Shown: in pieces, positions 1-64,000 of the stretch | How the letters are laid out: each line of letters begins with the position of its first letter | Numbering within the stretch: the stretch's first letter is position 1 | Assembly (NCBI RefSeq): GCF_030499575.1 | Contig: NZ_JASTLC010000001.1 | Span: 3,434,001 to 3,498,000, forward strand | Direction of reading: 5' to 3' | DNA: 64,000 nt | Source: Streptomyces sp. DG2A-72 | GTDB lineage: Bacteria; Actinomycetota; Actinomycetes; Streptomycetales; Streptomycetaceae | Notes under the pieces: generated by a model | What the model saw: the letters and a program-made list of their open reading frames with translations, nothing else | The model's database searches: none | What the model was told of the DNA's origin: nothing | Made by a program: the position numbers and the translations under genes

Positions 1-1337
1 GCCAGCCGGTCCTCGCGGGCGCCCCTCTCGTCGTACCCCTCGGGCGTGATCAGCACGAAGCGGCCGCCGCGCAGCGCCTCGTAGAGACGGCCGCTCTTGA
101 GGGCGGCGTCGGGGACTCGGGTGCCGGTGAGGCGGTGGGAGCCGCGGGGGGCCGGGTACTTGTAGCCGAGGCCGGAGATCTGAGCGAGGGCCTTGCGCTG
201 GGCGGGGCGGGCCACGTTGACGAAGGCCGAGACGAGCGTGCGTACGGTACGCAGTACGGAGCTCTGTGCGCGGGCCAGCCGGACCAGCCCGCCGCTGCTG
301 CGCAGGACCGCCTTGCCGACGGGGTGGCGTTCGGCCTGGTAGGTGTCGAGGAGACCCTCGGGAGCCCAGCCCTGGACGGCCGCGGCGAGCTTCCAGCCGA
401 GGTTGGCCGCGTCCTGGAGGCCGGTGTTCATGCCCTGGCCGCCGGCCGGTGAGTGGATGTGCGCGGCGTCCCCGGCGAGGAAGACCCGGCCGACGCGGTA
501 CTCCGGCGCCTGGCGCTCGTCGCTGTGGAAACGGGAGAGCCAGCGCGCGTCATGCATGCCGTAGTCGGTGCCGAGGGCGCGGCGGGTGACCTCCTTGATC
601 TCGTCGAGGTCGAGCGGGGCGTCGTCGGCCGCCTCGTTGCGGCGGTTCCAGCCCATGACGCGGTACCAGCCGTCGCCGAAGGACGCGATCATCGCGAAGG
701 CATCCCCGGCGCCGTTGACGGTGAGCACGCCTTCGGGCCGCTGCGCGAGCCGCACGTCCGCCAGGAACATCGACTTGATGACGGAGACGCCGGGGAAGGG
801 CAGGCCGATCGCCCGGCGTACGGCGCTGTGGTGGCCGTCCGCGCCGACGACGTAGGCCGCGCGGTGAGCGGTGACCTCGCCGTCCGGGCCGCGTACGTCG
901 AGGTCGACGCCGTCTTCGTCCTGCCGCAGGCCTACGACCTCGCTCTCGTACACGAACTCCACCCCGGCCTCGCGCGCCCGCCGCTCCAGCAGCCGCTCGA
1001 CCTCGTACTGCGGGGTGATCAGCAGGAACGGGAAGCGGGACGGCAGCATGCCCAGGTCGAGCGTGAGCCGGCGGAAGAGACGCAGGCCGGTGATGGTGTC
1101 GCCGGTGGCGAGCAGCGGGTCGGCGAGGCCGCGGGCGTCGAGCTGCTCCAGGGTACGGGCGTGCACACCGAAGGCGCGGGAGAGGTTGCTGATCTTGTGG
1201 GGGCGCTTTTCGAGGAGGGTGACGGGGACGCCGGCGGTGGCGAGGTCACCGGCGAGGAGCAGGCCGGTGGGGCCGGAGCCGACGACGATGACGGAGGGGG
1301 TGGTGCCGTTTCCGGTGCCCGTGCCGGTGCCGTTCAT
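1..1337 (-). CDS. FAD-dependent aromatic monooxygenase (3' end outside window)
   Basis: Flavoprotein hydroxylase of the PheA/TfdB (PHBH-like) group, expected to hydroxylate an aromatic or polyketide-like substrate with NAD(P)H and O2. Seen: N-terminal Rossmann motif GSGPTG near residues 20-25, a DGHHSAVRRA segment near 160 and the FAD-ribityl motif GRVFLAGDAAHIHSPAGG near 285-295. About 445 residues are present and the frame is open at the window edge, so the C terminus is missing. The ATG at 1337 has an AGGGAGG ribosome site just upstream. The gene is divergent from a TetR regulator across a repeated operator-like array, so it is probably the regulator's target. The substrate cannot be told from sequence; an antibiotic-modifying role is possible but unproven. 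Confidence 0.88.
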   Translation of the reverse strand, partial: MNGTGTGTGNGTTPSVIVVGSGPTGLLLAGDLATAGVPVTLLEKRPHKISNLSRAFGVHARTLEQLDARGLADPLLATGDTITGLRLFRRLTLDLGMLPSRFPFLLITPQYEVERLLERRAREAGVEFVYESEVVGLRQDEDGVDLDVRGPDGEVTAHRAAYVVGADGHHSAVRRAIGLPFPGVSVIKSMFLADVRLAQRPEGVLTVNGAGDAFAMIASFGDGWYRVMGWNRRNEAADDAPLDLDEIKEVTRRALGTDYGMHDARWLSRFHSDERQAPEYRVGRVFLAGDAAHIHSPAGGQGMNTGLQDAANLGWKLAAAVQGWAPEGLLDTYQAERHPVGKAVLRSSGGLVRLARAQSSVLRTVRTLVSAFVNVARPAQRKALAQISGLGYKYPAPRGSHRLTGTRVPDAALKSGRLYEALRGGRFVLITPEGYDERGAREDRL

Positions 1338-1355
1338 GGTGGCCTCCCTGGATGC

Positions 1356-1465
1356 CAACGCTTGCTTGCCAACGTTCGTTTGCCAACAACTGTTGACCAA
1401 CGCTCGTTGACAAACGTAGAGCCGCCGCCCTGGACGTGTCAACACGTGTTGGCCTACGTTTGTTG
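1356..1465. promoter_or_regulatory. Divergent promoter region with 14-bp-period operator-like repeats
   Basis: CAAC-type half sites start at 1356, 1370, 1384 and 1398, exactly 14 bp apart. A degenerate copy lies at 1412, and the same phase returns at 1440 and 1454. Several copies are dyads: CAACGCTCGTTG at 1398-1409 and the perfect palindrome CAACACGTGTTG at 1440-1451. A long-range inverted pair joins ACAAACGTAG (1410-1419) with CTACGTTTGT (1453-1462). The array lies between the monooxygenase and tetR starts and touches the tetR start codon, so TetR-family autorepression and control of both genes is the likely role. Confidence 0.7.
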
Positions 1466-1467
1466 GC

Positions 1468-2061
1468 ATGACCGACAGCAAGCCCACCGACAGCAAGCCC
1501 CCCGCACCGTCCCGCCGCTCCGACGCCACCCGCACCGCGATCCTCGCCGCCGCCCGCGAGCGCTTCGCGACCGACGGATACGAGCGGGCCACCATCCGCG
1601 CCATCGCCAAGGACGCGAACATCGATCCGTCGATGGTGATGCGCTACTTCGGCAACAAAGAAGGCCTGTTCGCGGCGGCGGTCTCCGTCGATCTGCGGCT
1701 GCCGGAGTTCGCCGCGCTGCCCCGGCAGGTCGTCGGCGAGACCCTCGTGACGCACTTCCTCACCATGTGGGAGGAGAACGAGGAACTCACGGCCCTGCTG
1801 CGGGTCGGCGCCACCAATCAGGCGGGCGCCGAGCGGATGCAGGGCATCTTCCGGGACCAGGTCCTGCCGGTCGCCCGGTACGCCTGTCCCGACCCCGAGC
1901 AGATCCCGGCGCGGGCCGGGCTGGTGGCGACGCAGATGCTCGGGCTGGCGCTGACCCGCTACGTCCTGAAGTTCCCGCCGGCCGTGGCGCTCAGCCGCGG
2001 AGAGATCGTGGCGTGGCTGGGGCCGACGGTGCAGAGGTATCTGACGGCACCGAGTCCCTGA
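1468..2061 (+). CDS. TetR-family transcriptional regulator
   Basis: DNA-binding repressor of 197 residues, a normal TetR length. The N-terminal helix-turn-helix is clear: an RTAILAAARERFATDGY segment followed by TIRAIAKDANIDPSMVMRYF (about residues 42-61), then a helical ligand domain. Residues 1-15 (MTDSKPTDSKP...) are a short low-complexity tail. The ATG at 1468 immediately follows the last operator-like repeat, leaving little room for a leader, so the message may be nearly leaderless or the start may lie slightly downstream. The divergent flavin monooxygenase is the likely regulated gene. The ligand is unknown. Confidence 0.92.
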   Translation: MTDSKPTDSKPPAPSRRSDATRTAILAAARERFATDGYERATIRAIAKDANIDPSMVMRYFGNKEGLFAAAVSVDLRLPEFAALPRQVVGETLVTHFLTMWEENEELTALLRVGATNQAGAERMQGIFRDQVLPVARYACPDPEQIPARAGLVATQMLGLALTRYVLKFPPAVALSRGEIVAWLGPTVQRYLTAPSP

Positions 2062-2079
2062 CACCCCGGAACGCGAGAA

Positions 2080-2135
2080 GGCGCCGACCTCGCCCACGTA
2101 CGGCTGCTGCGCGTACGTACGGCGGGGTCGGCGCC
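2080..2135. terminator. Bidirectional hairpin terminator
   Basis: GGCGCCGACC at 2080-2089 pairs with GGTCGGCGCC at 2126-2135, with CGTACG-rich inner complementarity. It lies between the convergent ends of the tetR gene and the small membrane protein gene, as expected for a shared terminator without a U tract, common in Streptomyces. Confidence 0.7.
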
Positions 2136-2198
2136 CCTCGGTTCAGACGTCGGCCTCGGCTCGGACGCCCCTCGAATCAGGCGTCGGGCCTCGGGAAC

Positions 2199-2486
2199 TC
2201 AGACCTTCGCTTCCGCCTCGGTCCGGGTCTTCCGCTTGGCCACGGCCTTGGACTTCGGCTGACGGTCCGTGGACCGGTCGAGGACCATCACCAGGCCGGC
2301 GATGACCGCGAAGAGGGCGAGCGGGGCCAGGACGAACAGGCCCAGCGTCTCGATGACGCTCAGGCCCGTGCCGGGGTCGTCGCCGTCGTCGCGGGTGAGC
2401 GCGAGCGCGGGGGACGACATGAGCAGCATCATCAGCGTCGTACCGGCAGCCAGGGCGCCGGCGCGCAGGGCGTTCTTCTTGTCCAC
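2199..2486 (-). CDS. Small membrane protein, unknown function
   Basis: A 95-residue protein using a GTG start at 2486. It has a positively charged N terminus (MDKKNALRAG) and a hydrophobic stretch ending in SSPALA, which could be a signal peptide or first membrane helix. A second hydrophobic segment lies near residues 45-68, followed by a Lys/Arg-rich cytoplasmic tail. A longer frame begins further upstream, but that extension is Arg/Pro-rich without a good ribosome site, so the GTG was chosen. It lies 91 bp downstream of malQ on the same strand. No catalytic motif is visible and I do not assign a role. Confidence 0.7.
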   Translation of the reverse strand: MDKKNALRAGALAAGTTLMMLLMSSPALALTRDDGDDPGTGLSVIETLGLFVLAPLALFAVIAGLVMVLDRSTDRQPKSKAVAKRKTRTEAEAKV

Positions 2487-2577
2487 GGAGCCAAAGTATC
2501 CAACGCCGGGTGGGGACGCGCGTCCGGGGTGCCGTAAGAGGCGGACCACGCGCCACCGGACCACGCACCACCCACGC

Positions 2578-4671
2578 TCACGCATGCCGGCCACCGGACG
2601 CCCGTACCACCTCCACCAGCGCATGCAGCCGCGCCGACCCGGCCAGCTCCTCCAGCGTCATCGGCCTGCCCTCCGCGTCGGCCACCGGAAGCCGCCAGTT
2701 CGGGTACTGGTCCCACGTACCCGGCAGGTTCTGCGGACGCCGGTCGCCCACCCCGTCCGGCAGCCAGATGCCGATCATGCGGGCCGGGGTGCGGAGCAGA
2801 TAGCGGTGGACGGCCTGGACCTCGGCCTCCTCGGCGGACGTGCCGAGGCCTCCGCTGGTCCCCCGCAGCAGACCCAGCCGGGCGAGCAGCGTCAGCCACT
2901 CCCCCGTGTCGGCGGCGGCCTCCGCCCGCTCCTCGTCGAGGGGGCGCGTCAACAGGCCGAGGCGGTCGCGGAGTTCGACATGGTCGCCGGTGAGGCGGGC
3001 GGCGGTCGGGGGCAGGTCGTGGGTGGTGGCGGTGGCGAGGCAGTCGGCGCGCCACTGGTCGGGGGGCAGGGGGCGGCCGTCGCCCTCCCAGTCCCGTTCG
3101 AACCACAGGACCGAGGTGCCGAGCACCCCGCGCTCGCGCAGCGTCTCGCGCACCCCGGGCTCTACGGTGCCCAGGTCCTCGCCGATCACCACGGCCCCGG
3201 CGCGGGACGCCTCCAGCACCAGGATCGCCAGCATGGCCTCGGCGTCGTAACGGACGTAGGTGCCCTCCGTCGGCGGCAGCCCTTCCGGCACCCACCAGAG
3301 CCGGAACAGGCCCATGACGTGGTCGATGCGCAGGGCGCCGGCGTAGCGGAACAGGGCCTTCAGCAGCATGCGGAAGGGGGCGTACCCCGACTCGGCGAGC
3401 CGGTCCGGCCGCCAGGGCGGCAACCCCCAGTCCTGGCCGCGGGCGTTGAAGGCGTCGGGTGGTGCGCCGGCCGACATCCCGGCCGCGAAGTACCGCTGCT
3501 GGGCCCAGGCGTCCGCACCCTCCGGGTGCACCCCGACCGCCAGATCGTGCACGATCCCGACCGGCATGCCCGCCTCCCGCGCGGCACGCTGCGCGGCGGT
3601 GAGCTGGGCGTCGGTGAGCCAGGCGAGCCGGCAGTGGAAGTCGACGCGGTCCATCAACTCGCCCCGGGCGCGGGCGGTTTCCGCCGAGCGGGGGTCACGC
3701 AGACCAGTCGGCCAGCCGCGCCAGTCCGGGCCGTGCACCTCGGCCAGCGCGTACCAGGTGGCGTGGTCCTCCAGTGCCTCGCCCTGCTCGGCGAGGAAGT
3801 CGGCGTACGCGGCCCGCCGCCCCGGCCCGAGCGGCACCTCCCGCACCAGCTCCAGCGCCTCCCGCTTCAGCTCCCACACCGCGTCCCGGTCGATCAACTC
3901 CCCCTTCTCCAGCACCGATTCCCGCAGCCGCGCCGCCCGCTCCAGCAGCCCCCGCACCCGTTCCCGCCCGTCCACGTAACCGAACTCGGGGATGTCCTCG
4001 ACCCGCAGATGCACCGGGTCGGGGAAGCGGCGTGAGGAGGGCCGGTAGGGGGACGGGTCGGTGGGCGTGCCGGGCACGGCCGCATGCAGCGGGTTGACCT
4101 GCACGAATCCGGCGCCGAGCGCCCGCCCGGCCCAGGCGGCCAGCTCGGCGAGGTCACCGAGGTCGCCCATGCCCCAGGAGCGCCGGGAGAGCAGGGAGTA
4201 GAGCTGGACGAGGAGGCCGTACGAGCGTCCGGGCGGCGTGGGCAGCCGGGGCGGGGCGACGACCAGGTGGACGCGGGCGGTGCGGCCGTCGGGGGCGGTC
4301 GCGGTCAACCGGTGGACTCCGGGCGGGAGTTGCTCGGGGGCGGCGCGGGTCTCGCCCTGCTCGGTCTCGATCCGCAGCCGGGTGCCCGCCGGGAGGGCGG
4401 CCAGCGCGGCGGGCGCACTGCCGCTCCAGCACACCACCGTCGGCGGCAGCAGCCGTTCGCTCAGCTCCCGTTCCCGGGCGGCGAGCGCGGCGCGGACGGA
4501 ACCGGGGGTGCTCGCATCGACACCGAGCGCGGCCAGCGCCCGGGTGAGCGCGGCGGCCGACGCGGCGACGGTGCGGTCGGGCGACGGGCTGTAGGACGTG
4601 GCGACGCCGTGCAGCTCGGCGAGCCGGGAGAGGTCCTCGTCGGGGGCCGCGGCCGACCGGGGTGCTGTCAT
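2578..4671 (-). CDS. malQ: 4-alpha-glucanotransferase (amylomaltase)
   Basis: GH77 enzyme that transfers alpha-1,4-glucan segments between maltodextrins in cytoplasmic glycogen/maltodextrin metabolism. At 697 residues it matches the long actinobacterial form with an N-terminal extension before the (beta/alpha)8 barrel. Seen: GMGDLGDL near 165, the DAFNARGQDWGLPPW substrate-site segment near 400, ALRIDHVMG with the nucleophile Asp near 449, GEDLGT with the acid/base Glu near 498, and TTHDLPPTAA with the third carboxylate near 553. The ATG at 4671 is taken as start. No maltose operon partners are adjacent. Confidence 0.95.
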   Translation of the reverse strand: MTAPRSAAAPDEDLSRLAELHGVATSYSPSPDRTVAASAAALTRALAALGVDASTPGSVRAALAARERELSERLLPPTVVCWSGSAPAALAALPAGTRLRIETEQGETRAAPEQLPPGVHRLTATAPDGRTARVHLVVAPPRLPTPPGRSYGLLVQLYSLLSRRSWGMGDLGDLAELAAWAGRALGAGFVQVNPLHAAVPGTPTDPSPYRPSSRRFPDPVHLRVEDIPEFGYVDGRERVRGLLERAARLRESVLEKGELIDRDAVWELKREALELVREVPLGPGRRAAYADFLAEQGEALEDHATWYALAEVHGPDWRGWPTGLRDPRSAETARARGELMDRVDFHCRLAWLTDAQLTAAQRAAREAGMPVGIVHDLAVGVHPEGADAWAQQRYFAAGMSAGAPPDAFNARGQDWGLPPWRPDRLAESGYAPFRMLLKALFRYAGALRIDHVMGLFRLWWVPEGLPPTEGTYVRYDAEAMLAILVLEASRAGAVVIGEDLGTVEPGVRETLRERGVLGTSVLWFERDWEGDGRPLPPDQWRADCLATATTHDLPPTAARLTGDHVELRDRLGLLTRPLDEERAEAAADTGEWLTLLARLGLLRGTSGGLGTSAEEAEVQAVHRYLLRTPARMIGIWLPDGVGDRRPQNLPGTWDQYPNWRLPVADAEGRPMTLEELAGSARLHALVEVVRASGGRHA

Positions 4672-4715
4672 CTACGGCTCCGCGCGGGAAGGGTCCGAAG
4701 TGTCCGGGTGGACAT

Positions 4716-4991
4716 CTACCACTCCGGGCGGAAGGTGTCCGAGTAGGCATCGAGCTCGCCGGCCGGCGTGTCCGGGTAGGCGTCGGACTCGCTGGTCAGC
4801 GGGGCGGCGTCGGCGAGCGGCGGCTCGCTGGTGAGGGGCTCCGCGTCCGGCAGCGGGGGTTCGCTGGTCAGCGGGGCCTCGGCGCAGGCGCCCTCCGCGC
4901 TGAAGACGCACAGATGCAGATCGGATGCGGCGGACGGCTCCGCCTCCTGTTTGGAGAGGGCCGAGAGCAGAAGATGTGCCGATGCGGCCAC
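4716..4991 (-). CDS. Small acidic repeat-containing protein, unknown
   Basis: A 91-residue protein with a GTG start at 4991 and a strong AAGGAGG ribosome site five bases upstream, which is the main reason to call it. The first 35 residues include two Cys (LHLCVFSAEGACAEA). The rest is about 2.5 copies of a 12-residue unit built on PLTSEPPLPDAE, very rich in Pro, Ser, Asp and Glu. No signal peptide or membrane helix is clear. It is divergent from the PadR operon and 44 bp upstream of malQ on the same strand. I do not recognise the family. Confidence 0.5.
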   Translation of the reverse strand: MAASAHLLLSALSKQEAEPSAASDLHLCVFSAEGACAEAPLTSEPPLPDAEPLTSEPPLADAAPLTSESDAYPDTPAGELDAYSDTFRPEW

Positions 4992-5159
4992 GGGGGCCTC
5001 CTTGTCGAGTACGGCGGGTAAGGCTTCGTACGGGTTACCGCAGCCCTACCCAGCGGACGCGAGCCCAGACGTCCGCGGCCGGACGACGTGCGCCTCGTCA
5101 CACACCACCCCGTGCGACCGCAGAACTCGTACCCCCTAATTCATAGATCACTATTCACT

Positions 5160-5184
5160 CAGTACATGTAGCGAGTGCATACTG
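5160..5184. promoter_or_regulatory. Candidate PadR operator
   Basis: An imperfect 25-bp dyad with outer arms CAGTA (5160-5164) and TACTG (5180-5184) lies 6 bp before the padR-like start. Inside the arms, ACATGT and TGCAT resemble the ATGT/ACAT half sites described for PadR-family regulators. Position and symmetry suggest autorepression of the padR-ABC operon. This is inference from sequence only. Confidence 0.5.
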
Positions 5185-5190
5185 ATCCCC

Positions 5191-5724
5191 ATGAGCACCC
5201 GCCACATCCTCCTGGGGCTGCTCGCGACGGGCCCGAGCCACGGCTACGACCTCAAGCGACGCCACGACGAACGCTTCCCGCAGGCCCGTCCGCTCGCTTA
5301 CGGGCAGGTCTATACGACCCTCCAGCGCCTGGTCCGCGACGGCCTCGCCGAGGTCGACGGCACCGACTCGGACGGCGGTCCGGAGCGCACGACGTACCGC
5401 TCGACGGACGACGGTGCGCGTGAACTCGCCAAGTGGGCGGGCGAGATCACCCCGCCCGCGCCCTTCGTGACGAACGAGATCTTCGCCAAGGTCGTCGTCG
5501 CGATCCTGTCCGGCGGCGACCCGGAAGCCTATCTGCGCGCCCAACGCGCCGCGCACATGGAGCGGATGCGTGAGCTCACGGCGGTCAAGACCGCACCGGG
5601 CGCCGATCTCGCGACCATGCTCTCGGCCGACTACGCCCTCAACCACCTTGACGCCGACCTCCGTTGGATGACCACGACGGCGGCCCGGCTCACCACCCTG
5701 ACCGCGGAGGTCGACACAGCATGA
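5191..5724 (+). CDS. PadR-family transcriptional regulator
   Basis: A 177-residue winged-helix repressor. It begins directly with the PadR signature HILLGLLATGPSHGYDLKRR, followed by the recognition region around GQVYTTLQRLVRDGLAEV and the GPERTTYRSTDDG wing. The C-terminal half is helical, as in subfamily-2-sized PadR proteins. Its TGA overlaps the ATG of the ABC ATPase gene (ATGA at 5721-5724), so it heads a translationally coupled exporter operon. PadR proteins next to ABC-2/FtsX-type exporters usually repress them and respond to the exported compound; the ligand here is unknown. Confidence 0.93.
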   Translation: MSTRHILLGLLATGPSHGYDLKRRHDERFPQARPLAYGQVYTTLQRLVRDGLAEVDGTDSDGGPERTTYRSTDDGARELAKWAGEITPPAPFVTNEIFAKVVVAILSGGDPEAYLRAQRAAHMERMRELTAVKTAPGADLATMLSADYALNHLDADLRWMTTTAARLTTLTAEVDTA

Positions 5725-6407
5725 GCAACCCAGTGCCGCTCCTGGCGGCCCATGACCTGGCGAAGGCGCACGGCAGCACACCGGCCCTGCGCGGCGCCTC
5801 GGTCGCGTTGCACGCCGGCGAGATCCTCGCCGTGACCGGCGCCAGCGGCAGCGGGAAGTCGACGCTGCTGCACTGTCTGGCGGGACTGGTCCGCCCGGAC
5901 GAGGGCGTGGTGACGTATGACGGAGAGCGGCTGGACGCACTCCCCGAGAAGCGACTGAGCGAGCTGCGCCGTACCGACTTCGGCGTGGTCTTCCAGTTCG
6001 GGCAGCTCATCCCGGAGCTGACCGCGCTCGACAACGTGGCCCTGCCGCTGATGCTGGGCGGGACCGCCCGCAAGGACGCCCAGGAGCGGGCCGGCGAGTG
6101 GCTGGAGCGGTTCGGGGTGCGCGGGCAGGAGGGACTTCGGCCCGGCGAGATGAGCGGCGGGCAGGCACAGCGGGCGGCGCTGGCCCGGGCCCTGGTCACC
6201 GGCCCGAAGGTGGTCTTCGCGGACGAGCCGACCGGCGCGCTGGACTCCCTCGCGAGCGAGCAGGTGATGACAGCCCTGACCCACACGGCCCGCGAGTCCG
6301 GCACGGCCGTCCTGCTGATCACCCACGACGCACAGACAGCGGCGTACGCGGACCGCGAGGTACGGCTGAGCGACGGAACCGTGAGCCCGCTGGAGGTGAC
6401 GGCATGA
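5721..6407 (+). CDS. ABC exporter ATP-binding protein (MacB/LolD type)
   Basis: Cytoplasmic ATPase of 228 residues. Seen: Walker A GASGSGKST near residue 40, ABC signature MSGGQAQRAALARAL near 143, and Walker B VVFADEPTGALD near 166 with the LTH segment after it. The DEPTGALD form is typical of LolD/MacB-like ATPases that pair with FtsX-fold permeases. The start overlaps the padR stop and the stop overlaps the next ATG (ATGA at both ends). The permease partner is separated from it by a 360-bp repeat ORF. Exported substrate unknown, perhaps a peptide, lipid or antibiotic. Confidence 0.93.
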   Translation: MSNPVPLLAAHDLAKAHGSTPALRGASVALHAGEILAVTGASGSGKSTLLHCLAGLVRPDEGVVTYDGERLDALPEKRLSELRRTDFGVVFQFGQLIPELTALDNVALPLMLGGTARKDAQERAGEWLERFGVRGQEGLRPGEMSGGQAQRAALARALVTGPKVVFADEPTGALDSLASEQVMTALTHTARESGTAVLLITHDAQTAAYADREVRLSDGTVSPLEVTA

Positions 6408-6759
6408 CGTCCCACCTGCGGACCATCCCGACACACGCGAACCCACCGGGTACGGCCGAGCGACGAGGCCGCGACGCCACTGGAGACGACCGCATGACGT
6501 CCCACCTGCAGACCATCCCGACACACGCGAACCCACCGGGTACGGCCGAGCGACGAGGCCGCGACGCCACTGGAGACGACCGCATGACGTCCCACCTGCA
6601 GACCGCCCCGACACACGCGAACCCACCGGGTACGGCCGAGCGACGAGGCCGCGACGCCACTGGAGACGACCGCATGACGTCCTGCCTGCGGAGCGTCCAT
6701 GACCCCCTGATCCCGGCGCACGCGGACCGCCGGCCCCTCACACCACTGGAGGTGCCCGC
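6404..6759 (+). repeat. 90-bp tandem repeat, 3 full copies plus one 86-bp diverged copy
   Basis: Copies begin at ATGs at 6404, 6494, 6584 and 6674. The first three are almost identical over 90 bp (a few substitutions near base 17 and base 23). The fourth shares its beginning and its TGGAG...CGCATGA end but is 86 bp to the permease ATG. The 4-bp difference puts the permease in another frame and creates the overlapping stop. The unit ends resemble the native junction, where CTGGAGGTG precedes both 6404 and 6760, suggesting expansion of a translation-start region. Confidence 0.95.
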
Positions 6760-6763
6760 ATGA
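6404..6763 (+). CDS. Tandem-repeat ORF inserted between ABC ATPase and permease
   Basis: An open frame of 119 residues beginning MTSHLRTIPTHANPPGTAER. It is made of three near-identical 30-residue units and a diverged fourth. Its ATG overlaps the ATPase stop (ATGA at 6404-6407) and its TGA overlaps the permease ATG (ATGA at 6760-6763), so a ribosome could pass through the whole operon by coupling. Each unit starts with ATG preceded by TGGAG, so each carries its own potential start. The peptide is hydrophilic, with no known domain. It may be translated, or may be an expanded start region with no protein role. Confidence 0.45.
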   Translation: MTSHLRTIPTHANPPGTAERRGRDATGDDRMTSHLQTIPTHANPPGTAERRGRDATGDDRMTSHLQTAPTHANPPGTAERRGRDATGDDRMTSCLRSVHDPLIPAHADRRPLTPLEVPA

Positions 6764-8109
6764 ACGCCGACCTGCGGCTGGCCTGGCTGCTGACCCGAGG
6801 TTCGAACCGGCGGGAGTGGTGGCGGGCGGCGCTGACGGCGGTGGGGGCGGGGCTTGCCACCGGGTTCGGGCTGGCGGCCGTGGCAATCGCGTCGATCGAG
6901 GGGCAGTACTCCGTGTCGTTCGGCAACGGGCTGCTGAATCAGCCCGGCGAGCGGACGGGCGTGGTCTTCGCGCTGGTGCTCCTGCTGATCCCCGTGCTCG
7001 GGTTCCTCGGGCAGTGCGCCCGGGTCGGTGCCGTGCACCGCGACCGGCGGCTGGCCGCGCTGCGGCTCGCGGGGGCCGCGCCGGCACAGGTGCGGCGGAT
7101 CGCCGCGCTGGAGGCCGGGCTGGCCTGTCTGGTGGGGGCGGTGATCGCCGTACTCGCCTCCGTGGTGTTCGTACTCGGGGAGTGGGAAGAGCCGCCGGGC
7201 ATCGCCTGGGCCGGGTTCGTGCTGGTCGCCGTCGCCGTGCCGGTACTCGGTGCGCTGGTGAGCGCGCTGGCGCTGCGCCGGGTGATCACCTCGCCGCTGG
7301 GGTGGGTGCGCCGGGTGCGGACGACGAGCCGGCCAGGGCTCGCGCTCGCGGTGGTCGTGCCGACGTTCGCCGTCCTGGTGCTGCTGACGGCCCTCACGTC
7401 GTACCGGGACAATCCCCTCATCGCCTTCGCGATGCCTCCGCTGACGGTCTGCGCCGCGGTGGTGCTGGTCGGCGTGGTCTCGGTGTGGCTCTCGGGGTTC
7501 ACGGCCCGGCTGACCGGCCGGTACCTCGCCGCCCGCACCGAAAGCCCGGCCGTGCTGATCGCGGCGGAGCGGCTGCGCGACGACCCGTGGGCGGCGGCCC
7601 GTACGCATGCGGCAGTGCTGCTGGTGACGATCGTGGGCACGGGCTTCGTGGGCGTCCGGCAGGGGCTGCTCGCCCAGCTGCACAGCATGAAGTACCCGGC
7701 CGAGAACATGTCCTTCTACGAGACGGGCCTGAACCTCACGGCCGCCGCGATCCTCGTCGCCCTCGCGATCACGCTGTGCGCGCTCGCCGTCGGCACCGCC
7801 GAGTCACTGGCCACCCGGCGCCGGGGCCTGGCCGCACAGACCGCCGCCGGGGTGCCGCGGGCGGTGCTCGGCCGGGCGCTGCTCCTGGAGACGGCGCTGC
7901 CGCTCGCGCCCGCGCTGCTCCTGGCGGGGTTCGGCGGCCTGGCGATCGGCGTCGGATACGCCGGGCTCGTCGGTGACGTGCTCGCCCCGTCCTCGTTCGC
8001 GGCCCTGCTCGTCCCGCTCGCGGTGTACGCGACCTGCCTGGTGGCGGCGGCCACCTCGCTGCCCCTGCTGCGCCGCTCGGCGCACCCCGGGGAGCTGCGC
8101 TACACGTGA
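6760..8109 (+). CDS. ABC transporter permease, FtsX/MacB-like
   Basis: Integral membrane protein of 449 residues with about eight hydrophobic segments in two FtsX-like halves. In each half a long membrane helix is followed by an extracytoplasmic section and a three-helix bundle. Motifs such as HRDRRLAALRLAGAAPAQVRR and TRRRGLAAQTAAGVPRAVLGR are the cytosolic coupling segments typical of FtsX-fold exporters. The ATG overlaps the stop of the repeat ORF. With the upstream ATPase it should form an exporter controlled by the PadR regulator. A hairpin follows directly after the stop. Confidence 0.9.
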   Translation: MNADLRLAWLLTRGSNRREWWRAALTAVGAGLATGFGLAAVAIASIEGQYSVSFGNGLLNQPGERTGVVFALVLLLIPVLGFLGQCARVGAVHRDRRLAALRLAGAAPAQVRRIAALEAGLACLVGAVIAVLASVVFVLGEWEEPPGIAWAGFVLVAVAVPVLGALVSALALRRVITSPLGWVRRVRTTSRPGLALAVVVPTFAVLVLLTALTSYRDNPLIAFAMPPLTVCAAVVLVGVVSVWLSGFTARLTGRYLAARTESPAVLIAAERLRDDPWAAARTHAAVLLVTIVGTGFVGVRQGLLAQLHSMKYPAENMSFYETGLNLTAAAILVALAITLCALAVGTAESLATRRRGLAAQTAAGVPRAVLGRALLLETALPLAPALLLAGFGGLAIGVGYAGLVGDVLAPSSFAALLVPLAVYATCLVAAATSLPLLRRSAHPGELRYT

Positions 8110-8111
8110 CG

Positions 8112-8155
8112 CTTCCGGTCCCGGGGGCACGGGGGACCCTCGGGACCGGCGGAAG
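8112..8155. terminator. Hairpin terminator after ABC permease
   Basis: CTTCCGGTCCCG (8112-8123) pairs with CGGGACCGGCGGAAG (8141-8155) around a GC-rich loop. It starts three bases after the permease stop and lies between convergent genes (permease and HNH endonuclease). Confidence 0.75.
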
Positions 8156-8213
8156 GCGTGCCATACGCCCGGCCGTGCGGGAACCGGCCGGGGCAATGCG
8201 AAAGCCCGGATCG

Positions 8214-8753
8214 TCAGGCGGAAATAGCGCCGTCGATCCGGGCCAGAGCGTCGTCCGCGCCGTAGGGCTGCAAGTACGGCAGCCAGCGCGGATCCCTATG
8301 GCCGGTCCCGATGATGCGCCAGGCCAGGCCGGAGGGCGGAGCGGGTTTGTGGCGCAGCCGCCAGCCGATCTCGAAGAGATGCCGGTCGGCTTTCACATGG
8401 TTGCAGCGACGGCAGGACGCCACCACGTTGTCCCAGACGTGCTTGCCCCCGCGGCTGCGCGGGACGACGTGGTCGACGCTGGTTGCGACGCCACCGCAGT
8501 ACATGCACCGGCCCCCGTCGCGCGCGAAGAGCGCCCGCCGGGTAAGAGGAACGGGCCCCCGATAGGGAACCCGGACGAATCGCTTGAGCCGGACCACGCT
8601 TGGTGCGGGGACTGTGACAGTTGCGCTGTGCATAAAGGCGCCGGACTCCTCGAGGCATACGGCCTTGTTCTCGAGGACGAGGACGAGCGCGCGGCGGAGC
8701 GGTACGACGCCGAGCGGCTCGTACGACGCGTTCAGGACCAGGACATGCGGCAC
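8214..8753 (-). CDS. HNH endonuclease family protein
   Basis: A 179-residue protein with a GTG start at 8753 and an AAGGAGG site six bases upstream; longer upstream starts lack such a site. The N terminus VLVLNASYEPLGVVPLRRAL is typical of a conserved actinobacterial HNH family. The HNH core includes CMYCGG near residue 79, VDHVVPRSRGGKHVWDNVV near 94-112 and CRRCNHVKADR near 113. This gives two CxxC pairs for structural zinc and the His/Asn/His catalytic set. The gene is single, conserved in Streptomyces and not tied to a restriction system here. The substrate is not known. Confidence 0.9.
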   Translation of the reverse strand: MPHVLVLNASYEPLGVVPLRRALVLVLENKAVCLEESGAFMHSATVTVPAPSVVRLKRFVRVPYRGPVPLTRRALFARDGGRCMYCGGVATSVDHVVPRSRGGKHVWDNVVASCRRCNHVKADRHLFEIGWRLRHKPAPPSGLAWRIIGTGHRDPRWLPYLQPYGADDALARIDGAISA

Positions 8754-9071
8754 GGATGCCTCCTTGTGCGTCGGCGGCGCGTGGCTCGCGCCGGGACGAT
8801 CTGTAGTCAGTCTCCCCTCATGCCTGGTGGAAGCGCCACCATGTCCCGGTAACGGGCTGGGAGTGTTTTCGACCACATCTTGATTCATCCCCAGGATCAC
8901 GGGCGGTTCATCCCACCAGTTCATCCCCGGCGGAGCGCCTCTCCTCCCTCGAACTCCGCAACGATCCACACACAATGCCCCGATAGTGTGGTGAGCCTGC
9001 CCGTCCGGTGACCATCTTGTGATCTTTACTGCCTGTCGGCGGGCGGACCGCTGCACCTGGAGGTACCTGCC
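8754..9071. other. Intergenic region between divergent HNH and MscS genes
   Basis: No coding region is convincing here. Three TTCATCCC direct repeats occur at about 8883, 8909 and 8922, a possible regulator site or degenerate repeat. The MscS ribosome site (GGAGG) is at its right end. Promoters for both divergent genes must lie here, but I cannot define -10/-35 elements with confidence. Confidence 0.4.
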
Positions 9072-10172
9072 GTGTCCCTGTCCGCCGTCCTCTTGGCCGC
9101 CGGTTCGTCGCCGTCGCCGTCGCCGTCTCCCTCACAGACGACGCCCCCGGCGGTCCCCTCGCTCCAGGACGCCCATGAGAGCGCGACCAACGCCGCGGGC
9201 TGGGTCCAGCAGAACTGGTCCACCTGGCTGGCGATCGGCCTCAGAGTCCTGCTGATCCTGGTGATCGCGGCGGTGCTGAGAGTGGCGGTGCGCCGGGCGA
9301 TCACCAAGCTGATCGAGCGCATGAACCGGACGGCCCAGGCGGTCGACGGCACGGCGCTGGGCGGTCTGCTGGTCAATGTGGAGCGCCGCCGCCAGCGCTC
9401 CCACGCGATCGGCTCGGTGCTCCGCTCGGTGGCCAGCTTCCTGATCATGGGCACCGCGGGCCTGATGGTCCTCTCCACCTTCGAGATCAACCTCGCCCCG
9501 CTGCTGGCCTCCGCCGGTGTCGCGGGCGTCGCGATCGGTTTCGGCGCCCGCAACCTCGTCACGGACTTCCTCTCCGGCGTCTTCATGATCCTCGAGGACC
9601 AGTACGGCGTCGGCGACACCGTCGACGCGGGCGTCGCCTCCGGCGAGGTCATCGAGGTCGGCCTGCGCGTCACCAAGCTGCGCGGCGACAACGGCGAGAT
9701 CTGGTACGTCCGCAACGGCGAGGTCAAGCGCATCGGCAACCTGTCCCAGGGCTGGGCCACGGCCGGTGTCGACGTCACCGTCCGCCCGTCGGAGGACCTG
9801 GACCGGGTCAAGGCCGTCCTCACCCAGGTCGGCGAGGACATGAGCAAGGAAGACCCCTGGAACGAGATGCTCTGGGGCCCGGTCGAGATCCTGGGCCTGG
9901 ACAGCGTCCTGCTGGACTCCATGGTCGTCCGTGTCTCCGCCAAGACCATGCCCGGCAAGTCCCTCACCGTCGAACGCGAACTCCGCTGGCGCATCAAGCG
10001 CGCCTTCGACGCCGAGGGCATCCGCATCGTCGGCGGCCTCCCGCTCCAGCCGGACGACGAGTCGCCCGCCGACCCGACCGCGGGCATGTCGGCCCCGTCG
10101 GTCTTCTCGAACACGTCGTCCCCGCAGGCTTCGGCGGCCTCACCGCTGACTCCGCCGAGCGCCACGAAGTAG
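9072..10172 (+). CDS. Small-conductance mechanosensitive channel (MscS family)
   Basis: Membrane channel of 366 residues that should release solutes on hypo-osmotic shock. A Ser/Pro-rich N-terminal segment is followed by three hydrophobic helices near residues 55-75, 110-135 and 140-165. Then comes the MscS pore-helix signature GVAGVAIGFGARNLVTDFLSG, with FMILEDQYGVGDTV beginning the beta domain. The cytoplasmic alpha/beta domain is complete, and the last 40 residues are Pro/Ser-rich and probably disordered. GTG at 9072 with upstream CTGGAGGT is the chosen start. Its 3' end is 11 bp from a convergent VOC gene. Confidence 0.95.
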   Translation: MSLSAVLLAAGSSPSPSPSPSQTTPPAVPSLQDAHESATNAAGWVQQNWSTWLAIGLRVLLILVIAAVLRVAVRRAITKLIERMNRTAQAVDGTALGGLLVNVERRRQRSHAIGSVLRSVASFLIMGTAGLMVLSTFEINLAPLLASAGVAGVAIGFGARNLVTDFLSGVFMILEDQYGVGDTVDAGVASGEVIEVGLRVTKLRGDNGEIWYVRNGEVKRIGNLSQGWATAGVDVTVRPSEDLDRVKAVLTQVGEDMSKEDPWNEMLWGPVEILGLDSVLLDSMVVRVSAKTMPGKSLTVERELRWRIKRAFDAEGIRIVGGLPLQPDDESPADPTAGMSAPSVFSNTSSPQASAASPLTPPSATK

Positions 10173-10183
10173 GCGCTGCGGGA

Positions 10184-10603
10184 CTACTCCGGTGCCGCGG
10201 CCGACTGGGTCTGGGGGTTGGACACCAGTTCCCACAGGTGCCCGTCGGTGTCGGTGAAGTACCCCATGTAGGACCCGTCATAGGTGCCCGCGCTCTTGGG
10301 GACCGACCCGCCCGCCGCCGCGGCTCGGGCGAGGATGTCGTCGACCTCTGCCTTGCTGCCGATGGCACAGGAGATGACGCACGCGCCCGCCACGGCAGCG
10401 TCGGGAGTGGCGACGCCGGCACGGTCGGTGTACGTCGCGTACTCCTCGCGCTCGATCAGGAAGAGCGACAGGTTCGGCAGCTCGAAGAGGACGGCGCCTT
10501 CGTCCACGGCTGCCGCGGACAGACCCAGTCCGTCCCGGTAGAAGCGCAGGGCCGCGTCCAGGTCGGCGACCGGAAGCGAGAGGACGACGGTTTTCGGCTT
10601 CAT
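10184..10603 (-). CDS. VOC-superfamily (glyoxalase/bleomycin-resistance-like) protein
   Basis: A 139-residue single-domain protein with the VOC fold: KTVVLSLPVADLDAALRFYRD at the start, two beta-alpha-beta-beta modules and YMGYFTDTDGHLWELVSNP at the end. The FTDTDGHLWEL motif carries the usual metal-ligand Glu; the N-terminal ligand position is not a clear His, so metal binding is uncertain. Members include dioxygenases, glyoxalases and binding proteins. The substrate cannot be inferred. A 25-aa ORF lies upstream on the same strand. Confidence 0.88.
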   Translation of the reverse strand: MKPKTVVLSLPVADLDAALRFYRDGLGLSAAAVDEGAVLFELPNLSLFLIEREEYATYTDRAGVATPDAAVAGACVISCAIGSKAEVDDILARAAAAGGSVPKSAGTYDGSYMGYFTDTDGHLWELVSNPQTQSAAAPE

Positions 10604-10637
10604 GGTTTCTCCTGACTTGGCCGGGGTTCGCTATGGA

Positions 10638-10715
10638 CTAGTCGTCGCTGGAGCCGGAGCCCGATTTCCCGCTCCCGCTGGTGCTGCGCCCCAGAAAGCG
10701 CACGAGCACGGCCAT
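10638..10715 (-). CDS. 25-residue small ORF with strong ribosome site
   Basis: ATG at 10715 encodes MAVLVRFLGRSTSGSGKSGS and ends DD-stop at 10638. An AAGGAGG sequence precedes the start at good spacing, and three tandem 15/16-bp repeats form the leader just upstream. The peptide has a short hydrophobic/basic head and a Gly/Ser tail with an acidic end. It is too short for a domain call. It may be a genuine small protein or a leader peptide for the VOC gene 35 bp further on. Confidence 0.4.
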   Translation of the reverse strand: MAVLVRFLGRSTSGSGKSGSGSSDD

Positions 10716-10730
10716 GCGCCGCCCCTCCTT

Positions 10731-10775
10731 CTGTTGTGGTCACGTCTGTTGGGGTCACGTTCTGTTGGGGTCACG
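10731..10775. repeat. Three direct repeats in the leader of the small ORF
   Basis: CTGTTGTGGTCACG (10731), CTGTTGGGGTCACG (10746) and CTGTTGGGGTCACG (10762) are spaced 15 and 16 bp. On the minus strand the unit reads CGTGACCCCAACAG and ends next to the ribosome site of the 25-aa ORF. Even spacing suggests a repressor-binding array or a structured leader. Confidence 0.7.
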
Positions 10776-10808
10776 CCATCCTGTCAGGAGCGGTTGCGCC
10801 GATCTCTC

Positions 10809-10867
10809 TTGACGCCCCCTTCACGCCGGGCTTACCTTCCTGAGCACCGCGATAGGAAACTTTCCTA
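10809..10867 (+). promoter_or_regulatory. ROK gene promoter and autoregulatory palindrome
   Basis: TTGACG at 10809-10814 and TACCTT near 10833-10838 are spaced 18 bp, a plausible sigma-HrdB promoter. Just downstream lies the 15-bp palindrome TAGGAAACTTTCCTA (10853-10867), perfect about its centre. AGGAAA/TTTCCT dyads of this kind occur upstream of sugar regulons in actinomycetes. Its place between promoter and ROK start suggests autorepression. Confidence 0.6.
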
Positions 10868-10950
10868 ACAGTGATCGGTCGGGACTCCGTCGAGCGCCCT
10901 CGATGGACTTCCCTCCCCCGTCACTGAAAAGCTGGGCGGCTGAAAGGCAG

Positions 10951-12174
10951 GTGTCGACTCACATGGCTGGAACCGCCGGCACGCCGGGCACCCCGCGCGT
11001 CCTGCGCGCCATGAACGACCGTGCCGCGCTGGACCTCCTGCTGACCCACGGCCCCCTGTCCCGCACGAAGATCGGCAAGCTCACCGGCCTCTCCAAGCCG
11101 ACCGCATCCCAGCTCCTGGCCCGCCTGGAGGCCGCCGGGCTCGTCCTCGTCACCGGCACCAGCGAGGGCCGCCCGGGCCCCAACGCCCAGCTGTACGCGG
11201 TCAACCCGACCGCCGCGTACGCCGCGGGACTCGACGTCACCCCCGAACGCATCCACGCCGCCGTCGCCGACATCACCGGCCGCACGGTCTGCGAGTACGA
11301 GCTTCCGACCCCGGGCAGGCAACCCAAGGGACCCGTCGTCCAGCAGGTCACCGACGCCCTCGACGGCGCCGTCAAGGCGGCCGGGCTCGCCCGCGCCGAT
11401 CTCCACCGGCTCGTCATCGGCACCCCCGGCGCCTTCGACCCCGGAACCGGCCGACTCCGCTACGCCTCCCACCTCCCGGGCTGGCACTCCCCCACGCTCC
11501 TCGACGAACTCGCCGCCACGCTACCGATGCCGGTCGAGTACGAGAACGACGTCAACCTCGTCGCCGTCGCCGAGCAGCGACTGGGGGCGGCCCGGGGCCA
11601 CGAGGACTTCGTGCTGCTGTGGAACGAAGGGGGCCTGGGTGCCGCCCTCGTCCTCGGCGGCCGGCTGCACCGCGGCTGGACCGGCGGTGCGGGAGAGGTA
11701 GGTTTCCTGCCGGTCCCCGGCGCACCGCTCGTGCGGCAGGTAACCAAAGCCAACAGTGGCGGCTACCAGGAGCTGGCCGGTTCGCAGGCGATCCCCCACC
11801 TCGCGCGTGAGATCGGCATCTCCGACATCCCCTCGGGACCGTACGCCGAAGTCGCCGCCGCCCTCGTCGCGCGGGCCGCCGCGGAGGACACCGTCCTGCA
11901 CCGGCTGCTCCTCCAGACCTACGCGACCCGGCTCGCCACGGGTCTCGCCTCCCTCGTCTCCGTCCTCGACCCCGAACTCGTCGTCCTCAGCGGCGCCTCA
12001 CTCGCCTCCGGCGGCGAGGTGCTGCGCGCCCTCGTCCAGGCCGAGCTGGAGGAGCTGGCCGCGACCCGGCCCCGGCTCGTCGTGGGCGACGTGCATGAAC
12101 ACCCCGTGCTGCGCGGCGCGTTGGAGAGCGCGCTGGCAGCCACCCGCGACGAGGTCTTCGACACCTCCCGCTGA
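10951..12174 (+). CDS. ROK-family transcriptional regulator
   Basis: Cytoplasmic sugar-responsive repressor of about 407 residues. An N-terminal winged helix (LLLTHGPLSRTKIGKLTGLS and following recognition helix) joins a ROK fold with ENDVNLVAVAEQ and GGAGEVGFLPV. The Cys-rich zinc motif of ROK kinases (CxCGxxGCxE) is absent after GEVGF, which fits a regulator rather than a kinase. GTG at 10951 was preferred (AAAGG upstream; product begins MSTHMAGT); ATG at 10963 is also possible. The upstream palindrome suggests autoregulation. A sugar-kinase remnant lies downstream beyond IS debris, so this may once have been a regulator-kinase pair. Confidence 0.9.
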   Translation: MSTHMAGTAGTPGTPRVLRAMNDRAALDLLLTHGPLSRTKIGKLTGLSKPTASQLLARLEAAGLVLVTGTSEGRPGPNAQLYAVNPTAAYAAGLDVTPERIHAAVADITGRTVCEYELPTPGRQPKGPVVQQVTDALDGAVKAAGLARADLHRLVIGTPGAFDPGTGRLRYASHLPGWHSPTLLDELAATLPMPVEYENDVNLVAVAEQRLGAARGHEDFVLLWNEGGLGAALVLGGRLHRGWTGGAGEVGFLPVPGAPLVRQVTKANSGGYQELAGSQAIPHLAREIGISDIPSGPYAEVAAALVARAAAEDTVLHRLLLQTYATRLATGLASLVSVLDPELVVLSGASLASGGEVLRALVQAELEELAATRPRLVVGDVHEHPVLRGALESALAATRDEVFDTSR

Positions 12175-12180
12175 CCGTTC

Positions 12181-13879
12181 CTAAAGACTGAGCGGGAGTG
12201 AGTCCTGTTGCCAGGACGCATGCTCAGCCGAACGCCCCGAACGGTGTTGGGCGTTCTGGTCTCCCGCGTTCGCTCCGCATCCGGGCGGCACGCATCTGGT
12301 GCGTGGTCCGAGAATGCGGGGGCGGGTTTCCTCACGCCCGGGGACCTCCGGTCGGGCCTGGACGGTCCGATGCCCACGACGATCACTCCGGTCGTCGTGG
12401 GGCGGTGCCGTCCGTCGCCGGACTGGGTGTCCCTGGGCGCGCCTTCCGATCGCCACGGCGGCTGCGTCGTGGCGGGTTGTGGTGCGGTTCTTCGAGGTCA
12501 GCGGGCGCTGCCAGTGCTGGGCGCCCCACTTGGATGTGTAGGCCGGGTCCACGGCGATGATCGCGATGCCCGTGTGGTCGGCCATCGAGGTCAGCCGGGC
12601 GCGGAGCTTCCCGGTGGGCATGGCTGGAGATCAGCTGTCGGAAGCGTTTCTTGCGGCCGTGCTTCGCCCGGGTCTTCTCCGCACGGAAGTCCAGGTCCTC
12701 CACCGCGATCGCTGTGACGCCACAGATCTTCGCCCAGTTCAGCAACCGCGTGAGGGCGTGACGGACCTGGGCGTCGCGGTGCTCGCGGGTGCCGGACAGG
12801 TCGTAGAAGAACCGGCGCGGCCTGCCGATCGGGTTGCCGTGCACATCGAGGCGCCAGGCGGCGAGGTGGTCGGCGTTGGTGTCCACGCCGATCACGCCCT
12901 CGGCCAGGGCAGCCTTAAGCGGGATCGTCTGCGCCGACTGGTACTGCCAGGACGCGGTGAGGTACCAGCGCCCGCGTGCCACATCCAGGTGAATGCGGTA
13001 CGCGACGGCCCGGTTCGCCTCGACGCGGTCGGCCCATTCCTGCCCCCGGTGCGGGAAGCTCACACGGGCGGCGAGCACATAGCGGCCGTGCTTCGCGTTC
13101 GCCAGATCTGCCAGCGGGGCGGGAAGCCTGATGCTCACCTCGCCGTCAGGGCTGACGCGGATGGTCTCGTTGCCGTATCGCTTCCCGGACTCGCCGTCGG
13201 CGCCGAGGAACCAGCGTTCGGCTTCCCACTGCCTGTGCCACTGGTCCTCGGTGAGCTGGGCAGTGTCGAGGTGGTGGCGGGTGCGGGCCAGGCGCCTGCC
13301 GCCTCTCACCACATGCACGATCCCGGCCTCGCGGTCGGCTTGCTCGGCGGCCAGCCTGTCTTCGAGGACGTGCAGGCGGCGGGTCTTGGCATGCCACTCC
13401 TGACGGGAACTGTAGCCGCCCGGCGTCTTCTTGTTGCCCTTCTCCCTGATCGGGAGCGACAACCGGTGCGCGATCGTGGCGATGCCCGCTTCCAGGCCCT
13501 GGATGTGGGCGGACCGGCAACGGCGGGCGAGTGCCCACTGATCATGTGTGGCCTTGGTGATGCTGCCTGCCCACCGCGACGAGGACACCGCGGTCAGCTC
13601 CCGCTTGCGCACCGCCCACGTGTCCGCGGAATGCTCCAGACCGTCTGTGCAGCGGACCTTGAGGTCCTTCGAGGCGAGCGAACCGAGATGCGCGCCGACC
13701 AGCCCGAGGACTTTCTCGTCCTGCGGCGTCAGACACTTGAGGCGGGTCCGCACGGCCACACCGCTCGGGCCGGTCGCGACGAACGACTTAGCCGGTGACC
13801 GTAGCCCGCCCACCCCGTCACCCCCTGCCCCGCCCGCCGTCACCGCATCCAACGAGGCCCGACAGCAACGGTCACGCAT
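12181..13879 (-). pseudogene. TnpB-like IS200/IS605 accessory protein, frameshifted
   Basis: An RNA-guided-nuclease-type TnpB relative of the actinobacterial branch lacking an obvious CPxC zinc ribbon. RuvC-like motifs are recognisable: GVIGVDTNADHLAAW (first Asp), AIAVEDLDF (Glu), and AVDPAYTSKWGAQHW (last Asp). The first two are in one frame and the third in another. At about 12620-12630 the reading changes from RKKRFRQLISS to MPTGKLRARLTSMADHTG, consistent with one inserted base. The C terminus RSAEHASWQQDSLPL follows in the second frame. N-terminal start uncertain; ATG at 13879 used. It is probably dead unless the indel is a sequencing error. Confidence 0.75.
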
Positions 13880-14007
13880 TCGACGTAAGAAAATCCGTTC
13901 CCCCACGAAGGGCTCGCCTATGTCGCACGCACGGCCCCGACCACCGGCACTCGCTCCTGCCCACCAGAACACGCTTGAGCACACTCCAGCGGCAGCAGCT
14001 CCAAACC

Positions 14008-14343
14008 CCTGGTGAGGCCAAGCGGCTCAAGAGGCTGGAACAGCGGCGGGAACGCCAGCGCGCCCACCGCAAGCCCGACGAACGCACCAGCAACCGCCTG
14101 CGCCACACGTACGACCAGATCGCCCTGTTCCGCGCAAGAGCCACGCGCCGAGCGGTCGACTGGCAGCACAAGACCACCACCGAGATTTCCGACATGTTCG
14201 GCGTCATCGGGGTGGAAGATCTGACCATCGTCAACATGGTCAAGTCCGCCAAGGGAACCCTGGAAGCCTCCGGCAAGAACGTCCGGCAGAAAGCCGGGCT
14301 GAACCGGTCGATCAACGGTGAGGCATGGGGCCGGACGGTCACC
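14008..14343 (+). pseudogene. Internal fragment of a second TnpB (canonical type)
   Basis: In frame on the plus strand, TPGEAKRLKRLEQRRERQRA, then a KPDERTSNRLRHTYDQIALF helix and GVEDLTIVNMVKSAKGTLEA match the middle of a standard OrfB/TnpB. The segment NVRQKAGLNRSINGEAWGRT follows. The N-terminal RuvC-I part and the C-terminal zinc ribbon with the last catalytic Asp are gone. The next codon context passes straight into kinase-like sequence. It is an IS remnant adjoining, and oppositely oriented to, the TnpB-like pseudogene. Confidence 0.75.
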
Positions 14344-14344
14344 T

Positions 14345-14651
14345 GACCCGGTGGCCCGGGCGATCGTGGACCGGGTGGCCGACGAGGTGGTGACGATGGC
14401 GACGGTGGCCCTGACCCGCCTGGGGCTGCTGGAGGAGGAGACGCCGGTGGTGCTGGGGGGGCGGGGTGCTGGCCGCGGGGCACGCGCAACTGGACGACCG
14501 GATCAGGGACTTGCTGGCGGAACGCGCTCCGAAGGCGGTGGCCCGGGTGGTGCGGGCCCGGCCGGTGCTGGGCGCGGTGTTGCTCGGGCTCGACCGGGTG
14601 GGGGCGGGGGCCGGGGTGCAGGAACGGGTACGTACTCAGTATGTGACATAG
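14345..14651 (+). pseudogene. 3' remnant of a BadF/BadG-type N-acetylglucosamine kinase gene
   Basis: Starting at the TnpB junction the sequence reads DPVARAIVDRVADEVVTMAT, then RLGLLEEETPVVLGG. After a one-base shift it continues LAAGHAQLDDRIRDLLAERA, then APKAV..PVLGAVLLGLDRV to a stop. This is the C-terminal end of the BadF/BadG/BcrA/BcrD ATPase family kinases, annotated as N-acetylglucosamine kinase in Streptomyces. The shift falls in a run of seven G at 14455-14461, so it may be a real or technical homopolymer indel. The N-terminal two thirds are missing, probably lost through IS activity. The intact ROK regulator gene upstream points the same way. Confidence 0.65.
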
Positions 14652-14846
14652 CACCACCCGCCCCCCGATGGAACCGAACCGATTCCCCCGGCGTATTCAT
14701 GGGCAGGGAGGCTGCGGAGCGCCACGTCATGCCCGAAACCCGGGCTGCACCGCTGCGATCCGATCAAGATCCAGTGAAGGCCGGTGCGGAATGTCAGTCC
14801 CGGCAGCGATACTTGCGGCGAAGGATGACCATGGGGGAGGTCAGCA

Positions 14847-16319
14847 GTGACACACTCGCCGAAAAGCAGCACGGCGCCACCAGCGGGCGCCGCGCCCACG
14901 ATGCCATCACTACCGCCGCAACCGGGCGGCCCCGGCGCATCCGGCCCATCCCTTCCCCCCGCACCACAGGGATCGGCCGCCCCGGACCCCACCGAGCCGC
15001 CCCGCCGCACCGCGTTCGCCGAGGGCGTCGACCGCCTCCGCGCGGCGGCCACCACCGAACCCGGCCGTCTGCGCATCATCGGCGCGGTCCTCGCCCTGCT
15101 GGTCGTCGCCTTCGGTGCCGTGACGGCCTGGCAGACGACCGAGCGGGCGGGCGCGGCCGACGACGTACTGCACAGCAGCCAGCCGCTCAGCTCGGACGCG
15201 GCCGACATCTACCGCTCCCTCGCCGACGCCAACACGGCGGCCTCCAGCGGCTTTCTGGCCGGCGGCCAGGAGACGGCAGCGACGCGCGACCGGTACGAGA
15301 AGGACATCCGCACCGCCGCGGCCAAGCTCGTCAACGCCGCCGCGAACTCGGAGCCCGACTCCCCGTCCGCGGCGACCATCGCCCGGCTCAACCGGCTGCT
15401 GCCGGAGTACAAGGGCCTCGTCGAGCGCGCCCGGACGTACAACCGGCAGGGCTTCCCGGTCGGCGGCGCGTATCTGCGGTACGCGAACGAGAAGATGCAG
15501 ACCCAGATGCTCCCCGCGGCCGAGGATCTCTACACGAAGGAGAACCAGCGGCTGCGCGACGACTACGACGACGCGACGCCGTATCCCTGGGCCGCGATCG
15601 CTCTCGGCGTCCTCGCGCTCGCCGGGCTGGCCTGGGCCCAGCACCGCAACTACCGGCGCACCAACCGCGTGCTCAACCACGGCCTGGTCGCCGCGACCGC
15701 GACGGCCACGGTGGTGCTGCTCTGGCTGGTCGTCGGCCACAGCGTCGCCCGCGCCGGCCTCAACGACTCGTACGACCACGGCGTCCGCTCGCTGAACGTG
15801 CTGAACGACGCCCGGATCGCCTCCCTGAAGGCACGCGGCAACGAGAACCTGACGCTGGTCGCCCGCGGCGCCGAGACGGTCACCACCCCGGACGGCAAGA
15901 CCCTCGACAAGTTCGACGACACCTTCCAGAAGGACATGAAGACCCTCGCCAAGGGCCTGACCGCAGCCGAGGATCTCGCCGACGACCGCTCTGGCGAGCA
16001 GCCGGTCACGGCGGCCGTGGGCAACATGGAGGAGTGGCAAAAGCGCCACACCTCCGCCCGCGCGGAGGACGACAACGGCAACTACCAGCAGGCACTGGAC
16101 AAGGTGATCGGCACCAAGGGTGCGACCGGCGAGTGCTTCGACAACGTCGACGCGAACCTCGCCAAGGCACTCGCCCATGAGCAGACCGAGTTCAAGCAGG
16201 CCGCCGGTGACGGCCTCGACGCGATGACCGGCCTGTCGGTGGGCGCCGCCGTCCTCGCGGTACTCGGTGCCGCTGGCGCGGTACTGGGCATCGGGCGCAG
16301 GCTGTCGGAGTACCGATGA
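14847..16319 (+). CDS. glnX: GlnX-like membrane sensor partner of PknG
   Basis: A 490-residue membrane protein opening a seven-gene operon. A Pro-rich cytoplasmic N terminus (about 60 residues) precedes TM1 near 75-97 and a helical outer domain to about 245. TM2 and TM3 lie near 246-266 and 281-301, a second helical outer domain follows, and TM4 near 461-483. This resembles actinobacterial GlnX, which passes an amino-acid signal from the binding protein GlnH to PknG in mycobacteria and corynebacteria. GTG at 14847 has GGGGGAGG upstream. Its TGA overlaps the glnH ATG (ATGA at 16316). Symbol assigned by position and topology. Confidence 0.7.
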   Translation: MTHSPKSSTAPPAGAAPTMPSLPPQPGGPGASGPSLPPAPQGSAAPDPTEPPRRTAFAEGVDRLRAAATTEPGRLRIIGAVLALLVVAFGAVTAWQTTERAGAADDVLHSSQPLSSDAADIYRSLADANTAASSGFLAGGQETAATRDRYEKDIRTAAAKLVNAAANSEPDSPSAATIARLNRLLPEYKGLVERARTYNRQGFPVGGAYLRYANEKMQTQMLPAAEDLYTKENQRLRDDYDDATPYPWAAIALGVLALAGLAWAQHRNYRRTNRVLNHGLVAATATATVVLLWLVVGHSVARAGLNDSYDHGVRSLNVLNDARIASLKARGNENLTLVARGAETVTTPDGKTLDKFDDTFQKDMKTLAKGLTAAEDLADDRSGEQPVTAAVGNMEEWQKRHTSARAEDDNGNYQQALDKVIGTKGATGECFDNVDANLAKALAHEQTEFKQAAGDGLDAMTGLSVGAAVLAVLGAAGAVLGIGRRLSEYR

Positions 16320-17524
16320 AAGGGGGCGTGACGATGCATGCACGGAGGTTCTCCATTCGCCGCCTCCGCGGCGCTGAAAGCCTGTGCCGAGAGGACGACC
16401 GTGCTCAGCCCTTCGGGCCTCCGCGCTCCCCCACTCTCGGCTTCGCTCGAGCGGGGGGACCCCCACGTCCTCTCGGCACAGGCGCGCCGCTCCGGCGACG
16501 TTTGCGAGCCGGCCTGAAAGGCTGGGGCGGTGTCGGTGCGATGGCGGTCGTGTGCGCCCTGGCGTTGGCCTTCGCGCTGCTGCTGCCGAAGACCCAGTCC
16601 ACCGGCGAAGGCGCGGACCCGGCCGGCCGGGATGTCGCCCAGGGCAGCCAGGCGCGGGCCGAGGAGTGCACCGCCCCGGAGAAGCAGACCCTGTCCCCGT
16701 CCGGCGCCGACGGCTCCACCATCGACGCGATCAAGGCCCGCGAGGGCGAGAAGCGGAAGCTGATCGTCGGCGTCGACCAGAACAGCTACCGCTGGGGCTA
16801 CCGCAACCCCAACAGCGCCGGTACGGCCGAGCTGGAGGGCTTTGACATCGACCTGGTCCACCGGATCGCCCAGGACATCCTCGGCGACCCGGACGCGGTC
16901 CAGTTCAAGGCCATCCCCACCAACCAGCGCATCCCGGCCATCCAGGAAGGCCGCGTCGACATGATCGTCCGCACGATGACGATCAACTGCAGCCGCCTCG
17001 AGGACGTCGCGTTCTCCGCGCCGTACTTCAAGACCGGCCAGCAGCTCCTGGCCCCCAAGTCCTCGACCATCACCGGCTACAACGACTCGCTCGCCGACAA
17101 GAGGATCTGCACGGCCGAGGGTTCCACCGCGTACGCGAAGCTGGACGAGGACAAGAAGGCGAACGAGCTGGTCTCCTCCGCCGACATATCCACCACCGTC
17201 CCCAACCAGCTCGACTGCCTGGTGCGGCTCCAACTCGGCGAGGCCGACGCCGTGGTGACCGACGGCGCGCTCGCCGCCAGCCAGGCCGCGCAGGATCCGA
17301 CGGTCGAGCTGAAAGGCGCTCCCTTCACCACCGAGTACTACGGCGTGGCGATGAACCAGGACGCCGACGATCTGGTACGCCGGGTCAACCAGATCCTCGT
17401 GGACTACCGGAAGGACACCGCGAACGGCTGGCAGGCGTCGTACGACAAGTGGTTGTCGGCCACACTGGGTGAGGACTCGACGGAGTCGGAACCGCCCGCA
17501 CCGCAGTATCTGCGCAAGAGCTGA
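16316..17524 (+). CDS. glnH: GlnH-like amino-acid-binding protein, membrane anchored
   Basis: Periplasmic-binding-protein fold (SBP family 3) of 402 residues from the ATG overlapping the upstream stop. A single hydrophobic helix (MAVVCALALAFALLLP, about 76-91) precedes the binding domain, with RKLIVGVDQNSYRWGYRN, EGFDIDLVHRIAQDI, RVDMIVRTMTINCSR and EAVVTDGALAA-like segments. There is no lipobox Cys. The 75 residues before the helix are unusual: most are encoded by a palindromic dispersed repeat (16380-16483) that keeps the frame open. Translation might instead start nearer the helix. Expected role: senses Glu/Asp-type ligands for the PknG pathway. Confidence 0.8.
   Translation: MKGGVTMHARRFSIRRLRGAESLCREDDRAQPFGPPRSPTLGFARAGGPPRPLGTGAPLRRRLRAGLKGWGGVGAMAVVCALALAFALLLPKTQSTGEGADPAGRDVAQGSQARAEECTAPEKQTLSPSGADGSTIDAIKAREGEKRKLIVGVDQNSYRWGYRNPNSAGTAELEGFDIDLVHRIAQDILGDPDAVQFKAIPTNQRIPAIQEGRVDMIVRTMTINCSRLEDVAFSAPYFKTGQQLLAPKSSTITGYNDSLADKRICTAEGSTAYAKLDEDKKANELVSSADISTTVPNQLDCLVRLQLGEADAVVTDGALAASQAAQDPTVELKGAPFTTEYYGVAMNQDADDLVRRVNQILVDYRKDTANGWQASYDKWLSATLGEDSTESEPPAPQYLRKS
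16380..16483. repeat. Palindromic dispersed repeat inserted in the glnH coding sequence
   Basis: Perfect 18-bp inverted ends GCCTGTGCCGAGAGGACG (16380-16397) and its complement (16466-16483) enclose a core containing CTCCCCCACTCTCGG and GAGCGGGGGGACCCCCAC. I recognise this core as a small palindromic sequence scattered through many Streptomyces genomes, usually between genes. Complementarity extends imperfectly outside the ends (GCGGCGC at left, GCGCCGC at right). The gene stays open through it. Confidence 0.8.
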
Positions 17525-17586
17525 AGCACCGTCAACGTCCGCTCCAGGTCAACCACATAGGAACACAGAGCAGCGAGAGGTGATCG

Positions 17587-18921
17587 ATGGGCGTCACGGG
17601 ACCCCCCGGGCCGGTGATGGACCGGGACGAGGTGGACCGTGCGCTGGCGCGGCTCGGCGCGGAGCACGAGGCGATCGAGACCTCGCTCCTCGCCCTGCAG
17701 GACCACGCGGGCCGCAGACTCCTCGAAGGTGCGCAGTTGACCGGCGTCACCAAGGAGCGCTGGACAGCTGCCGAGGGGTCGATCACCCTGCTGTGGGCGT
17801 ACTTCGACGCGTACACGGACGCGTTGCGCGCCGCCCGCGAGATCCGCGCCCGGCGCCGCTGGTCCAGCCGTGAGGACCTGGCGGAGCTGACCGAGCTGCT
17901 GCGCGGCGAGGCCGTCACGGTCGCGGGCTCCACCGGCGCCACGGCCGGCGCGCCGACCCTGCACGGCGGCTCGGGCAAGCTCAGCGAGCAGTTCACGCTG
18001 GTCACGCTCGTCGACCGGATGAACGAGCTGTACGCGACCTCGCTGGACATGGTCGTCGCCGCCGACGCGGTCTGGTCGGCGCTGCCCGCCCGGATCGATT
18101 TACTGGCCGCGGAGCTCCAGCGCACCCGCAAGCTCGCGCACTCCGTCGGTGTACGCCCCGGCGAGCACCCGGCGGGCGACGACCTGGAACGCATCACCCG
18201 CACGCTGACGAACCTGCGCGAGCAGGTCGTCTCCGACCCGCTGGCCTTCTGGACGCCCACCCCCGGGAGTTCGGCCCCCGGCGGCGGCCGCCCGGACACC
18301 ACGGTCTACGACCGTGAGGCGCGCGCCCTGGAGGACGTACGACGTGAGATCGACGCTGTACTGACCGTCCGTCAGGATGCCGAGCAGCGCCTGGTCAAGC
18401 TGCGCGACGTGCTCTCGCGCGCGGACCGCACGCTCGCCGAGGCCCGCGCCGCGCGCGGCGAGGTCCTGGCGAAGATCGCGGCCACGGAGGTGCCGGTCGT
18501 CAGCGGCCCGCCGACCGCGCTGCAGGAGCAGCTGGCGACGGCCGCCGAGTACCGCAGACACGCCCAGTGGCACCGGCTGTCCCCGCTTCTGGAGTCCCTG
18601 GAGCAGAAGGCGGAGGACGAACTGCTGCGTGCCCGCGAGTCGCTGACCGCGGTGACCCAGCCGCTGGCGGTCCGCGCCGAGCTGCGCGGCCGGCTCGACG
18701 CGTACAAGGCGAAGGTCGCCCGGCACGGCCTCGCGGAGGACCCGTTCCTGATCGAGCGGTACGACGCGGCGCGGCGGATGCTGTGGAGCGCGCCCTGCGA
18801 CCTGCGGGTCGCCGAACAGGCCGTACTGCGCTACCAGCAGGCGGCGGCCGAACTGCTGGGCAGCCCGCGCGTCCCGGGCCAGGGCGGGCCGGAGGATCGT
18901 AGGGGGGAGCACTCGTCATGA
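17587..18921 (+). CDS. Coiled-coil protein of the PknG operon, unknown function
   Basis: A 444-residue soluble, mostly helical protein rich in Ala, Arg, Glu and Leu. Long heptad-like stretches lie near residues 1-100 and 235-420, and a short Gly/Pro-rich break (TPTPGSSAPGGGRPD) near 220-235. No signal peptide, membrane helix or catalytic motif was seen. ATG at 17587 is preceded by GAGAGGTG. The stop overlaps the pknG start (ATGA at 18918), so it is coupled to the kinase and may scaffold it. It holds a TTA leucine codon at 18100-18102, rare in Streptomyces and read by the bldA tRNA. Confidence 0.8.
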   Translation: MGVTGPPGPVMDRDEVDRALARLGAEHEAIETSLLALQDHAGRRLLEGAQLTGVTKERWTAAEGSITLLWAYFDAYTDALRAAREIRARRRWSSREDLAELTELLRGEAVTVAGSTGATAGAPTLHGGSGKLSEQFTLVTLVDRMNELYATSLDMVVAADAVWSALPARIDLLAAELQRTRKLAHSVGVRPGEHPAGDDLERITRTLTNLREQVVSDPLAFWTPTPGSSAPGGGRPDTTVYDREARALEDVRREIDAVLTVRQDAEQRLVKLRDVLSRADRTLAEARAARGEVLAKIAATEVPVVSGPPTALQEQLATAAEYRRHAQWHRLSPLLESLEQKAEDELLRARESLTAVTQPLAVRAELRGRLDAYKAKVARHGLAEDPFLIERYDAARRMLWSAPCDLRVAEQAVLRYQQAAAELLGSPRVPGQGGPEDRRGEHSS

Positions 18922-21437
18922 GTCAGGCAGAGCAGAAGTGCCAGCGCCCGGGGTGCGAGGGCGCGTACGAGGACATGGGCGGCGGCGAGCTGTACTGCGA
19001 CACCTGCGGTCTCGCCCCGGTCGTCTCGGCGAAGGGCATGGTCGGCTCGCCGCCCACCGGCATCAGCCGCAGCGGCAAGGGCTCGTCCGGCAGCGCAAGT
19101 TCACGCGCCGGCTCCCGCGGCAGCTCTCGTACGTCGTCACAGTCGTCGAAGTCGCGGCGCTCGGTGTCGGGACGCCTGTCGCGCTCCCTGTCCGGCCGTT
19201 CCACGGGCCGCTCGGTGTCGGTGCGCAGCTCCGGCTCCGGCGCCGGTTCCAGCGGTCGCGGCCGGCTCGGCCTCGGGCTCGTCCAGGTGCCGGACGTGCC
19301 GCGGCCCGACCCGCGCGAGATGGTCCTGGAGAAGGCGGAGGTCCCGGAGCGCAAGCGGTTCTGCTCCCGCTCCGACTGCGGGGCCCCGGTCGGCCGGGCG
19401 CGCGGCGAGCGACCCGGCCGTACGGAAGGCTTCTGCACCAAGTGCGGTCACCCGTACTCCTTCGTCCCGAAGCTGAAGGCGGGCGACGTCGTCCACGGCC
19501 AGTACGAGGTCGTGGGCTGCCTGGCGCACGGCGGCCTGGGCTGGATCTACCTCGCGGTGGACCGCGCGGTGTCGGACCGGTGGGTGGTGCTGAAGGGCCT
19601 GCTCGACACCGGCGACCAGGACGCGATGGCCGCCGCGATCTCCGAGCGGCGCTTCCTCGCGGAGATCGAGCACGCCAACATCGTGCGGATCTACAACTTC
19701 GTGGAGCACCTCGACCAGCGGACGGGCTCGCTGGACGGGTACATCGTGATGGAGTACGTCGGCGGCAAGTCGCTGAAGGAGATCGCCAACGAGCGCCGTA
19801 CACCGGGCGGCAAGCGGGATCCGCTGCCCGTGGAGCAGGCGTGCGCGTACGGCATCGAGGCGCTGGAGGCCCTGAGCCATCTGCACAGCCGCAACCTGCT
19901 GTACTGCGACTTCAAGGTCGACAACGCCATCCAGACCGAGGACCAGCTCAAGCTGATCGACATGGGCGCGGTCCGCAGGATGGACGACGAGGAGTCGGCC
20001 ATCTACGGCACGGTGGGCTATCAGGCACCGGAGGTGGCGGACGTCGGCCCCTCGGTCGCCTCCGACCTGTACACCGTCGCGCGTACGCTCGCCGTCCTCA
20101 CCTTCGACTTCCAGGGCTACACGAACGTGTTCGTGGACTCCCTGCCCGACCCGGACAACATCGAGGTCTTCCGGCAGTACGAGTCCTTCTACCGGCTCCT
20201 GGTCCGCGCCACCGACCCGGATCCGGCCCGCCGCTTCGCCTCCGCGCAGGAGATGACCGAGCAGCTCACGGGTGTCCTGCGCGAGGTCGTCTCCCTGCAG
20301 ACGGGCCAGGCCCGGCCTTCGTTGTCGACGCTGTTCGGGCCCGAAGTGAAGGTGACGGACACCGAGTTGTTCCCCAAGCTGGAAGGGGATGTGTCGCGGC
20401 TGGGGGCGCGAATGGTGGCCCCTCGGCTGCGAGGGGCCGGTGCTGCCGAGTTGCCGACTGGGGGAGCCGGCAATGGACAGGGCACCCAGGACCTCGTCAG
20501 ACACATCAACGCGCCCGCCGCCGCGCTCGCCCTGCCTGTGCCGCACGTCGACCCGAGCGACCCGAACGCCGGGTTCCTGGCGGGCCTGATCGCCTCCGCC
20601 CCGGGCGAGTTGATCAGTGCGCTCGCGGCGGCGCCGACGGAGTCGACCGAGACGCGGCTCAGGCAGATCAGGGCCTGGCTGGAGACCGGCGACTCCGACA
20701 CCGCGCTGGAGACCCTGGCGCGCTTGGAGGCCGACCACCCGGACGACTGGCGGGTCGTCTGGTACCGGGGCGTCGCCGCGCTGGTGACGGGCGATCACGA
20801 AGGCGCCGCGCTCTCCTTCGACGCGATCTACGACGCCTTCCCCGGCGAGCCCGCGCCCAAGCTGGCGCTCGGCCTGTGCGCGGAGGTGCTGGGCCAGCTC
20901 GACAACGCCGCCGAGTACTACCGCCTGGTGTGGTCGACCGACCCGAGCTTTGTGTCCGCAGCGTTCGGCCTGGCCCGCGTCCGGCTGGCGACGGGCGATC
21001 GCAGGAGTGCCGTACAGACGCTGGAGTCGGTTCCCGAGTCGTCCATCCACTACACGGCCGCGCGCGTGGCCGCCGTACGGGCGCGGCTGCGTCAGCGCAC
21101 GGCCGCCGCCACCGACGTACCCTTCCTGGAGGACCTGACCGCGGCCGCCGGGCAGGTCGAGGCCCTGGACGCGTACGGTCTGGACCCCGCGCGACGCGAG
21201 CAGTTGTCGGCGGAGGTCCTCGGCTGTGCGCTGGACTGGATACTCTCCGGTGGCCAGGGTTCCGTACCCCCCGCCGCCGGGGGACGGGTGCTGCTCGGCA
21301 GCGGCCTGGACGAGCGGGGACTGCGTTTCGGCCTGGAGCGTTCGTACCGCACGCTGGCCCGGCTCGCACGGGGCGGCGAGGAGAGAATCGATCTGGTGGA
21401 ACGTGCCAATCGTTACCGCCCCCGGACGTGGGTGTAG
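18918..21437 (+). CDS. pknG: Serine/threonine protein kinase PknG
   Basis: Cytoplasmic PknG-type kinase of 839 residues. Order: a zinc ribbon (CQRPGC...CDTC, residues 8-30); a Ser/Arg-rich linker; the PknG rubredoxin-like domain (CSRSDCG...CTKCGHPYSF, near 148-178); a kinase domain from about 192 with HGGLGWIYLA as P-loop and VVLKG supplying the Lys near 223; the catalytic YCDFKVDN near 329 and DMGAVR near 348; then C-terminal TPR helices to about 790. DMG instead of DFG is normal for PknG. In mycobacteria PknG phosphorylates the FHA protein GarA to control 2-oxoglutarate use. The FHA gene at the operon's end may be its substrate or reader. Confidence 0.95.
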   Translation: MSQAEQKCQRPGCEGAYEDMGGGELYCDTCGLAPVVSAKGMVGSPPTGISRSGKGSSGSASSRAGSRGSSRTSSQSSKSRRSVSGRLSRSLSGRSTGRSVSVRSSGSGAGSSGRGRLGLGLVQVPDVPRPDPREMVLEKAEVPERKRFCSRSDCGAPVGRARGERPGRTEGFCTKCGHPYSFVPKLKAGDVVHGQYEVVGCLAHGGLGWIYLAVDRAVSDRWVVLKGLLDTGDQDAMAAAISERRFLAEIEHANIVRIYNFVEHLDQRTGSLDGYIVMEYVGGKSLKEIANERRTPGGKRDPLPVEQACAYGIEALEALSHLHSRNLLYCDFKVDNAIQTEDQLKLIDMGAVRRMDDEESAIYGTVGYQAPEVADVGPSVASDLYTVARTLAVLTFDFQGYTNVFVDSLPDPDNIEVFRQYESFYRLLVRATDPDPARRFASAQEMTEQLTGVLREVVSLQTGQARPSLSTLFGPEVKVTDTELFPKLEGDVSRLGARMVAPRLRGAGAAELPTGGAGNGQGTQDLVRHINAPAAALALPVPHVDPSDPNAGFLAGLIASAPGELISALAAAPTESTETRLRQIRAWLETGDSDTALETLARLEADHPDDWRVVWYRGVAALVTGDHEGAALSFDAIYDAFPGEPAPKLALGLCAEVLGQLDNAAEYYRLVWSTDPSFVSAAFGLARVRLATGDRRSAVQTLESVPESSIHYTAARVAAVRARLRQRTAAATDVPFLEDLTAAAGQVEALDAYGLDPARREQLSAEVLGCALDWILSGGQGSVPPAAGGRVLLGSGLDERGLRFGLERSYRTLARLARGGEERIDLVERANRYRPRTWV

Positions 21438-21440
21438 TTG

Positions 21441-22763
21441 ATGTCGCAGATGCCCCAGCAGACCGCCCTGTCCCGGTGCCCGAGCTGCGAGGAACCCCTC
21501 GAGTCGGGTGACCGTTTCTGCGGTGCGTGCGGATATGACCTGTCCGCCGTCCCCGCACGGCCGGAGGACCAACCGACGATCACCATGAACGGCTCGGCAC
21601 CGCCCCCGCCGGCCGGTGCCGCCGATGTGGACTGGCCCATCGCCCCCGGCCGGCCCGCCGCCACGCATCTGCCGACCGACCTCCCGGACACGGACCCGGG
21701 CGGCCACGCGATCCCCGCGCAGGCACCGGTGGGCTCCCCCGTGTCCCCCGCCTCCGGTGTCCGCTTCGACCGCCCGCCGGAGCCCGACGAGTACCCGCTC
21801 CAGGCGCCCGACCCACGCATCGCCGACCTCGCGTCCCCGCCGGAGGGCACCACCGTGTGCGTCGCCTGTCGTTCCGGCCGCGTCGACAACGACGGCTACT
21901 GCGAGAACTGCGGGCACGCCCAGCCCCGCGAGCGCAACCACATGGAGCAGGACGCCGGCCCGGTCGCCGCCGTCAGCGACCGCGGCCTGCGCCACCACCG
22001 CAACGAGGACGCGTTCGCCCTCGGCTGCACCGCGCTGCCCGACGGCGCCCCCGCGACCGTGGCGATCGTCTGCGACGGCGTCTCCTCCGCGACCCGCCCG
22101 GACGACGCCTCCCTCGCCGCCTCCCGGGCCGCGAGCGAGTCGCTGCTGGCCGCCCTGCCGCGCGGCACGCACCCGCAGCAGGCGATGCACGAGGCGATCG
22201 TCGCCGCCTCACGCGCCGTCAACTCCCTGGCCGGGGAACCCGCCACGGCCCGCGAACACGCCCCGCACCAGAACGCCCCCGCCTGCACCCTCGTCGGCGC
22301 GATCGTGACCGCCGGACTGCTGGTCGTCGGCTGGGTCGGCGACAGCCGCGCCTACTGGGTGCCGGTGGACCGCGGCTCCCACCCGGCCCGGCTCACCGAG
22401 GACGACTCCTGGGCCGCGCAGATGGTCTCCGCGGGCCTGATGAGCGAGGCCGAGGCGTACGCCGACGAGCGCGCCCACGCGATCACCGGCTGGCTCGGCG
22501 CCGACGCCTACGAACTGGAGCCGCACACCGCTTCCTTCAAGCCGGACCGTGCGGGTGTAGTGGTGGTGTGCACCGACGGACTGTGGAACTACGCCGAGGC
22601 AGCCGAGGAGATGGCCGAGGTCGTCCCCCTCGACGCCGCCGTGCGCCCCCTGCACAGCGCCCAGGTCCTGGTCGGTCACGCGCTCGACGGCGGGGGCCAC
22701 GACAACGTAACAGTGGCCGTCGTGCCGTTCCCGGCCCCGCCGCAGGGGGCAGGATCGGCCTGA
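21441..22763 (+). CDS. PP2C-type protein phosphatase with zinc ribbons
   Basis: A 440-residue metal-dependent phosphatase, probably counteracting PknG. N-terminal zinc ribbon CPSCEEPL...CGACGYD (about 12-32) and a second CVACRSG...CENCGHAQ (about 139-157) precede the PP2C domain. There, DRGLRHHRNEDAFAL is near 181, VCDGVSS near 211, GWVGDSRAYWV near 298 and VVVCTDGLWNY near 373, with GGHDNVTVAVV near the end. These supply the Asp residues for the metal centre. The start is the ATG three bases after the pknG stop; a TTG directly before it is less likely. Confidence 0.93.
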   Translation: MSQMPQQTALSRCPSCEEPLESGDRFCGACGYDLSAVPARPEDQPTITMNGSAPPPPAGAADVDWPIAPGRPAATHLPTDLPDTDPGGHAIPAQAPVGSPVSPASGVRFDRPPEPDEYPLQAPDPRIADLASPPEGTTVCVACRSGRVDNDGYCENCGHAQPRERNHMEQDAGPVAAVSDRGLRHHRNEDAFALGCTALPDGAPATVAIVCDGVSSATRPDDASLAASRAASESLLAALPRGTHPQQAMHEAIVAASRAVNSLAGEPATAREHAPHQNAPACTLVGAIVTAGLLVVGWVGDSRAYWVPVDRGSHPARLTEDDSWAAQMVSAGLMSEAEAYADERAHAITGWLGADAYELEPHTASFKPDRAGVVVVCTDGLWNYAEAAEEMAEVVPLDAAVRPLHSAQVLVGHALDGGGHDNVTVAVVPFPAPPQGAGSA

Positions 22764-22876
22764 GGCCACCGCACGAAACGGACTGGAGGGGACCAGTCCG
22801 GACACAGTCATCACCCCGCTCCTGTGGGGTTTTCGAGGGGATCTTCAGGAGATCTTCAAGGGGGATCAGAGAAGGC

Positions 22877-24223
22877 ATGGCCAATTTCTCGAAGTCGAAC
22901 GTGCCGCAGTTCTCGGTGGACGTCTATCAGAACGAGTACCTGCCGGAGGGAGGTCGCGAGGTCAACGCGATCGTCACCGTGACCGCGACCGGCGGCGGCA
23001 CGATCGGAAGCGCGGTCGCCGCACCCCACCTCTACGCGCCGGGACAGGGCCCGGACGCGGCGGTGGCGATCATGGTCGACTGCTCCGGCTCGATGGACTA
23101 CCCGCCGACCAAGATGCGCAACGCCCGGGACGCCACGTCCGCCGCGATCGACACCCTGCGCGACGGCGTGCACTTCGCGGTGATCGGCGGCACGCACGTC
23201 GCCAAGGAGGTCTACCCGGGCGGCGGGCGCCTCGCGATCGCCGACGCCACCACCCGTGACCAGGCCAAGCAGGCGCTGCGCAAACTCAGCGCGGGCGGCG
23301 GTACGGCCATCGGGACCTGGCTGCGTCTCGCCGACGGCCTGCTGTCGTCCGCGGACGTCGCCATCCGGCACGGCATCCTGCTCACCGACGGCCGCAACGA
23401 ACACGAGTCGTCCGAGGCCCTGAAGGCCGCGCTCGACTCCTGCGCCGGACGCTTCACCTGTGACGCCCGTGGCGTGGGCACCGACTGGGAAGTGAAAGAA
23501 GTCACAGGAATCGCCTCCGCCCTGCTCGGCAGCGCCGACATCGTCGCCGACCCGGCCGGTCTCGCCGCCGACTTCACGCAGATGATGGAGACGGCCATGG
23601 GCAAGGAGGTCGCGGACGTCGCCCTGCGGCTGTGGACGCCGGTGGGCACCACGGTGAAATTCGTCAAGCAAGTCGCGCCCACGGTCGAGGAGTTGACCGA
23701 GCGCCGCACCGAGTCCGGCCCGCGCGCCGGGGACTACCCCACCGGCTCCTGGGGAGACGAGTCCCGTGACTACCACGTCTGCGTCGAGGTCCCGGCCGCC
23801 AACCTCGGCCAGGAGATGCTCGCCGCCCGCGTCTCCCTGGTGATCCCGCAGCCTGGGGGCACCGCCCAGAACCTGGGCGCCCAGGGCCTCGTACGGGCCG
23901 TGTGGACCGACGACATGGTCGCCTCGACGTCGATCAACCCCCAAGTCGCCCACTACACCGGCCAGGCCGAACTGGCACAAGCCATTCAACAAGGGCTCGA
24001 TCTGCGCAAAGCGGGCGATATCGATGGCGCAACGGCCAAACTGGGCCGCGCCGTTCAGCTCGCCAGCGACTCCGGAAATGCGGATACCGCGAAACTCCTT
24101 GCGAAGGTGGTGGACGTGGTCGACGCCGCGACAGGTACTGTGCGACTGAAGGCGAAGGTCGCGGAGGCCGATGAGATGACCCTCGAGACCCGGTCCACAA
24201 AGACTGTTCGTGTAAAGAAGTGA
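22877..24223 (+). CDS. VWA-domain protein of the PknG operon
   Basis: A 448-residue protein with a von Willebrand A domain. The MIDAS motif DCSGSMD is near residue 70, with the further metal residues Thr in GGGTAIGTW and Asp in LLTDGRNEHES. A beta-rich segment and a helical tail follow (VDVVDAATGTVRLKAKV). No signal peptide or membrane helix, so it is cytoplasmic. ATG at 22877 is preceded by AGAAGG; a 113-bp gap separates it from the phosphatase gene, so an internal promoter is possible. VWA domains usually bind protein partners through Mg, so a scaffold or chaperone role in the signalling complex is likely. Confidence 0.88.
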   Translation: MANFSKSNVPQFSVDVYQNEYLPEGGREVNAIVTVTATGGGTIGSAVAAPHLYAPGQGPDAAVAIMVDCSGSMDYPPTKMRNARDATSAAIDTLRDGVHFAVIGGTHVAKEVYPGGGRLAIADATTRDQAKQALRKLSAGGGTAIGTWLRLADGLLSSADVAIRHGILLTDGRNEHESSEALKAALDSCAGRFTCDARGVGTDWEVKEVTGIASALLGSADIVADPAGLAADFTQMMETAMGKEVADVALRLWTPVGTTVKFVKQVAPTVEELTERRTESGPRAGDYPTGSWGDESRDYHVCVEVPAANLGQEMLAARVSLVIPQPGGTAQNLGAQGLVRAVWTDDMVASTSINPQVAHYTGQAELAQAIQQGLDLRKAGDIDGATAKLGRAVQLASDSGNADTAKLLAKVVDVVDAATGTVRLKAKVAEADEMTLETRSTKTVRVKK

Positions 24224-24305
24224 CCTGAGACAGACGCGAGTCTGACCCCTTGGGGTTGGAGAAATCCGGTCGTCGCGGCCGGAAAGGAGAGGGGGAAGCG
24301 CCGAC

Positions 24306-25745
24306 ATGCCGACCTGCCCGAACGGACACCAGTCGGGTTCCGACGACTGGTGCGAGGTCTGCGGTCACCGCATGGCCGGTGCCGTACCCCCGCCCCCTCC
24401 GCCGCCGCCCCAGGCCGCCGGGTACGGCTACCCGCCGCCCGGCCCGGCCCAGGCCCCGCCGCCGCCCGGCGCCCACCCCGGGGGACGCCCGCACCTGTCC
24501 GCCGTGCCGGACCCCGAGCCGGAGCTCTGCCCGCAGTGCCGTACGCCGCGTGAGGGCGGCGCGCCGTTCTGCGAGGAGTGCCGGTGGAACTTCCTGACGA
24601 ACACGGCGACGTCGTACACCCCCGCGGCCCCGCGCCCGCAGGCGCCCGGCCCGGCCGTGCGCTTCCAGCAGCAGCCGCCGCCCGGACCGTCGTACGGCGG
24701 CGGAGAGTCGTACGACTACCAGAGCTCGCGCCCGTCGCAGATGAACCGGCCTGCCGAGCCGATCCCACCCTTCGGCACCGACCCGTCGGCACCGGGCGGC
24801 CCGCCTGGTCCGCCTAGTCCTCCTGGTCCGCCCGGTCCGCCCGGTCCGCCCGGTGGTCACGGCGGCCAGCCCGGTCACGGCGGCCAGCCCGGTCCTGGTG
24901 GTCCGTCCGGTCCTGGTGGTCCGTCCGGTCCTGGTGGTCCGTCCGGCTTCGGTGGCAATCCGCCGCGGCAGGGCCCGCCCGGGCCGACTCCCGGTGGTCC
25001 TGGCGGCCCCAACGGTCCCGGTGGTCCCATGCGTCCCAACGGTCCCGGTGGTATGGGTGGTCCCGGTGGTCCGGGTCATCCCGCGCAGGCGTTCCAGCAG
25101 TCCGGTCCGCCCGCCCCGCCAGCGTTCCCGCAGGAGACGAACAGGCCGCAGCAGCCCGGAGGTCAGTCCTTCGGCGGCGGTGACGACGACTGGCTGCTCT
25201 CCCCGCCCGGCTCGACCGCGCCTGGCGGCCCCGGCGGCCCTGGCGGTCCCGGCCCCGGTCAAGGTGGCTACGGCTACCCGCAGCAGCCCGGCTCGACCCA
25301 GGCCCCTCCCCCGCCCGGCCCGGCGTACCAGCAGCAGCCGGCGACCTGGCTGGCGACCATCGGTCCGGACCGTGACTACTTCATGGCGATGATGCAGCGC
25401 TCCGGCCCCGAGGCCGCGGGCCTCAACCTGCCCGCGTACTCGCCCGAGCAGCAGCGCACGCTCACCGGCAACCAGGTCACCATCGGCCGGCGCCGCCATT
25501 CCACCGGCGACACCCCCGACATCGACCTCTCGGTGCCGCCGGAGGACCCGGGCGTCTCGCACCAGCACGCGGTGCTGGTGCAGCAGCCGGACGGCAGCTG
25601 GGCGATCGTCGACCAGAACTCGACGAACGGTACGACGGTGAACGGCTCCGAGGAGCCCATCCAGCCCTTCGTGCCGGTGCCGTTGCAGGACGGGGACCGG
25701 GTGCACGTGGGCGCTTGGACGACGATCACGATCCGCCGGGGTTAG
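24306..25745 (+). CDS. FHA-domain protein with zinc ribbons and Gly/Pro-rich linker
   Basis: A 479-residue phosphothreonine-binding protein closing the operon. Two N-terminal zinc ribbons (CPNGHQSG...CEVCGHRM and CPQCRTPR...CEECRWNF) are followed by about 270 residues of Pro/Gly-rich low complexity with collagen-like GGPSGP units. The C-terminal FHA domain (about 385-475) has the canonical GRR, SHQHAVL and [10 protein letters not shown] motifs. By analogy with GarA/OdhI it may bind phosphorylated partners of PknG, but the linker and ribbons are not found in GarA. Convergent with the next gene. Confidence 0.92.
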
Positions 25746-25780
25746 TGGCTTCCGCTCACTCGGTGGCTTCCGCTCACTCG
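25745..25780. repeat. Tandem 18-bp duplication between convergent genes
   Basis: GTGGCTTCCGCTCACTCG occurs twice back to back (25745-25762 and 25763-25780). The right copy contains the stop codon of the methyltransferase gene on the minus strand, and the left copy provides a second stop in its trailer. Looks like a recent slippage duplication. Confidence 0.9.
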
Positions 25781-26784
25781 GTCAGCAGGCGTGGCCGGTC
25801 GTTCGGGAGGGGCCAGGCATACGGCCCCTCCGGATCGTCCAGCCAGGCCCACTCGTGCTCACCACTGACCGTCACGCCGTAGCGCTCCCGCTGTGGCTGT
25901 CCCTCGCGCTCCCACAGTGCGTACGCCTCCTGCGGTTCGAGGCTGCCGCGGCTCAGCGCCAGCAGGAAGCGGAACAGCTCGTGCTCCCTGGCCCGGCGCG
26001 GTACGCCGCCGAGGTGCGCCGGTTCCGCGTCGGGCCTGGCCGATCCGCGCAGCGGCACGAAGTAGGCGGGCGTGTGCAGGAACCGCCCCTCGGCGTGCTC
26101 GGCGTCCTGCACCTCCAGCGCGATCAGGCCGGTGCCCAGCGGTGTCAGGATGCGCGCGCCGGGATTGCACTGGGCGAGCCAGGCACACGGGATCGAGGTC
26201 AGGGTGCAGGTCGCGATGATCCGGTCGAAGGGGGCGCGTTCCGGCACCCCGCGCGCTCCGTCGCAGGTGACGACGGCCGGGTGATAGCCGGCGGCGGCCA
26301 GGTGCCGACGGGCCGACTCGGTGATCTCCGGTTCCAGGTCGACGGTGGTGACCAGGTTGTCGTCGCCGAGCCGGTGGGCGAGCAGGGCGGCGTTGTAGCC
26401 GGTGCCCGCGCCGATCTCCAGGACCCGGTTGCCGTCCTCCACCCGCAGCTCGACCAGCATGATCGCCATGAGCGAGGGCTGACTGCTGGAGGAGACCAGC
26501 TCGCCGTCGCGCAGCCGGGTGGCCAGCGGGGCATCGGCGTACGCCCCGCGCATCCAGCGTTCCCGTGTGCGCGGGTCGGGGCTCTCGCCCCTCCGGCGTT
26601 CATAGCCGCCGACGACGCCGACGTAGTAGTACGGCACGAAGAGGTGGCGCGGCACCGCCTCGAACGCCTCCCGCCACACCGGATCCGCCGCCCAGGCCCC
26701 GCTCAGCTCGATCTCGCGCACCAGCGCGGCCCGCGCCGGCGCGGCGAGGTCGTCGAGTTCGTTGTCGAGAGCGTGCGCACCCAT
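25774..26784 (-). CDS. Protein-L-isoaspartate O-methyltransferase-like protein
   Basis: SAM-dependent methyltransferase of 336 residues. PCMT-like segments include SSSSQPSLMAIMLVELRVED, VLEIGAGTGYNAALLAHRLG (motif I, about 118-137), VTTVDLEP (motif II) and FDRIIATCTLTSIP. The C-terminal 110 residues form an extra domain seen in actinobacterial members. PCMT repairs isoaspartyl residues; the long actinobacterial forms may act on other acidic side chains, including modified peptides. ATG at 26784 was chosen because GGAAAGTGG precedes it and the longer upstream frame has Streptomyces-atypical composition. Confidence 0.85.
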   Translation of the reverse strand: MGAHALDNELDDLAAPARAALVREIELSGAWAADPVWREAFEAVPRHLFVPYYYVGVVGGYERRRGESPDPRTRERWMRGAYADAPLATRLRDGELVSSSSQPSLMAIMLVELRVEDGNRVLEIGAGTGYNAALLAHRLGDDNLVTTVDLEPEITESARRHLAAAGYHPAVVTCDGARGVPERAPFDRIIATCTLTSIPCAWLAQCNPGARILTPLGTGLIALEVQDAEHAEGRFLHTPAYFVPLRGSARPDAEPAHLGGVPRRAREHELFRFLLALSRGSLEPQEAYALWEREGQPQRERYGVTVSGEHEWAWLDDPEGPYAWPLPNDRPRLLTE

Positions 26785-26923
26785 ACGTCCACTTTCCTGC
26801 GGGACGGCCCGAGAGGCGAGCACCCATACCGGTCGAACCGGAATCGACCAGTCAGTACCGGGGGGTCCACCGGTCGGGACGGTGGTCCTAAGCCTTGAGT
26901 CCTGGTCCTCCCCGTCTGAGACC

Positions 26924-27337
26924 ATGGGTGATGTGAATGAGATTCGGCGCGGCACGCTTCAGGAGCAGACCTTCTACGAGCAGGTCGGCGGGGAGGAGAC
27001 GTTCCGCCGACTGGTCCACCGTTTCTACGAGGGAGTCGCCGAGGACCCGATCCTGCGGCCGATGTACCCCGAGGAGGACCTGGGCCCGGCCGAGGAGCGC
27101 CTCACCCTCTTCCTGATCCAGTACTGGGGCGGCCCGACGACGTACAGCGAGAACCGCGGCCACCCGCGTCTGCGCATGCGCCACGCCCCCTTCACCGTCG
27201 ACCGCGCGGCGCACGACGCCTGGCTGAAGCACATGCGCGACGCCGTCGACGACCTCGGCCTCTCCGAGGAACACGAGCGCACGCTGTGGAACTACCTGAC
27301 CTACGCGGCAGCCTCGATGGTGAACACGCCGGGCTGA
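26924..27337 (+). CDS. glbO: Group II truncated haemoglobin
   Basis: A haem protein of about 137 residues, 2-on-2 globin fold. Seen: TFYEQVGGEETFRRLVHRFY (helices A-B), MYPEEDLGPAEERLTLFLIQYWGGP with the group II Trp at G8, and HPRLRMRHAPF, which contains the proximal His. The role is probably O2 or NO chemistry in respiration or stress rather than bulk storage. The start is uncertain: ATG at 26924 (used here) or GTG at 26933; homologs usually begin near NEIRRGTLQ. It is convergent with the gene at 27492 across a terminator-like repeat. Confidence 0.92.
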   Translation: MGDVNEIRRGTLQEQTFYEQVGGEETFRRLVHRFYEGVAEDPILRPMYPEEDLGPAEERLTLFLIQYWGGPTTYSENRGHPRLRMRHAPFTVDRAAHDAWLKHMRDAVDDLGLSEEHERTLWNYLTYAAASMVNTPG

Positions 27338-27408
27338 CCGACCTCTGGCATGATCCGGCCTCCGGCGTGACCGGCCTCTAAGCGGTCTGGGGGAAGTCGG
27401 GTGCGCAA

Positions 27409-27430
27409 CCGCGCCCCGCAAGGGGCGCGG
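27409..27430. terminator. Hairpin in a Streptomyces dispersed repeat
   Basis: CCGCGCCCC (27409-27417) and GGGGCGCGG (27422-27430) pair across a GCAA loop; the following GGAGCTGCGCGACCAG matches a repeat consensus I recognise from intergenic regions of many Streptomyces. It sits between convergent genes and probably terminates both. Confidence 0.75.
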
Positions 27431-27491
27431 GGAGCTGCGCGACCAGCACCCACCGGCCCGCGGCGAACGAACCGCATATCCAGCGGAGCGC

Positions 27492-28187
27492 TCAGCGGGA
27501 CACGCTGACGTCCAACGCCCCAAGTCCCGCCCTGCGTACGGCAATCGACCCGTACGGCGTACGCAGCCTGAGCCAGGCGCCCGACGAGAACAGTGCGAGC
27601 TGCGGCTCGTCGGGTGCGTGGGTGTCCTGTCGTACGCGGAGAAAGCCCAGTGACTGGGCCGCGTGCACGGCCCGCACCGGCAGATGCGTGTCCCCGACCG
27701 ACCGGGACCAGATCTCCCGCCCGATCCGGTCGAGTTCGGCCCGCGTACGCCCCTCCGGCGTCAACTCCTGCGTACGGGACCGGAATTCGGCGACCCCCGC
27801 CCGGACCATGGCCCGCAGGGCGTCCGGTGCCGGCAGCCCGGGCTCGGGCCTCCACCCGCCGCGCGGCGGCAGCACCCCGGCCCACGGGGGCCCGGTGACC
27901 TCGGCCGGGACGGCAGCCGTGGCCGCCGGCTCGTCCAAGGCTTCCAGCAGCTCACCCGCGGAGACGGTCACGTCCAGTGTGACGTCGAGCCCGTTCTCGT
28001 ACGGCTTGGCGAGCCGCACCGCACGGATCGCCAGCACCTCGAAGGACGGTGGCCGCCCGAAGACGGCGAGCGCGGTCCCGGCCGCCTGCAGGCGCACCGC
28101 GGCTCCACGGTCGTAGTGGAGCAGCCGGGAGAGGAAGGCCGCGAGATCCGCCGCCTCCCCCTCGTCGGCGAGATGGAGCACCGTCAT
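27492..28187 (-). CDS. Conserved hypothetical protein, third gene of ettA operon
   Basis: A 231-residue soluble protein beginning MTVLHLADEGEAADLAAFLSR. It is rich in beta strands and charged helices, with no membrane segment and no catalytic motif I can name. Its ATG overlaps the stop of the thioesterase gene (ATGA at 28184-28187), so it is coupled to it. The last 40 residues (LFSSGAWLRLRTPYGSIAVR) are strand-rich. It appears to belong to a family confined to actinomycetes, judged only from its style and context; function unknown. Confidence 0.75.
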   Translation of the reverse strand: MTVLHLADEGEAADLAAFLSRLLHYDRGAAVRLQAAGTALAVFGRPPSFEVLAIRAVRLAKPYENGLDVTLDVTVSAGELLEALDEPAATAAVPAEVTGPPWAGVLPPRGGWRPEPGLPAPDALRAMVRAGVAEFRSRTQELTPEGRTRAELDRIGREIWSRSVGDTHLPVRAVHAAQSLGFLRVRQDTHAPDEPQLALFSSGAWLRLRTPYGSIAVRRAGLGALDVSVSR

Positions 28188-28597
28188 GCGGCGACGGCCT
28201 CCTCCTCGTCGTCATCCCTGTACTCCGCGAGGAACTCCCGTTCCTCCGCCGTCAGCCGGCGCGGACGCTGCGCCTCGAAGTCGAACGGCACGATCACCGT
28301 CGAGGCCCGGACATAGACCTGGTCCGGATCCTTGACCTCGTAGGCGATGGTGAAGGAGGCCGCCCTTATCTGGGTGACCCACAGCTCGATGTCCACGGGC
28401 GTGTGCCGGTGGACGAGCTGCCGCTTGTAGTCGATCTCATGGCGCGCCACCACAGACCCCTGCTTGAAGTCCTTCTCCGGGCGGAACAGGAAGTCGATAC
28501 GCGCCTCCTCCAGGTAGCGGAGGAAGACCACGTTGTTGATGTGGCCGTACGCGTCCATGTCCGCCCAGCGCAGTGGGCAGCGGTAGATGTGCCGCAA
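28184..28597 (-). CDS. Acyl-CoA thioesterase, hotdog fold (4HBT type)
   Basis: A 137-residue single-domain thioesterase of the YbgC/4-hydroxybenzoyl-CoA group. The signature RWADMDAYGHINNVVFLRYLE includes the catalytic Asp region and the long hotdog helix. It probably hydrolyses an acyl-CoA in the cytoplasm. The TTG start at 28597 lies two bases after the ettA stop and yields the expected N terminus RHIYRCPLRW; longer frames read into ettA. A Glu-rich tail (RDDDEEEAVAA) ends the protein. Coupled to the downstream hypothetical gene by ATGA. Confidence 0.88.
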   Translation of the reverse strand: MRHIYRCPLRWADMDAYGHINNVVFLRYLEEARIDFLFRPEKDFKQGSVVARHEIDYKRQLVHRHTPVDIELWVTQIRAASFTIAYEVKDPDQVYVRASTVIVPFDFEAQRPRRLTAEEREFLAEYRDDDEEEAVAA

Positions 28598-28599
28598 GA

Positions 28600-30265
28600 T
28601 CAGCCCCGGGTCAGCTTCTTGTAGGTGGCGCGGTGCGGTCGGGCGGCGTCCGGGCCGAGCCGCTCGATCTTGTTCTTCTCGTACGACTCGAAGTTGCCCT
28701 CGAACCAGAACCACTTGGAGTCACCCTCGTAGGCCAGGATGTGCGTGGCGACCCGGTCCAGGAACCACCGGTCGTGGGAGACGACCACGGCCGCGCCCGG
28801 GAACTCAAGCAGCGCGTTCTCGAGGCTGGACAGGGTTTCGACGTCGAGGTCGTTCGTCGGCTCGTCGAGGAGCAGCAGGTTGCCGCCCTGCTTGAGGGTG
28901 AGCGCGAGGTTCAGCCGGTTGCGCTCACCACCGGAGAGGACGCCGGCCGGCTTCTGCTGGTCGGGGCCCTTGAAGCCGAAGGCGGAGACGTAGGCGCGCG
29001 AGGGCATCTCGACCTGGCCCACGTTGATGTAGTCCAGTTCGTCGCTCGACGACGGCCCACAGCGACTTCTTCGGGTCGATGTTCTCGCGGCTCTGGTCGA
29101 CGTAGGAGATCTTGACGGTGTCGCCGACCTTGATCGTGCCGGAGTCGGCCTCCTCCAGGCCCTGGATCATCTTGAAGAGCGTGGTCTTGCCGGCACCGTT
29201 CGGGCCGATGATCCCGACGATGCCGTTGCGCGGCAGGGTGAAGCTCAGGTCGTCGATCAGGACCTTGTCGCCGAAGGCCTTGCTGAGGTTGCTGACCTCG
29301 ACGACCACGTTGCCCAGACGCGGGCCCGGCGGGATCTGGATCTCCTCGAAGTCCAGCTTCCGCATCTTGTCCGCCTCGGCGGCCATCTCCTCGTAACGGG
29401 ACAGCCGCGCCTTGGACTTGGCCTGCCGGCCCTTGGCGTTGGAGCGCACCCACTCAAGCTCTTCCTTGAGCCGCTTCGCCCGCTTGGCGTCCTTCTGCCC
29501 CTCGACCTTGAGGCGGGAGGCCTTCTTGTCGAGGTACGTGGAGTAGTTGCCCTCGTACGGGTGGGCGCGACCGCGGTCCAGCTCGAGAATCCACTCGGCG
29601 ACGTTGTCGAGGAAGTACCGGTCGTGGGTGACGGCGACGACGGTGCCCGCGTACTTCGCGAGGTGCTGCTCCAGCCACTGCACGGACTCGGCGTCCAGGT
29701 GGTTGGTGGGCTCGTCGAGGAGCAGCAGGTCGGGGGCTTCGAGGAGCAGCTTGCACAGGGCCACGCGGCGGCGCTCACCACCGGAGAGGTTGGTGACGGG
29801 CCAGTCGCCGGGCGGGCAGCCAAGGGCGTCCATGGCCTGCTCCAGCTGCGTGTCCAGGTCCCACGCGTTGGCGTGGTCCAGGTCCTCCTGGAGCTTGCCC
29901 ATCTCGTCCATGAGCGCGTCCGAGTAGTCGGTCGCCATGAGCTCGGCGACCTCGTTGAAGCGCTTGAGCTTGCCCATGATCTCGGCGGCGCCGTCCTGCA
30001 CGTTCTCCAGGACCGTCTTGGTCTCGTCCAGCGGCGGCTCCTGGAGGAGCATGCCGACGGAGTAGCCGGGCGACAGGAACGCATCGCCGTTCGACGGCTG
30101 CTCAAGACCGGCCATGATCTTGAGAACGGTGGACTTACCGGCCCCGTTCGGACCGACCACACCGATCTTCGCGCCGGGCAGGAAGCTCAGCGTCACGTCG
30201 TCAAGGATCACCTTGTCGCCGTGCGCCTTACGCGTCTTGCGCATGGTGTAGATGTACTCAGCCAA
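28600..30265 (-). pseudogene. ettA: EttA, ABC-F translational throttle protein, with apparent frameshift
   Basis: ABC-F protein that binds the ribosomal E site and gates elongation according to energy charge. Both ATPase domains are recognisable: VVGPNGAGKSTVL near residue 40 with LSGGERRRVALC and LLLLDEPTNHLD; the Arg/Lys-rich P-site linker; IIGPNGAGKTTLF with a second LSGGERNRLNLAL and LLLLDEPTNDLD. Near 29047 one extra base changes the frame between KKSLWAVV and SDELDYINVGQVEMPSRAYV, separating the last 147 residues. TTG at 30265 gives the family N terminus AEYIYTMRKTRKAHG. Both halves are otherwise perfectly conserved, so a sequence error or very recent mutation is likely. Confidence 0.85.
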
Positions 30266-30617
30266 GAGGAACCGTCCGGCAGCTTGAATTCTGGCAGTGG
30301 GCAGATACACCCCATCTTGCCCGACCGCCACCCCTCGGGGGAAACGGGTATGGGTGGAGGGCTCTGACCTGGGGGTCGCTGCTGGGGACGTGGGTCGATG
30401 GTCGCTGTCGGTCGTCGTTGGTCGGCCTCGGGTGCCCCTGTTCCGCACCTGGTGGCAGCGGGACACGGGTGCCGACCATGACTGTGTGCGGATCCGCCGG
30501 ACGCAACCCGTCGTCGCGCACGACCTCGGTTCTGATGTACGCAAAAACACAAGCGAGGCTGTACACCGATCGAGGATCGTCAGTACTGAAACGCCACGGT
30601 CGCCGCCGCAGCCGATG
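30266..30617. other. Intergenic region upstream of ettA
   Basis: Holds the ettA promoter region on the minus strand and the worn left part of IS debris on the plus strand. Frames here are open by composition only and match nothing I know. A less GC-rich patch (TGATGTACGCAAAAACACAA, about 30533-30552) stands out and may mark an old insertion boundary. Confidence 0.4.
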
Positions 30618-30734
30618 TCCTGGCTCGCCGACTGCCACCGTCTCCACCGTCGCTACGAGCGCAAGGCCGAGCACTTCCTCGCCTTCACGAGCATCGCCTG
30701 CACCCTCATCTGTTACCGGCGGCTCGCCCGCTGA
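30618..30734 (+). pseudogene. C-terminal remnant of an IS5-type transposase
   Basis: The last 38 codons before the stop read SWLADCHRLHRRYERKAEHF and LAFTSIACTLICYRRLAR. This matches the end of DDE transposases of the IS5 group (typically NxxRRLxxRYER...HxAFLxLACALICxRRL). Everything upstream, including the catalytic residues, is missing. Its end overlaps by 29 bp the 3' end of the oppositely oriented ankyrin gene. Confidence 0.75.
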
Positions 30735-31107
30735 TGTGGGCGCGCAGCAGCTTCACCGCCAGGTCGTGGCCGTAATGATCTGCCATGTCCATGGGGGTGT
30801 GACCGTCTGGATCTGCGAGCTCCGGGTCCGCCCTGAAGGCCAGCAGCACAGCAGTGGTATGCACAGCCAACGGTCGGCCGCTCTGGAGGGAGCCATCGCC
30901 CTCGACGTCGATCGCGTGCGTCAGCAGCGTCATGTTGCTGAAGACTTCATCAGGATCGGAACCGTCGGCCAGCAACCGGGTCAGGGTCTCCGCATCCTCG
31001 TGCTCGACCGCGTGATGGGCGGGTGTCCAGTAGTCACTCACCAAGGCATTCAACCGCCACCGCAGCACGTCTGCCAGCGACTGTCTACAGGGGGCGTGTC
31101 GCTCCAT
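30706..31107 (-). CDS. Small ankyrin-repeat protein
   Basis: A 133-residue cytoplasmic protein with about two and a half ankyrin repeats: YWTPAHHAVEHEDAETLTRL, then LADGSDPDE and MTLLTHAIDVEGDG, and DPDGHTPMDMADHYGHDLAV with the classical G-TP turn. Such small ankyrin proteins often act as protein-binding or immunity-type proteins. ATG at 31107 used; an internal start near VLRWRLNALV is possible. Neighbours are IS and integrase remnants, so the patch is probably accessory. Confidence 0.8.
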   Translation of the reverse strand: MERHAPCRQSLADVLRWRLNALVSDYWTPAHHAVEHEDAETLTRLLADGSDPDEVFSNMTLLTHAIDVEGDGSLQSGRPLAVHTTAVLLAFRADPELADPDGHTPMDMADHYGHDLAVKLLRAHISGRAAGNR

Positions 31108-31176
31108 CGGGCACGCAGGGGTACTGGCGCCCCTGTCCGGTCGTCACGGAGGCGCTGTCGACGTTCAGGCCCCGCG

Positions 31177-31902
31177 TCAAACCGCGGTGGGGGCAGCCAG
31201 TGTCGGGTCCTGGCCGGAGTGGCGTAGCGACCTGGCGATGAATCCGGACGCCACCAGTTCGGTCACGAGTTCATTGAGAAACCGTGTGGTCTTCGGGCTC
31301 CGCTCCTTCGTTGTGCCCATGGCCTGTCGGATCGTCATGAACGCAGGCTCCAGCAGGCGCAGTTCGGGCCGCTGGGAGACGTGCGCGGTCAGCGGTTGGC
31401 GGATGCCGGCCGCCACGTCCAGGCCCTCGGCGTGGAAGACGTCGACCCCCTCGTCGCCGCGCACCACGGTGGCGTGACGCAGGGTGCGGCTCAGGTAGAG
31501 GTCGTACGCGGACCCCTTCTTGACGCCAATGCGTACCCCGTCCCGGTCCACGTCGTTGCCGGACAAGAACGCCGAGTTCACTGGTGCCGCGTACACCCCC
31601 TCGATGTGCACGTACGGTTTGCTGAATGCGACTTCCTTCTCGCGGTCCGGATCCACGGCCAGGAAGCAGAGGTTGGCGTGGCCCTCGGCCATCGCGGCGT
31701 ACGACTTGCGGGCCGCATCGAAGCAGATGAACTGCACCGGCAGAGCCAGACGTGCGGCAACCTCGCGGGCAAGCTCGACCGTGACCCCGGACGGCTCGTT
31801 GGGGGTGCCCTGAGCGAGGACTGGGTTGCCGAGGTTGATGGAGGCGCGCAGCACTCCAGTGGGGGCCAGGTTGTGCGCAAGCTCTGCGTCTACAGGCGTC
31901 AT
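31177..31902 (-). CDS. Substrate-binding-domain protein without signal peptide
   Basis: A 241-residue protein of the SBP family 3 fold. LRASINLGNPVLAQGTPNEP, GVTVELAREVAARLALPVQF, NLCFLAVDPDREKEVAFSKP and RIGVKKGSAYDLYLSRTLRH correspond to ligand-binding core strands of amino-acid-binding proteins. There is no signal peptide, lipobox or membrane helix at the start (MTPVDAELAHNLAPTG), so it is apparently cytoplasmic. No permease or ATPase genes are nearby. It could be a soluble sensor or an enzyme-like derivative; function unknown. Confidence 0.8.
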   Translation of the reverse strand: MTPVDAELAHNLAPTGVLRASINLGNPVLAQGTPNEPSGVTVELAREVAARLALPVQFICFDAARKSYAAMAEGHANLCFLAVDPDREKEVAFSKPYVHIEGVYAAPVNSAFLSGNDVDRDGVRIGVKKGSAYDLYLSRTLRHATVVRGDEGVDVFHAEGLDVAAGIRQPLTAHVSQRPELRLLEPAFMTIRQAMGTTKERSPKTTRFLNELVTELVASGFIARSLRHSGQDPTLAAPTAV

Positions 31903-31992
31903 GGCCCGAGCCTAGGGCGCGTTGTGAAAGTGAGTGGCTGGGCTTACGGCGTCCATGAAATTTTTGGGGCAGCCGCAAACGTTGACTTGATC

Positions 31993-32451
31993 ATGACTCA
32001 AGGCCCGGCACCCCGCCCTCTATCCGACGAAGCGCTCTCCAACCTGCTCGGCAAGCAGCAGTTCGGCACTCTCGCCACCGTAAAGCGCAATGGCCGCCCT
32101 CACCTGACCACCATGCTCTACAGCTGGGACTCCGAGGCCCACATCGTGCGGTTCTCGACGACGGCCGATCGCATCAAAGTCAAGCACCTGCAGCACGACC
32201 CGCGTGCGGCGCTGCATGTGCAGGGTGGCGACGTGTGGTCGTTCGCCGTCGCTGAGGGCGAGGCCGAGGTATCCGAGGTCACGACAGTCCCTGGCGACAC
32301 GGTCGGGCGGGAACTGCTCGGGATGATCCCGAAGGCTGCGAAGCCAGAGGACGAGGATGCGTTCCTGGAGCAGTTGGTCCTCGAACGCCGGGTTGTCATC
32401 CGGCTGAAGGTTGACCGGCTGTACGGGACGGCGCTTGACATCAACGGATAG
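31993..32451 (+). CDS. PPOX-class F420-dependent enzyme
   Basis: A split-barrel flavin/deazaflavin-binding protein of 152 residues. Typical features are LLGKQQFGTLATVKRNGRPH, LTTMLYSWD, IVRFSTTADRIKVKHLQHDP and RAALHV at the dimer interface. Members reduce quinones, tetrapyrroles or xenobiotics with F420H2; the substrate is not predictable. ATG at 31993 sits inside the near-palindrome CTTGATCATGACTCAAG, which could be an operator, with a weak ribosome site. The upstream gene is divergent. Confidence 0.88.
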   Translation: MTQGPAPRPLSDEALSNLLGKQQFGTLATVKRNGRPHLTTMLYSWDSEAHIVRFSTTADRIKVKHLQHDPRAALHVQGGDVWSFAVAEGEAEVSEVTTVPGDTVGRELLGMIPKAAKPEDEDAFLEQLVLERRVVIRLKVDRLYGTALDING

Positions 32452-32559
32452 ACATACCGGGCCCGTGCTGGTCATATCCGAGCCGCCGTGGAAGGCCGGT
32501 CGGGCCCTTCACGCCCTGGCCCATCTCGGCACGCGCTCCGTACGGCCATTCCAGCCGAG

Positions 32560-32712
32560 CCCGTCCGCGACCGGCACCGTCAGCTCGAAGAGGTCGTGGC
32601 CTCAGCCCAGTACCGACGCCTGATCTTCGACGCGGCCTCCTCGGTACTCAACGCGGCCGCGGATGACCGCCTGTTGGCCTCGAATCCCTGCCGGGGCCAA
32701 CGATCCGTACCG
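32560..32712 (+). pseudogene. Tyrosine integrase remnant
   Basis: In one plus-strand frame, VRDRHRQLEEVVASAQYRRL, IFDAASSVLNAAADDRLLAS and NPCRGQRSV match the core-binding domain of Streptomyces phage/ICE integrases. Those typically have SYRRxIFxxLSxVLxAAVDDGxIxxNPC. No start, catalytic domain or catalytic Arg/Tyr remain. It ends against the 3' end of the surface-protein gene. Together with the IS5 remnant it brackets a 2-kb accessory patch. Confidence 0.65.
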
Positions 32713-32713
32713 C

Positions 32714-34126
32714 TCAGCCCTGCCCAGGCGTCTTCTTGTTGCGTACGAGGACCAGGACGCCGCCGCCGATCACGACGAGGGCGATGGCGGTGCCGCCGAT
32801 CACGGGGGTCGCGCCGGAGCTGCCGGTTTCGGCGAGGTTGGTGTCGGGGGTGGTGCCGCCGACCGTGGCGGGGCTCGGCTCGGTGAGGAGCTGGGTCGAG
32901 TCGCCGCTGTCGCTGCCCTTTGTCCGGCAGTCGAGGACGCCGGCGAACCGCTTCTGGAAGCCGCCCGGTGCCTCGATGGTGAAGTCGTACGCCTGGTCCT
33001 CCTGCAGGGGGATCGTCACCGTCCGGGACTCGCCGGCGGCGATCGTGTGCTCGATCCCCATCAGCTTGAAGGTGAAGTCCTCGTCGCCCTTGTTGTCCGC
33101 GGTGAGGTCCACGCCGCCCGCGGCGCAGTTCTTCACCGCGGACAGTGCGGGTATCGGGCCCTGCTCTGCCCACGTCGCGCTCGCCGTCGCCGAGACCGTG
33201 GACTCGCTGGAGCCGGCCAGGATCTGGGTCTGACTGCGACTCTCGGAGGCGAAGGCGCGGCCCACCGGCACGGTGGTCGAGGCCTGCACGGTCAGCTCGG
33301 CCGACCCGGCCGCGGCATCCTCGGGGACCTCGAAGAACACCTGGCTGCCGTCGGCCGCGGAGGTGACGGCCTTGCCGTCCCCGTCGACGATCGTCACCCC
33401 GCTCGTGGCGGAGTCGGCAGGCGGTGTCACCGTCACGGAGTCCGCGTTGGTGTGCACCGTCACCGGGCCGAGCCGCTCGCCGGAGCGGCCGGAGACCGCG
33501 GGCGGGTCCAGGGTCAGCGACGCCTTCGGCTCCGCCATGTCACGGGCGTTCTTCTCGAGGTAGTCCGCGAGCTTCTCGGCCTGCGGGTCGACGGCATCGA
33601 CGTCCACGTCGTCCGAGTGGCGCCAGATGGCCACCTGGGTGCCGGCCGCCGCGTCCTGCTCGGTGAGGCCGCCCTTGACACCGGCCTTGGCGGCGAGCGC
33701 CGCGAGGTCGTTCACCTGCGGGTAGGAGTTCTGCAGGATCCAGCGGATCTTGCCCGCGTCCTTGTTGGCGCCCAGGGACGTACCGCTCCAGGGCGTCTCG
33801 TGGTACTTGGCGTCCTTCTGCGTAGGGTTGCGGATGTCGACGCAGTACGTCTGCAGCATGCCGCCGCCCTCGACGGACATCTCGAACAGCCCGGCCGACA
33901 GCCCCTGGTCCCCGGCCGGGTCGTGGATCACGGCCGCGCCGTACGTCTTCAGGCCACCTATGGTGGCGGTCGCACCGCCCTGGTTCTGCGCCGTCCCGTC
34001 CGCGACGGCCGTGCCGGCTCCGGCCATCACACCGGTGACGGCCACTAGCCCGGACACCAATGTCGCCACGGCGAGGCGGACTGCCCCTCGCCCGCGCGCA
34101 GACGGCGCGTAGAACGAAGAAAACAC
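32714..34126 (-). CDS. Thioester-domain (TQXA) surface protein, sortase substrate
   Basis: A 470-residue cell-wall protein. A signal peptide (LVSGLVAVTGVMAGAGTAVA, about 23-42) precedes a thioester domain. There, Cys in LQTYCVDIRNP near 94 and Gln in GTQVAIWRH near 163 would form the internal Cys-Gln thioester able to bind host or surface nucleophiles. Ig-like or stalk domains follow. The sorting signal is LAETGSS near 430, a hydrophobic helix and a Lys/Arg tail (VRNKKTPGQG). LAETG fits class E sortases of Streptomyces. ATG at 34126 used. No sortase gene is in the window. Confidence 0.9.
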   Translation of the reverse strand: MFSSFYAPSARGRGAVRLAVATLVSGLVAVTGVMAGAGTAVADGTAQNQGGATATIGGLKTYGAAVIHDPAGDQGLSAGLFEMSVEGGGMLQTYCVDIRNPTQKDAKYHETPWSGTSLGANKDAGKIRWILQNSYPQVNDLAALAAKAGVKGGLTEQDAAAGTQVAIWRHSDDVDVDAVDPQAEKLADYLEKNARDMAEPKASLTLDPPAVSGRSGERLGPVTVHTNADSVTVTPPADSATSGVTIVDGDGKAVTSAADGSQVFFEVPEDAAAGSAELTVQASTTVPVGRAFASESRSQTQILAGSSESTVSATASATWAEQGPIPALSAVKNCAAGGVDLTADNKGDEDFTFKLMGIEHTIAAGESRTVTIPLQEDQAYDFTIEAPGGFQKRFAGVLDCRTKGSDSGDSTQLLTEPSPATVGGTTPDTNLAETGSSGATPVIGGTAIALVVIGGGVLVLVRNKKTPGQG

Positions 34127-34303
34127 AGAAATCCCCTTCGAGCAGGACCCGTTGATGTGGGGGGTGCGGTCCCACCAGCAGAATCAGAAGCCCCGAGAGC
34201 TACGCCTCGCATCCTAGGGACGTGGCGCACCACGCCTCCCGGGGATACTGTCGGACAGCCGATCCGACTCGGAATCGTTATCGCCAAGACCGCTTGCGAG
34301 CAG

Positions 34304-34355
34304 GGCTTATCGACAAATCCACCGCAGTGGCGCGGTGCGTATTCGCCGATAAGCC
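34304..34355. terminator. Nested inverted repeat downstream of ssb
   Basis: Outer arms GGCTTATCG (34304-34312) and CGATAAGCC (34347-34355) enclose an inner hairpin CACCGC (34320-34325) / GCGGTG (34332-34337). It lies 32 bp beyond the ssb stop and upstream of the surface-protein gene, so it may terminate ssb or act as a regulatory site for the surface gene. Confidence 0.5.
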
Positions 34356-34386
34356 GCAGTTCAGTCGGCTCCGGGCGAAGGTGACA

Positions 34387-34863
34387 TCACGTCACCGCCA
34401 CAGGTTCCGGCTCCCGTTGGGCTTCCGCGCCGACCCTGTCCCCGGGCGGCGTCTCCCAGCTGGGCTCCGACTGCGCGGGCGCCGCACCGGCCGCCCCCAT
34501 GTCCGGCTTGTTCGGGCGCCGGAAGACCGATGTACCCCGTGAGAGGTCGTGCCCGACCGCCACCGCGTCGATGTCGGCCGACGTCCAGCTCTGCCCCTCA
34601 CGCACGTCCGAACGCACCTTCAGCCTGCCCTGCACGATGACCGGGTCGCCCACCGACAGCGACGACGCCACATTCGTGGCCAGCTGCCGATTGGCCCACA
34701 CCGTGAAGAAGTTGGTGTGCCCGTCCGTCCAGGTGTTCTTCTCCCGGTCCAAGTAGCGCGCGGTCACCGCCAGCCGGAACCTCGCCGAACCGCCCGACGC
34801 CAGCTCCCGGTACACCGGCTGCGTCGCCACGTTTCCCACCGCGCAGACCATCGTCTCGTTCAT
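34387..34863 (-). CDS. ssbB: Single-stranded DNA-binding protein, second paralog (SsbB type)
   Basis: A 158-residue OB-fold protein: MVCAVGNVATQPVYREL, ARFRLAVTARYLDREKNTW, THFFTVWAN-like NFFTVWANRQLATNV and GDPVIVQGRLKVRSDVRE. The C-terminal tail ends in PEPVAVT and lacks the acidic DDDIPF-type tip of SsbA proteins, as known for Streptomyces SsbB, which is linked to sporulation chromosome segregation. ATG at 34863 follows GGGAGGGG; a GTG one codon earlier is less likely. Its position beside the dynamin-like pair supports the SsbB assignment. Confidence 0.85.
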   Translation of the reverse strand: MNETMVCAVGNVATQPVYRELASGGSARFRLAVTARYLDREKNTWTDGHTNFFTVWANRQLATNVASSLSVGDPVIVQGRLKVRSDVREGQSWTSADIDAVAVGHDLSRGTSVFRRPNKPDMGAAGAAPAQSEPSWETPPGDRVGAEAQREPEPVAVT

Positions 34864-35111
34864 CACAACCCCTCCCTCGCCCCGAGCGGTTCACCCTGGG
34901 CGGATACGCCGACGGGCCCGTCCCGTACGGCTGCGTCTGCCGCGACGACCCGGCACACCAGGTACGCCGCCGCCTCCGCGACCACCGCGTCCGCCGCGAT
35001 CGCCGCAGAGCCAGACTGCCTCCGCCGGGCCGAGCCCGCTGAGCGCTGTGGACCACCGCCCGCCTGTGGAAAACTCCGTCACCCGAACGGGCGCCCGAGC
35101 CTCCGCGCCCC

Positions 35112-37349
35112 TCACCTCACCACGGCCTCCGCCCCCAGCACCCTGCCGTACTGCTCCCGAACCTCCCGATATCGCAGCAGCTCCGCCGCCACCGGATCCA
35201 GCACGCGCGCCCGCCCGCATCCGGCGGCGGCCTCCCGCAATCGACGCTCCGCCTCCAGCCCGTACCGCCGTGCCGGTCCGCGCGCCGCGAGCTTGCAACT
35301 CCATTCGACGAGCGGACCGCCCACGATGCCCGCCACCATCAGAAGCACCGGCACGCCCAGGTTCGGCGCCATGACTTGAAAGATCTGCCCGGTCAGCCAG
35401 ATTCCGCCGACGACCTGAAGGATCGTCATGGCCGCCTGCGCCAGTACGGCCACCGGCCACCAGCCCGGCCGCGGCGGTCGCCCCGGAGGCAGCCCGGCCC
35501 GCGCGGCCAGCTCGTCCAGCGCCTCCGGCAGCCCCTGCGCCCCCCGTACGGCCGCCTCCCGCACCGCCTGCGCCCAGGGCGCGGGCAGCCCCGCCGAGGC
35601 GCGGTCGGACACCGCCCGCACGGCCTGCTCGACGCGCTGCCGGGCCGTGGCCTCCTCGTCGTTGTGCGTACGCAACGACAGCCGCCCGGTGGGCGGTTCG
35701 CGCCGTTCGTTGTACCACCGCCACAGCCGCAGCCAGGGCGTGCCGCACGCGCGACCCGCGTTGCGCAGCCACGCGCGTTCGGCGGCTTCACCGGCGGCGG
35801 TCGCGCCCACCGCGTCCGCGAGCCGCGCCGAGAACTCCTCCCGTGCGTCCTCACTGAGCCCGCTGCGCCGCCCCGTGGCGTACACGGGCCGCAGCCGCCA
35901 GGCCGCGGCGTCCACGTCGGCCGCGATCCGGCGCGCCGCTGCCCCGCGTTCCGCCACGAACTCACCGAGCGCCTCGCGCAGTTCTCCGACCCCATCCCCG
36001 GTGAGCGCGGACAGCGCGAGCACGGTCGCGCCCGGCTCGCCGTACTCCCCCAGGGCGATGCCGTCCTCGTCGAGCAGCCGCCGCAGGTCGTCGAGGACCT
36101 GGTCGGTGGCCTCCCCGGGCAGCCGGTCGATCTGGTTGAGGACCACGAACATGATCTCCGCGTGCCCCGCCATCGGCCGCAGATAGCGCTCATGCAGCAC
36201 GGCGTCGGCGTACTTCTCGGGATCGACCACCCAGATGACCGCGTCGACGAGCGCCAGGACCCGCTCCACCTGCTCGCGGTGCTGTACGGCGGCCGAGTCG
36301 TGGTCGGGCAGGTCGACCAGGACGAGCCCGCGCAGCTCGGCCTCCGTGTCCGGGTTCTGCACCGGGCGCCGCCGCAGCCGTCCCGGAATGCCGAGCCGGT
36401 CGATGAGGGACGAGGCGCCGTCGCTCCAGCTGCACGCGATGGGGGCGGCGGTGGTGGGCCGACGCACCCCGGTCTCCGAGATGTTCACTCCGGCGAGCAC
36501 GTTGAACAGCTGCGACTTTCCGCTGCCGGTGGCGCCCGCGATCGCCACGACGGTGTGCTGCCCGGAGAGCCTGCGCCGCGCCGCCGCCTCGTCGAGGACG
36601 CGCCCCGCCTCGGCCAGCGTCTTGCTGTCGAGCCGCGTACGGGACAGCCCCACCAGTTCGCGCAGCGCGTCCAGCCGCGACCGCAGCGGCCCGTCGTACG
36701 CCAGCGGCGCCACCGTCTGCGGTCCGGAACGCCTGCTCTCCACGACGGCGACCGGCTCCGCAGCAGCGGTCTCGTCGACCCGCCGCGCGATCAGCCCGTC
36801 ATCCCAGGGGCTGACGGATTCGGTACCGCCGGACTCCGCATGGCCGGACTCCGCATGGCCGGATTCGGTACGACCGAACTCCGTACGACCGGACTCACCA
36901 TGCCCGGACTCACCATGCCCGGAGTCAGCACGGCCGGCGTCCTGTCGACCACAGTCTTCTCGGCCGGCCTCCCCGCGCCCGGATTCATCCCGCCCGCCCT
37001 TCGTGGGCCCGGCAGCCTCGGTCTCCCCACGCCCGGACTCTCCGCGCCCGGCCTCCTCCGTACGCCCGAATCCGCCGCCGCCGTCCCCCACGCGCGCGTG
37101 CTCGTCGCGGTCACCTTCTGCTTCTGCATCAAAGAACCCGCTGCCCATGGACGCACTCTCCCCGTCAGAACCCTCCCCAAGGTTGCCGGACGCGCTCTCC
37201 CTGTTCGGCCTGTCCCCAGGGAGGCTGTTTCTGGAATCGTGCTCTTCAGGGAGCTCGACATCGACGCGCGCGTCCTCGGGGGCCACGCCCTCCGGGCGCT
37301 CGGCGTGCTCGGTGTGCTCGGTGTGGTCCCGGTCAGTGATGGCGGTCAC
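35112..37349 (-). CDS. dynB: Dynamin-like GTPase with membrane anchor (DynB-like)
   Basis: A 745-residue protein. The N-terminal 180 residues are low complexity, including degenerate pentapeptide units such as SGHGE and SGRTE. The GTPase domain has the P-loop GATGSGKSQLFN near 276, DLPDHDS as G3 and LNQIDRLPG as G4. Two membrane helices near 633-680 (AVLAQAAMTILQVVGGIWL and LLMVAGIVGGPLVEW) precede a helical tail. In Streptomyces venezuelae, DynA and DynB form a pair that stabilises FtsZ rings at sporulation septa, with DynB membrane-anchored; topology and pairing fit. GTG at 37349 has AAGGAGAGG upstream, three bases after the partner's stop. Confidence 0.7.
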   Translation of the reverse strand: MTAITDRDHTEHTEHAERPEGVAPEDARVDVELPEEHDSRNSLPGDRPNRESASGNLGEGSDGESASMGSGFFDAEAEGDRDEHARVGDGGGGFGRTEEAGRGESGRGETEAAGPTKGGRDESGRGEAGREDCGRQDAGRADSGHGESGHGESGRTEFGRTESGHAESGHAESGGTESVSPWDDGLIARRVDETAAAEPVAVVESRRSGPQTVAPLAYDGPLRSRLDALRELVGLSRTRLDSKTLAEAGRVLDEAAARRRLSGQHTVVAIAGATGSGKSQLFNVLAGVNISETGVRRPTTAAPIACSWSDGASSLIDRLGIPGRLRRRPVQNPDTEAELRGLVLVDLPDHDSAAVQHREQVERVLALVDAVIWVVDPEKYADAVLHERYLRPMAGHAEIMFVVLNQIDRLPGEATDQVLDDLRRLLDEDGIALGEYGEPGATVLALSALTGDGVGELREALGEFVAERGAAARRIAADVDAAAWRLRPVYATGRRSGLSEDAREEFSARLADAVGATAAGEAAERAWLRNAGRACGTPWLRLWRWYNERREPPTGRLSLRTHNDEEATARQRVEQAVRAVSDRASAGLPAPWAQAVREAAVRGAQGLPEALDELAARAGLPPGRPPRPGWWPVAVLAQAAMTILQVVGGIWLTGQIFQVMAPNLGVPVLLMVAGIVGGPLVEWSCKLAARGPARRYGLEAERRLREAAAGCGRARVLDPVAAELLRYREVREQYGRVLGAEAVVR
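36826..36990. repeat. 15-bp degenerate tandem repeat in dynB-like coding sequence
   Basis: The plus strand shows repeated GGCCGGACTCCGCAT-like units with 15-bp period, encoding on the minus strand a five-residue unit S-G-x-x-E (SGHGE, SGHAE, SGRTE, FGRTE). About ten units are recognisable; limits are approximate. Confidence 0.8.
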
Positions 37350-37352
37350 CGG

Positions 37353-38960
37353 TCACCTCTCCTTCTGCAGTACGGACAGCGCGGCGATGAGTTCGGCCTG
37401 AGGTTCGGGGTGTACGTCGAGTGCGTCGAGCGGGGCGAGACGGCGCTCGCGTTCGGCGTGCATGACCCGGTCCAGGTGATCGGCGAGCAGTCGTCCGCCC
37501 CGGTCGCGCAGCCGCAGCGCCCCGTGCGCGCCGATCCGCTCGGCGAGCGCCTCACCACCGGACCGCGCCCGGCGACCGCCGAGCAGGGTGGTGGCGGCGA
37601 GGGCGGCGACCACCTCGGCGTCGGGCGCGACGCTCCGGTCGAGGTCGCGCACCTCTTCCTCGGCGAACTCCTCGAGCTCCCGCCGCCACCGTCGTACGGC
37701 CATCCCGATCCGGTGCTCGGCGCTCTCCAGCGACGGATCGCGGTCGGTGAGCCCGGGGGCGCCGGAGGCGGGTTCGCGCCGCCAGGCGTCGTCGACGCGC
37801 TCGTCGGCGGCGGTGACGGCGCACAGCAGGAGAGCGGCAAGGCTCTCCACAAGGGCGTCAAGCAGTTCGCCCGCGGAGCAGTCGAGCGGGAAGGCACGCC
37901 ACCGCTTCAGGGCGTCGCCGGCCAGTACGGCGCCCGCCTGCAAGCGACCCCGCACGCGCGCGTACTCGCTGTCGTAGGCCGAGTCGACGGCGGCGGTGAG
38001 CCGCAGGGCGGCGGCGTACTGGGCGGCGGCGGCGCTGGCCAGCTCGGGCATCCGGGACCGGAGTGATTCCAGAAGGCCGTACGCCGTACGGGCCATCGAG
38101 TGCTGTCGGGCGGCCGGCTCCTGCGCCTGCTGGACGAGCCAGGTCCGCAGCGGCGCCACAGCGGTGGCCGGCAGCAGCCCGCCGCCCCAGGCCGACTCGG
38201 GCAGCTCGGGCACCGTGAACCGGGGTACGTCGCCGAGTCCGGCCTTGGTCAGCAGCGCCGCGTATTGCCGGGACACCTCGGACACGACCTGGTGGGGCAC
38301 CCGGTCCAGGACGGTGACCAGGGTGACGTCGTACTCCTTGGCGGTGCGCAGCAGGTGCCAGGGCACCGCGTCGGCGTACCGGGCCGCCGTGGTGACCATG
38401 AGCCAGATGTCGGCGGCGCAGATCAGCTCCGCGGCGAGGACCCGGTTGTCGGCCACCAGGGAGTCGACGTCGGGCGCGTCGAGGAGGGCGAGCCCGCGCG
38501 GCAGGGTGTCGGCGGTCTCGATCCGCAGCACGCGCGCGGGGTTCTCGCCCGGCAGCAGTAGCTCGTCGCCGGCGTCCTGATGGGGCATCCACACGCGCGT
38601 GAGTTCGGGCAGCACCCGCATGCCGCTGAACCAATGATGGTCTTCCGGGTTGCACACCAGCACCGGAGTCCGCGTCGTCGGGCGCAGCACCCCCGCCTCG
38701 CTGACCCGCCGTCCCACAAGGGAGTTGACCAGCGTCGACTTCCCGGCCCCGGTGGATCCCCCCACCACGGCGAGCAGCGGCGCTTCAGGCTCTCTCAGCC
38801 GGGGCACCAGGTAATCGTCGAGCTGAGCGAGAAGTTCGTCGCGGTTGGCACGCGCGCGTGGCGCCCCCGCCAGGGGCAGCGGGAAGCGTGCGGCGGCGAC
38901 ACGGTCGCGCAGGGCAGAGAGTGCATCGAGCAGCTGAGGCCGTACGTCCAAGGTCACCAC
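37353..38960 (-). CDS. dynA: Dynamin-like GTPase (DynA-like)
   Basis: A 535-residue GTPase without membrane helices. Seen: [19 protein letters not shown] (P-loop near 73), the G2 Thr region [13 protein letters not shown] [20 protein letters not shown] as G3 and [10 protein letters not shown] near the G4 position. A long helical C-terminal half follows, with several Arg/Glu-rich helices. It would pair with the membrane-bound partner encoded three bases downstream. The start is uncertain: the GTG-GTG pair at 38960-38955 was chosen because the frame upstream loses Streptomyces codon bias and becomes AT-richer, including a possible -10 TAAAAT. Confidence 0.7.
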
Positions 38961-39191
38961 ATGCGAAGAATGCCCAATTTTAGGGGATATTTGAAGCATA
39001 TGAGCATGTCTGCGCGCCGACAGGACACAAGGGATGGAAGGGACGAGTGGGGCGAGGGCAAAGCCCAGGCATAACGAGTGCACAACACCCGAGGTGCGAG
39101 ACGCCAAAAGCGATGCACGATTCGTACCTGCCTGCGATTATCAGGACCGCTTCACCGAACCTCCACATCGAGCCACGGAGGCGAAGCAACA

Positions 39192-39224
39192 GGGACAAGG
39201 ATCGGGGAGCCCTATCCTTGTCCC
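39192..39224. repeat. Perfect 11-bp inverted repeat upstream of tRNA-Arg
   Basis: GGGACAAGGAT (39192-39202) pairs with ATCCTTGTCCC (39214-39224) across an 11-base spacer. It is 54 bp before the tRNA and far from any convergent gene end. It may be an old terminator or a protein-binding site. Confidence 0.6.
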
Positions 39225-39278
39225 CGGCAATGTCACGGATCAGCCCCCGCCCGGGCACCACGACACAAGCCACCACCG

Positions 39279-39351
39279 GCCCCCGTAGCTCAGTGGATAG
39301 AGCAGGCGCCTTCTAAGCGCTTGGCCGCAGGTTCGAGTCCTGCCGGGGGCG
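39279..39351 (+). tRNA. tRNA-Arg (anticodon UCU)
   Basis: A 73-nt cloverleaf. Acceptor GCCCCCG (39279-39285) pairs with CGGGGGC (39344-39350), with discriminator G39351. The D arm is GCTC...GAGC. The anticodon stem GGCGC/GCGCT has loop CTTCTAA, placing TCT at 39312-39314. The T arm contains GGTTCGAGTCC. CCA is not encoded. It reads AGA codons, rare in this genome. The defence island begins just downstream, so its 3' end is a candidate integration site. Confidence 0.97.
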
Positions 39352-39382
39352 CTCATTTTTGCAGGTCAGAGCCGCTTTCCAG

Positions 39383-39414
39383 CCCTTCACGAGATCAGCC
39401 GTGGAGGGTTTTTT
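39383..39414 (+). terminator. Intrinsic terminator after tRNA-Arg
   Basis: CCCTTCACG (39383-39391) pairs with CGTGGAGGG (39400-39408), one T-G wobble, followed by six T (39409-39414). A true U-tract terminator, uncommon in Streptomyces, 31 bp after the tRNA. Confidence 0.85.
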
Positions 39415-39993
39415 CGTTACCGAGGATTCCGTTTTGCCCTGATTCATACCCTCGAATCAGGCTCCCCGTCCCACATACATCCCCCGGTTCGGGAGTCACT
39501 CCACGGCCAGTCACCGTCTGCAGACTAGTAATGCCTGGTCAGAGCCAATCTGACGACCCCTTGGGAAAACATCGAGCAGGCGTCAAAGCGGCGCCTGCCC
39601 TGTTCTTGTTTGCTGGCTCGATCTACTCGACGCCTGTCCTCACACCACCGCACACACGTAGATTCAGCCCCGACGCGAGCCGCCCGATGGGGTGCGGCTG
39701 GAGGGCTCCGCGGCGGAGGCCGTGGTCAGAGCTTGGACGGTCCGCAGGGCCGACACGGAGAGCGCGAAGCGCAAGAGTTCGCTGAGGGCGTGGTGCTCGC
39801 CGACTGAGTGGAAGCCAGCTGTCTTAGCGGCCGCGCGTCGATCACCGAGGCGTAGGACTTCCTCGCGCGCCTATCAGGGTGAGGACGTCTGACAGCGTGG
39901 ACACTTGGCACCAGCGTGGACGCTTCATCACCATGGAGACCCACACGCAGAACCGCGTCGTCCCACGGCTCAGCGCGTCGCCGCAGAAGAGCT
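39415..39993. other. Intergenic/remnant region between tRNA-Arg and the defence island
   Basis: No intact gene. It contains an 8-bp perfect hairpin CCTGATTC/GAATCAGG (39438-39461) and a second hairpin GCAGGCG/CGCCTGC (39576-39598) before a T-rich stretch. GGTCAGAGCC occurs near 39539 and also right after the tRNA at 39364. Around 39700-39830 the minus strand has codon bias like a gene (HHALSELLRFALSVSALRTV), perhaps a worn coding remnant that I cannot identify. Looks like the scar zone at an island edge. Confidence 0.5.
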
Positions 39994-42900
39994 TTACCCA
40001 TCCTCTTCTTCCATTTCCGTCTCGGGTTCCGTGGTCAACCCTGCAGCGTCCATCAGGTCCGGGTCCAGGTCGTCCCCCGTCGTACTCCGCCGCCGCTCGT
40101 CAGAGGGCTCCGCCGTCTCCCCTCCTGGAGTCCCATCACTCTCCGCGAGCATCGGAAGGACGTACGCCTGGGCCAGTCCCGCCAGGTGAAGAGGGAGCGG
40201 CAGGGACAGCGCCGCAGCGTAGTCCGGCGCCTGACGCAGCTGGTGTACGGCGAGGGCCAGAGCCTCGGCCTCGTCCGGCTTGCCCAATGCGGGGACGGCC
40301 GGGTCGTCGTCCGCGTGGCAGCCGAGAACCGCGATCTCGACCAAGGTCGGGTTCCAGGCGGGGGTGCCCGCCTGTGAGGTGAGGTTGCCCGCGGCATTAA
40401 CTCGGGTGGCCAGGCGGTCGAGGGCGGGCGACACCGCATGGGTACCGGGGCGTTCCGTGGTGCTGTAGAAGATCCGGTCACCTGAGGGGGCGCCGCCCGA
40501 CGACGGGCTGGTCTGGGCCCAGAAGCCAGCCGGCTGTCCGTGCGGCTTACCGGGTTCCGCCAGACCCCACCACTGCGCGGTCTCCCGTCCGCCACACCCA
40601 CGGACGCGTACAAGGCGCAGCTCATCGTCGAGCCGGCCCGCGGGAGCGTGGCCCGCCTGGATCAGATCCCGCTCGATCCGACCATCCTGCAGCCACGGCC
40701 AGTGCAGCCTGCTGTTCTGCGCGTGGGTGATCAGCGCGGTGGGCTGACCGCGCAGCGAGTGCAGTACACGCTGGAGGAATGCCGCGGTCTCCTTGCGCTG
40801 CTGGGCGAGGTTGGTACGCCACTGCTTGCCGGTCACACGGGAGCTCCCGGGGTACGGGTCGCCGGTCTGTGGGTCAGGCTCGGCGCATGCCTCGGGGTCG
40901 ATCTCGGCTTGCTTCACCAGACCTAGGAGGAAGCGCGGGTACGGCACCCACTTCCCCTCGGCATCGTCCCATCCGCGCACGGCCGCCAGGCCGGCCGCGT
41001 CCGGCAAAGGGGTGGTCAGGACGGCCACGGGCAGGTGCTTGGGCAGCCGGGTCGGGCCGTCCTTGCGGCGCTTCACCATCCACACGGCGGCGTACTGAAG
41101 TCCGTCGGGCAAGTCGTTGCCGAGTGTGTGCTGCGGCAGTACGCGGACGCCGAGCTGGCGCAGTCCGTCGAGCCAGGAGCTGTGGGTGCGATGGCCGAGG
41201 CTGTCCGCGTTGTCGATCTGCCGGTCGGTGGACGGGGTCACGACGAACTGGGTCAGTACCCCCGCGTCGGCACACCCCAGACGGACGGCGAACTTGGGGT
41301 CGGTCGTCAACGGGCGGAAGGTGCTGCGGTGGGCGATCTCCACCAGGGCCAGCTCAGGGTGGTTGGGGTCCGCACCGTCCGCGCTCAGCCATGAGTGCAG
41401 GGCGCGGCGGCGCTCACCGATGGCCGTCGCGATGGCCGCGCCCTTGGCTTTGACGACCGAGTCGGGCACCAGCCGGTCTCCGAGTCCGTCGGCCAGCGGC
41501 AGGCACCGCAGCCGTAGGGTGAGTTCCTCCGTCCGCCATTCCAGAACGACCGGTGCTCCGGGCCTGGCCTCGTCGAAGTCCCGATCCGTGATCGCGGCGG
41601 CGGAAGCGCCGCCGTCACCGTCCAGCCCCAGGGCGTGTGCGAACTGGGCCACTGCTTCCTTCCGCACCTCCGGTGACTGCCACAGCAACCGGACCTCCAC
41701 CAGCGGCAGACCACCGCGATGCGGGTGCCGGCTGGCGATCCGCGCCTGCGCCGCCAGATTCGCCCTGCGCGCCTGGGTTTCACGCAGCAGCTCGGTCTTC
41801 TTGACTTCGTCGGTCCTCGGTTTGGGTCGCCGGTTGTCCGGTGCGCCGATGCCCTTGCCTCGCCCCCGCTTCAGATCGGGTACCCGTACCACCGTCTCCG
41901 GAAGGGCCTGTTCAACCCACTCGGTCAGCTGGGCTCGCTGGTTGGGCATGAAGCCGGTACCGATCTCGTGCTTCCCCATCCTGGTGCTGTGCACGACGGC
42001 GGCGCGGACTCCGCGGCCCTCGCCGATCCAGGAACCGGGTTCGGCGAGGAGTTGTTCGGGGTCGGGGAAGTTACCGGCGAGGCTGAGCCCACGCAGGATG
42101 CCGGCGGTGTCGTTCTCCGACCAGGCGAAGGTGTCGGCCGCCCGGTCCCGGCGCAGCCGGGCGAGTGCGTAGCGCTCGGTGGCCGGTGCTCCGGGCAGCC
42201 AGGGGATGGTGGGTCGCAAGTAGACCGTGGTGGCCTCCCGGTAGGACAGGTTGAGGCGTTTGGTGGCGACCCGCGGATGCGTCGCCCATCGCCGTACGCC
42301 CCAGTGCAGATGGAGGCGCGGCCTGGCGTCGAACGGTGTGGTGTGCAGGGAGATGTTGAGTACGACGGAGAACCACCACTCCTTGCGCTTGACGGTTCGG
42401 CACAGAGGCTGCGACATGAGTTCGGCGCCCTGGTCGCGGGGTCCGCGAGGCACAGCGCGAAAGCGTAGCTCGCCGCCTTCGAAGGGGTAGGGGTCGAGGG
42501 ACAGGACGCGGCGGGCCAACGCGTCGGTGGCGAGCTGGAACTGCCGGGGGTCGGGGGCTGCGGTACCGCCGTCTGTGACGGGGGCGGTGAGCAGTTCGAC
42601 GCCGGGGACCGGTTGCCACTCGGGCAGGTTCCGCTTGAGGCCGGCGCTGGTCGCGAGCAGCAGCGAACGGAACCCGGGATCCTGCCCCGCGCCCCTGGGG
42701 CCGAGCGTGCGCAGCCAGGCGTCCAGGAGCTGCCGCATGGAAGGGCCCGGGAGCGGATCGGTCGCCGAGGCAGGGACGTACATCCAGAAGTCCTCGTCGA
42801 TCCGATGGCTCTGCTCCGCCCCCGCCTCGACGGGGGTACGAGGGCGGGGGCGCACGATCACGTCGGGGGCGAGGGTCTGGAGTACGCCGTCGAGCCGGCG

Positions 42901-43065
42901 AGTGGGCAGGGTCAGCTGCCGTTTCTCCTCGTCGCGCCCGTGGTTGTGCAGTGCGAGAAGTTCCGCGTGCCAGTGTTCGGGAAAGGCGAGTGCGCGGAAG
43001 TCCTCGGTCCAGGACTCGCTGCCCTCGGCAAGGTGGTACGCGGATCGGCGGATGTTCTGGTACAT
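39994..43065 (-). CDS. pPIWI-RE protein (prokaryotic Argonaute-related, RNaseH-fold)
   Basis: A 1023-residue protein matching the pPIWI-RE family, a PIWI lineage whose active site is marked by conserved Arg and Glu. The N-terminal region (to about 430) contains KEWWFSVVLNISLHTTPFDA, characteristic of the family X module. A MID-like part follows, then the RNaseH/PIWI domain with ALITHAQNSRLHWPWLQDGR near 780-800. NPTLVEIAVLGC and LSLPLPLHLAGLAQAYVLP lie towards the end, before an acidic tail. Comparative work proposes that it recognises nucleic acid from invaders, perhaps R-loops, with helicase and nuclease partners, all of which are upstream here. Last gene of the operon; ATG at 43065 with GGGAGAA. 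Confidence 0.85.
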   Translation of the reverse strand: MYQNIRRSAYHLAEGSESWTEDFRALAFPEHWHAELLALHNHGRDEEKRQLTLPTRRLDGVLQTLAPDVIVRPRPRTPVEAGAEQSHRIDEDFWMYVPASATDPLPGPSMRQLLDAWLRTLGPRGAGQDPGFRSLLLATSAGLKRNLPEWQPVPGVELLTAPVTDGGTAAPDPRQFQLATDALARRVLSLDPYPFEGGELRFRAVPRGPRDQGAELMSQPLCRTVKRKEWWFSVVLNISLHTTPFDARPRLHLHWGVRRWATHPRVATKRLNLSYREATTVYLRPTIPWLPGAPATERYALARLRRDRAADTFAWSENDTAGILRGLSLAGNFPDPEQLLAEPGSWIGEGRGVRAAVVHSTRMGKHEIGTGFMPNQRAQLTEWVEQALPETVVRVPDLKRGRGKGIGAPDNRRPKPRTDEVKKTELLRETQARRANLAAQARIASRHPHRGGLPLVEVRLLWQSPEVRKEAVAQFAHALGLDGDGGASAAAITDRDFDEARPGAPVVLEWRTEELTLRLRCLPLADGLGDRLVPDSVVKAKGAAIATAIGERRRALHSWLSADGADPNHPELALVEIAHRSTFRPLTTDPKFAVRLGCADAGVLTQFVVTPSTDRQIDNADSLGHRTHSSWLDGLRQLGVRVLPQHTLGNDLPDGLQYAAVWMVKRRKDGPTRLPKHLPVAVLTTPLPDAAGLAAVRGWDDAEGKWVPYPRFLLGLVKQAEIDPEACAEPDPQTGDPYPGSSRVTGKQWRTNLAQQRKETAAFLQRVLHSLRGQPTALITHAQNSRLHWPWLQDGRIERDLIQAGHAPAGRLDDELRLVRVRGCGGRETAQWWGLAEPGKPHGQPAGFWAQTSPSSGGAPSGDRIFYSTTERPGTHAVSPALDRLATRVNAAGNLTSQAGTPAWNPTLVEIAVLGCHADDDPAVPALGKPDEAEALALAVHQLRQAPDYAAALSLPLPLHLAGLAQAYVLPMLAESDGTPGGETAEPSDERRRSTTGDDLDPDLMDAAGLTTEPETEMEEEDG

Positions 43066-43146
43066 GTCCGTTCTCCCTGCGATGTCGTACGTGGTCGGTC
43101 GCGTGCCGCGTCTTCCACGGCCTTGGAGGTGGCGGGTCTCGGTGTG

Positions 43147-46100
43147 TCAGCCGGTGCCGCGCGGCTCGGGCGGAGCGTCCAGGCCGCACAGCGCCTCGTA
43201 CAACGGCCGATAGAGCAGCTTGACGAGTTCGGTGTCGGCCGGGTCGGGATCGGTACCGCCAGTGGTGTTCTCGGTGCCGGTGCCGGTGAAGTACGGGGCG
43301 AGAACGTCCCGAAGGCGTACCAGCAGTCCCGGGTCGCTGGTGCGGGACCGCCCGCTCCTGTCAGCGACGAGTGCCTGTGCCGCCGCCAGCCGCGGTGCGA
43401 AGGCGGCGTCGACGAACACGACGCGGGCCGGCACACCACCGCGGACGAGGCGGCCGATGACCTGCCAGATGGTGACGAGCTGGTCCCAGACGAAGGACTC
43501 CTTCTCGTCGTCGGGAAGCGCGGAGAAGATGTAGGGGCGGGACAGTACGTGCCGCCAGACACGGCGGGCAACGGTCCGGAAGGTGCCGCCCGCCGCGTCG
43601 AGACCGTCGGCCTCTGTCACCAGCTCACCGAACGTTCCGTCCGGGCTGGTCAGTTGACCGCGTACGAACCGGCTCGCCCAGTCGTTGATGGCGAACACCG
43701 CCAGGGAAAGGTCATCGGGGCGAGGGTGGGGGCGGACCAGGAAGAACACCGTCCCGAACGCCGCCACCCTCTCCTCGCCGGGGCGCTGGGGAACGGTGAG
43801 AATGTTGTGCCCTCGCTCGACGGCGAGCAGGGGGGCGACGAGCAGTTCGGCGTCCGGGTCCTCGGCGAAGGAGGCGAGGTCTCCGCGCCGCACCGCCCCT
43901 GTGCTCCGTGTCCGGCTCCCCGTCGGCGCCGCGCCGTCGACCGCCGCTTCCAGTTCCGCGTCGTCGGCGGCCAAGACACGCACCCGGCCGCGCCAGCGCG
44001 GGATCTCGTCCAGGGCCGCGGCGGCCACCCCGGCCTCCGCGTAGCTGCCGACCAGAAGGAGGGCGCGCCTGCGGCGCTGGTCGGGGATCTGGGCGAGTTC
44101 GCTCTGCAGCGGGGAGGTGGTTCCGTCCCTGCGGGGACGGGCCAGCCGGTCGATCATCAGGCGCAGGATGTCCTCGCGTTTGTCGGGGTCCTGTCCGGAG
44201 AGGCGGATCGGCTGCCCGGCCGCGTCGTAGAGGAACTCGGTGCGGAACACGGTGTCCCGAATGGACCGCAGCGCCTTGCTCTGCGGTTTCAGGACCGCCC
44301 GGACGGGAGCGAGGACATGAGCGCGGGTGGACGTGCCGGCCCAGCTGGTGCCCGACATCAGCAGAACGTGCGGACCGGCCTTCTCACGGCCGGGATCGGC
44401 GCCGAGCTGGGGAAGGCCGAGCAGCAGTTCGCGGCCCACGCCCGCGCAGCGGAAGAAGCGCAGAGTTCCGGTGCGGCGGCCATCCTTGTCGCGGGCGGCG
44501 GCACGTTCGTCGATCAGGTACTGGAAGCCGAGGACGTTACCCATGGGCGCTTCAGGCACAAGCGGTGCGTAGTCAAGGGGTGGTCGGCGGGTCAGTTCGT
44601 GGCTCGCCGCGTCGAGCCGCAGCGCTGCCTCCACCTGGGGCCATAGGAATGTCACCCGGTCAAGGCGCTGGTGCAGCGCGGCCAGCACGAGGGTGAACTC
44701 CAGTCGCCGCGCGTTCAGTTCACGCCACTCCTCGGTGAGAGGAACCTCCTCGCGCGCCGGCTCCTTGCCCTGGCGGGCTGTGGACGGCGGGCGCTGCTGA
44801 GGACCCGGCGCTCCGGCGAGGAAGGAGTCGAGGAGCGCGCGGACCCGGCTGCGTGTCCGCTTCTCGTCGAGGGTGTGCAGGACGTCGTGGGCGAGGGCGG
44901 TGAGCTCGTCGGCGGGCGTCAGATAGGGGCCCCGCCCGCCGAGCGGATCGTCCCGGAAGGTGTCGAAGAACGCGGTGATCTCGCTACGGCGGTGCGCCCA
45001 GGGCACTTGCGGTTCGGGGACCTCGTGTCCTCCCGGCTGATCCTTGCCGTCACTGTCGTCCTCGTCTTCGTACAGCGCGTTCTCGTCCTCGACATCCCCC
45101 GCCTCCGTGCCGTCGGGGCGCCGGACGGACCAGCCGGGCGTGAGCGGATACCAGGCGTTGAGCAGCTTCTCCTGGAGGGTCCATGCGCTGAAGTAGTCGA
45201 TCTGCGCCCAGTTCCGCAGCCCTTCGTCGTCGATGAGCATGGCGTACAGCCGGTCCGCCGCGGAGCCGACGATGTCCAGGGCGGCGGACCACCGTTCCAC
45301 GTCCTGGTCGGAGAGCTGGAGCCGTCCCTGCCGGGCGAGTTCGGCGATCTCATGGGTCTGCAGCTGGTCGAGCCAGGATTCGGAGACACCGGTGGTGACG
45401 AGAGTGGCCGACGGTGCGAACATCTGGTCCAGCTGCATCTGTACGCGGTCGGCCTCGTCGACGACCACGATGTCGCTGCGCAGGCAGGCCAGTTCCAGGT
45501 AGCGCAGGCGTTCGGCGTTGAGCTGGCGCGGTACGGCCGTCTGCACAAGGCTGGCGGGGTTCGCCACCCAGATCCGCGCGTCCACGAGGTCACGCGCGGC
45601 GGAGTGGCGAGGGCAGGCACTCCACAGCGGACAGGCGTGCGGGGTGCCCCACTCCTCCTCTTCGTCACTGTCGTCCTCGGGGGGCTGCCTCCTGGCGGCG
45701 CCACGGGCGCGTTCGAGTTCGCGTACGGCGTGTTCGGCCGCCGACTCCTGAGCGTCGCCGGAGTCGGCGGCCGGCCGCACGGGGTGCAGGCCGCCGCACG
45801 GTGCGTCGTTGTAGCGAAGCGGCTCCGATGTGTCGAGGGCGCGCAGCGCGTCCAGCGGACAGGCGGTGCTGAGGTGTCTGAAGGCCGCGTTGGTGTGGGC
45901 GAGGAGTGAGTGCGCTCCGCGCGCGGCGAGCCTGCGGTGCAGCCGCTGGGTGTGCTGAGGCCGTGTGGTGCCGCCCTGGATCAAGGCGGCCTTCAGGCCG
46001 AGACCGCGGAAGAGTTCGGTCAGGGTGAGCTGCTCGGCCACGTCACCGACGACGAGTGTGATGCGCAGGGAGTTGTGGTGCGCCCAGACCGCGAGCAGAG

Positions 46101-46914
46101 TCATCAGGGTCGACTTGCCGGCGCCGACCATGCCGACGAGATGGGTGAGCCGGTCGAGCGGCAGCGCGGACGCCGGCGCGAAGGCGGCCCCGTCCGGGGT
46201 GCGGGTGTCGAGGTCGAGGTCGTGGAGGCGCTGGGCCCAGTTGCCTGCCTTTCGGCCGAGACGCCGCTCCTCCTCGTCCATCCAGCGCGCCACGTCGGCG
46301 AGTTCGTCGAGCGGTACGTCCAGCGGGCCTGCGGTGGCGGGGCGTTCGGTGGTGAGGGGATGACCCGGGAGGGGGTCTCGTACCAGCTCGGACGGGATGG
46401 TGACGGAAGTGCGCCGGTGGCGGCGGTCCATGAAGCGGTGCTCGCCCTCCACCGCCTGCTCCAGCGGCTTGACGGCGAAGCCGGGCAGCTGCGCGAGCGC
46501 TTCGTCGTACACGGCGAAGCGGTCGGCGGCGACCACGAGGGGAAGCCGGTACGCCGGTTCCCCCTCCGCCGGGACACGGTACGCGCGCAGCCTTTCCGGC
46601 AGTCGCAGGTAGGCGTCCAGGGACTGGTGCCACATCCGGGCGCGGCGCATCGGCCAGAGCAGGTGCCGGGCCGCGGTGAGCGCGACCTGTTCCGCCTCGC
46701 CGACGGACAGCTTCGCGGCGCGCGCGAAGGCCAGGCCGTAGCCGCCCAGGAGCGTCCACGCTCCGTCGGCGGCGTGGCCGGGCGCCACGGTCTCCATCAG
46801 CCGCAGGGCGAGCTCGACCTGGCACAGCAGAGCGGGCCGGGTCCTGGCGTGCTCTTCGGGCCAGGGCCCCAACGCGGCTACGACCGGTTGGTACCAGCTG
46901 CTGCGGTCACGCAT
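43147..46914 (-). CDS. DinG-like helicase of the pPIWI-RE system
   Basis: A 1255-residue superfamily 2 helicase-like protein. An N-terminal 250-residue module (SSWYQPVVAALGPWPEEHAR start) is followed by Walker A LVGMVGAGKSTLM near 266, a Cys-containing insert (CPLWSACPRHS, near 440, possibly the Fe-S region of DinG/XPD relatives), VVVDEADRVQ near 483, and the C-terminal helicase motif QVIGRLVRGGVPARV near 1150. A central acidic low-complexity loop (EDEDDSDGKD) is present. Its ATG lies inside the 3' end of the REase gene (8-base overlap ATGCGTGA), indicating coupling. Likely unwinds or tracks on invader DNA for the nuclease. Confidence 0.82.
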   Translation of the reverse strand: MRDRSSWYQPVVAALGPWPEEHARTRPALLCQVELALRLMETVAPGHAADGAWTLLGGYGLAFARAAKLSVGEAEQVALTAARHLLWPMRRARMWHQSLDAYLRLPERLRAYRVPAEGEPAYRLPLVVAADRFAVYDEALAQLPGFAVKPLEQAVEGEHRFMDRRHRRTSVTIPSELVRDPLPGHPLTTERPATAGPLDVPLDELADVARWMDEEERRLGRKAGNWAQRLHDLDLDTRTPDGAAFAPASALPLDRLTHLVGMVGAGKSTLMTLLAVWAHHNSLRITLVVGDVAEQLTLTELFRGLGLKAALIQGGTTRPQHTQRLHRRLAARGAHSLLAHTNAAFRHLSTACPLDALRALDTSEPLRYNDAPCGGLHPVRPAADSGDAQESAAEHAVRELERARGAARRQPPEDDSDEEEEWGTPHACPLWSACPRHSAARDLVDARIWVANPASLVQTAVPRQLNAERLRYLELACLRSDIVVVDEADRVQMQLDQMFAPSATLVTTGVSESWLDQLQTHEIAELARQGRLQLSDQDVERWSAALDIVGSAADRLYAMLIDDEGLRNWAQIDYFSAWTLQEKLLNAWYPLTPGWSVRRPDGTEAGDVEDENALYEDEDDSDGKDQPGGHEVPEPQVPWAHRRSEITAFFDTFRDDPLGGRGPYLTPADELTALAHDVLHTLDEKRTRSRVRALLDSFLAGAPGPQQRPPSTARQGKEPAREEVPLTEEWRELNARRLEFTLVLAALHQRLDRVTFLWPQVEAALRLDAASHELTRRPPLDYAPLVPEAPMGNVLGFQYLIDERAAARDKDGRRTGTLRFFRCAGVGRELLLGLPQLGADPGREKAGPHVLLMSGTSWAGTSTRAHVLAPVRAVLKPQSKALRSIRDTVFRTEFLYDAAGQPIRLSGQDPDKREDILRLMIDRLARPRRDGTTSPLQSELAQIPDQRRRRALLLVGSYAEAGVAAAALDEIPRWRGRVRVLAADDAELEAAVDGAAPTGSRTRSTGAVRRGDLASFAEDPDAELLVAPLLAVERGHNILTVPQRPGEERVAAFGTVFFLVRPHPRPDDLSLAVFAINDWASRFVRGQLTSPDGTFGELVTEADGLDAAGGTFRTVARRVWRHVLSRPYIFSALPDDEKESFVWDQLVTIWQVIGRLVRGGVPARVVFVDAAFAPRLAAAQALVADRSGRSRTSDPGLLVRLRDVLAPYFTGTGTENTTGGTDPDPADTELVKLLYRPLYEALCGLDAPPEPRGTG

Positions 46915-48175
46915 CGTCCACTCCGTCCTGCCCGGCGTCCTCGGCCGGTGTCGTGTTGTCAGCGGGGCGGTTCCCAGTGGCTCGTCGGCCGGGGCCCGAC
47001 GGTCCGCCCGCTCCAGTGGGAAGGGGGCCGATGAAGGCGTCCGGCCCGCAGTCACCTGACAGACGCAGCCGTGCGGCCCGCACCAGCTGCCTGTCCGTCA
47101 GCAGCCGCAGTCCACCCGCCTGAGCGCCCCGCTCCCTGGCGTAGCTGTCGAGGTAGTCGCGGCGTGCGCGGACCCTGAATTCCGGGACGACCCAGCAGGC
47201 TTCGTCGTAGGGCGGTTCGGCGCGCACCGCGGTCGCGCTGCGGCCGAGGAAGGCGGGATGCGCCCAGTCCTTGACGTCCACGGCCCACACATGGCCGTCG
47301 GGGAACGTGACGCGCACGTCGTACGAGTCGAAGTTGGGCCACATCTCGACGGTGAGCCCCAGCGCCCGCAGCTCGCTCTCCAGAGAGATCTCCGCCTGTC
47401 CCGGCCCGGTGACGGACAGCCGCAGCGGTTTGCGCAGTTGGCGCACCTCTCCCACCTGCGCCGCCACGAGTTCCCGGCCGTGCGGCGCGGGACCCCGGTG
47501 CCGGCACTGGTCCCGCTCACACCACCACTCGGTGTCGGAGACCGGATGCAGCAGGGTCAGGCAGCGGTGGCAGCACAGGTAGGAGCCGTCCCGCCGGAAC
47601 CCGGCGGGGACGGGGGCGTAGATCTCCTCGACGAGGAACCGGACCGGGTCGAGGAAGAGGTCGCAGCTGACCTCGGCCCATTCCTCCTCGGTGAGGACCG
47701 GCCGGGTGACCAGGAGGCGGCGGAAGGCCGTGTACGACTCGGGCGAGGACATGGCGCGGCAGGCCCGCAGGGCTTCGTGGATGACCATGCGGTCGTACTG
47801 GCGTCCGGTGCTGTCGCCGTATCCGCGGACGGCGAGTTCGTGGCAGAGCTGTGCGGGTTCCCCCGAGTCCTCGTCGATCAGCCGGTCCGCGGTGTCGAAC
47901 AGGTCGGGGGGCAGTTGGTCGAGGGGCCAGTTGCCGAGCGGCCGGGCGCGGGCCCAGCGCATCATCTCGGGGACACCGGTCGGGGGCCTGGCCTCGTTGC
48001 GCAGGCACTGGAGGACCAGGGCGTCCAGGGCGCGCTGCGCGCTGGGCGGGTAGGGCAGGGTGAAGGCGTCGAGGTCGTCGACGGCGGCCAGATGCAGGAC
48101 GGCGGTGGCCACGTCCCGGAGCAGGACGACGTCCGGGTTGAACAGCCAGTCCGGCGTGGGCTGTTGGTCAGTCAT
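46907..48175 (-). CDS. Restriction endonuclease-like protein of the pPIWI-RE system
   Basis: A 422-residue protein. A helical N-terminal domain (DWLFNPDVVLLRDVATAVLH start) precedes a zinc ribbon CCHRC...CERDQC near 200-225. The PD-(D/E)xK nuclease core follows, with FDSYDVRVTFPDG and AVDVKDW near 285-303, where Asp, Asp and Lys would form the metal site. It then ends with a disordered Pro/Gly-rich tail. This matches the REase of the pPIWI-RE three-gene unit. ATG at 48175 overlaps the upstream stop (ATGACTGA). Between nuclease and helicase genes the same kind of 8-base overlap occurs. Confidence 0.82.
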   Translation of the reverse strand: MTDQQPTPDWLFNPDVVLLRDVATAVLHLAAVDDLDAFTLPYPPSAQRALDALVLQCLRNEARPPTGVPEMMRWARARPLGNWPLDQLPPDLFDTADRLIDEDSGEPAQLCHELAVRGYGDSTGRQYDRMVIHEALRACRAMSSPESYTAFRRLLVTRPVLTEEEWAEVSCDLFLDPVRFLVEEIYAPVPAGFRRDGSYLCCHRCLTLLHPVSDTEWWCERDQCRHRGPAPHGRELVAAQVGEVRQLRKPLRLSVTGPGQAEISLESELRALGLTVEMWPNFDSYDVRVTFPDGHVWAVDVKDWAHPAFLGRSATAVRAEPPYDEACWVVPEFRVRARRDYLDSYARERGAQAGGLRLLTDRQLVRAARLRLSGDCGPDAFIGPLPTGAGGPSGPGRRATGNRPADNTTPAEDAGQDGVDDA

Positions 48176-49964
48176 GGACCGGAACACCTCCTCGCGACTG
48201 GGGTGGGACGCTCGGCTTCGGGCCGCCCGCGTGCGAGGGCACGTCGGCGCCGTGCGGCAGCGGATGGTCGGTGACGTAGGCGGTGCCGGGCCGGCACCAG
48301 GTCCGCGCCTGGCAGCCGTGGCAGTGACGTCCGGTCCTCGGTTCGTACGTGGTGTCGTCCAGGAGCGGCTGGGCGAGGCCGGCGATGACGTCCCGGGCTT
48401 CGTCGACGATCGCGGTGCGGCCGGGATCGACGCGTTCGAGCCTGCTCTCTCCGTGGCCCTCGCGCAGATGCTCCAGTTCGACCCAGGAGCGGCGCGGGTC
48501 GTCGCCCAGCGCCCCCGTGTGGAACAACAGGACGCCGAGGGCCAGTTGTGGGTACGTGCGGAGCAGCGGCTCCCGATCCCACAACGGGCGGGCGGACGTC
48601 TTCGTCTCGCGCCAGATCCACCGGCCGCGATGGGTGTACACCAGATCGGGTACGGCGAGCACGACGACATCGAGCTCCGGCACATAGGCCGTGACCCGAT
48701 GCTGTACGAGTACGCGCTCGTCGGCGTCGAGTCCGTTGAGCGGGCACAGCAGCCGGTGCTCGGCCAGCATTCCGGCGGCCTCACGCGCGGACGCGTCGTC
48801 CAGACCGGTCTCAGACCGCAGCGTGGCCGGGTCGGGGGACGCGCTGTCCCGGCAGCCGTGCACCGGCCGTTCGCCGTGTCGCGCGTCCAGCCAGGAGTCG
48901 ACGACCCTGCCGCGCCGCGCTCCCTCGTTCTCGGCGGACAGATCGCTGAGATGCAGGCGCCGCACCAGGTGGTACTGGGCAGGGCATTCGGCGTACAGCC
49001 TCAGGTCCCAGGCGGAAACGGAGCGGCGCTTGCGTGCGAAGGACGGGGGCCGCCCGCCCCACAGACCCGGGGTGCGCCTCAGGTCCGTACAGCCGGCGAT
49101 GGCCTTGCAGTCGACGCAGCTCTCGCCGGGCCGGGTACCGGTCGCGGTGGTGGCGGCGAGGAACGCCGGCACGGCGTCGCCCTCGAACCGCTTCCTCGCC
49201 TCGCCGGGCCCCTCGCCGAACCGTGGTGCCACGCCCAGCAGCGGTTCCACCGAGCCGTCGGCGCATCCCACGTCGAAGACGCGCACCAGGGCAGGTGAGC
49301 GGGTGGTGTCGGTCGCCTCGGCCGGGGGTTCGTCACGCGTCCTGCGCCGGGGCGTGGGTGCCCCGTACGCCATCACCTGTGCCACGGCTCCGAGTTCGGC
49401 CTCGGGGCGGCTGCTCTTGGCCCGGCCCAGCGAGGGCAGCCACAGATCGCGCACCGCCCCGTCGGCGGAGGCGTACATGCGGCCCCACAGGGTGTGCTCG
49501 TACTGCCGGGCCCCGCGCGGGTCGGGGACGTCCGTGCGGCGGGTGCGCCACGTCCACGAGAGTTTGACCGCCGCGGTCGGCGGCAGGCCCGACTCCTCGG
49601 CGGCGGCCTGCTCCCGGGTGCGGGCCGCGATGTACCGCTCCAGGGCGTGGGCGGTCCACGCGAGGTGGACGGGGTGGACCGGCGCGCCGCGGCCGCGGAA
49701 CGGTCCACGGGTGCCGCGCAGTTCCGTACGCACCCGCTCGACGGACCAGCCATGGTGCTCCACGAGGTCGAGCGCCGTGAAGAGCGGGACGAACCAGAAC
49801 TCCTCGTACGGCGTGGACAGGAACGGCACGGCCGGTTCGGGCACGAGCTGGGGCCGCATCGCGATGCGGCGGTGCGTGGGGCAGGCTGCGGCGTCGGGCC
49901 GAGCCATCCGGGGACTCGCCCTGATCAGCCAGTCGTCTCCGGCGACGCCCGGTGGATTCTGCAT
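48168..49964 (-). CDS. Cas4/RecB-like PD-(D/E)xK nuclease, first gene of pPIWI-RE operon
   Basis: A 598-residue protein with Cas4/AddB-like character. SAWDLRLYAECPAQYHLVRR resembles the N-terminal helix and Cys region of RecB-family nucleases. VPDLVYTHRGRWIWRETKTS (about 440-458) holds Asp and Glu-x-Lys of the catalytic core. Two CxxCx5C sets are present, CVDCKAIAGC near 285 and CHGCQARTWC near 550, suggesting an iron-sulfur cluster. The first 250 residues have no domain I know. ATG at 49964 is preceded by GGGGGTCACC. It is fused operonically to REase, helicase and pPIWI-RE genes, a fourth component beyond the usual three. Confidence 0.75.
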   Translation of the reverse strand: MQNPPGVAGDDWLIRASPRMARPDAAACPTHRRIAMRPQLVPEPAVPFLSTPYEEFWFVPLFTALDLVEHHGWSVERVRTELRGTRGPFRGRGAPVHPVHLAWTAHALERYIAARTREQAAAEESGLPPTAAVKLSWTWRTRRTDVPDPRGARQYEHTLWGRMYASADGAVRDLWLPSLGRAKSSRPEAELGAVAQVMAYGAPTPRRRTRDEPPAEATDTTRSPALVRVFDVGCADGSVEPLLGVAPRFGEGPGEARKRFEGDAVPAFLAATTATGTRPGESCVDCKAIAGCTDLRRTPGLWGGRPPSFARKRRSVSAWDLRLYAECPAQYHLVRRLHLSDLSAENEGARRGRVVDSWLDARHGERPVHGCRDSASPDPATLRSETGLDDASAREAAGMLAEHRLLCPLNGLDADERVLVQHRVTAYVPELDVVVLAVPDLVYTHRGRWIWRETKTSARPLWDREPLLRTYPQLALGVLLFHTGALGDDPRRSWVELEHLREGHGESRLERVDPGRTAIVDEARDVIAGLAQPLLDDTTYEPRTGRHCHGCQARTWCRPGTAYVTDHPLPHGADVPSHAGGPKPSVPPQSRGGVPVHD

Positions 49965-50160
49965 GGTGACCCCCGTGGAGGGCGGCATGGGCAGGAGGGC
50001 GTCCAGGACCGTCGGGCTTCACACACCCTCACACGAAGCCCCGGACGCGACCCCAGCATGGCATGCACCTGTGAACTGAGTCCATGCATATCTCGCAAGA
50101 GAGTCACTTCACGCTACTCTGGTGTGCTGAATGGTGCGGGAGGCGAAGGAGCTGCGCGGC

Positions 50161-51705
50161 GTGGACGCGGATTCGTACGCGGAGATGTACAAGCCAGGCA
50201 CGGGCGATCTGATCGACGGGCGCTACGAGTTGATGGAGTCGCTCGGCAAGGGCGGGATAGCCCACGTCTGGCGCGCCCGCGAGGTCTTCCCAGGCCATGA
50301 GGCTCCCGAGAATCACGAGGTTGCCGCGGGGCGCGAGGTCGCGGTGAAGTTCCTGCGCCACGACTCCGAGGCCCTGTACGCCCTGGACCCGGACGAGAGG
50401 GCGGCCGAACTCGCCGTCAGAAACGCCCGGTTCCGGCGCGAGGCCACACTGCTGGGCACGCTCGACCACCCGGGCATCACGGAGCTGTACGGCAGCGGAT
50501 CGCACCAGGGTGTGCCGTACATCGCCATGCGCTTGGTGACCGGAGTGAGTCTGCGGACCTTCCTCGACGAGCACACACCGCTGCCGCTGATGTCGGCGAT
50601 CGCCATCGCCGTACAGATGGCGGGAGCACTCGCCTGCGCACACACGTTGCCCGTCGTGCACCGGGACCTCAAGCCTCCCAACATCATGATCGACGACGAA
50701 GGGGCGGTCGTCCTCATCGACTTCGGTATCGCCAAGCCGCTGCGGGCCGACGCCACCCGGTACACGGCGCACGGCTCCACGCTGGGCACCCGCGGCTACC
50801 TGGCACCCGAACAGCTCCTGGAGCGCGAGCCGACCGCGCGTACGGACGTGTACTGCTTCGGCTGCGTCTTCTACGAACTGCTCACCGGACGCCCGCCGTT
50901 CCCGCTCGGCGCGGACTCCGGTCTCACCGAGAGACATCTCTACGAGGATCCCCTGCCGCCGAGCGTGTACGCCGCGGGCATCCCCGAGGCGATCGACGAC
51001 CTGGTGATCCGCATGCTCGCCAAGCAGCCCGGACAGCGTCCGCCCGTCGACGAGGTCCTGGCGATCCTCGCCCCGCTCGGCCCCCGGCCCGGCGACCCCG
51101 AACCCCGACCGCGCACCCACCCCGACCCCACGGCCCCGCTGCGCCGGCCCGCGGACCGGGCTCCGCGCACGCACCGCGCTCCCGCCGCGCCGCCGGTCGC
51201 GTCCCCGGTGGCGGGCGAGGAGGAGTGGCTGGACGCCCGCGCGGTGGAACTCCTCTGCACACGGGCCGAGTCGGAGATCGCCGCCGGTAAACCGGGAGAC
51301 GCGGTCGGCCGTCTACGCGAACTGGCGGAGCGGGTGCGTGCGGAGTGGGGAGCGCGCCGCCCGCTGGTGCGCCGCGTATGGCGGGGGGCGGCGGACGGGC
51401 TCCGGTTGGCCTGGGACTTCGGCTCCGCGGCCCGTCTCTACCAGGGCATCGACAACACTCTCCTGCACGGCGACGGTCCGGCCGAGCGGGCGGAGCGCGC
51501 GGTGGTGCAGCTGCGGCTGGCCGAATGCCGCCTCGCCTTCGGTGAGCTGGACGCCGCCGTCGCCACCGTCGACGCCGCGGGACGTACGGCCGCGGGCCTG
51601 CCGCGCGAGCTCGCCGTACAGGTCGAGTCCGTGCGGCGCGAGGTCGATGTCCAGCTCTCTGCCCGGCTCGCGGATGCGGACGATCAGGGCGGGCCAGGGG
51701 CCTGA
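50161..51705 (+). CDS. Serine/threonine protein kinase with C-terminal helical domain
   Basis: A kinase of about 514 residues: ESLGKGGIAHVWRA (P-loop), VAVKFLRHD (Lys), VVHRDLKPPNIMID (catalytic loop near 166), IDFGIAKPL (DFG) and GTRGYLAPEQ (APE). A Pro/Arg-rich linker follows, then about 150 helical residues resembling TPR units (ELAERVRAEWGARRPLVRRV). No membrane helix, unlike PASTA kinases, so cytoplasmic. Start uncertain: GTG at 50161 has GAAGGAG upstream; ATG at 50131 is also in frame. A TACTCT -10-like box lies at 50115-50120. It is divergent from the pPIWI-RE operon and convergent with a DNA methylase gene; kinases of this kind occur in several phage-defence loci. Confidence 0.88.
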   Translation: MDADSYAEMYKPGTGDLIDGRYELMESLGKGGIAHVWRAREVFPGHEAPENHEVAAGREVAVKFLRHDSEALYALDPDERAAELAVRNARFRREATLLGTLDHPGITELYGSGSHQGVPYIAMRLVTGVSLRTFLDEHTPLPLMSAIAIAVQMAGALACAHTLPVVHRDLKPPNIMIDDEGAVVLIDFGIAKPLRADATRYTAHGSTLGTRGYLAPEQLLEREPTARTDVYCFGCVFYELLTGRPPFPLGADSGLTERHLYEDPLPPSVYAAGIPEAIDDLVIRMLAKQPGQRPPVDEVLAILAPLGPRPGDPEPRPRTHPDPTAPLRRPADRAPRTHRAPAAPPVASPVAGEEEWLDARAVELLCTRAESEIAAGKPGDAVGRLRELAERVRAEWGARRPLVRRVWRGAADGLRLAWDFGSAARLYQGIDNTLLHGDGPAERAERAVVQLRLAECRLAFGELDAAVATVDAAGRTAAGLPRELAVQVESVRREVDVQLSARLADADDQGGPGA

Positions 51706-51771
51706 CCGCAGGGGAGGGCGCCGTGACATGCCTCGCCTCGCCGCATGCGGCGCCTGCCCCTCTCGGGCGCT

Positions 51772-53793
51772 CTACGCCCCGCCCGCTAGCCGCCCGGCCG
51801 CCAGTTCGTCGCCAAGATCGTGGACGAGGTCCGCACCGAGCTCGGCGGTGCGCCGCGCCAGCTGTTCGAAGGCGGCGAGCTCGCGGAACGCCTCACCGTA
51901 GCGCCGCTGTTCACGGAGCGGCACCTGGCGGACCTGCAGGCGCCGGACATCGATACGGGAGGAGCTCGTCGCGTGCGTCCCGGCCTGCCGGACATTTGCC
52001 GGGGCGCGCAGCGAACCGGCGAGGAACCAGGCGTCGAGCTGCTCGGGCTGCACTCGCACGGCGTGGAGCTGGGGCCCCAGAGCGGTCGGCGGCCCTTCGT
52101 GGACCCAAGCCGAGAACGCCCGTGCCACCCCCACCACTACGATGTCCCCGGGTTCGGCAATCACGGCCTCGCGCACCGCGGGGTCGTCGGCGGTGAGATG
52201 CCCCCTGGGTTCACCGCCCGACAGCAGATCGGGAACCGTCAGGAGCGGAATGTCCTCGGCGGACGGCACCCCGGTACGGACCGCTGCCTCCGGTGGTTGC
52301 TGACCGCCGCGTAGGGTGAGCGCCCCCGCCCGCGCCAGTTCGGCGACGGTGGTCGCCGTCGGCGAGTCCTGTGCGGAGGAGGTCAGTTCGAGCGACGCGA
52401 GCAGCCGGGCCGACTTGGTCACCCTGGCGGCCAGATCCTTGAACTCCCGCCAGGCTTCCGCCAGTCGAGGTGCGGTGTCCGCCGGGGACGGGGTGATGTG
52501 ACGTCCCGGAGTGAGGTCGACCTCGTCGTCGAGGAGCTCGATGACGGGTACGCGTCGTACGAAGGGAGAAACCTCGGCCGGATCCGTCCGCCCGACGGCC
52601 TCGCGCACGAAGTCGCCGATCGCCATCCAGTCGGGGGCCCACTCGCGGCCCGGGTCGCGGGGAAAGCGGGACACGCCGTCGGCCACCAGCAGGTGGCCTC
52701 CCGTATGTAGCTCCTCACCTGGTACGGGCGCCCGCAGCACCCACAGGTGCAGGGAGACACTGTGCGGCGCGGCGCAGCCCGGCGGCAGCGCGACGACGGC
52801 CTTCAACTGGCCGGTGCGCAGCAGCGACCCGCGGATGCGCCGACCCGCTTTACGCGCCGCCACGGCGGGGGGCAGCAGCAGCACGGCCGCGCCGCCGGGC
52901 CGCAGCCCGGCCAGACAGTGCTGGACCCAGGCGAGTTCGGGTTCGGTGCGCGGCGGCAGCCCGTGGCTCCAGCGGGCGTCCGTGGCCAACTCCTCGTATC
53001 CCCAGTCCCGTTCGTTGAACGGCGGGTTGCACAGGACGATGTCGGCGGGGATGCCGGCGAACGGGTCGTCGCGCAGCGAGTCCCCTTCGCGTACGTCGAT
53101 GTGCGCGGGCTCTGTCCCCGACAGCTCCCCGGCGAGGCACAGACGGGCTTCGGCGAGTGCCGCGAGTACGGGATCACGGTCGCCGCCCAGCAGGGTCGGC
53201 GCCTCACCGCCTGCCGTCTTGACCGCCTCGGTCGCGGCCATCAGGAGATGGCCGGTGCCACACGCGGGGTCCATCACCGTGACGCCGCCGTCGACGGCCG
53301 CGACGCGGGTGGCGAGCTCCGCCATAAGCTCGGCCAGCGGCTCGGGTGTCGTGGCGATCTGGCGCACATGGACGTCCAGCCAGCGCCGCAGCAGAAAGGC
53401 GAAGGTCTCCGAGCGTCCTTCGCGCCACCCGAGGTCTACAGCCCGCTCGATCAGCGCCGCCACCTCTTCGGGGAACGCGGACTCACCTGCCGCGCGCCGA
53501 CGGGCGAGCCTCCTGCCCACCTCCGCGACCGCCGCCCCCGTCTCGTCGCGTCCGCCGAGCGCCTCGAAGCGGGGCCAGAGCCATTCCCGCTCGGCGGACT
53601 TCTTGAGCTTCTTGTTGTCGCGCAGCCAGTTCTCGATGTCGGTGAGGGAGAACTGGGGATTGACATCCGTGCCGGCGATCCGGGTGGGGAACGACGGATG
53701 ACGCCGCCGCCAGTTGCTGACGGCGGCCCGCCCGACGCCCGCGAGACGAGCGATTTCCGCCAGAGACACAGGTACGGCACCGGGCGTGGACAT
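51772..53793 (-). CDS. N6-adenine DNA methyltransferase with helix-turn-helix and specificity-like C terminus
   Basis: A 673-residue protein with three parts. First, an N-terminal helix-turn-helix (VSLAEIARLAGVGRAAVSNW). Then a type I HsdM-like methylase domain with DPACGTGHLLMAATEA near 178 and CNPPFNERDW near 257 (the NPPF catalytic motif). Last, a C-terminal half resembling an HsdS target-recognition domain (PLLTVPDLLSGG, PGDIVVVGV, RRLQVRQVPLREQRRYGEAF). A single-chain modification enzyme of this type would methylate adenine for self-recognition or regulation. No endonuclease subunit is adjacent; nearby candidates are the RelE-UvrD protein or the convergent kinase's partners. ATG at 53793 preferred over an upstream frame start. 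Confidence 0.85.
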   Translation of the reverse strand: MSTPGAVPVSLAEIARLAGVGRAAVSNWRRRHPSFPTRIAGTDVNPQFSLTDIENWLRDNKKLKKSAEREWLWPRFEALGGRDETGAAVAEVGRRLARRRAAGESAFPEEVAALIERAVDLGWREGRSETFAFLLRRWLDVHVRQIATTPEPLAELMAELATRVAAVDGGVTVMDPACGTGHLLMAATEAVKTAGGEAPTLLGGDRDPVLAALAEARLCLAGELSGTEPAHIDVREGDSLRDDPFAGIPADIVLCNPPFNERDWGYEELATDARWSHGLPPRTEPELAWVQHCLAGLRPGGAAVLLLPPAVAARKAGRRIRGSLLRTGQLKAVVALPPGCAAPHSVSLHLWVLRAPVPGEELHTGGHLLVADGVSRFPRDPGREWAPDWMAIGDFVREAVGRTDPAEVSPFVRRVPVIELLDDEVDLTPGRHITPSPADTAPRLAEAWREFKDLAARVTKSARLLASLELTSSAQDSPTATTVAELARAGALTLRGGQQPPEAAVRTGVPSAEDIPLLTVPDLLSGGEPRGHLTADDPAVREAVIAEPGDIVVVGVARAFSAWVHEGPPTALGPQLHAVRVQPEQLDAWFLAGSLRAPANVRQAGTHATSSSRIDVRRLQVRQVPLREQRRYGEAFRELAAFEQLARRTAELGADLVHDLGDELAAGRLAGGA

Positions 53794-53950
53794 CTGGACT
53801 CCCTGGACGTTTCTCAATGACTGCGGACACTCCCCCACCTACGGGCGCGTGTTCAAGCCACTTTCCCCTCCCGCGCGTCCGGCAGACTACTACGGCAAGA
53901 CGCGAGCATTGACATTGTTCACAGGCCGACCGCAGGTATCGCCTTTCCCG

Positions 53951-56101
53951 CTATCTCACCCCGTCGAGGAAGATGCTCGGCCGCCCGCTGTACGACATGT
54001 ACAGCGCCTCTCTCGCCCGAGTGCTCGCCACGAACAGCAGGCACCGTTCCGCCGCGAGGTCCGTCGCGTTCTGCAGGGGATCGACGTCGGCCGGCGTCAC
54101 CGCCGGCGAGAACGGGAACGCCGACGCAGTCACCCCGGCTACGGCCACACAGCGGAACTCAAGGCCCTTCAGACTGTGCAGACTCGACACCCGCACCCCG
54201 GCCGCGTCGTCGGACTCCCCGTCCTTGACCCGCACCACGGGCAGCCCGGCCTGAGCCAGCCGGTCGCCGATCCGCGCGGTCTGCGTGTGGAACCGGGCAC
54301 ACACCGCGATCTCGGACGGCGCGACCCCGGCCGCCACCCACGCGCCCACCGTGCGCACGACGGCATCGGCCTCGGCCGCCTCCGTCCCGTGCCCTTCGCA
54401 CACGGGCCGCTCCCCGTGCAGCAGGGACCGGTAGCCGGAGAGCGAATCCGGCGCGTCACCGGTCAGGTCCGCCACGGGCTCCCCGTCGAGCAGCGCCCGC
54501 GACCAGCGCAGAATCTCCTCCGTGGAACGGTAGTTGAGGCGCAGCCGCGCACCACGCCCCGCGACGGAGACTCCGAGGGAGCGCAGTGAGACCCGGGAGT
54601 CGTAGATCCGCTGGTGCGGGTCGCCGGTGAGGAACAGGTCGTCGGGCCCCTCCGGCACCAGGGCCCGCAGCAGCCGCCACTGGGCGGGGTGCAGGTCCTG
54701 CGCCTCGTCCACCACCACATGGTCGTACGAGGGACCCTCGCCCGGCCTTTCCTTCAGCAGCCGGGCGGCCCGGGCGCACAACTGCAGCCAGGTGCAGGCA
54801 CGGTCGCGGGCGAGTTCCTCCTCGAACTGCGCCATCGCCTGCCAGAGCCGCGGACGCTGCCCGGCCGCAAGTTTGCTGCCGCACCCACGCCGAAGACACT
54901 TCTCGTACTCCTCGCGGGTGCGCAGGTCCTGGGCGAGCAGCACATGCCGGTATTCCTGGGCCAGGAAGGCGTCGGTCCACGGCAGTTCGAGCCTGTGGGC
55001 CAGACGCTGCCAGCGCCGCCGCTCGTCCTTGTCGCCGAGGACGCTCCCCGGGTTCCCGTGCAGCTCCCGCACGATGCGGTGCGCGGTGGCGTCGACCGTG
55101 GTGACGGTGACCCGGTCGAGGAGCGCCTGGTCGTGGTCGAGGAGCAGGGCGAGCCCGGAGCGCAAGGATCGGGCGAGCGCGCCGGGGTACGTGGTCAGCA
55201 GGACGCGGGTGTCCGGTGAGCGACCCAGCAGATGCTTGACGCGGTGCAGGGCGACCACGGTCTTGCCGGTGCCGGGGCCGCCGGTGACCTGGGCGGGGCC
55301 CGCGTACGCGGGCCGGTAAGCCACCCGCCGCTGAGTCGGGTGCAGGAAGATCCGCCACGCGTCGAAGGGCTTGGCGAGAATGTCGGCGAGCTCCTCGGGC
55401 CCGGTGACAAGGGCGATCCGGCTGCGCGTACGACTGACGGCGGCGGCCAGCCCGCCCAGCTTCTCCTCGGACTCGTCGCCGATTACCGTCTGCCGCGCAG
55501 CGACGAGGTCACGGTAGATGTCGTCGGGGTCGAACCCTTCCGCAAGCAGCCACAGCGCCTCGAACTGGTCCTCGGGCATCAGCGACCCGAACGCCTCCAA
55601 CTGCGCCTTGCCGGTGATGACGCGGGCGGCACGCAGCGTGACGTCGTCGACGCCGAGCTGCCGCAGCACGGTGTCCGACCAGCCGGCGAACAAGAGCTTC
55701 GGCGCGGCCTCGACCTCCTGGGCGAAGAGCGGGGTGACCTGCTCCATGGCGGTGAGATCACGCACTTCGAGACAGCGGGTGACCGCGTTGACGGAGTACA
55801 GCCGCCGCTTGGCCCAGGAGTACGCCTTGTCGTGCGAGACCACATGGACGAAGACGAACACGTCACTGCCGTCGTCGGGCGCGAGCAGCACGATGCGCTG
55901 TCCGTCGTCGACCCGGATGGTGCGCATGCGCGAATCGCGGGAGCCGACCACGGATTCCAGGTGCAGGCCCTTGTCCGCGTGCAGTTGGTGGACCGTCAGC
56001 TGCTGGAACTTCGCCATCGCCTTGTGCACGCGGGCGCGGGACGGCTTGTCGAGCCGGTCGACACCCTCCCAGAAGGTGTTGGTGATCGCGATCTGCGGCA
56101 T
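53951..56101 (-). CDS. RelE/ParE-like toxin domain fused to UvrD/Rep helicase
   Basis: A 716-residue fusion. Residues 1-100 (QIAITNTFWEGVDRLDKPSR, then KGLHLESV, RTIRVDDGQRIVLL, and VFVHVVSHDKAYSWAKRR) resemble a RelE/ParE-fold toxin. A helical linker follows, then an SF1A helicase: GGPGTGKTVVALHR near 276, VVVDEAQDLHPAQW near 465, GDPHQRIYD, LNYRST near 524, SLKGLEFRCV and STRAREAL near 695. AGGAAGGCGAGG precedes the ATG at 56101, favouring it over an upstream TTG. It is divergent from the GNAT-PIN gene across a strong inverted repeat. Possibly a nucleic-acid-damage-responsive effector; the toxin part's RNase residues are not certain. Confidence 0.85.
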   Translation of the reverse strand: MPQIAITNTFWEGVDRLDKPSRARVHKAMAKFQQLTVHQLHADKGLHLESVVGSRDSRMRTIRVDDGQRIVLLAPDDGSDVFVFVHVVSHDKAYSWAKRRLYSVNAVTRCLEVRDLTAMEQVTPLFAQEVEAAPKLLFAGWSDTVLRQLGVDDVTLRAARVITGKAQLEAFGSLMPEDQFEALWLLAEGFDPDDIYRDLVAARQTVIGDESEEKLGGLAAAVSRTRSRIALVTGPEELADILAKPFDAWRIFLHPTQRRVAYRPAYAGPAQVTGGPGTGKTVVALHRVKHLLGRSPDTRVLLTTYPGALARSLRSGLALLLDHDQALLDRVTVTTVDATAHRIVRELHGNPGSVLGDKDERRRWQRLAHRLELPWTDAFLAQEYRHVLLAQDLRTREEYEKCLRRGCGSKLAAGQRPRLWQAMAQFEEELARDRACTWLQLCARAARLLKERPGEGPSYDHVVVDEAQDLHPAQWRLLRALVPEGPDDLFLTGDPHQRIYDSRVSLRSLGVSVAGRGARLRLNYRSTEEILRWSRALLDGEPVADLTGDAPDSLSGYRSLLHGERPVCEGHGTEAAEADAVVRTVGAWVAAGVAPSEIAVCARFHTQTARIGDRLAQAGLPVVRVKDGESDDAAGVRVSSLHSLKGLEFRCVAVAGVTASAFPFSPAVTPADVDPLQNATDLAAERCLLFVASTRAREALYMSYSGRPSIFLDGVR

Positions 56102-56161
56102 ACACGCCTCGCCTTCCTGCGCCAAGCCCTACTACAACAGCAAGCATTGACTGAGTTTACA

Positions 56162-56195
56162 ATTGATCGGGTCGGTGCGACCCCATCTGATCAAT
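56162..56195. promoter_or_regulatory. Nested dyad between divergent RelE-UvrD and GNAT-PIN genes
   Basis: Outer arms ATTGATC (56162-56168) and GATCAAT (56189-56195) enclose an inner hairpin GGGTCG-GTG-CGACCC (56169-56183). A TTGACT-like -35 occurs just left (56146-56151). The dyad is central in the divergent region, so a shared operator is likely; an RNA hairpin in a leader is the alternative. Confidence 0.6.
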
Positions 56196-56275
56196 CCATG
56201 GTCCGCAGGGGGCTCCGCTTGGCAAGATTCACCTGGGACGTTGATCGGCCGGACAAGTGGCCACGGAGGGGGAAC

Positions 56276-58333
56276 ATGGCGATCGAGGTGCTGCCGGTGT
56301 CCGGGGAGGGGTCGGAGCTGATGGGCCCGGTCATCGCCCTGGGCGACAGGTACACGAGGTATCTGGGCCTGCTCACGCCGCCCGCGTACCACAAGCACGC
56401 CGAGGACGGCGGCCTGTTGGCGGCCGTGGAAGACGGGGAAGTCGTCGGCTACGCGCTCTTCGGGCTCCCGAAACGGAATCTCCATGTGCGCCTCGCCCAC
56501 TTGTGCGTGGCAGAGGAGCACCGGAAGAAGGGAGTCGCACACCGACTGATCGATGCCATACGGGAGCGACACGCGCACCGACTCGGGATCCGGGCCAAGT
56601 GCCGTCGTGACTACGGCCTCAGCGGCATGTGGACGGGCCTCGGCTTCGTCCCCAAGGGCGAGAGCGTGGGCCGGGGCAAGGACAGAGAGGTCCTGGACAC
56701 CTGGTGGCTAGACCTCGGCCATGAGGACCTGTTCACCGAGGCCCAGAGCGATGCCCTACTCGTGGTGACCGTCGACCACAGCGTCTTCGCCGGGCTCCGC
56801 GGCGCGGGGTCGGAGCGAGCCGTGAAGGAGTCGCGGGCCCTCGAAGCGGGATGGCTCGCCGACCTGATCGAACTCGCCTTCACTCCACAGCTGCTGCACG
56901 CCGTACGCGACGTGGAGAAGGCGAGAGAGCGGCAGCATCAGCGCACCGGATTGGCCGAGCTGCGCTCGCTGTCCCCTGACACCGCCGCGGTTTCGGCCCG
57001 TTTGGCGGAGTTGGTCGCGGCCGTAGGGAAAGGGTCGCCCGGCGCACCCCTCACCGATGCACAGCGCGCCCGCCTGCGGTACGTGGCCGAGACATCCTGC
57101 GCCGGCCTTCAGGTACTGGTGACACGCGACCCCGAACTTGCCGCCCTGGCCGACATCGCCTGGGACGTGGCACGCGTCAAGGTCGTCTCGCCAGCCGTGG
57201 TCACCCTGCATGTGGATGAACTGCGCCAGGCCCAGGTATACCGACCGGCCGATCTGATGGGTACCGCCTTTTCCGCCGAGACGGTCGCACCAGGCAGCGA
57301 AGGTGAGCTGGTCGCCTTCTTCGACCAGGCCGACGGCGACAGGGGTTCCGCCTTCGCGGAGCGACTGAAGCGCCTCGCCAGGGACGGTGTGCTGTGGCAC
57401 AGGGGACTGCTCCGGGACGGAGCGGGGCGCCCCGTGGCTCTGAATGTCTGGGCCATGGACGGCCGCACACTCAACGTCGCCTTCCTGCGTACGGCCTCAC
57501 ATCCCCTGGAGGAGACACTCGCGAGGCAATTGCTCTTCATGCTGAAGAAGCTCGCCCGGGAGAGAGGTGCACAGGCGGTCCGCATCTCGGATCCGTATAT
57601 GTCCGCGGCAGCCAAGGCGGCAGCCGGCATCGACGGCTTCCTCGCCGATGAGACCGGCTTCACGGCGGTCCTCGTCGATGTGTGCGGCTCCGCCGACACC
57701 GTATCCGCGGCGGCAGCCGAGATCGGGAGCCGCCTGGGGCGGGTGATGCCGGCCCTGGATTCCCGCGTGCCGCCCGAGATCGCGAGCGTGGCCGAGCGGG
57801 TGTGGTGGCCGGTGAAGCTCATCGATTCGACCCTGCCGTCCTTCATCGCACCCATCAAGCCCCGTTGGTCGACGGAGCTGTTCGACATTCCGGCCATGTT
57901 GGTACCTCGCGCCGATGTGCTCGGCATCAGCCGTGAGCACGTCTACTACCGGTCGTCCGGACGCAGGGGAGAGACGACCCCTGCCCGGATCCTCTGGTAT
58001 GTCAGCGGGGGCGGCTCCGGGCAGCAGGGAAAGATGGTGATCGGCTGCTCACGCCTGGACGAAGTGATCGTCGACGAACCTGACACCCTCTTCTCGAAAT
58101 TCGAACACCTGGGCGTATATGGTCGTGCCGACGTGCGCGCGACAGCCGACAACTCAGGGAAGGTCATGGCCTTGAGGTTCTCCGACACGGAGATCTTTCC
58201 TGTACAGGTGACGCATTCCCGGTTGACCGCGTTGGCCGCGAAGCTGCGGCTACCGTTGTCACTGATGTCGCTGTCAAAGATCAGCAACGCGCTGTTCCAG
58301 GCTGTTTATGAAGAGGGGCACCGAACGACGTGA
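56276..58333 (+). CDS. GNAT acetyltransferase - PIN-like - PUA/EVE-like fusion protein
   Basis: A 685-residue multidomain protein. Residues 1-150 are a GNAT domain (VRLAHLCVAEEHRKKGVAHR near 70-90 is motif A for acetyl-CoA). About 160-300 looks like a PIN nuclease, with VDHSVFAGL holding the first Asp near 165, a central acidic helix, and VTRDPELAALADIAW near 281. From about 310 to 510 there is a second acyltransferase- or PIN-associated part. The C-terminal 160 residues (FIAPIKPRWSTELFDIPAML, then REHVYYRSSGRRG and ILWYVSGG) resemble a PUA/EVE/ASCH-like RNA-binding fold. ATG at 56276 follows GGAGGGGG. The stop overlaps the ASCH gene (GTGA). Confidence 0.65.
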   Translation: MAIEVLPVSGEGSELMGPVIALGDRYTRYLGLLTPPAYHKHAEDGGLLAAVEDGEVVGYALFGLPKRNLHVRLAHLCVAEEHRKKGVAHRLIDAIRERHAHRLGIRAKCRRDYGLSGMWTGLGFVPKGESVGRGKDREVLDTWWLDLGHEDLFTEAQSDALLVVTVDHSVFAGLRGAGSERAVKESRALEAGWLADLIELAFTPQLLHAVRDVEKARERQHQRTGLAELRSLSPDTAAVSARLAELVAAVGKGSPGAPLTDAQRARLRYVAETSCAGLQVLVTRDPELAALADIAWDVARVKVVSPAVVTLHVDELRQAQVYRPADLMGTAFSAETVAPGSEGELVAFFDQADGDRGSAFAERLKRLARDGVLWHRGLLRDGAGRPVALNVWAMDGRTLNVAFLRTASHPLEETLARQLLFMLKKLARERGAQAVRISDPYMSAAAKAAAGIDGFLADETGFTAVLVDVCGSADTVSAAAAEIGSRLGRVMPALDSRVPPEIASVAERVWWPVKLIDSTLPSFIAPIKPRWSTELFDIPAMLVPRADVLGISREHVYYRSSGRRGETTPARILWYVSGGGSGQQGKMVIGCSRLDEVIVDEPDTLFSKFEHLGVYGRADVRATADNSGKVMALRFSDTEIFPVQVTHSRLTALAAKLRLPLSLMSLSKISNALFQAVYEEGHRTT

Positions 58334-58809
58334 ACGATCCGGAGCGCGCGATGCTGCTGTCCGTCCACCCTCGGTTCGCCACGGCGATCCTGGCCGGGAC
58401 GAAGACGGTGGAGGTCCGCCGCCAGCGCGTCGCCGCCCCGCCCGGGACTCCGGTCCTCCTCTACGCGACCGCCCCCACCATGGCCATCGTGGGCCTCGCG
58501 CGCATCGCCTCGGTGCGGGTGGCCTCGCCCCGCGAGGTCTGGTCCGCCAGCCGGACGAAGGCCGGAATCAGCCGACGCGAGTACGACGAGTACATGAGCG
58601 GAGCACTCCAGGCGAGCGGGCTTTCGCTAGAAGCGCCCGTGACCCTCGAAGTGCCGGTGCCGCTGGCGGCCCTGCGGGCTTCCGGGTCGTTCCATCCACC
58701 ACAGAGCTACCGGTATTTGACGGGAGAGGACCTGCGGAAGGTGGCGGTGGCCGCGCCGGACGGTGGCGCGGCCCTGCGTGACACGCTGGGCGAACTCGTT
58801 CGGGTCTGA
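58330..58809 (+). CDS. ASCH-domain protein coupled to the GNAT-PIN gene
   Basis: A 159-residue protein of the ASCH/PUA-like superfamily: LLSVHPRFATAILAGTKTVE followed by VRRQRVAAPPGTPVLLYATA is the typical ASCH opening, with the barrel continuing through IVGLARIASVRVASP and ending near SYRYLTGEDLRKV. ASCH domains bind RNA or modified nucleobases. The GTG start overlaps the previous stop by four bases, so the two are made together and probably work together. It is convergent with the frameshifted HATPase gene. Confidence 0.88.
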   Translation: MNDPERAMLLSVHPRFATAILAGTKTVEVRRQRVAAPPGTPVLLYATAPTMAIVGLARIASVRVASPREVWSASRTKAGISRREYDEYMSGALQASGLSLEAPVTLEVPVPLAALRASGSFHPPQSYRYLTGEDLRKVAVAAPDGGAALRDTLGELVRV

Positions 58810-58843
58810 GTGGTCCAGGGGCGGCGGGACGCGGGCCACTGAC

Positions 58844-59247
58844 TTACCGGCGACACACGGCCCACACCGTTTGACGCCTGGGTGGTGCGGGCGCACGCCC
58901 CAGTCGTCGGCGAGGGCCTCGACGAGGAACAGACCTCGCCCCGATTCGCCGACGCCGCCGGGGTGTTGTGGCGTCGGCCACCTGTCGCCGCGGGCGTCGG
59001 TGACATCGATCCGCAGTTCGCCCGCGCCCAGGCGGACGTCGAGGCGGGCCTCGCGACCGCGTACCCGGCCGTGCAGAGCTGCGTTCTCGGTCAGTTCGGC
59101 GATGAGGAAGGCGGCCGTGGTGGCGAGGGCGGCGCGTGTGTTGAGGTCGCCGCCGACCGCGCCGCCATCCGTGTACGGGACTCGAAGGAGCACGACGGCC
59201 CCCAGCTCGCGTTCGCGCCTGACGCCTGGACCGGGTTCGTCGCACAT
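58844..59247 (-). pseudogene. Anti-sigma-type ATP-binding protein (HATPase_c_2), C-terminal frameshift
   Basis: Residues TAAFLIAELTENAALHGRV (N box), LRIDVTDARGDRWP (G1-type box) and GRGLFLVEALADDWGV (G2 box) identify the GHKL kinase-like ATPases that bind sigma or anti-sigma partners in Streptomyces. After HHPGVK, restoring one A in GTCAAACGG would give VWAVCRR and a stop at 58844. Without it the frame runs on to 58627, into the opposite ASCH gene. The expected stop leaves a 34-bp convergent gap, which supports a one-base deletion or a sequence error. Confidence 0.7.
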
Positions 59248-59296
59248 GCCGGGCGGGTCCGGTCCAACTGACTATCTCCGCCCGCGAGTTCCGTGC

Positions 59297-62200
59297 TCAG
59301 CCGTCATGCCGAGGCCCCTTGCCCGGCGGCGGGTCCAGCACAGTCTGGTACGCACTGCCGGTCACGCGGGCCTCTTCCATGCGGTCGTAGACATCAAGGA
59401 TGAGGTCCCGGGTGCGGTAGGTGCCGTGGGCAGCCTCGTCCTCGCGCTTGACCACCGGGAAGGTGTCCATGACGTACTCCACGTCGTCACGGCCCACCCC
59501 GTAGAGGTGGAACAGTGCGGCGTCCAGCTCGGCGCGCAGCAGCTCACGACGGCTACCGCTCCATCGAAACGGTAGCCCGGTGTAGCCGAGATCCTTGGCG
59601 AAGCTCGTCATGTCCGCGCTGGTCCAGGCCAGTTCGGCCACTCGGTCGATGAACCACCGGGTTCCGCCGGGCGCCCCGGCAAAGTCCGACAGCTTGGGAA
59701 CCGGCAACTGGTACAAGTACCCGAACGTCAGGTTCGTACCAGCGATCTTCTGCCGGATCACGTAGTCGAAAGAGTAGGACGAGAGAGACGCCTGAAGTAG
59801 TGCACTTGCGGTTGCATCTGCCGGGAACATGAGCGGACTGCTGTGCCCCACCCCGTATGGCGGGAGCGCAAACACCACCATCGTCCGTCTATCGCTCGAC
59901 CGAGCAATGTTCCGCCAGCCCATCAACCAGCCGTGCAACCACTCCCGCTCCCGCAGCCGAGAAGCCACCCCCGGCCACATGATCGGGTTCAGCTTCTTGT
60001 CCCGCTTCCCCGAGTCCACGTCGAACTCCGGCACCCAATAACGGGGCAGCGGCGCGAACTCCGGATCATCATGCTGCTCCGGCGTCACCCTCGGAAGCGT
60101 CCCCACGTTCGCCTGCGCCTGCGTCTGCCCCTCGTACGTACCCAGCCGGTGATCGAAGTGGTGCAGCATCTTTGCCTCGTACAACGGCAGATAGCGCCGC
60201 CCGTCGGACGGGTGCGTAAAGACGTTGCCCTCGAGCTTCCAGCCCTCGCCCTCCAGGTCCGTCTTGCCACGGAACAGATGGGAGTCGGACGACATGTTGA
60301 ACAGCCCTTGCCTGAAGGTCAGGCCCCACGGATTGGAGCCACCTCTGCCCTCCGTGTCCGGCTCCTTGAGGAGCACAGGGATACGCCGATAGATGCCGAA
60401 CGTGATCTCCGCATCCCGACGTGACTCGAATACCGGCAAGTTCCCCGTATTGGGGTTGACCAGCAGGATCTCCTCGACGGGCATGGCGAACCGACGCTCT
60501 GGAAGGTCCTCCATGTACCAGGTGCCGAACGCGAACGACGCTTCACGTACCTGCTCCTCCCGCCCGGTGACGGTCAACAGCGCGAAGCGCACGGAATGGT
60601 GCACGTCCCGGCTAAGAACGAACGCCTCGTTCTTGAAGTCCAGGAACGAGACGAGCCGCTTCGAGCGGACCAGGTCGGAGAAGAAGGGGGCCGTTGTCGC
60701 ATCCGTGGCGATCCCCGTCTGGAGAATGAGACCGAAGCGCCCTCGGTCTGCAATCCCGTGCGATGCCGCTTCGGCGAAGAGCGGGTAGGTGTTCAGCTTG
60801 CCTCGCGCGGCCAATGGATAGCGGCCAGACCACCGCGCCAGATGCGAGTACCCGTCCGACCGTCGTTTGTCGACGATGTACTGCTGGAACAGCGCGCGGT
60901 CGGCTTCCTCGACGCTCTCGGCAAGCTGGTCGATCAGCCCCTGTCTGGCAGCCTGATTCGACGCATTAGCGATCTCAGGCGCGCTGGTAGCGAAGTACTC
61001 CTCCGTCTTGAACTCAAGGGTCTCCCACGGCGGATTCCCCAGCACACAGCTGAACCCGCCCCTCCACCCGGTCCGTTCATCCACCCCCGCCGCGTCCGGA
61101 TCGGCCAGCACCCGGAACACCTCCGGGAACTCCAGGTGCCAGTGGAAGAAGTGGTACTCCTCGCGCAGCCGCGCCACCTTCTCCACCGTGCCCGGCGGCA
61201 GGCTCGCGCCCCCGTCGGAGGAGTGCAGCGCGAGCAGGGAGTCCGTGGTGAGCGCGGGCGGGAAAGTCTCGTCCGTCCACTTCGTCCCGTCGGTCCGCTC
61301 TGTCTTCTCCCAGACAAACGCCGCACACCACGAGTCGGCGAGCTCCAGGGCCCGCAGGTAGTCCTTGGAGGTGGTGAGCTCGTGGTACGCGCTGGCCTGG
61401 CCCTGGACGTCCTCCAGCTCCTCCGACGGAGCGCCGGTGATGTCGGAAGTCGCCCTACTGATCGCCGCGTTGGAGATCTCCAGCGCGTGCTGCTCCGAGA
61501 ACAGGGCGTCCTGGCTCGCGTGGTGTCGCAGCGCCGCCAGCCACCGCTCCCGCTCGCTCGCGTTGCGGGCCTTCAGGTTTCTGACGGCCTTGGACTCGTC
61601 GCCCTCGAGGACCTTGAACGCCTCGTCGGGCAGACCGCACGCCAGGAGCTTCGGTGTCGTGCCGAGCAGTCCGTTGCCGTGCTTGATGTGGGCGTCGAGG
61701 AACGTGAGCGGGCGGCCCGGCTTCATGGCCTCGATCCACAGGGAGACCTTGGCGAGTTCCACGGCCATCGGGTTGAGGTCGACGCCGTACACGCAGCGGG
61801 AGATGACCTCGCGCAGGGCGTCGCGGACGGCCTCGGCGGTCGGCTCCGGATCGTCGGTCTCGATCTCCGCGAACCGGCGGGCGATGCGGCGGGCCGCCGC
61901 GACCAGGAAGTGGCCACTGCCGCAGGCCGGGTCGCACACGGTCAGGGCGAGTAGCGCCGCCTTGCGCTCCTCCTTCGTCGTGCCCGAGCGGACGGCTCGT
62001 TCGATGACGGGGTCGAGGGCCGAGTCCAGGAGGCAGTCGATGAGCGGCGAGGGAGTGTAGTAAGAGCCGGAGGTCTTGCGGTCGTTGCCGTCCAGCTTCT
62101 TCAGAACGTAGGAGCCGTCGTCGTCCTGGTGGGCTTCGAGTTCGAGCAGCGACTCGTAGACCGAGCCGAGTTCGTCCGCGCCCAGGTGCCGGTAGTCGAC

Positions 62201-63451
62201 CTTGCGGGGCCGGCCGAGCTTGGCGTCGAAGATGACGGCGAGGGCGCGAACCGCCTCGTACAGGGACTCGTTGGTGAGGGCGAGACCCTCCAGCCTCCCG
62301 TCCACGGGGGTGGGTTCGAAGAGGCCGCCGAGTGCGGGCAGACCCAGTTCGGGACGTCCGCCAGGCTTACCGAGGCCCTCGAGGACGAGGGTGAGAGCCT
62401 GCCACTGGTCGCCGTGCGGGCTGCCGGTGCGGCGGGCGAGGCGGCGCAGGCGGTCCGTGGAGAAGTACTTCTCGTACCGGTCACGTGCTGCGTCGTCCGC
62501 ATCCGGGTGGAGGAGCAGGCCACGGTCCTCGGTGACGAAGAGGAAGAGCAGCCGGTAGACGAGCCGCAGCAGGGCGGGTTTCAGGTCGCGGACGGTGAGG
62601 GCGCCGGTGCTCAGGGCCGCGCGCAGGGCCGCGTTGTCGGGGTGGGCGATGAGCCCGGAGCCGATCACGGTGAGCGCCTTCTCGACGCCCTTGCGAAGCT
62701 CCTTGAGGGCGCGGGTGCCGGAGTCGATGGCCTCGGTACGCCACTTCTCCAGCGGGCAGGACGAGGCAGGGTCGCCCTCGAAGCGGGTGCGGTGCAACAG
62801 GCGCCACAGGAGGACGAAGTCGTCGGAGCGCTTGCCCTCGAAGATCGCCTGGAGGTCGAACTCGATGAACGCGGCGCCCGTCAGCGACACGGACTCGCGC
62901 AGCAGCCGCAGCTGGCGGCCGTTGGACAGGACACCCCACAGGGCCTTGTCGCCGGAGCGGTTGAGGTACTCCTGGACCATGGACTGCGGTGCCTGCGGCG
63001 CCACTTGGGGGGTGCGGGTGTCCAGCGGGACGTTCCAGCCGGTGAGGTGCACGGGTACATGCGCCCACGCGTGGCTGACCGGGAAGTTCTTCGTCTCGTC
63101 GTGGGCGGGGAGGCCGGGCTCCGGCACGGCGGACAGCGCGCCGAAGCCGAGCTGCTCGAACAGGGGCAGCAGCCAGCGTTCGGTGGTGAGCCCCACCGCA
63201 TGCACACCGGGATCGTCGTCCGCTCCGTCGCGGGCGAGGGCGTCCTGGTAGGCGGCCCAGACGCCGCGCAGATAGCCCCATGAGCGCTCGGCGGCGTCCC
63301 GTACGGACTCGCCCTTGGCGAACAGCCGGTAGTCGGCGGGCTTCGCGCCGGACTGCTCCTTGCCCTCCTTGATGCGTACGAGGAGGTCGTACGGCAGCAG
63401 TCCGCCGACGGTGGCGACGGTGTCGGTGACCAGGGTCCTCGCGGTGCTCAT
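59297..63451 (-). CDS. drmMI: Large N6-adenine methyltransferase, DISARM DrmMI-like
   Basis: A 1384-residue methyltransferase. A long N-terminal domain (to about 480, including VLSNGRQLRLLRES and KTSGSYYTPSPLIDCLLDSA) leads to motif I, VCDPACGSGHFLVAAARRIA near 509, and the catalytic LGNPPWETLEFK near 807. A target-recognition C-terminal half follows (LTFGYLYQLPVP). Size and architecture match the class 1 DISARM adenine methylase. The ATG overlaps the stop of the upstream helicase gene (ATGA at 63448-63451), as in drmD-drmMI pairs. In DISARM, methylation marks self DNA. A BREX PglX-like or type II Eco57I-like enzyme is the alternative. drmA, drmB and drmC are not downstream within this window. 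Confidence 0.75.
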   Translation of the reverse strand: MSTARTLVTDTVATVGGLLPYDLLVRIKEGKEQSGAKPADYRLFAKGESVRDAAERSWGYLRGVWAAYQDALARDGADDDPGVHAVGLTTERWLLPLFEQLGFGALSAVPEPGLPAHDETKNFPVSHAWAHVPVHLTGWNVPLDTRTPQVAPQAPQSMVQEYLNRSGDKALWGVLSNGRQLRLLRESVSLTGAAFIEFDLQAIFEGKRSDDFVLLWRLLHRTRFEGDPASSCPLEKWRTEAIDSGTRALKELRKGVEKALTVIGSGLIAHPDNAALRAALSTGALTVRDLKPALLRLVYRLLFLFVTEDRGLLLHPDADDAARDRYEKYFSTDRLRRLARRTGSPHGDQWQALTLVLEGLGKPGGRPELGLPALGGLFEPTPVDGRLEGLALTNESLYEAVRALAVIFDAKLGRPRKVDYRHLGADELGSVYESLLELEAHQDDDGSYVLKKLDGNDRKTSGSYYTPSPLIDCLLDSALDPVIERAVRSGTTKEERKAALLALTVCDPACGSGHFLVAAARRIARRFAEIETDDPEPTAEAVRDALREVISRCVYGVDLNPMAVELAKVSLWIEAMKPGRPLTFLDAHIKHGNGLLGTTPKLLACGLPDEAFKVLEGDESKAVRNLKARNASERERWLAALRHHASQDALFSEQHALEISNAAISRATSDITGAPSEELEDVQGQASAYHELTTSKDYLRALELADSWCAAFVWEKTERTDGTKWTDETFPPALTTDSLLALHSSDGGASLPPGTVEKVARLREEYHFFHWHLEFPEVFRVLADPDAAGVDERTGWRGGFSCVLGNPPWETLEFKTEEYFATSAPEIANASNQAARQGLIDQLAESVEEADRALFQQYIVDKRRSDGYSHLARWSGRYPLAARGKLNTYPLFAEAASHGIADRGRFGLILQTGIATDATTAPFFSDLVRSKRLVSFLDFKNEAFVLSRDVHHSVRFALLTVTGREEQVREASFAFGTWYMEDLPERRFAMPVEEILLVNPNTGNLPVFESRRDAEITFGIYRRIPVLLKEPDTEGRGGSNPWGLTFRQGLFNMSSDSHLFRGKTDLEGEGWKLEGNVFTHPSDGRRYLPLYEAKMLHHFDHRLGTYEGQTQAQANVGTLPRVTPEQHDDPEFAPLPRYWVPEFDVDSGKRDKKLNPIMWPGVASRLREREWLHGWLMGWRNIARSSDRRTMVVFALPPYGVGHSSPLMFPADATASALLQASLSSYSFDYVIRQKIAGTNLTFGYLYQLPVPKLSDFAGAPGGTRWFIDRVAELAWTSADMTSFAKDLGYTGLPFRWSGSRRELLRAELDAALFHLYGVGRDDVEYVMDTFPVVKREDEAAHGTYRTRDLILDVYDRMEEARVTGSAYQTVLDPPPGKGPRHDG

Positions 63452-64000
63452 GCGTCGGCTCCGAGCTGGATCGTGGCGGCCGGGCGGTAGAGGAAGACGC
63501 CGAGGACGTCCGGGTCGCCCTGCGGGACGGCCTTCAGGCCGGCGAGGCGGGCTCGGGCGGCGGTGCGGACCCGGTGGTGCGAAGCTTCCAGCTCCTTCGC
63601 GGCCGCATTGGAGCGCAGCCGCAGTTCGTCCATGAGGCCGGTGTCGAGGGCGGCGAGGATCGACGCGATGTGGTCGGTGGCGAAGCCCGGATCGGAGTTG
63701 CCAGTTGCACGGGCCTCCAGGAGGGCCAGGGCCTCTTCGTCGGGCAGCCACTGGGGCGCCTCGGCTCTGCCGTGGAAGGCCACCACCCGTGCGTCCTCGG
63801 CGAGTTGGGTGCGTACGTCGCCGTCGCGGGTGGGCAGGCTCAGCTGGAAGCGGTGCCGGACGAGGAGCATCGTGGTGGGCCGTCGTACGGCACTCGTACG
63901 GACCACGCCGCAGCGGCGGGCCGGGCGCTGCCAGGCGGGGAACTTCTCGTCCAGGGCGGTGTCCAGGACGAAGCGGGCGATCGCGGCCACCACCGGGTCG
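63448..64000 (-). CDS. drmD: SNF2-type helicase, DISARM DrmD-like (C-terminal end only)
   Basis: The last 184 residues are inside the window and the frame continues past the right edge. They read TTMLLVRHRFQLSLP, then TDHIASILAALDTGLMDELR, a helical section and DPDVLGVFLYRPAATI at the end. This fits the tail of long SNF2-like helicases of class 1 DISARM, which precede drmMI. No helicase motif lies in the visible part, so the call rests on the tail and the ATGA-coupled methylase. Confidence 0.55.
   Translation of the reverse strand, partial: DPVVAAIARFVLDTALDEKFPAWQRPARRCGVVRTSAVRRPTTMLLVRHRFQLSLPTRDGDVRTQLAEDARVVAFHGRAEAPQWLPDEEALALLEARATGNSDPGFATDHIASILAALDTGLMDELRLRSNAAAKELEASHHRVRTAARARLAGLKAVPQGDPDVLGVFLYRPAATIQLGADA

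Follow-up and report, generated by a model that had tools for sequence, protein, structure and literature searches.

Among the closest described systems is the three-gene pPIWI-RE system of Burroughs, Iyer and Aravind (2013, PMC3702460); the initial annotation of the locus studied here had stated, correctly for this paper, that published descriptions centre on three genes. A member of the PIWI-RE family has also been the subject of a biochemical study (PMC10991935). Because PADLOC-DB 2.0.0 (2023) already contains a PprPDDEXK model, the fourth gene discussed below is not new as such. The locus was analysed within a 64,000-nucleotide stretch of the Streptomyces sp. DG2A-72 genome (the window).

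Gene content and organization

All four parts proposed in the initial annotation were present, co-directional on the minus strand, as revealed by Pfam and PADLOC matches. Their order was also as proposed: PD-(D/E)XK gene, REase, DinG and pPIWI-RE. While this gene outline held, it lacked the flanking kinase and methyltransferase (MTase)-like genes and did not show that the nuclease is built of two halves. The features are:

39994-43065, minus strand: pPIWI-RE protein, 1023 aa (Pfam PF13111, PF18157, PF13032; PADLOC PprPIWI)
43147-46914, minus strand: DinG-like SF2 helicase with N-terminal Z domain (Pfam pPIWI_RE_Z; PADLOC PprDinG)
46907-48175, minus strand: REase subunit with Y domain, zinc ribbon and REase domain (Pfam pPIWI_RE_Y, pPIWI_RE_REase; PADLOC PprRE)
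48168-49964, minus strand: Cas4/AdnA-like PD-(D/E)XK protein, 598 aa, presumed Fe-S (Pfam PDDEXK_1; PADLOC PprPDDEXK)
49965-50130, no strand: 166-bp intergenic region between kinase and four-gene operon, with presumed divergent promoters (from gene orientation)
50131-51705, plus strand: Hanks-type Ser/Thr protein kinase, 524 aa, with K/HRD/DFG triad (Pfam Pkinase, E 2.2e-39)
51772-53838, minus strand: N6-adenine MTase-like protein, 688 aa, with HTH-like N-terminal part, HsdM-like core and C-terminal specificity-like domain

The two 8-bp overlaps, between the PD-(D/E)XK stop and the REase start and between the REase stop and the DinG start, were exact, and the gap from DinG to pPIWI-RE was 81 bp. 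Judging from this spacing, the four genes would form a single transcript. For the Cas4-like gene, the ATG at 49964 agreed with conservation; an alternative ATG lies at 49988.

A tRNA-Arg gene was found ~640 bp past the operon. Integration of an island at this tRNA was considered and rejected: no exact copy of at least 14 bases of the tRNA-Arg was found elsewhere in the window, and 27 of 30 other scanned loci had no tRNA-Arg (L090, L092 and L093 have one).

The pPIWI-RE, DinG and REase proteins

The pPIWI-RE protein matched the Pfam pPIWI_RE_X, MID and RNaseH models, with E-values down to 3.9e-129, and had no match in phage records. In its inferred catalytic columns, T and H stood in place of D, as read from an alignment without an active reference sequence. 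With columns inferred in the same way, both Asp residues were present in none of 51 PIWIs from four-gene operons and none of 22 from three-gene operons. The protein thus probably lacks the catalytic Asp pair and is probably unable to cut. The idea that the fourth nuclease compensates for a dead PIWI was rejected, since the PIWIs of three-gene operons lack the pair as well, and so the added nuclease is not a simple replacement.

DinG had a Walker A motif and a DEAD box. Its Cys 352, 373, 428 and 434 (counted from 46914) were invariant, being kept in all 51 four-gene and all 29 three-gene DinGs aligned. The D..DxK site of the REase was intact in the window copy. No PDB relatives were found by sequence for window proteins P0001 and P0002.

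A Cas4/AdnA-like nuclease in two halves

The fourth protein (P0004) matched Pfam PDDEXK_1 (E 2.3e-19) and, nearly over its full length, PADLOC PprPDDEXK (PDLC02423; profile positions 2-445 of 449, E 2.4e-204). It looks like a tandem nuclease of the Cas4/AdnA type, with two invariant C..CxxCx5C sets and an active site confined to the C-terminal half. This nuclease half carries C327, C548, C551 and C557, together with D440, E453 and K455 of the active site; the N-terminal half is degenerate and carries C28, C283, C286 and C292. The Cys sets would be expected to hold two Fe-S clusters.

P0004 shares with Cas4 the combination of a PD-(D/E)XK nuclease and a C..CxxCx(n)C set. It had no NCBIfam match, the Cas4 equivalog TIGR00372 included, and one relative reached 12.6 bits with TIGR00372 (E 0.089), where the cut-off is 65. 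PDB searches by sequence gave chance-level matches only. In a fold search with a predicted model, which barely probed the N half, the C half was closest to AdnA, and in the model it is of the AdnA/Cas4 type. AdnA is a repair nuclease.

A tandem duplication of the halves is weakly suggested by their shared order of helices and strands in the model and by the Cys pattern. The duplication reading leans on these two features because hhalign gave a weak local alignment of the halves (probability 38%, P 3.4e-4) and nothing globally (probability 0.1%).

Distribution of the fourth gene

The initial annotation would have been refuted by a Cas4-like gene that is not kept beside pPIWI-RE in other genomes, and the survey did not refute it. 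In an order-wide sample of operons with REase, DinG and pPIWI-RE, it was present in 46 of 82 and absent from 36. These 82 remained from 87 places read, five being without a REase or a DinG match. The loci used are fewer than the rows of the match list, since frames that were short or broken, and second copies in part, were excluded. On the PIWI tree (97 rows, 74 of them four-gene, de-duplicated at 88% identity), presence of the gene corresponded to one change. When a smaller set was used, support for the four-gene clade was 85, and the clade was not starred.

The system was patchily distributed (93 of 391 genomes), and similarity was seen across orders. Both observations, and a type IIG/DrmMI-like gene nearby, speak against a role in repair or replication instead of defence, in which DinG, the AdnA-like nuclease and PIWI would process R-loops or stalled forks. 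What favors such a role is the likeness of the C half to AdnA and the phenotype reported in the PIWI-RE study (PMC10991935) for a Pseudomonas stutzeri knock-out, which was sensitive to ciprofloxacin and had altered cell division. We consider it rather improbable; the gene set is probably an anti-virus defence.

REase decay and the proposed role of the added nuclease

The Cas4-like active site was intact in all of 126 four-gene loci, drawn from two collections that share some genomes. The REase site was lost in 28 of these 126, compared with none of the 20 three-gene operons aligned, a small sample, and the strict losses fell into two clades only. Three-gene REases below 150 bits were not aligned, and the REase and nuclease motif counts omit L131, L148, L149 and L161, which are rearranged or cut. 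REase loss was then sorted by the state of the neighboring MTase. Where the MTase was intact, 0 of 43 loci had lost the REase; where it was degraded, 7 of 38; where none was found, 20 of 41; and where it was unread, 1 of 4. In a few loci (L125 and L127, for example), the MTase may seem absent because the contig is cut. Across this nested decay, the added nuclease and the kinase were intact throughout. Because the added nuclease stayed intact while the REase decayed in several lineages, the pattern suggests that the cutting role was handed over from the one to the other.

The generation of guide or spacer-like fragments, brought forward in the initial annotation, was not supported by anything seen here. 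By analogy with Cas4 and prespacers, the Cas4-like protein would trim invader fragments for pPIWI-RE, and the REase or another nuclease would cut the target. The Cas4/AdnA-type fold, the first position in the operon and the invariably intact nuclease site fit this proposal. However, where the REase is lost and PIWI is seemingly inactive, no other active nuclease would remain in the set of four, and the Cas4-like protein could therefore hardly be a mere trimmer there. Since REase loss was seen, among the operons aligned, only in those with the Cas4-like gene, an effector nuclease fits better, and guide making appears unlikely.

A kinase and an MTase-like gene flank the operon

The kinase and the MTase-like gene lie just outside the operon coordinates, and the same order was found in many other genomes. 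A divergent kinase lay upstream, on the opposite strand, in 35 of the 46 four-gene operons, and an N6-MTase-like gene flanked 24 of them; the unit here therefore probably consists of six genes. Alternatively, the two could be mere frequent neighbors in defence islands, outside the system. The MTase was labile (seven changes on the tree) and its family is common in the order (269 of 372 genomes); the kinase was missing from one subclade of 13 rows. Neither is thus essential to the core. Three orphan MTase copies fell among the operonic ones. However, the strand was fixed and the order mostly so, distances were matched, the kinase triad was intact in 107 of 107 copies, and over 79 loci the kinase (68) and MTase (59) families far exceeded the next commonest (8). 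Mere defence-island neighborhood is, on this evidence, a doubtful explanation.

In the window MTase, DPACGTG and NPPF were intact in the HsdM-like core. Of the 81 copies that could be read, 38 had a degraded motif IV. Plain self-marking by modification was rejected as an explanation for all loci, given this degradation and a C-terminal domain that is not hypervariable. Among near relatives, stretch 561-620 was more conserved than the core, and stretch 451-560 was not.

Proposed mechanism

With a probability of about 0.5, we propose a PIWI-RE defence complex that is gated by the kinase and has the Cas4-like protein for its main nuclease. A probably non-cutting pPIWI-RE would carry a small guide and detect matching or R-loop-like invader DNA, and DinG would open the duplex. 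The C-terminal PD-(D/E)XK site of the Cas4/AdnA-like protein would act on the exposed strand, with its degenerate, Cys-bearing N-terminal half holding or gating DNA. The REase would be the ancestral nuclease; it is intact here, but loci with the Cas4-like protein could do without it. Activation of the complex would fall to the divergent kinase. In the window lineage, the N6-MTase would mark or read host DNA; in sister lineages, the MTase without its catalytic motif may bind only DNA or SAM.

More tentatively, the six genes may together provide a PIWI-RE immunity under kinase control. A tandem Cas4/AdnA nuclease would have been recruited in place of the ancestral REase, and the attached N6-MTase would have become, in about half of the copies, a non-catalytic DNA or SAM sensor. 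If true, this Argonaute-like system would recognize self through modification, and its sensing would be tied to signalling by a kinase and perhaps to methylation of DNA. The surveyed operons offer natural experiments: they share the Cas4-like nuclease but differ in whether the REase site and the MTase motif are intact and in whether a kinase is present. The survey points to that nuclease as the first part to mutate.

Comparison with known systems

AdnAB is the actinobacterial analogue of RecBCD. Its fused UvrD helicase is absent here, and a second, degenerate half is fused instead. ACE1, an Argonaute-associated protein of the Cas4 family, has a classical pAgo as its partner. Its chains, known from PDB titles (9iac, 9iab), have 266-269 residues, compared with 598 here.

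The methylation-associated defence system (MADS) consists of the genes mad1-mad8. In a scan of six window proteins and the four core ones, the kinase matched PD-T4-6 better than mad6, and the MTase matched MTase_I better than mad2, among the matches listed.

The arrangement outlined for the three-gene system (PMC3702460) shares with this locus a pPIWI-RE with X, MID and RNase H-like domains, a DinG with Z domain and Cys-rich insert, and a REase with Y domain and zinc ribbon. The order REase-DinG-pPIWI is kept, yet the REase is not first, being preceded by the PD-(D/E)XK gene. Further differences are the divergent kinase, the MTase-like gene and the loss of the REase site in some four-gene lineages. 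All four core proteins match the PADLOC-DB 2.0.0 models PprPIWI, PprDinG, PprRE and PprPDDEXK, a comparison by models and not by system definition, whereas the matches of the window kinase and MTase are to generic models outside this set.

PglZ was not among the families listed for the window proteins scanned, and the gene at 59297-64000 had a weak PglX match (E 3.3e-15) amid many MTase models, among the matches listed. The Streptomyces defence Pgl (type 2 BREX), as described in PMC4365076, combines an N6-MTase with a Ser/Thr kinase, as this locus does, but the effector here would be the PIWI-RE complex.

Operon structure and genomic context

The operon in the window was found to consist of four genes with a nuclease gene in first position, as claimed in the initial annotation; genes, order and PADLOC-DB matches agreed. 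The first two junctions were overlaps of 8 bp each, again as annotated, and the third was a gap of 81 bp. A Hanks-type kinase gene lies upstream on the opposite strand, with an N6-MTase-like gene beyond it. The operon and further features of the window are:

39994-49964, (-): PD-(D/E)XK, REase-domain, DinG-like helicase and pPIWI-RE genes, in transcription order (gene calls and domain matches)
53951-56125, (-): UvrD-like helicase, extended at its N-terminus, adjoining the MTase gene; the near relative L084 has a homologue at this position
59297-64000, (-): large frame with matches to DrmMI, type IIG and, at a weak level, PglX models, as well as to Pfam Eco57I/MmeI
39279-39352, (+): tRNA-Arg (tct), ~640 bp beyond the pPIWI-RE stop
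35112-37349 and 37353-39107, (-): two dynamin-like GTPases encoded side by side, on the far side of the tRNA-Arg
18918-21437, (+): PknG-like kinase with rubredoxin, kinase and TPR domains

The frame at 59297-64000 is a further sign of a defence island. The tRNA-Arg also stands beside the operon in three comparison loci (L090, L092, L093), and no repeat of it was found in the window.

Distribution of the fourth gene

In the class-wide sample of 394 genomes, 14 had a MID_pPIWI_RE match. The PD-(D/E)XK gene was in the operon in seven of these, absent from six and cut by the contig end in one. The PprPDDEXK model matched 31 of the 394 genomes. Beyond the seven operonic cases, 20 were read as loci L050-L069. 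The other four matched only weakly (E about 1e-4), and the one protein checked among them was an AddA/RecB-like helicase-nuclease. The 20 loci had no pPIWI-RE, DinG or REase match nearby, and therefore the PD-(D/E)XK family is wider than the operon.

Six stand-alone Cas4-like relatives (L050, L051, L054, L057, L058 and L067) kept all ten cysteines but had lost the ExK residues, and are apparent pseudo-nucleases. Two plasmids, L172 of Streptomyces (7449-11151) and L173 of Rhodococcus (7521-11092), carry in the same order a stand-alone PD-(D/E)XK gene, a gene of ~265 aa and a convergent ImmA/IrrE gene.

The order-wide sample (391 genomes) yielded pPIWI-RE in 93. REase and DinG were present in 82 of the 87 places examined, and the PD-(D/E)XK gene was part of 46 of these 82 operons and absent from 36. 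The four-gene state needed one change on a PIWI tree of 97 rows, 74 of which form the four-gene clade (SH-aLRT 96). In a smaller set under a mixture model, a single branch again separated the four-gene rows from the others (support 85, not starred). The fourth gene thus seems to have arisen once and to characterise a clade. These figures do not refute the initial annotation, which had staked its reading on conservation of the Cas4-like gene beside pPIWI-RE in other genomes. Sampling in depth covered Actinomycetota; two cyanobacterial plasmid operons were without the PD-(D/E)XK gene.

Two unusual arrangements were also seen. A three-gene operon on a Streptomyces plasmid (L169, 9606-11359) is directly followed by a hypothetical gene and by one annotated as a restriction endonuclease. 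In a natural rearrangement (L161, 9026-11983), a partial Cas4-like match lies within the pPIWI-RE frame; REase and DinG are missing, and kinase and MTase are kept.

Decay of the REase site

The D..DxK site of the REase was intact in 20/20 aligned three-gene operons and 98/126 four-gene loci, whereas the D/E/K site of the Cas4-like protein was intact in all 126 four-gene loci. This contrast suggests that cutting may have passed from the REase to the Cas4-like protein. In de-duplicated four-gene tree rows, the REase site was lost in 21/74, or 16/74 by [DE]xK loss alone. The losses required four tree changes under the loose definition (any triad loss) and two under the strict one ([DE]xK lost). 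Forcing the eight strict-loss rows into one clade was rejected (p-AU 0.016; 59-row reduced set, with the group chosen in the light of the tree). Fisher's test (28/126 vs 0/20 lost) gave p 0.014 on rows that are related and overlapping, so the number of loss events counts for more. The REase zinc-ribbon cysteines were kept in 51, 51, 51 and 47 of 51 four-gene proteins. Since the operon retains the REase protein, and the protein most of these cysteines, its function may be structural.

The pPIWI-RE of P. stutzeri cleaves DNA under RNA guidance and requires D525 and D610 for this (PMC10991935). The window PIWI has T and H at the catalytic columns inferred from an alignment without an active reference, and 0/51 four-gene PIWIs had Asp in both columns so inferred. 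In the likeliest reading, pPIWI-RE would act as the sensor, the DinG helicase would open DNA, the Cas4-like protein would be the executioner and the kinase would control the complex. That the Cas4-like protein makes guides, as the initial annotation suggested, is a weaker explanation, because where the REase site has been lost, none of the other three proteins would still be an active nuclease.

Kinase and methyltransferase

In 79 named loci, which are biased to relatives of the window because they come from the best 80 of 134 matches to the PIWI alignment, we counted PD-(D/E)XK, REase and DinG in 77 each, kinase in 68 and MTase in 59; the next commonest neighbour family reached 8/79. The order-wide sample is less biased. 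There, the kinase accompanied 35/46 four-gene operons, always on the opposite strand, vs 1/36 three-gene operons. The MTase was beside 24/46 vs 6/36, and both together beside 23/46 vs 0/36. The kinase needed one change on the 97-row PIWI tree and the MTase seven. The kinase triad was intact in 107/107 loci.

Distances of all partner proteins tracked those of PIWI (r 0.91-0.97, n=37), with shared descent uncorrected (no housekeeping-gene control). For all six genes, L117 and L118 (Umezawaea and Nocardia stercoris) were nearer to the window than the Streptomyces loci L126 and L130, a pattern that joint movement of the six would produce.

The MTase family occurred in 269/372 genomes of the order (E up to 1e-60). 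Neither kinase nor pPIWI-RE was seen beside three orphan relatives (~60% identity), which cluster inside the operonic copies on the tree; a fourth stretch (L292) had no MTase gene call. Of 85 copies, 43 had an intact catalytic motif IV, 38 a degraded one and 4 an unread one, and one 15-row clade was degraded throughout. The REase site was lost in 0/43 loci with an intact MTase, 7/38 with a degraded one, 20/41 with none and 1/4 with an unread one. Such nesting would fit a link of the restriction-modification kind between REase and MTase in the window's lineage, but the independent events behind it are few, and the REase is kept in many loci without an intact MTase.

A five-row clade (L141, L143, L144, L156, L158) was without MTase and had lost the REase site. 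In these loci, an NB-ARC/TPR (STAND-type) gene is convergent with pPIWI-RE, within 7 bp of its stop (in L143 assigned by sequence cluster only).

Comparison with known systems

The operon is real, well conserved and already known as four PADLOC models. All four proteins matched PADLOC-DB (PprPDDEXK, PprRE, PprDinG and PprPIWI), and the fourth gene was thus catalogued in 2023. Of these names, PprPDDEXK, PprDinG and PprPIWI were searched for and not found in the paper texts covered, one of which uses the term pPIWI-RE. This analysis adds the decay of the REase, the double nuclease and the flanking kinase and MTase genes; none was found among the matches listed in the literature searched, mostly without subscription papers. 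As the initial annotation stated, the published system has three genes. In that description (Burroughs et al. 2013, PMC3702460) the REase gene is strictly first, whereas the operon in the window begins with the PD-(D/E)XK gene.
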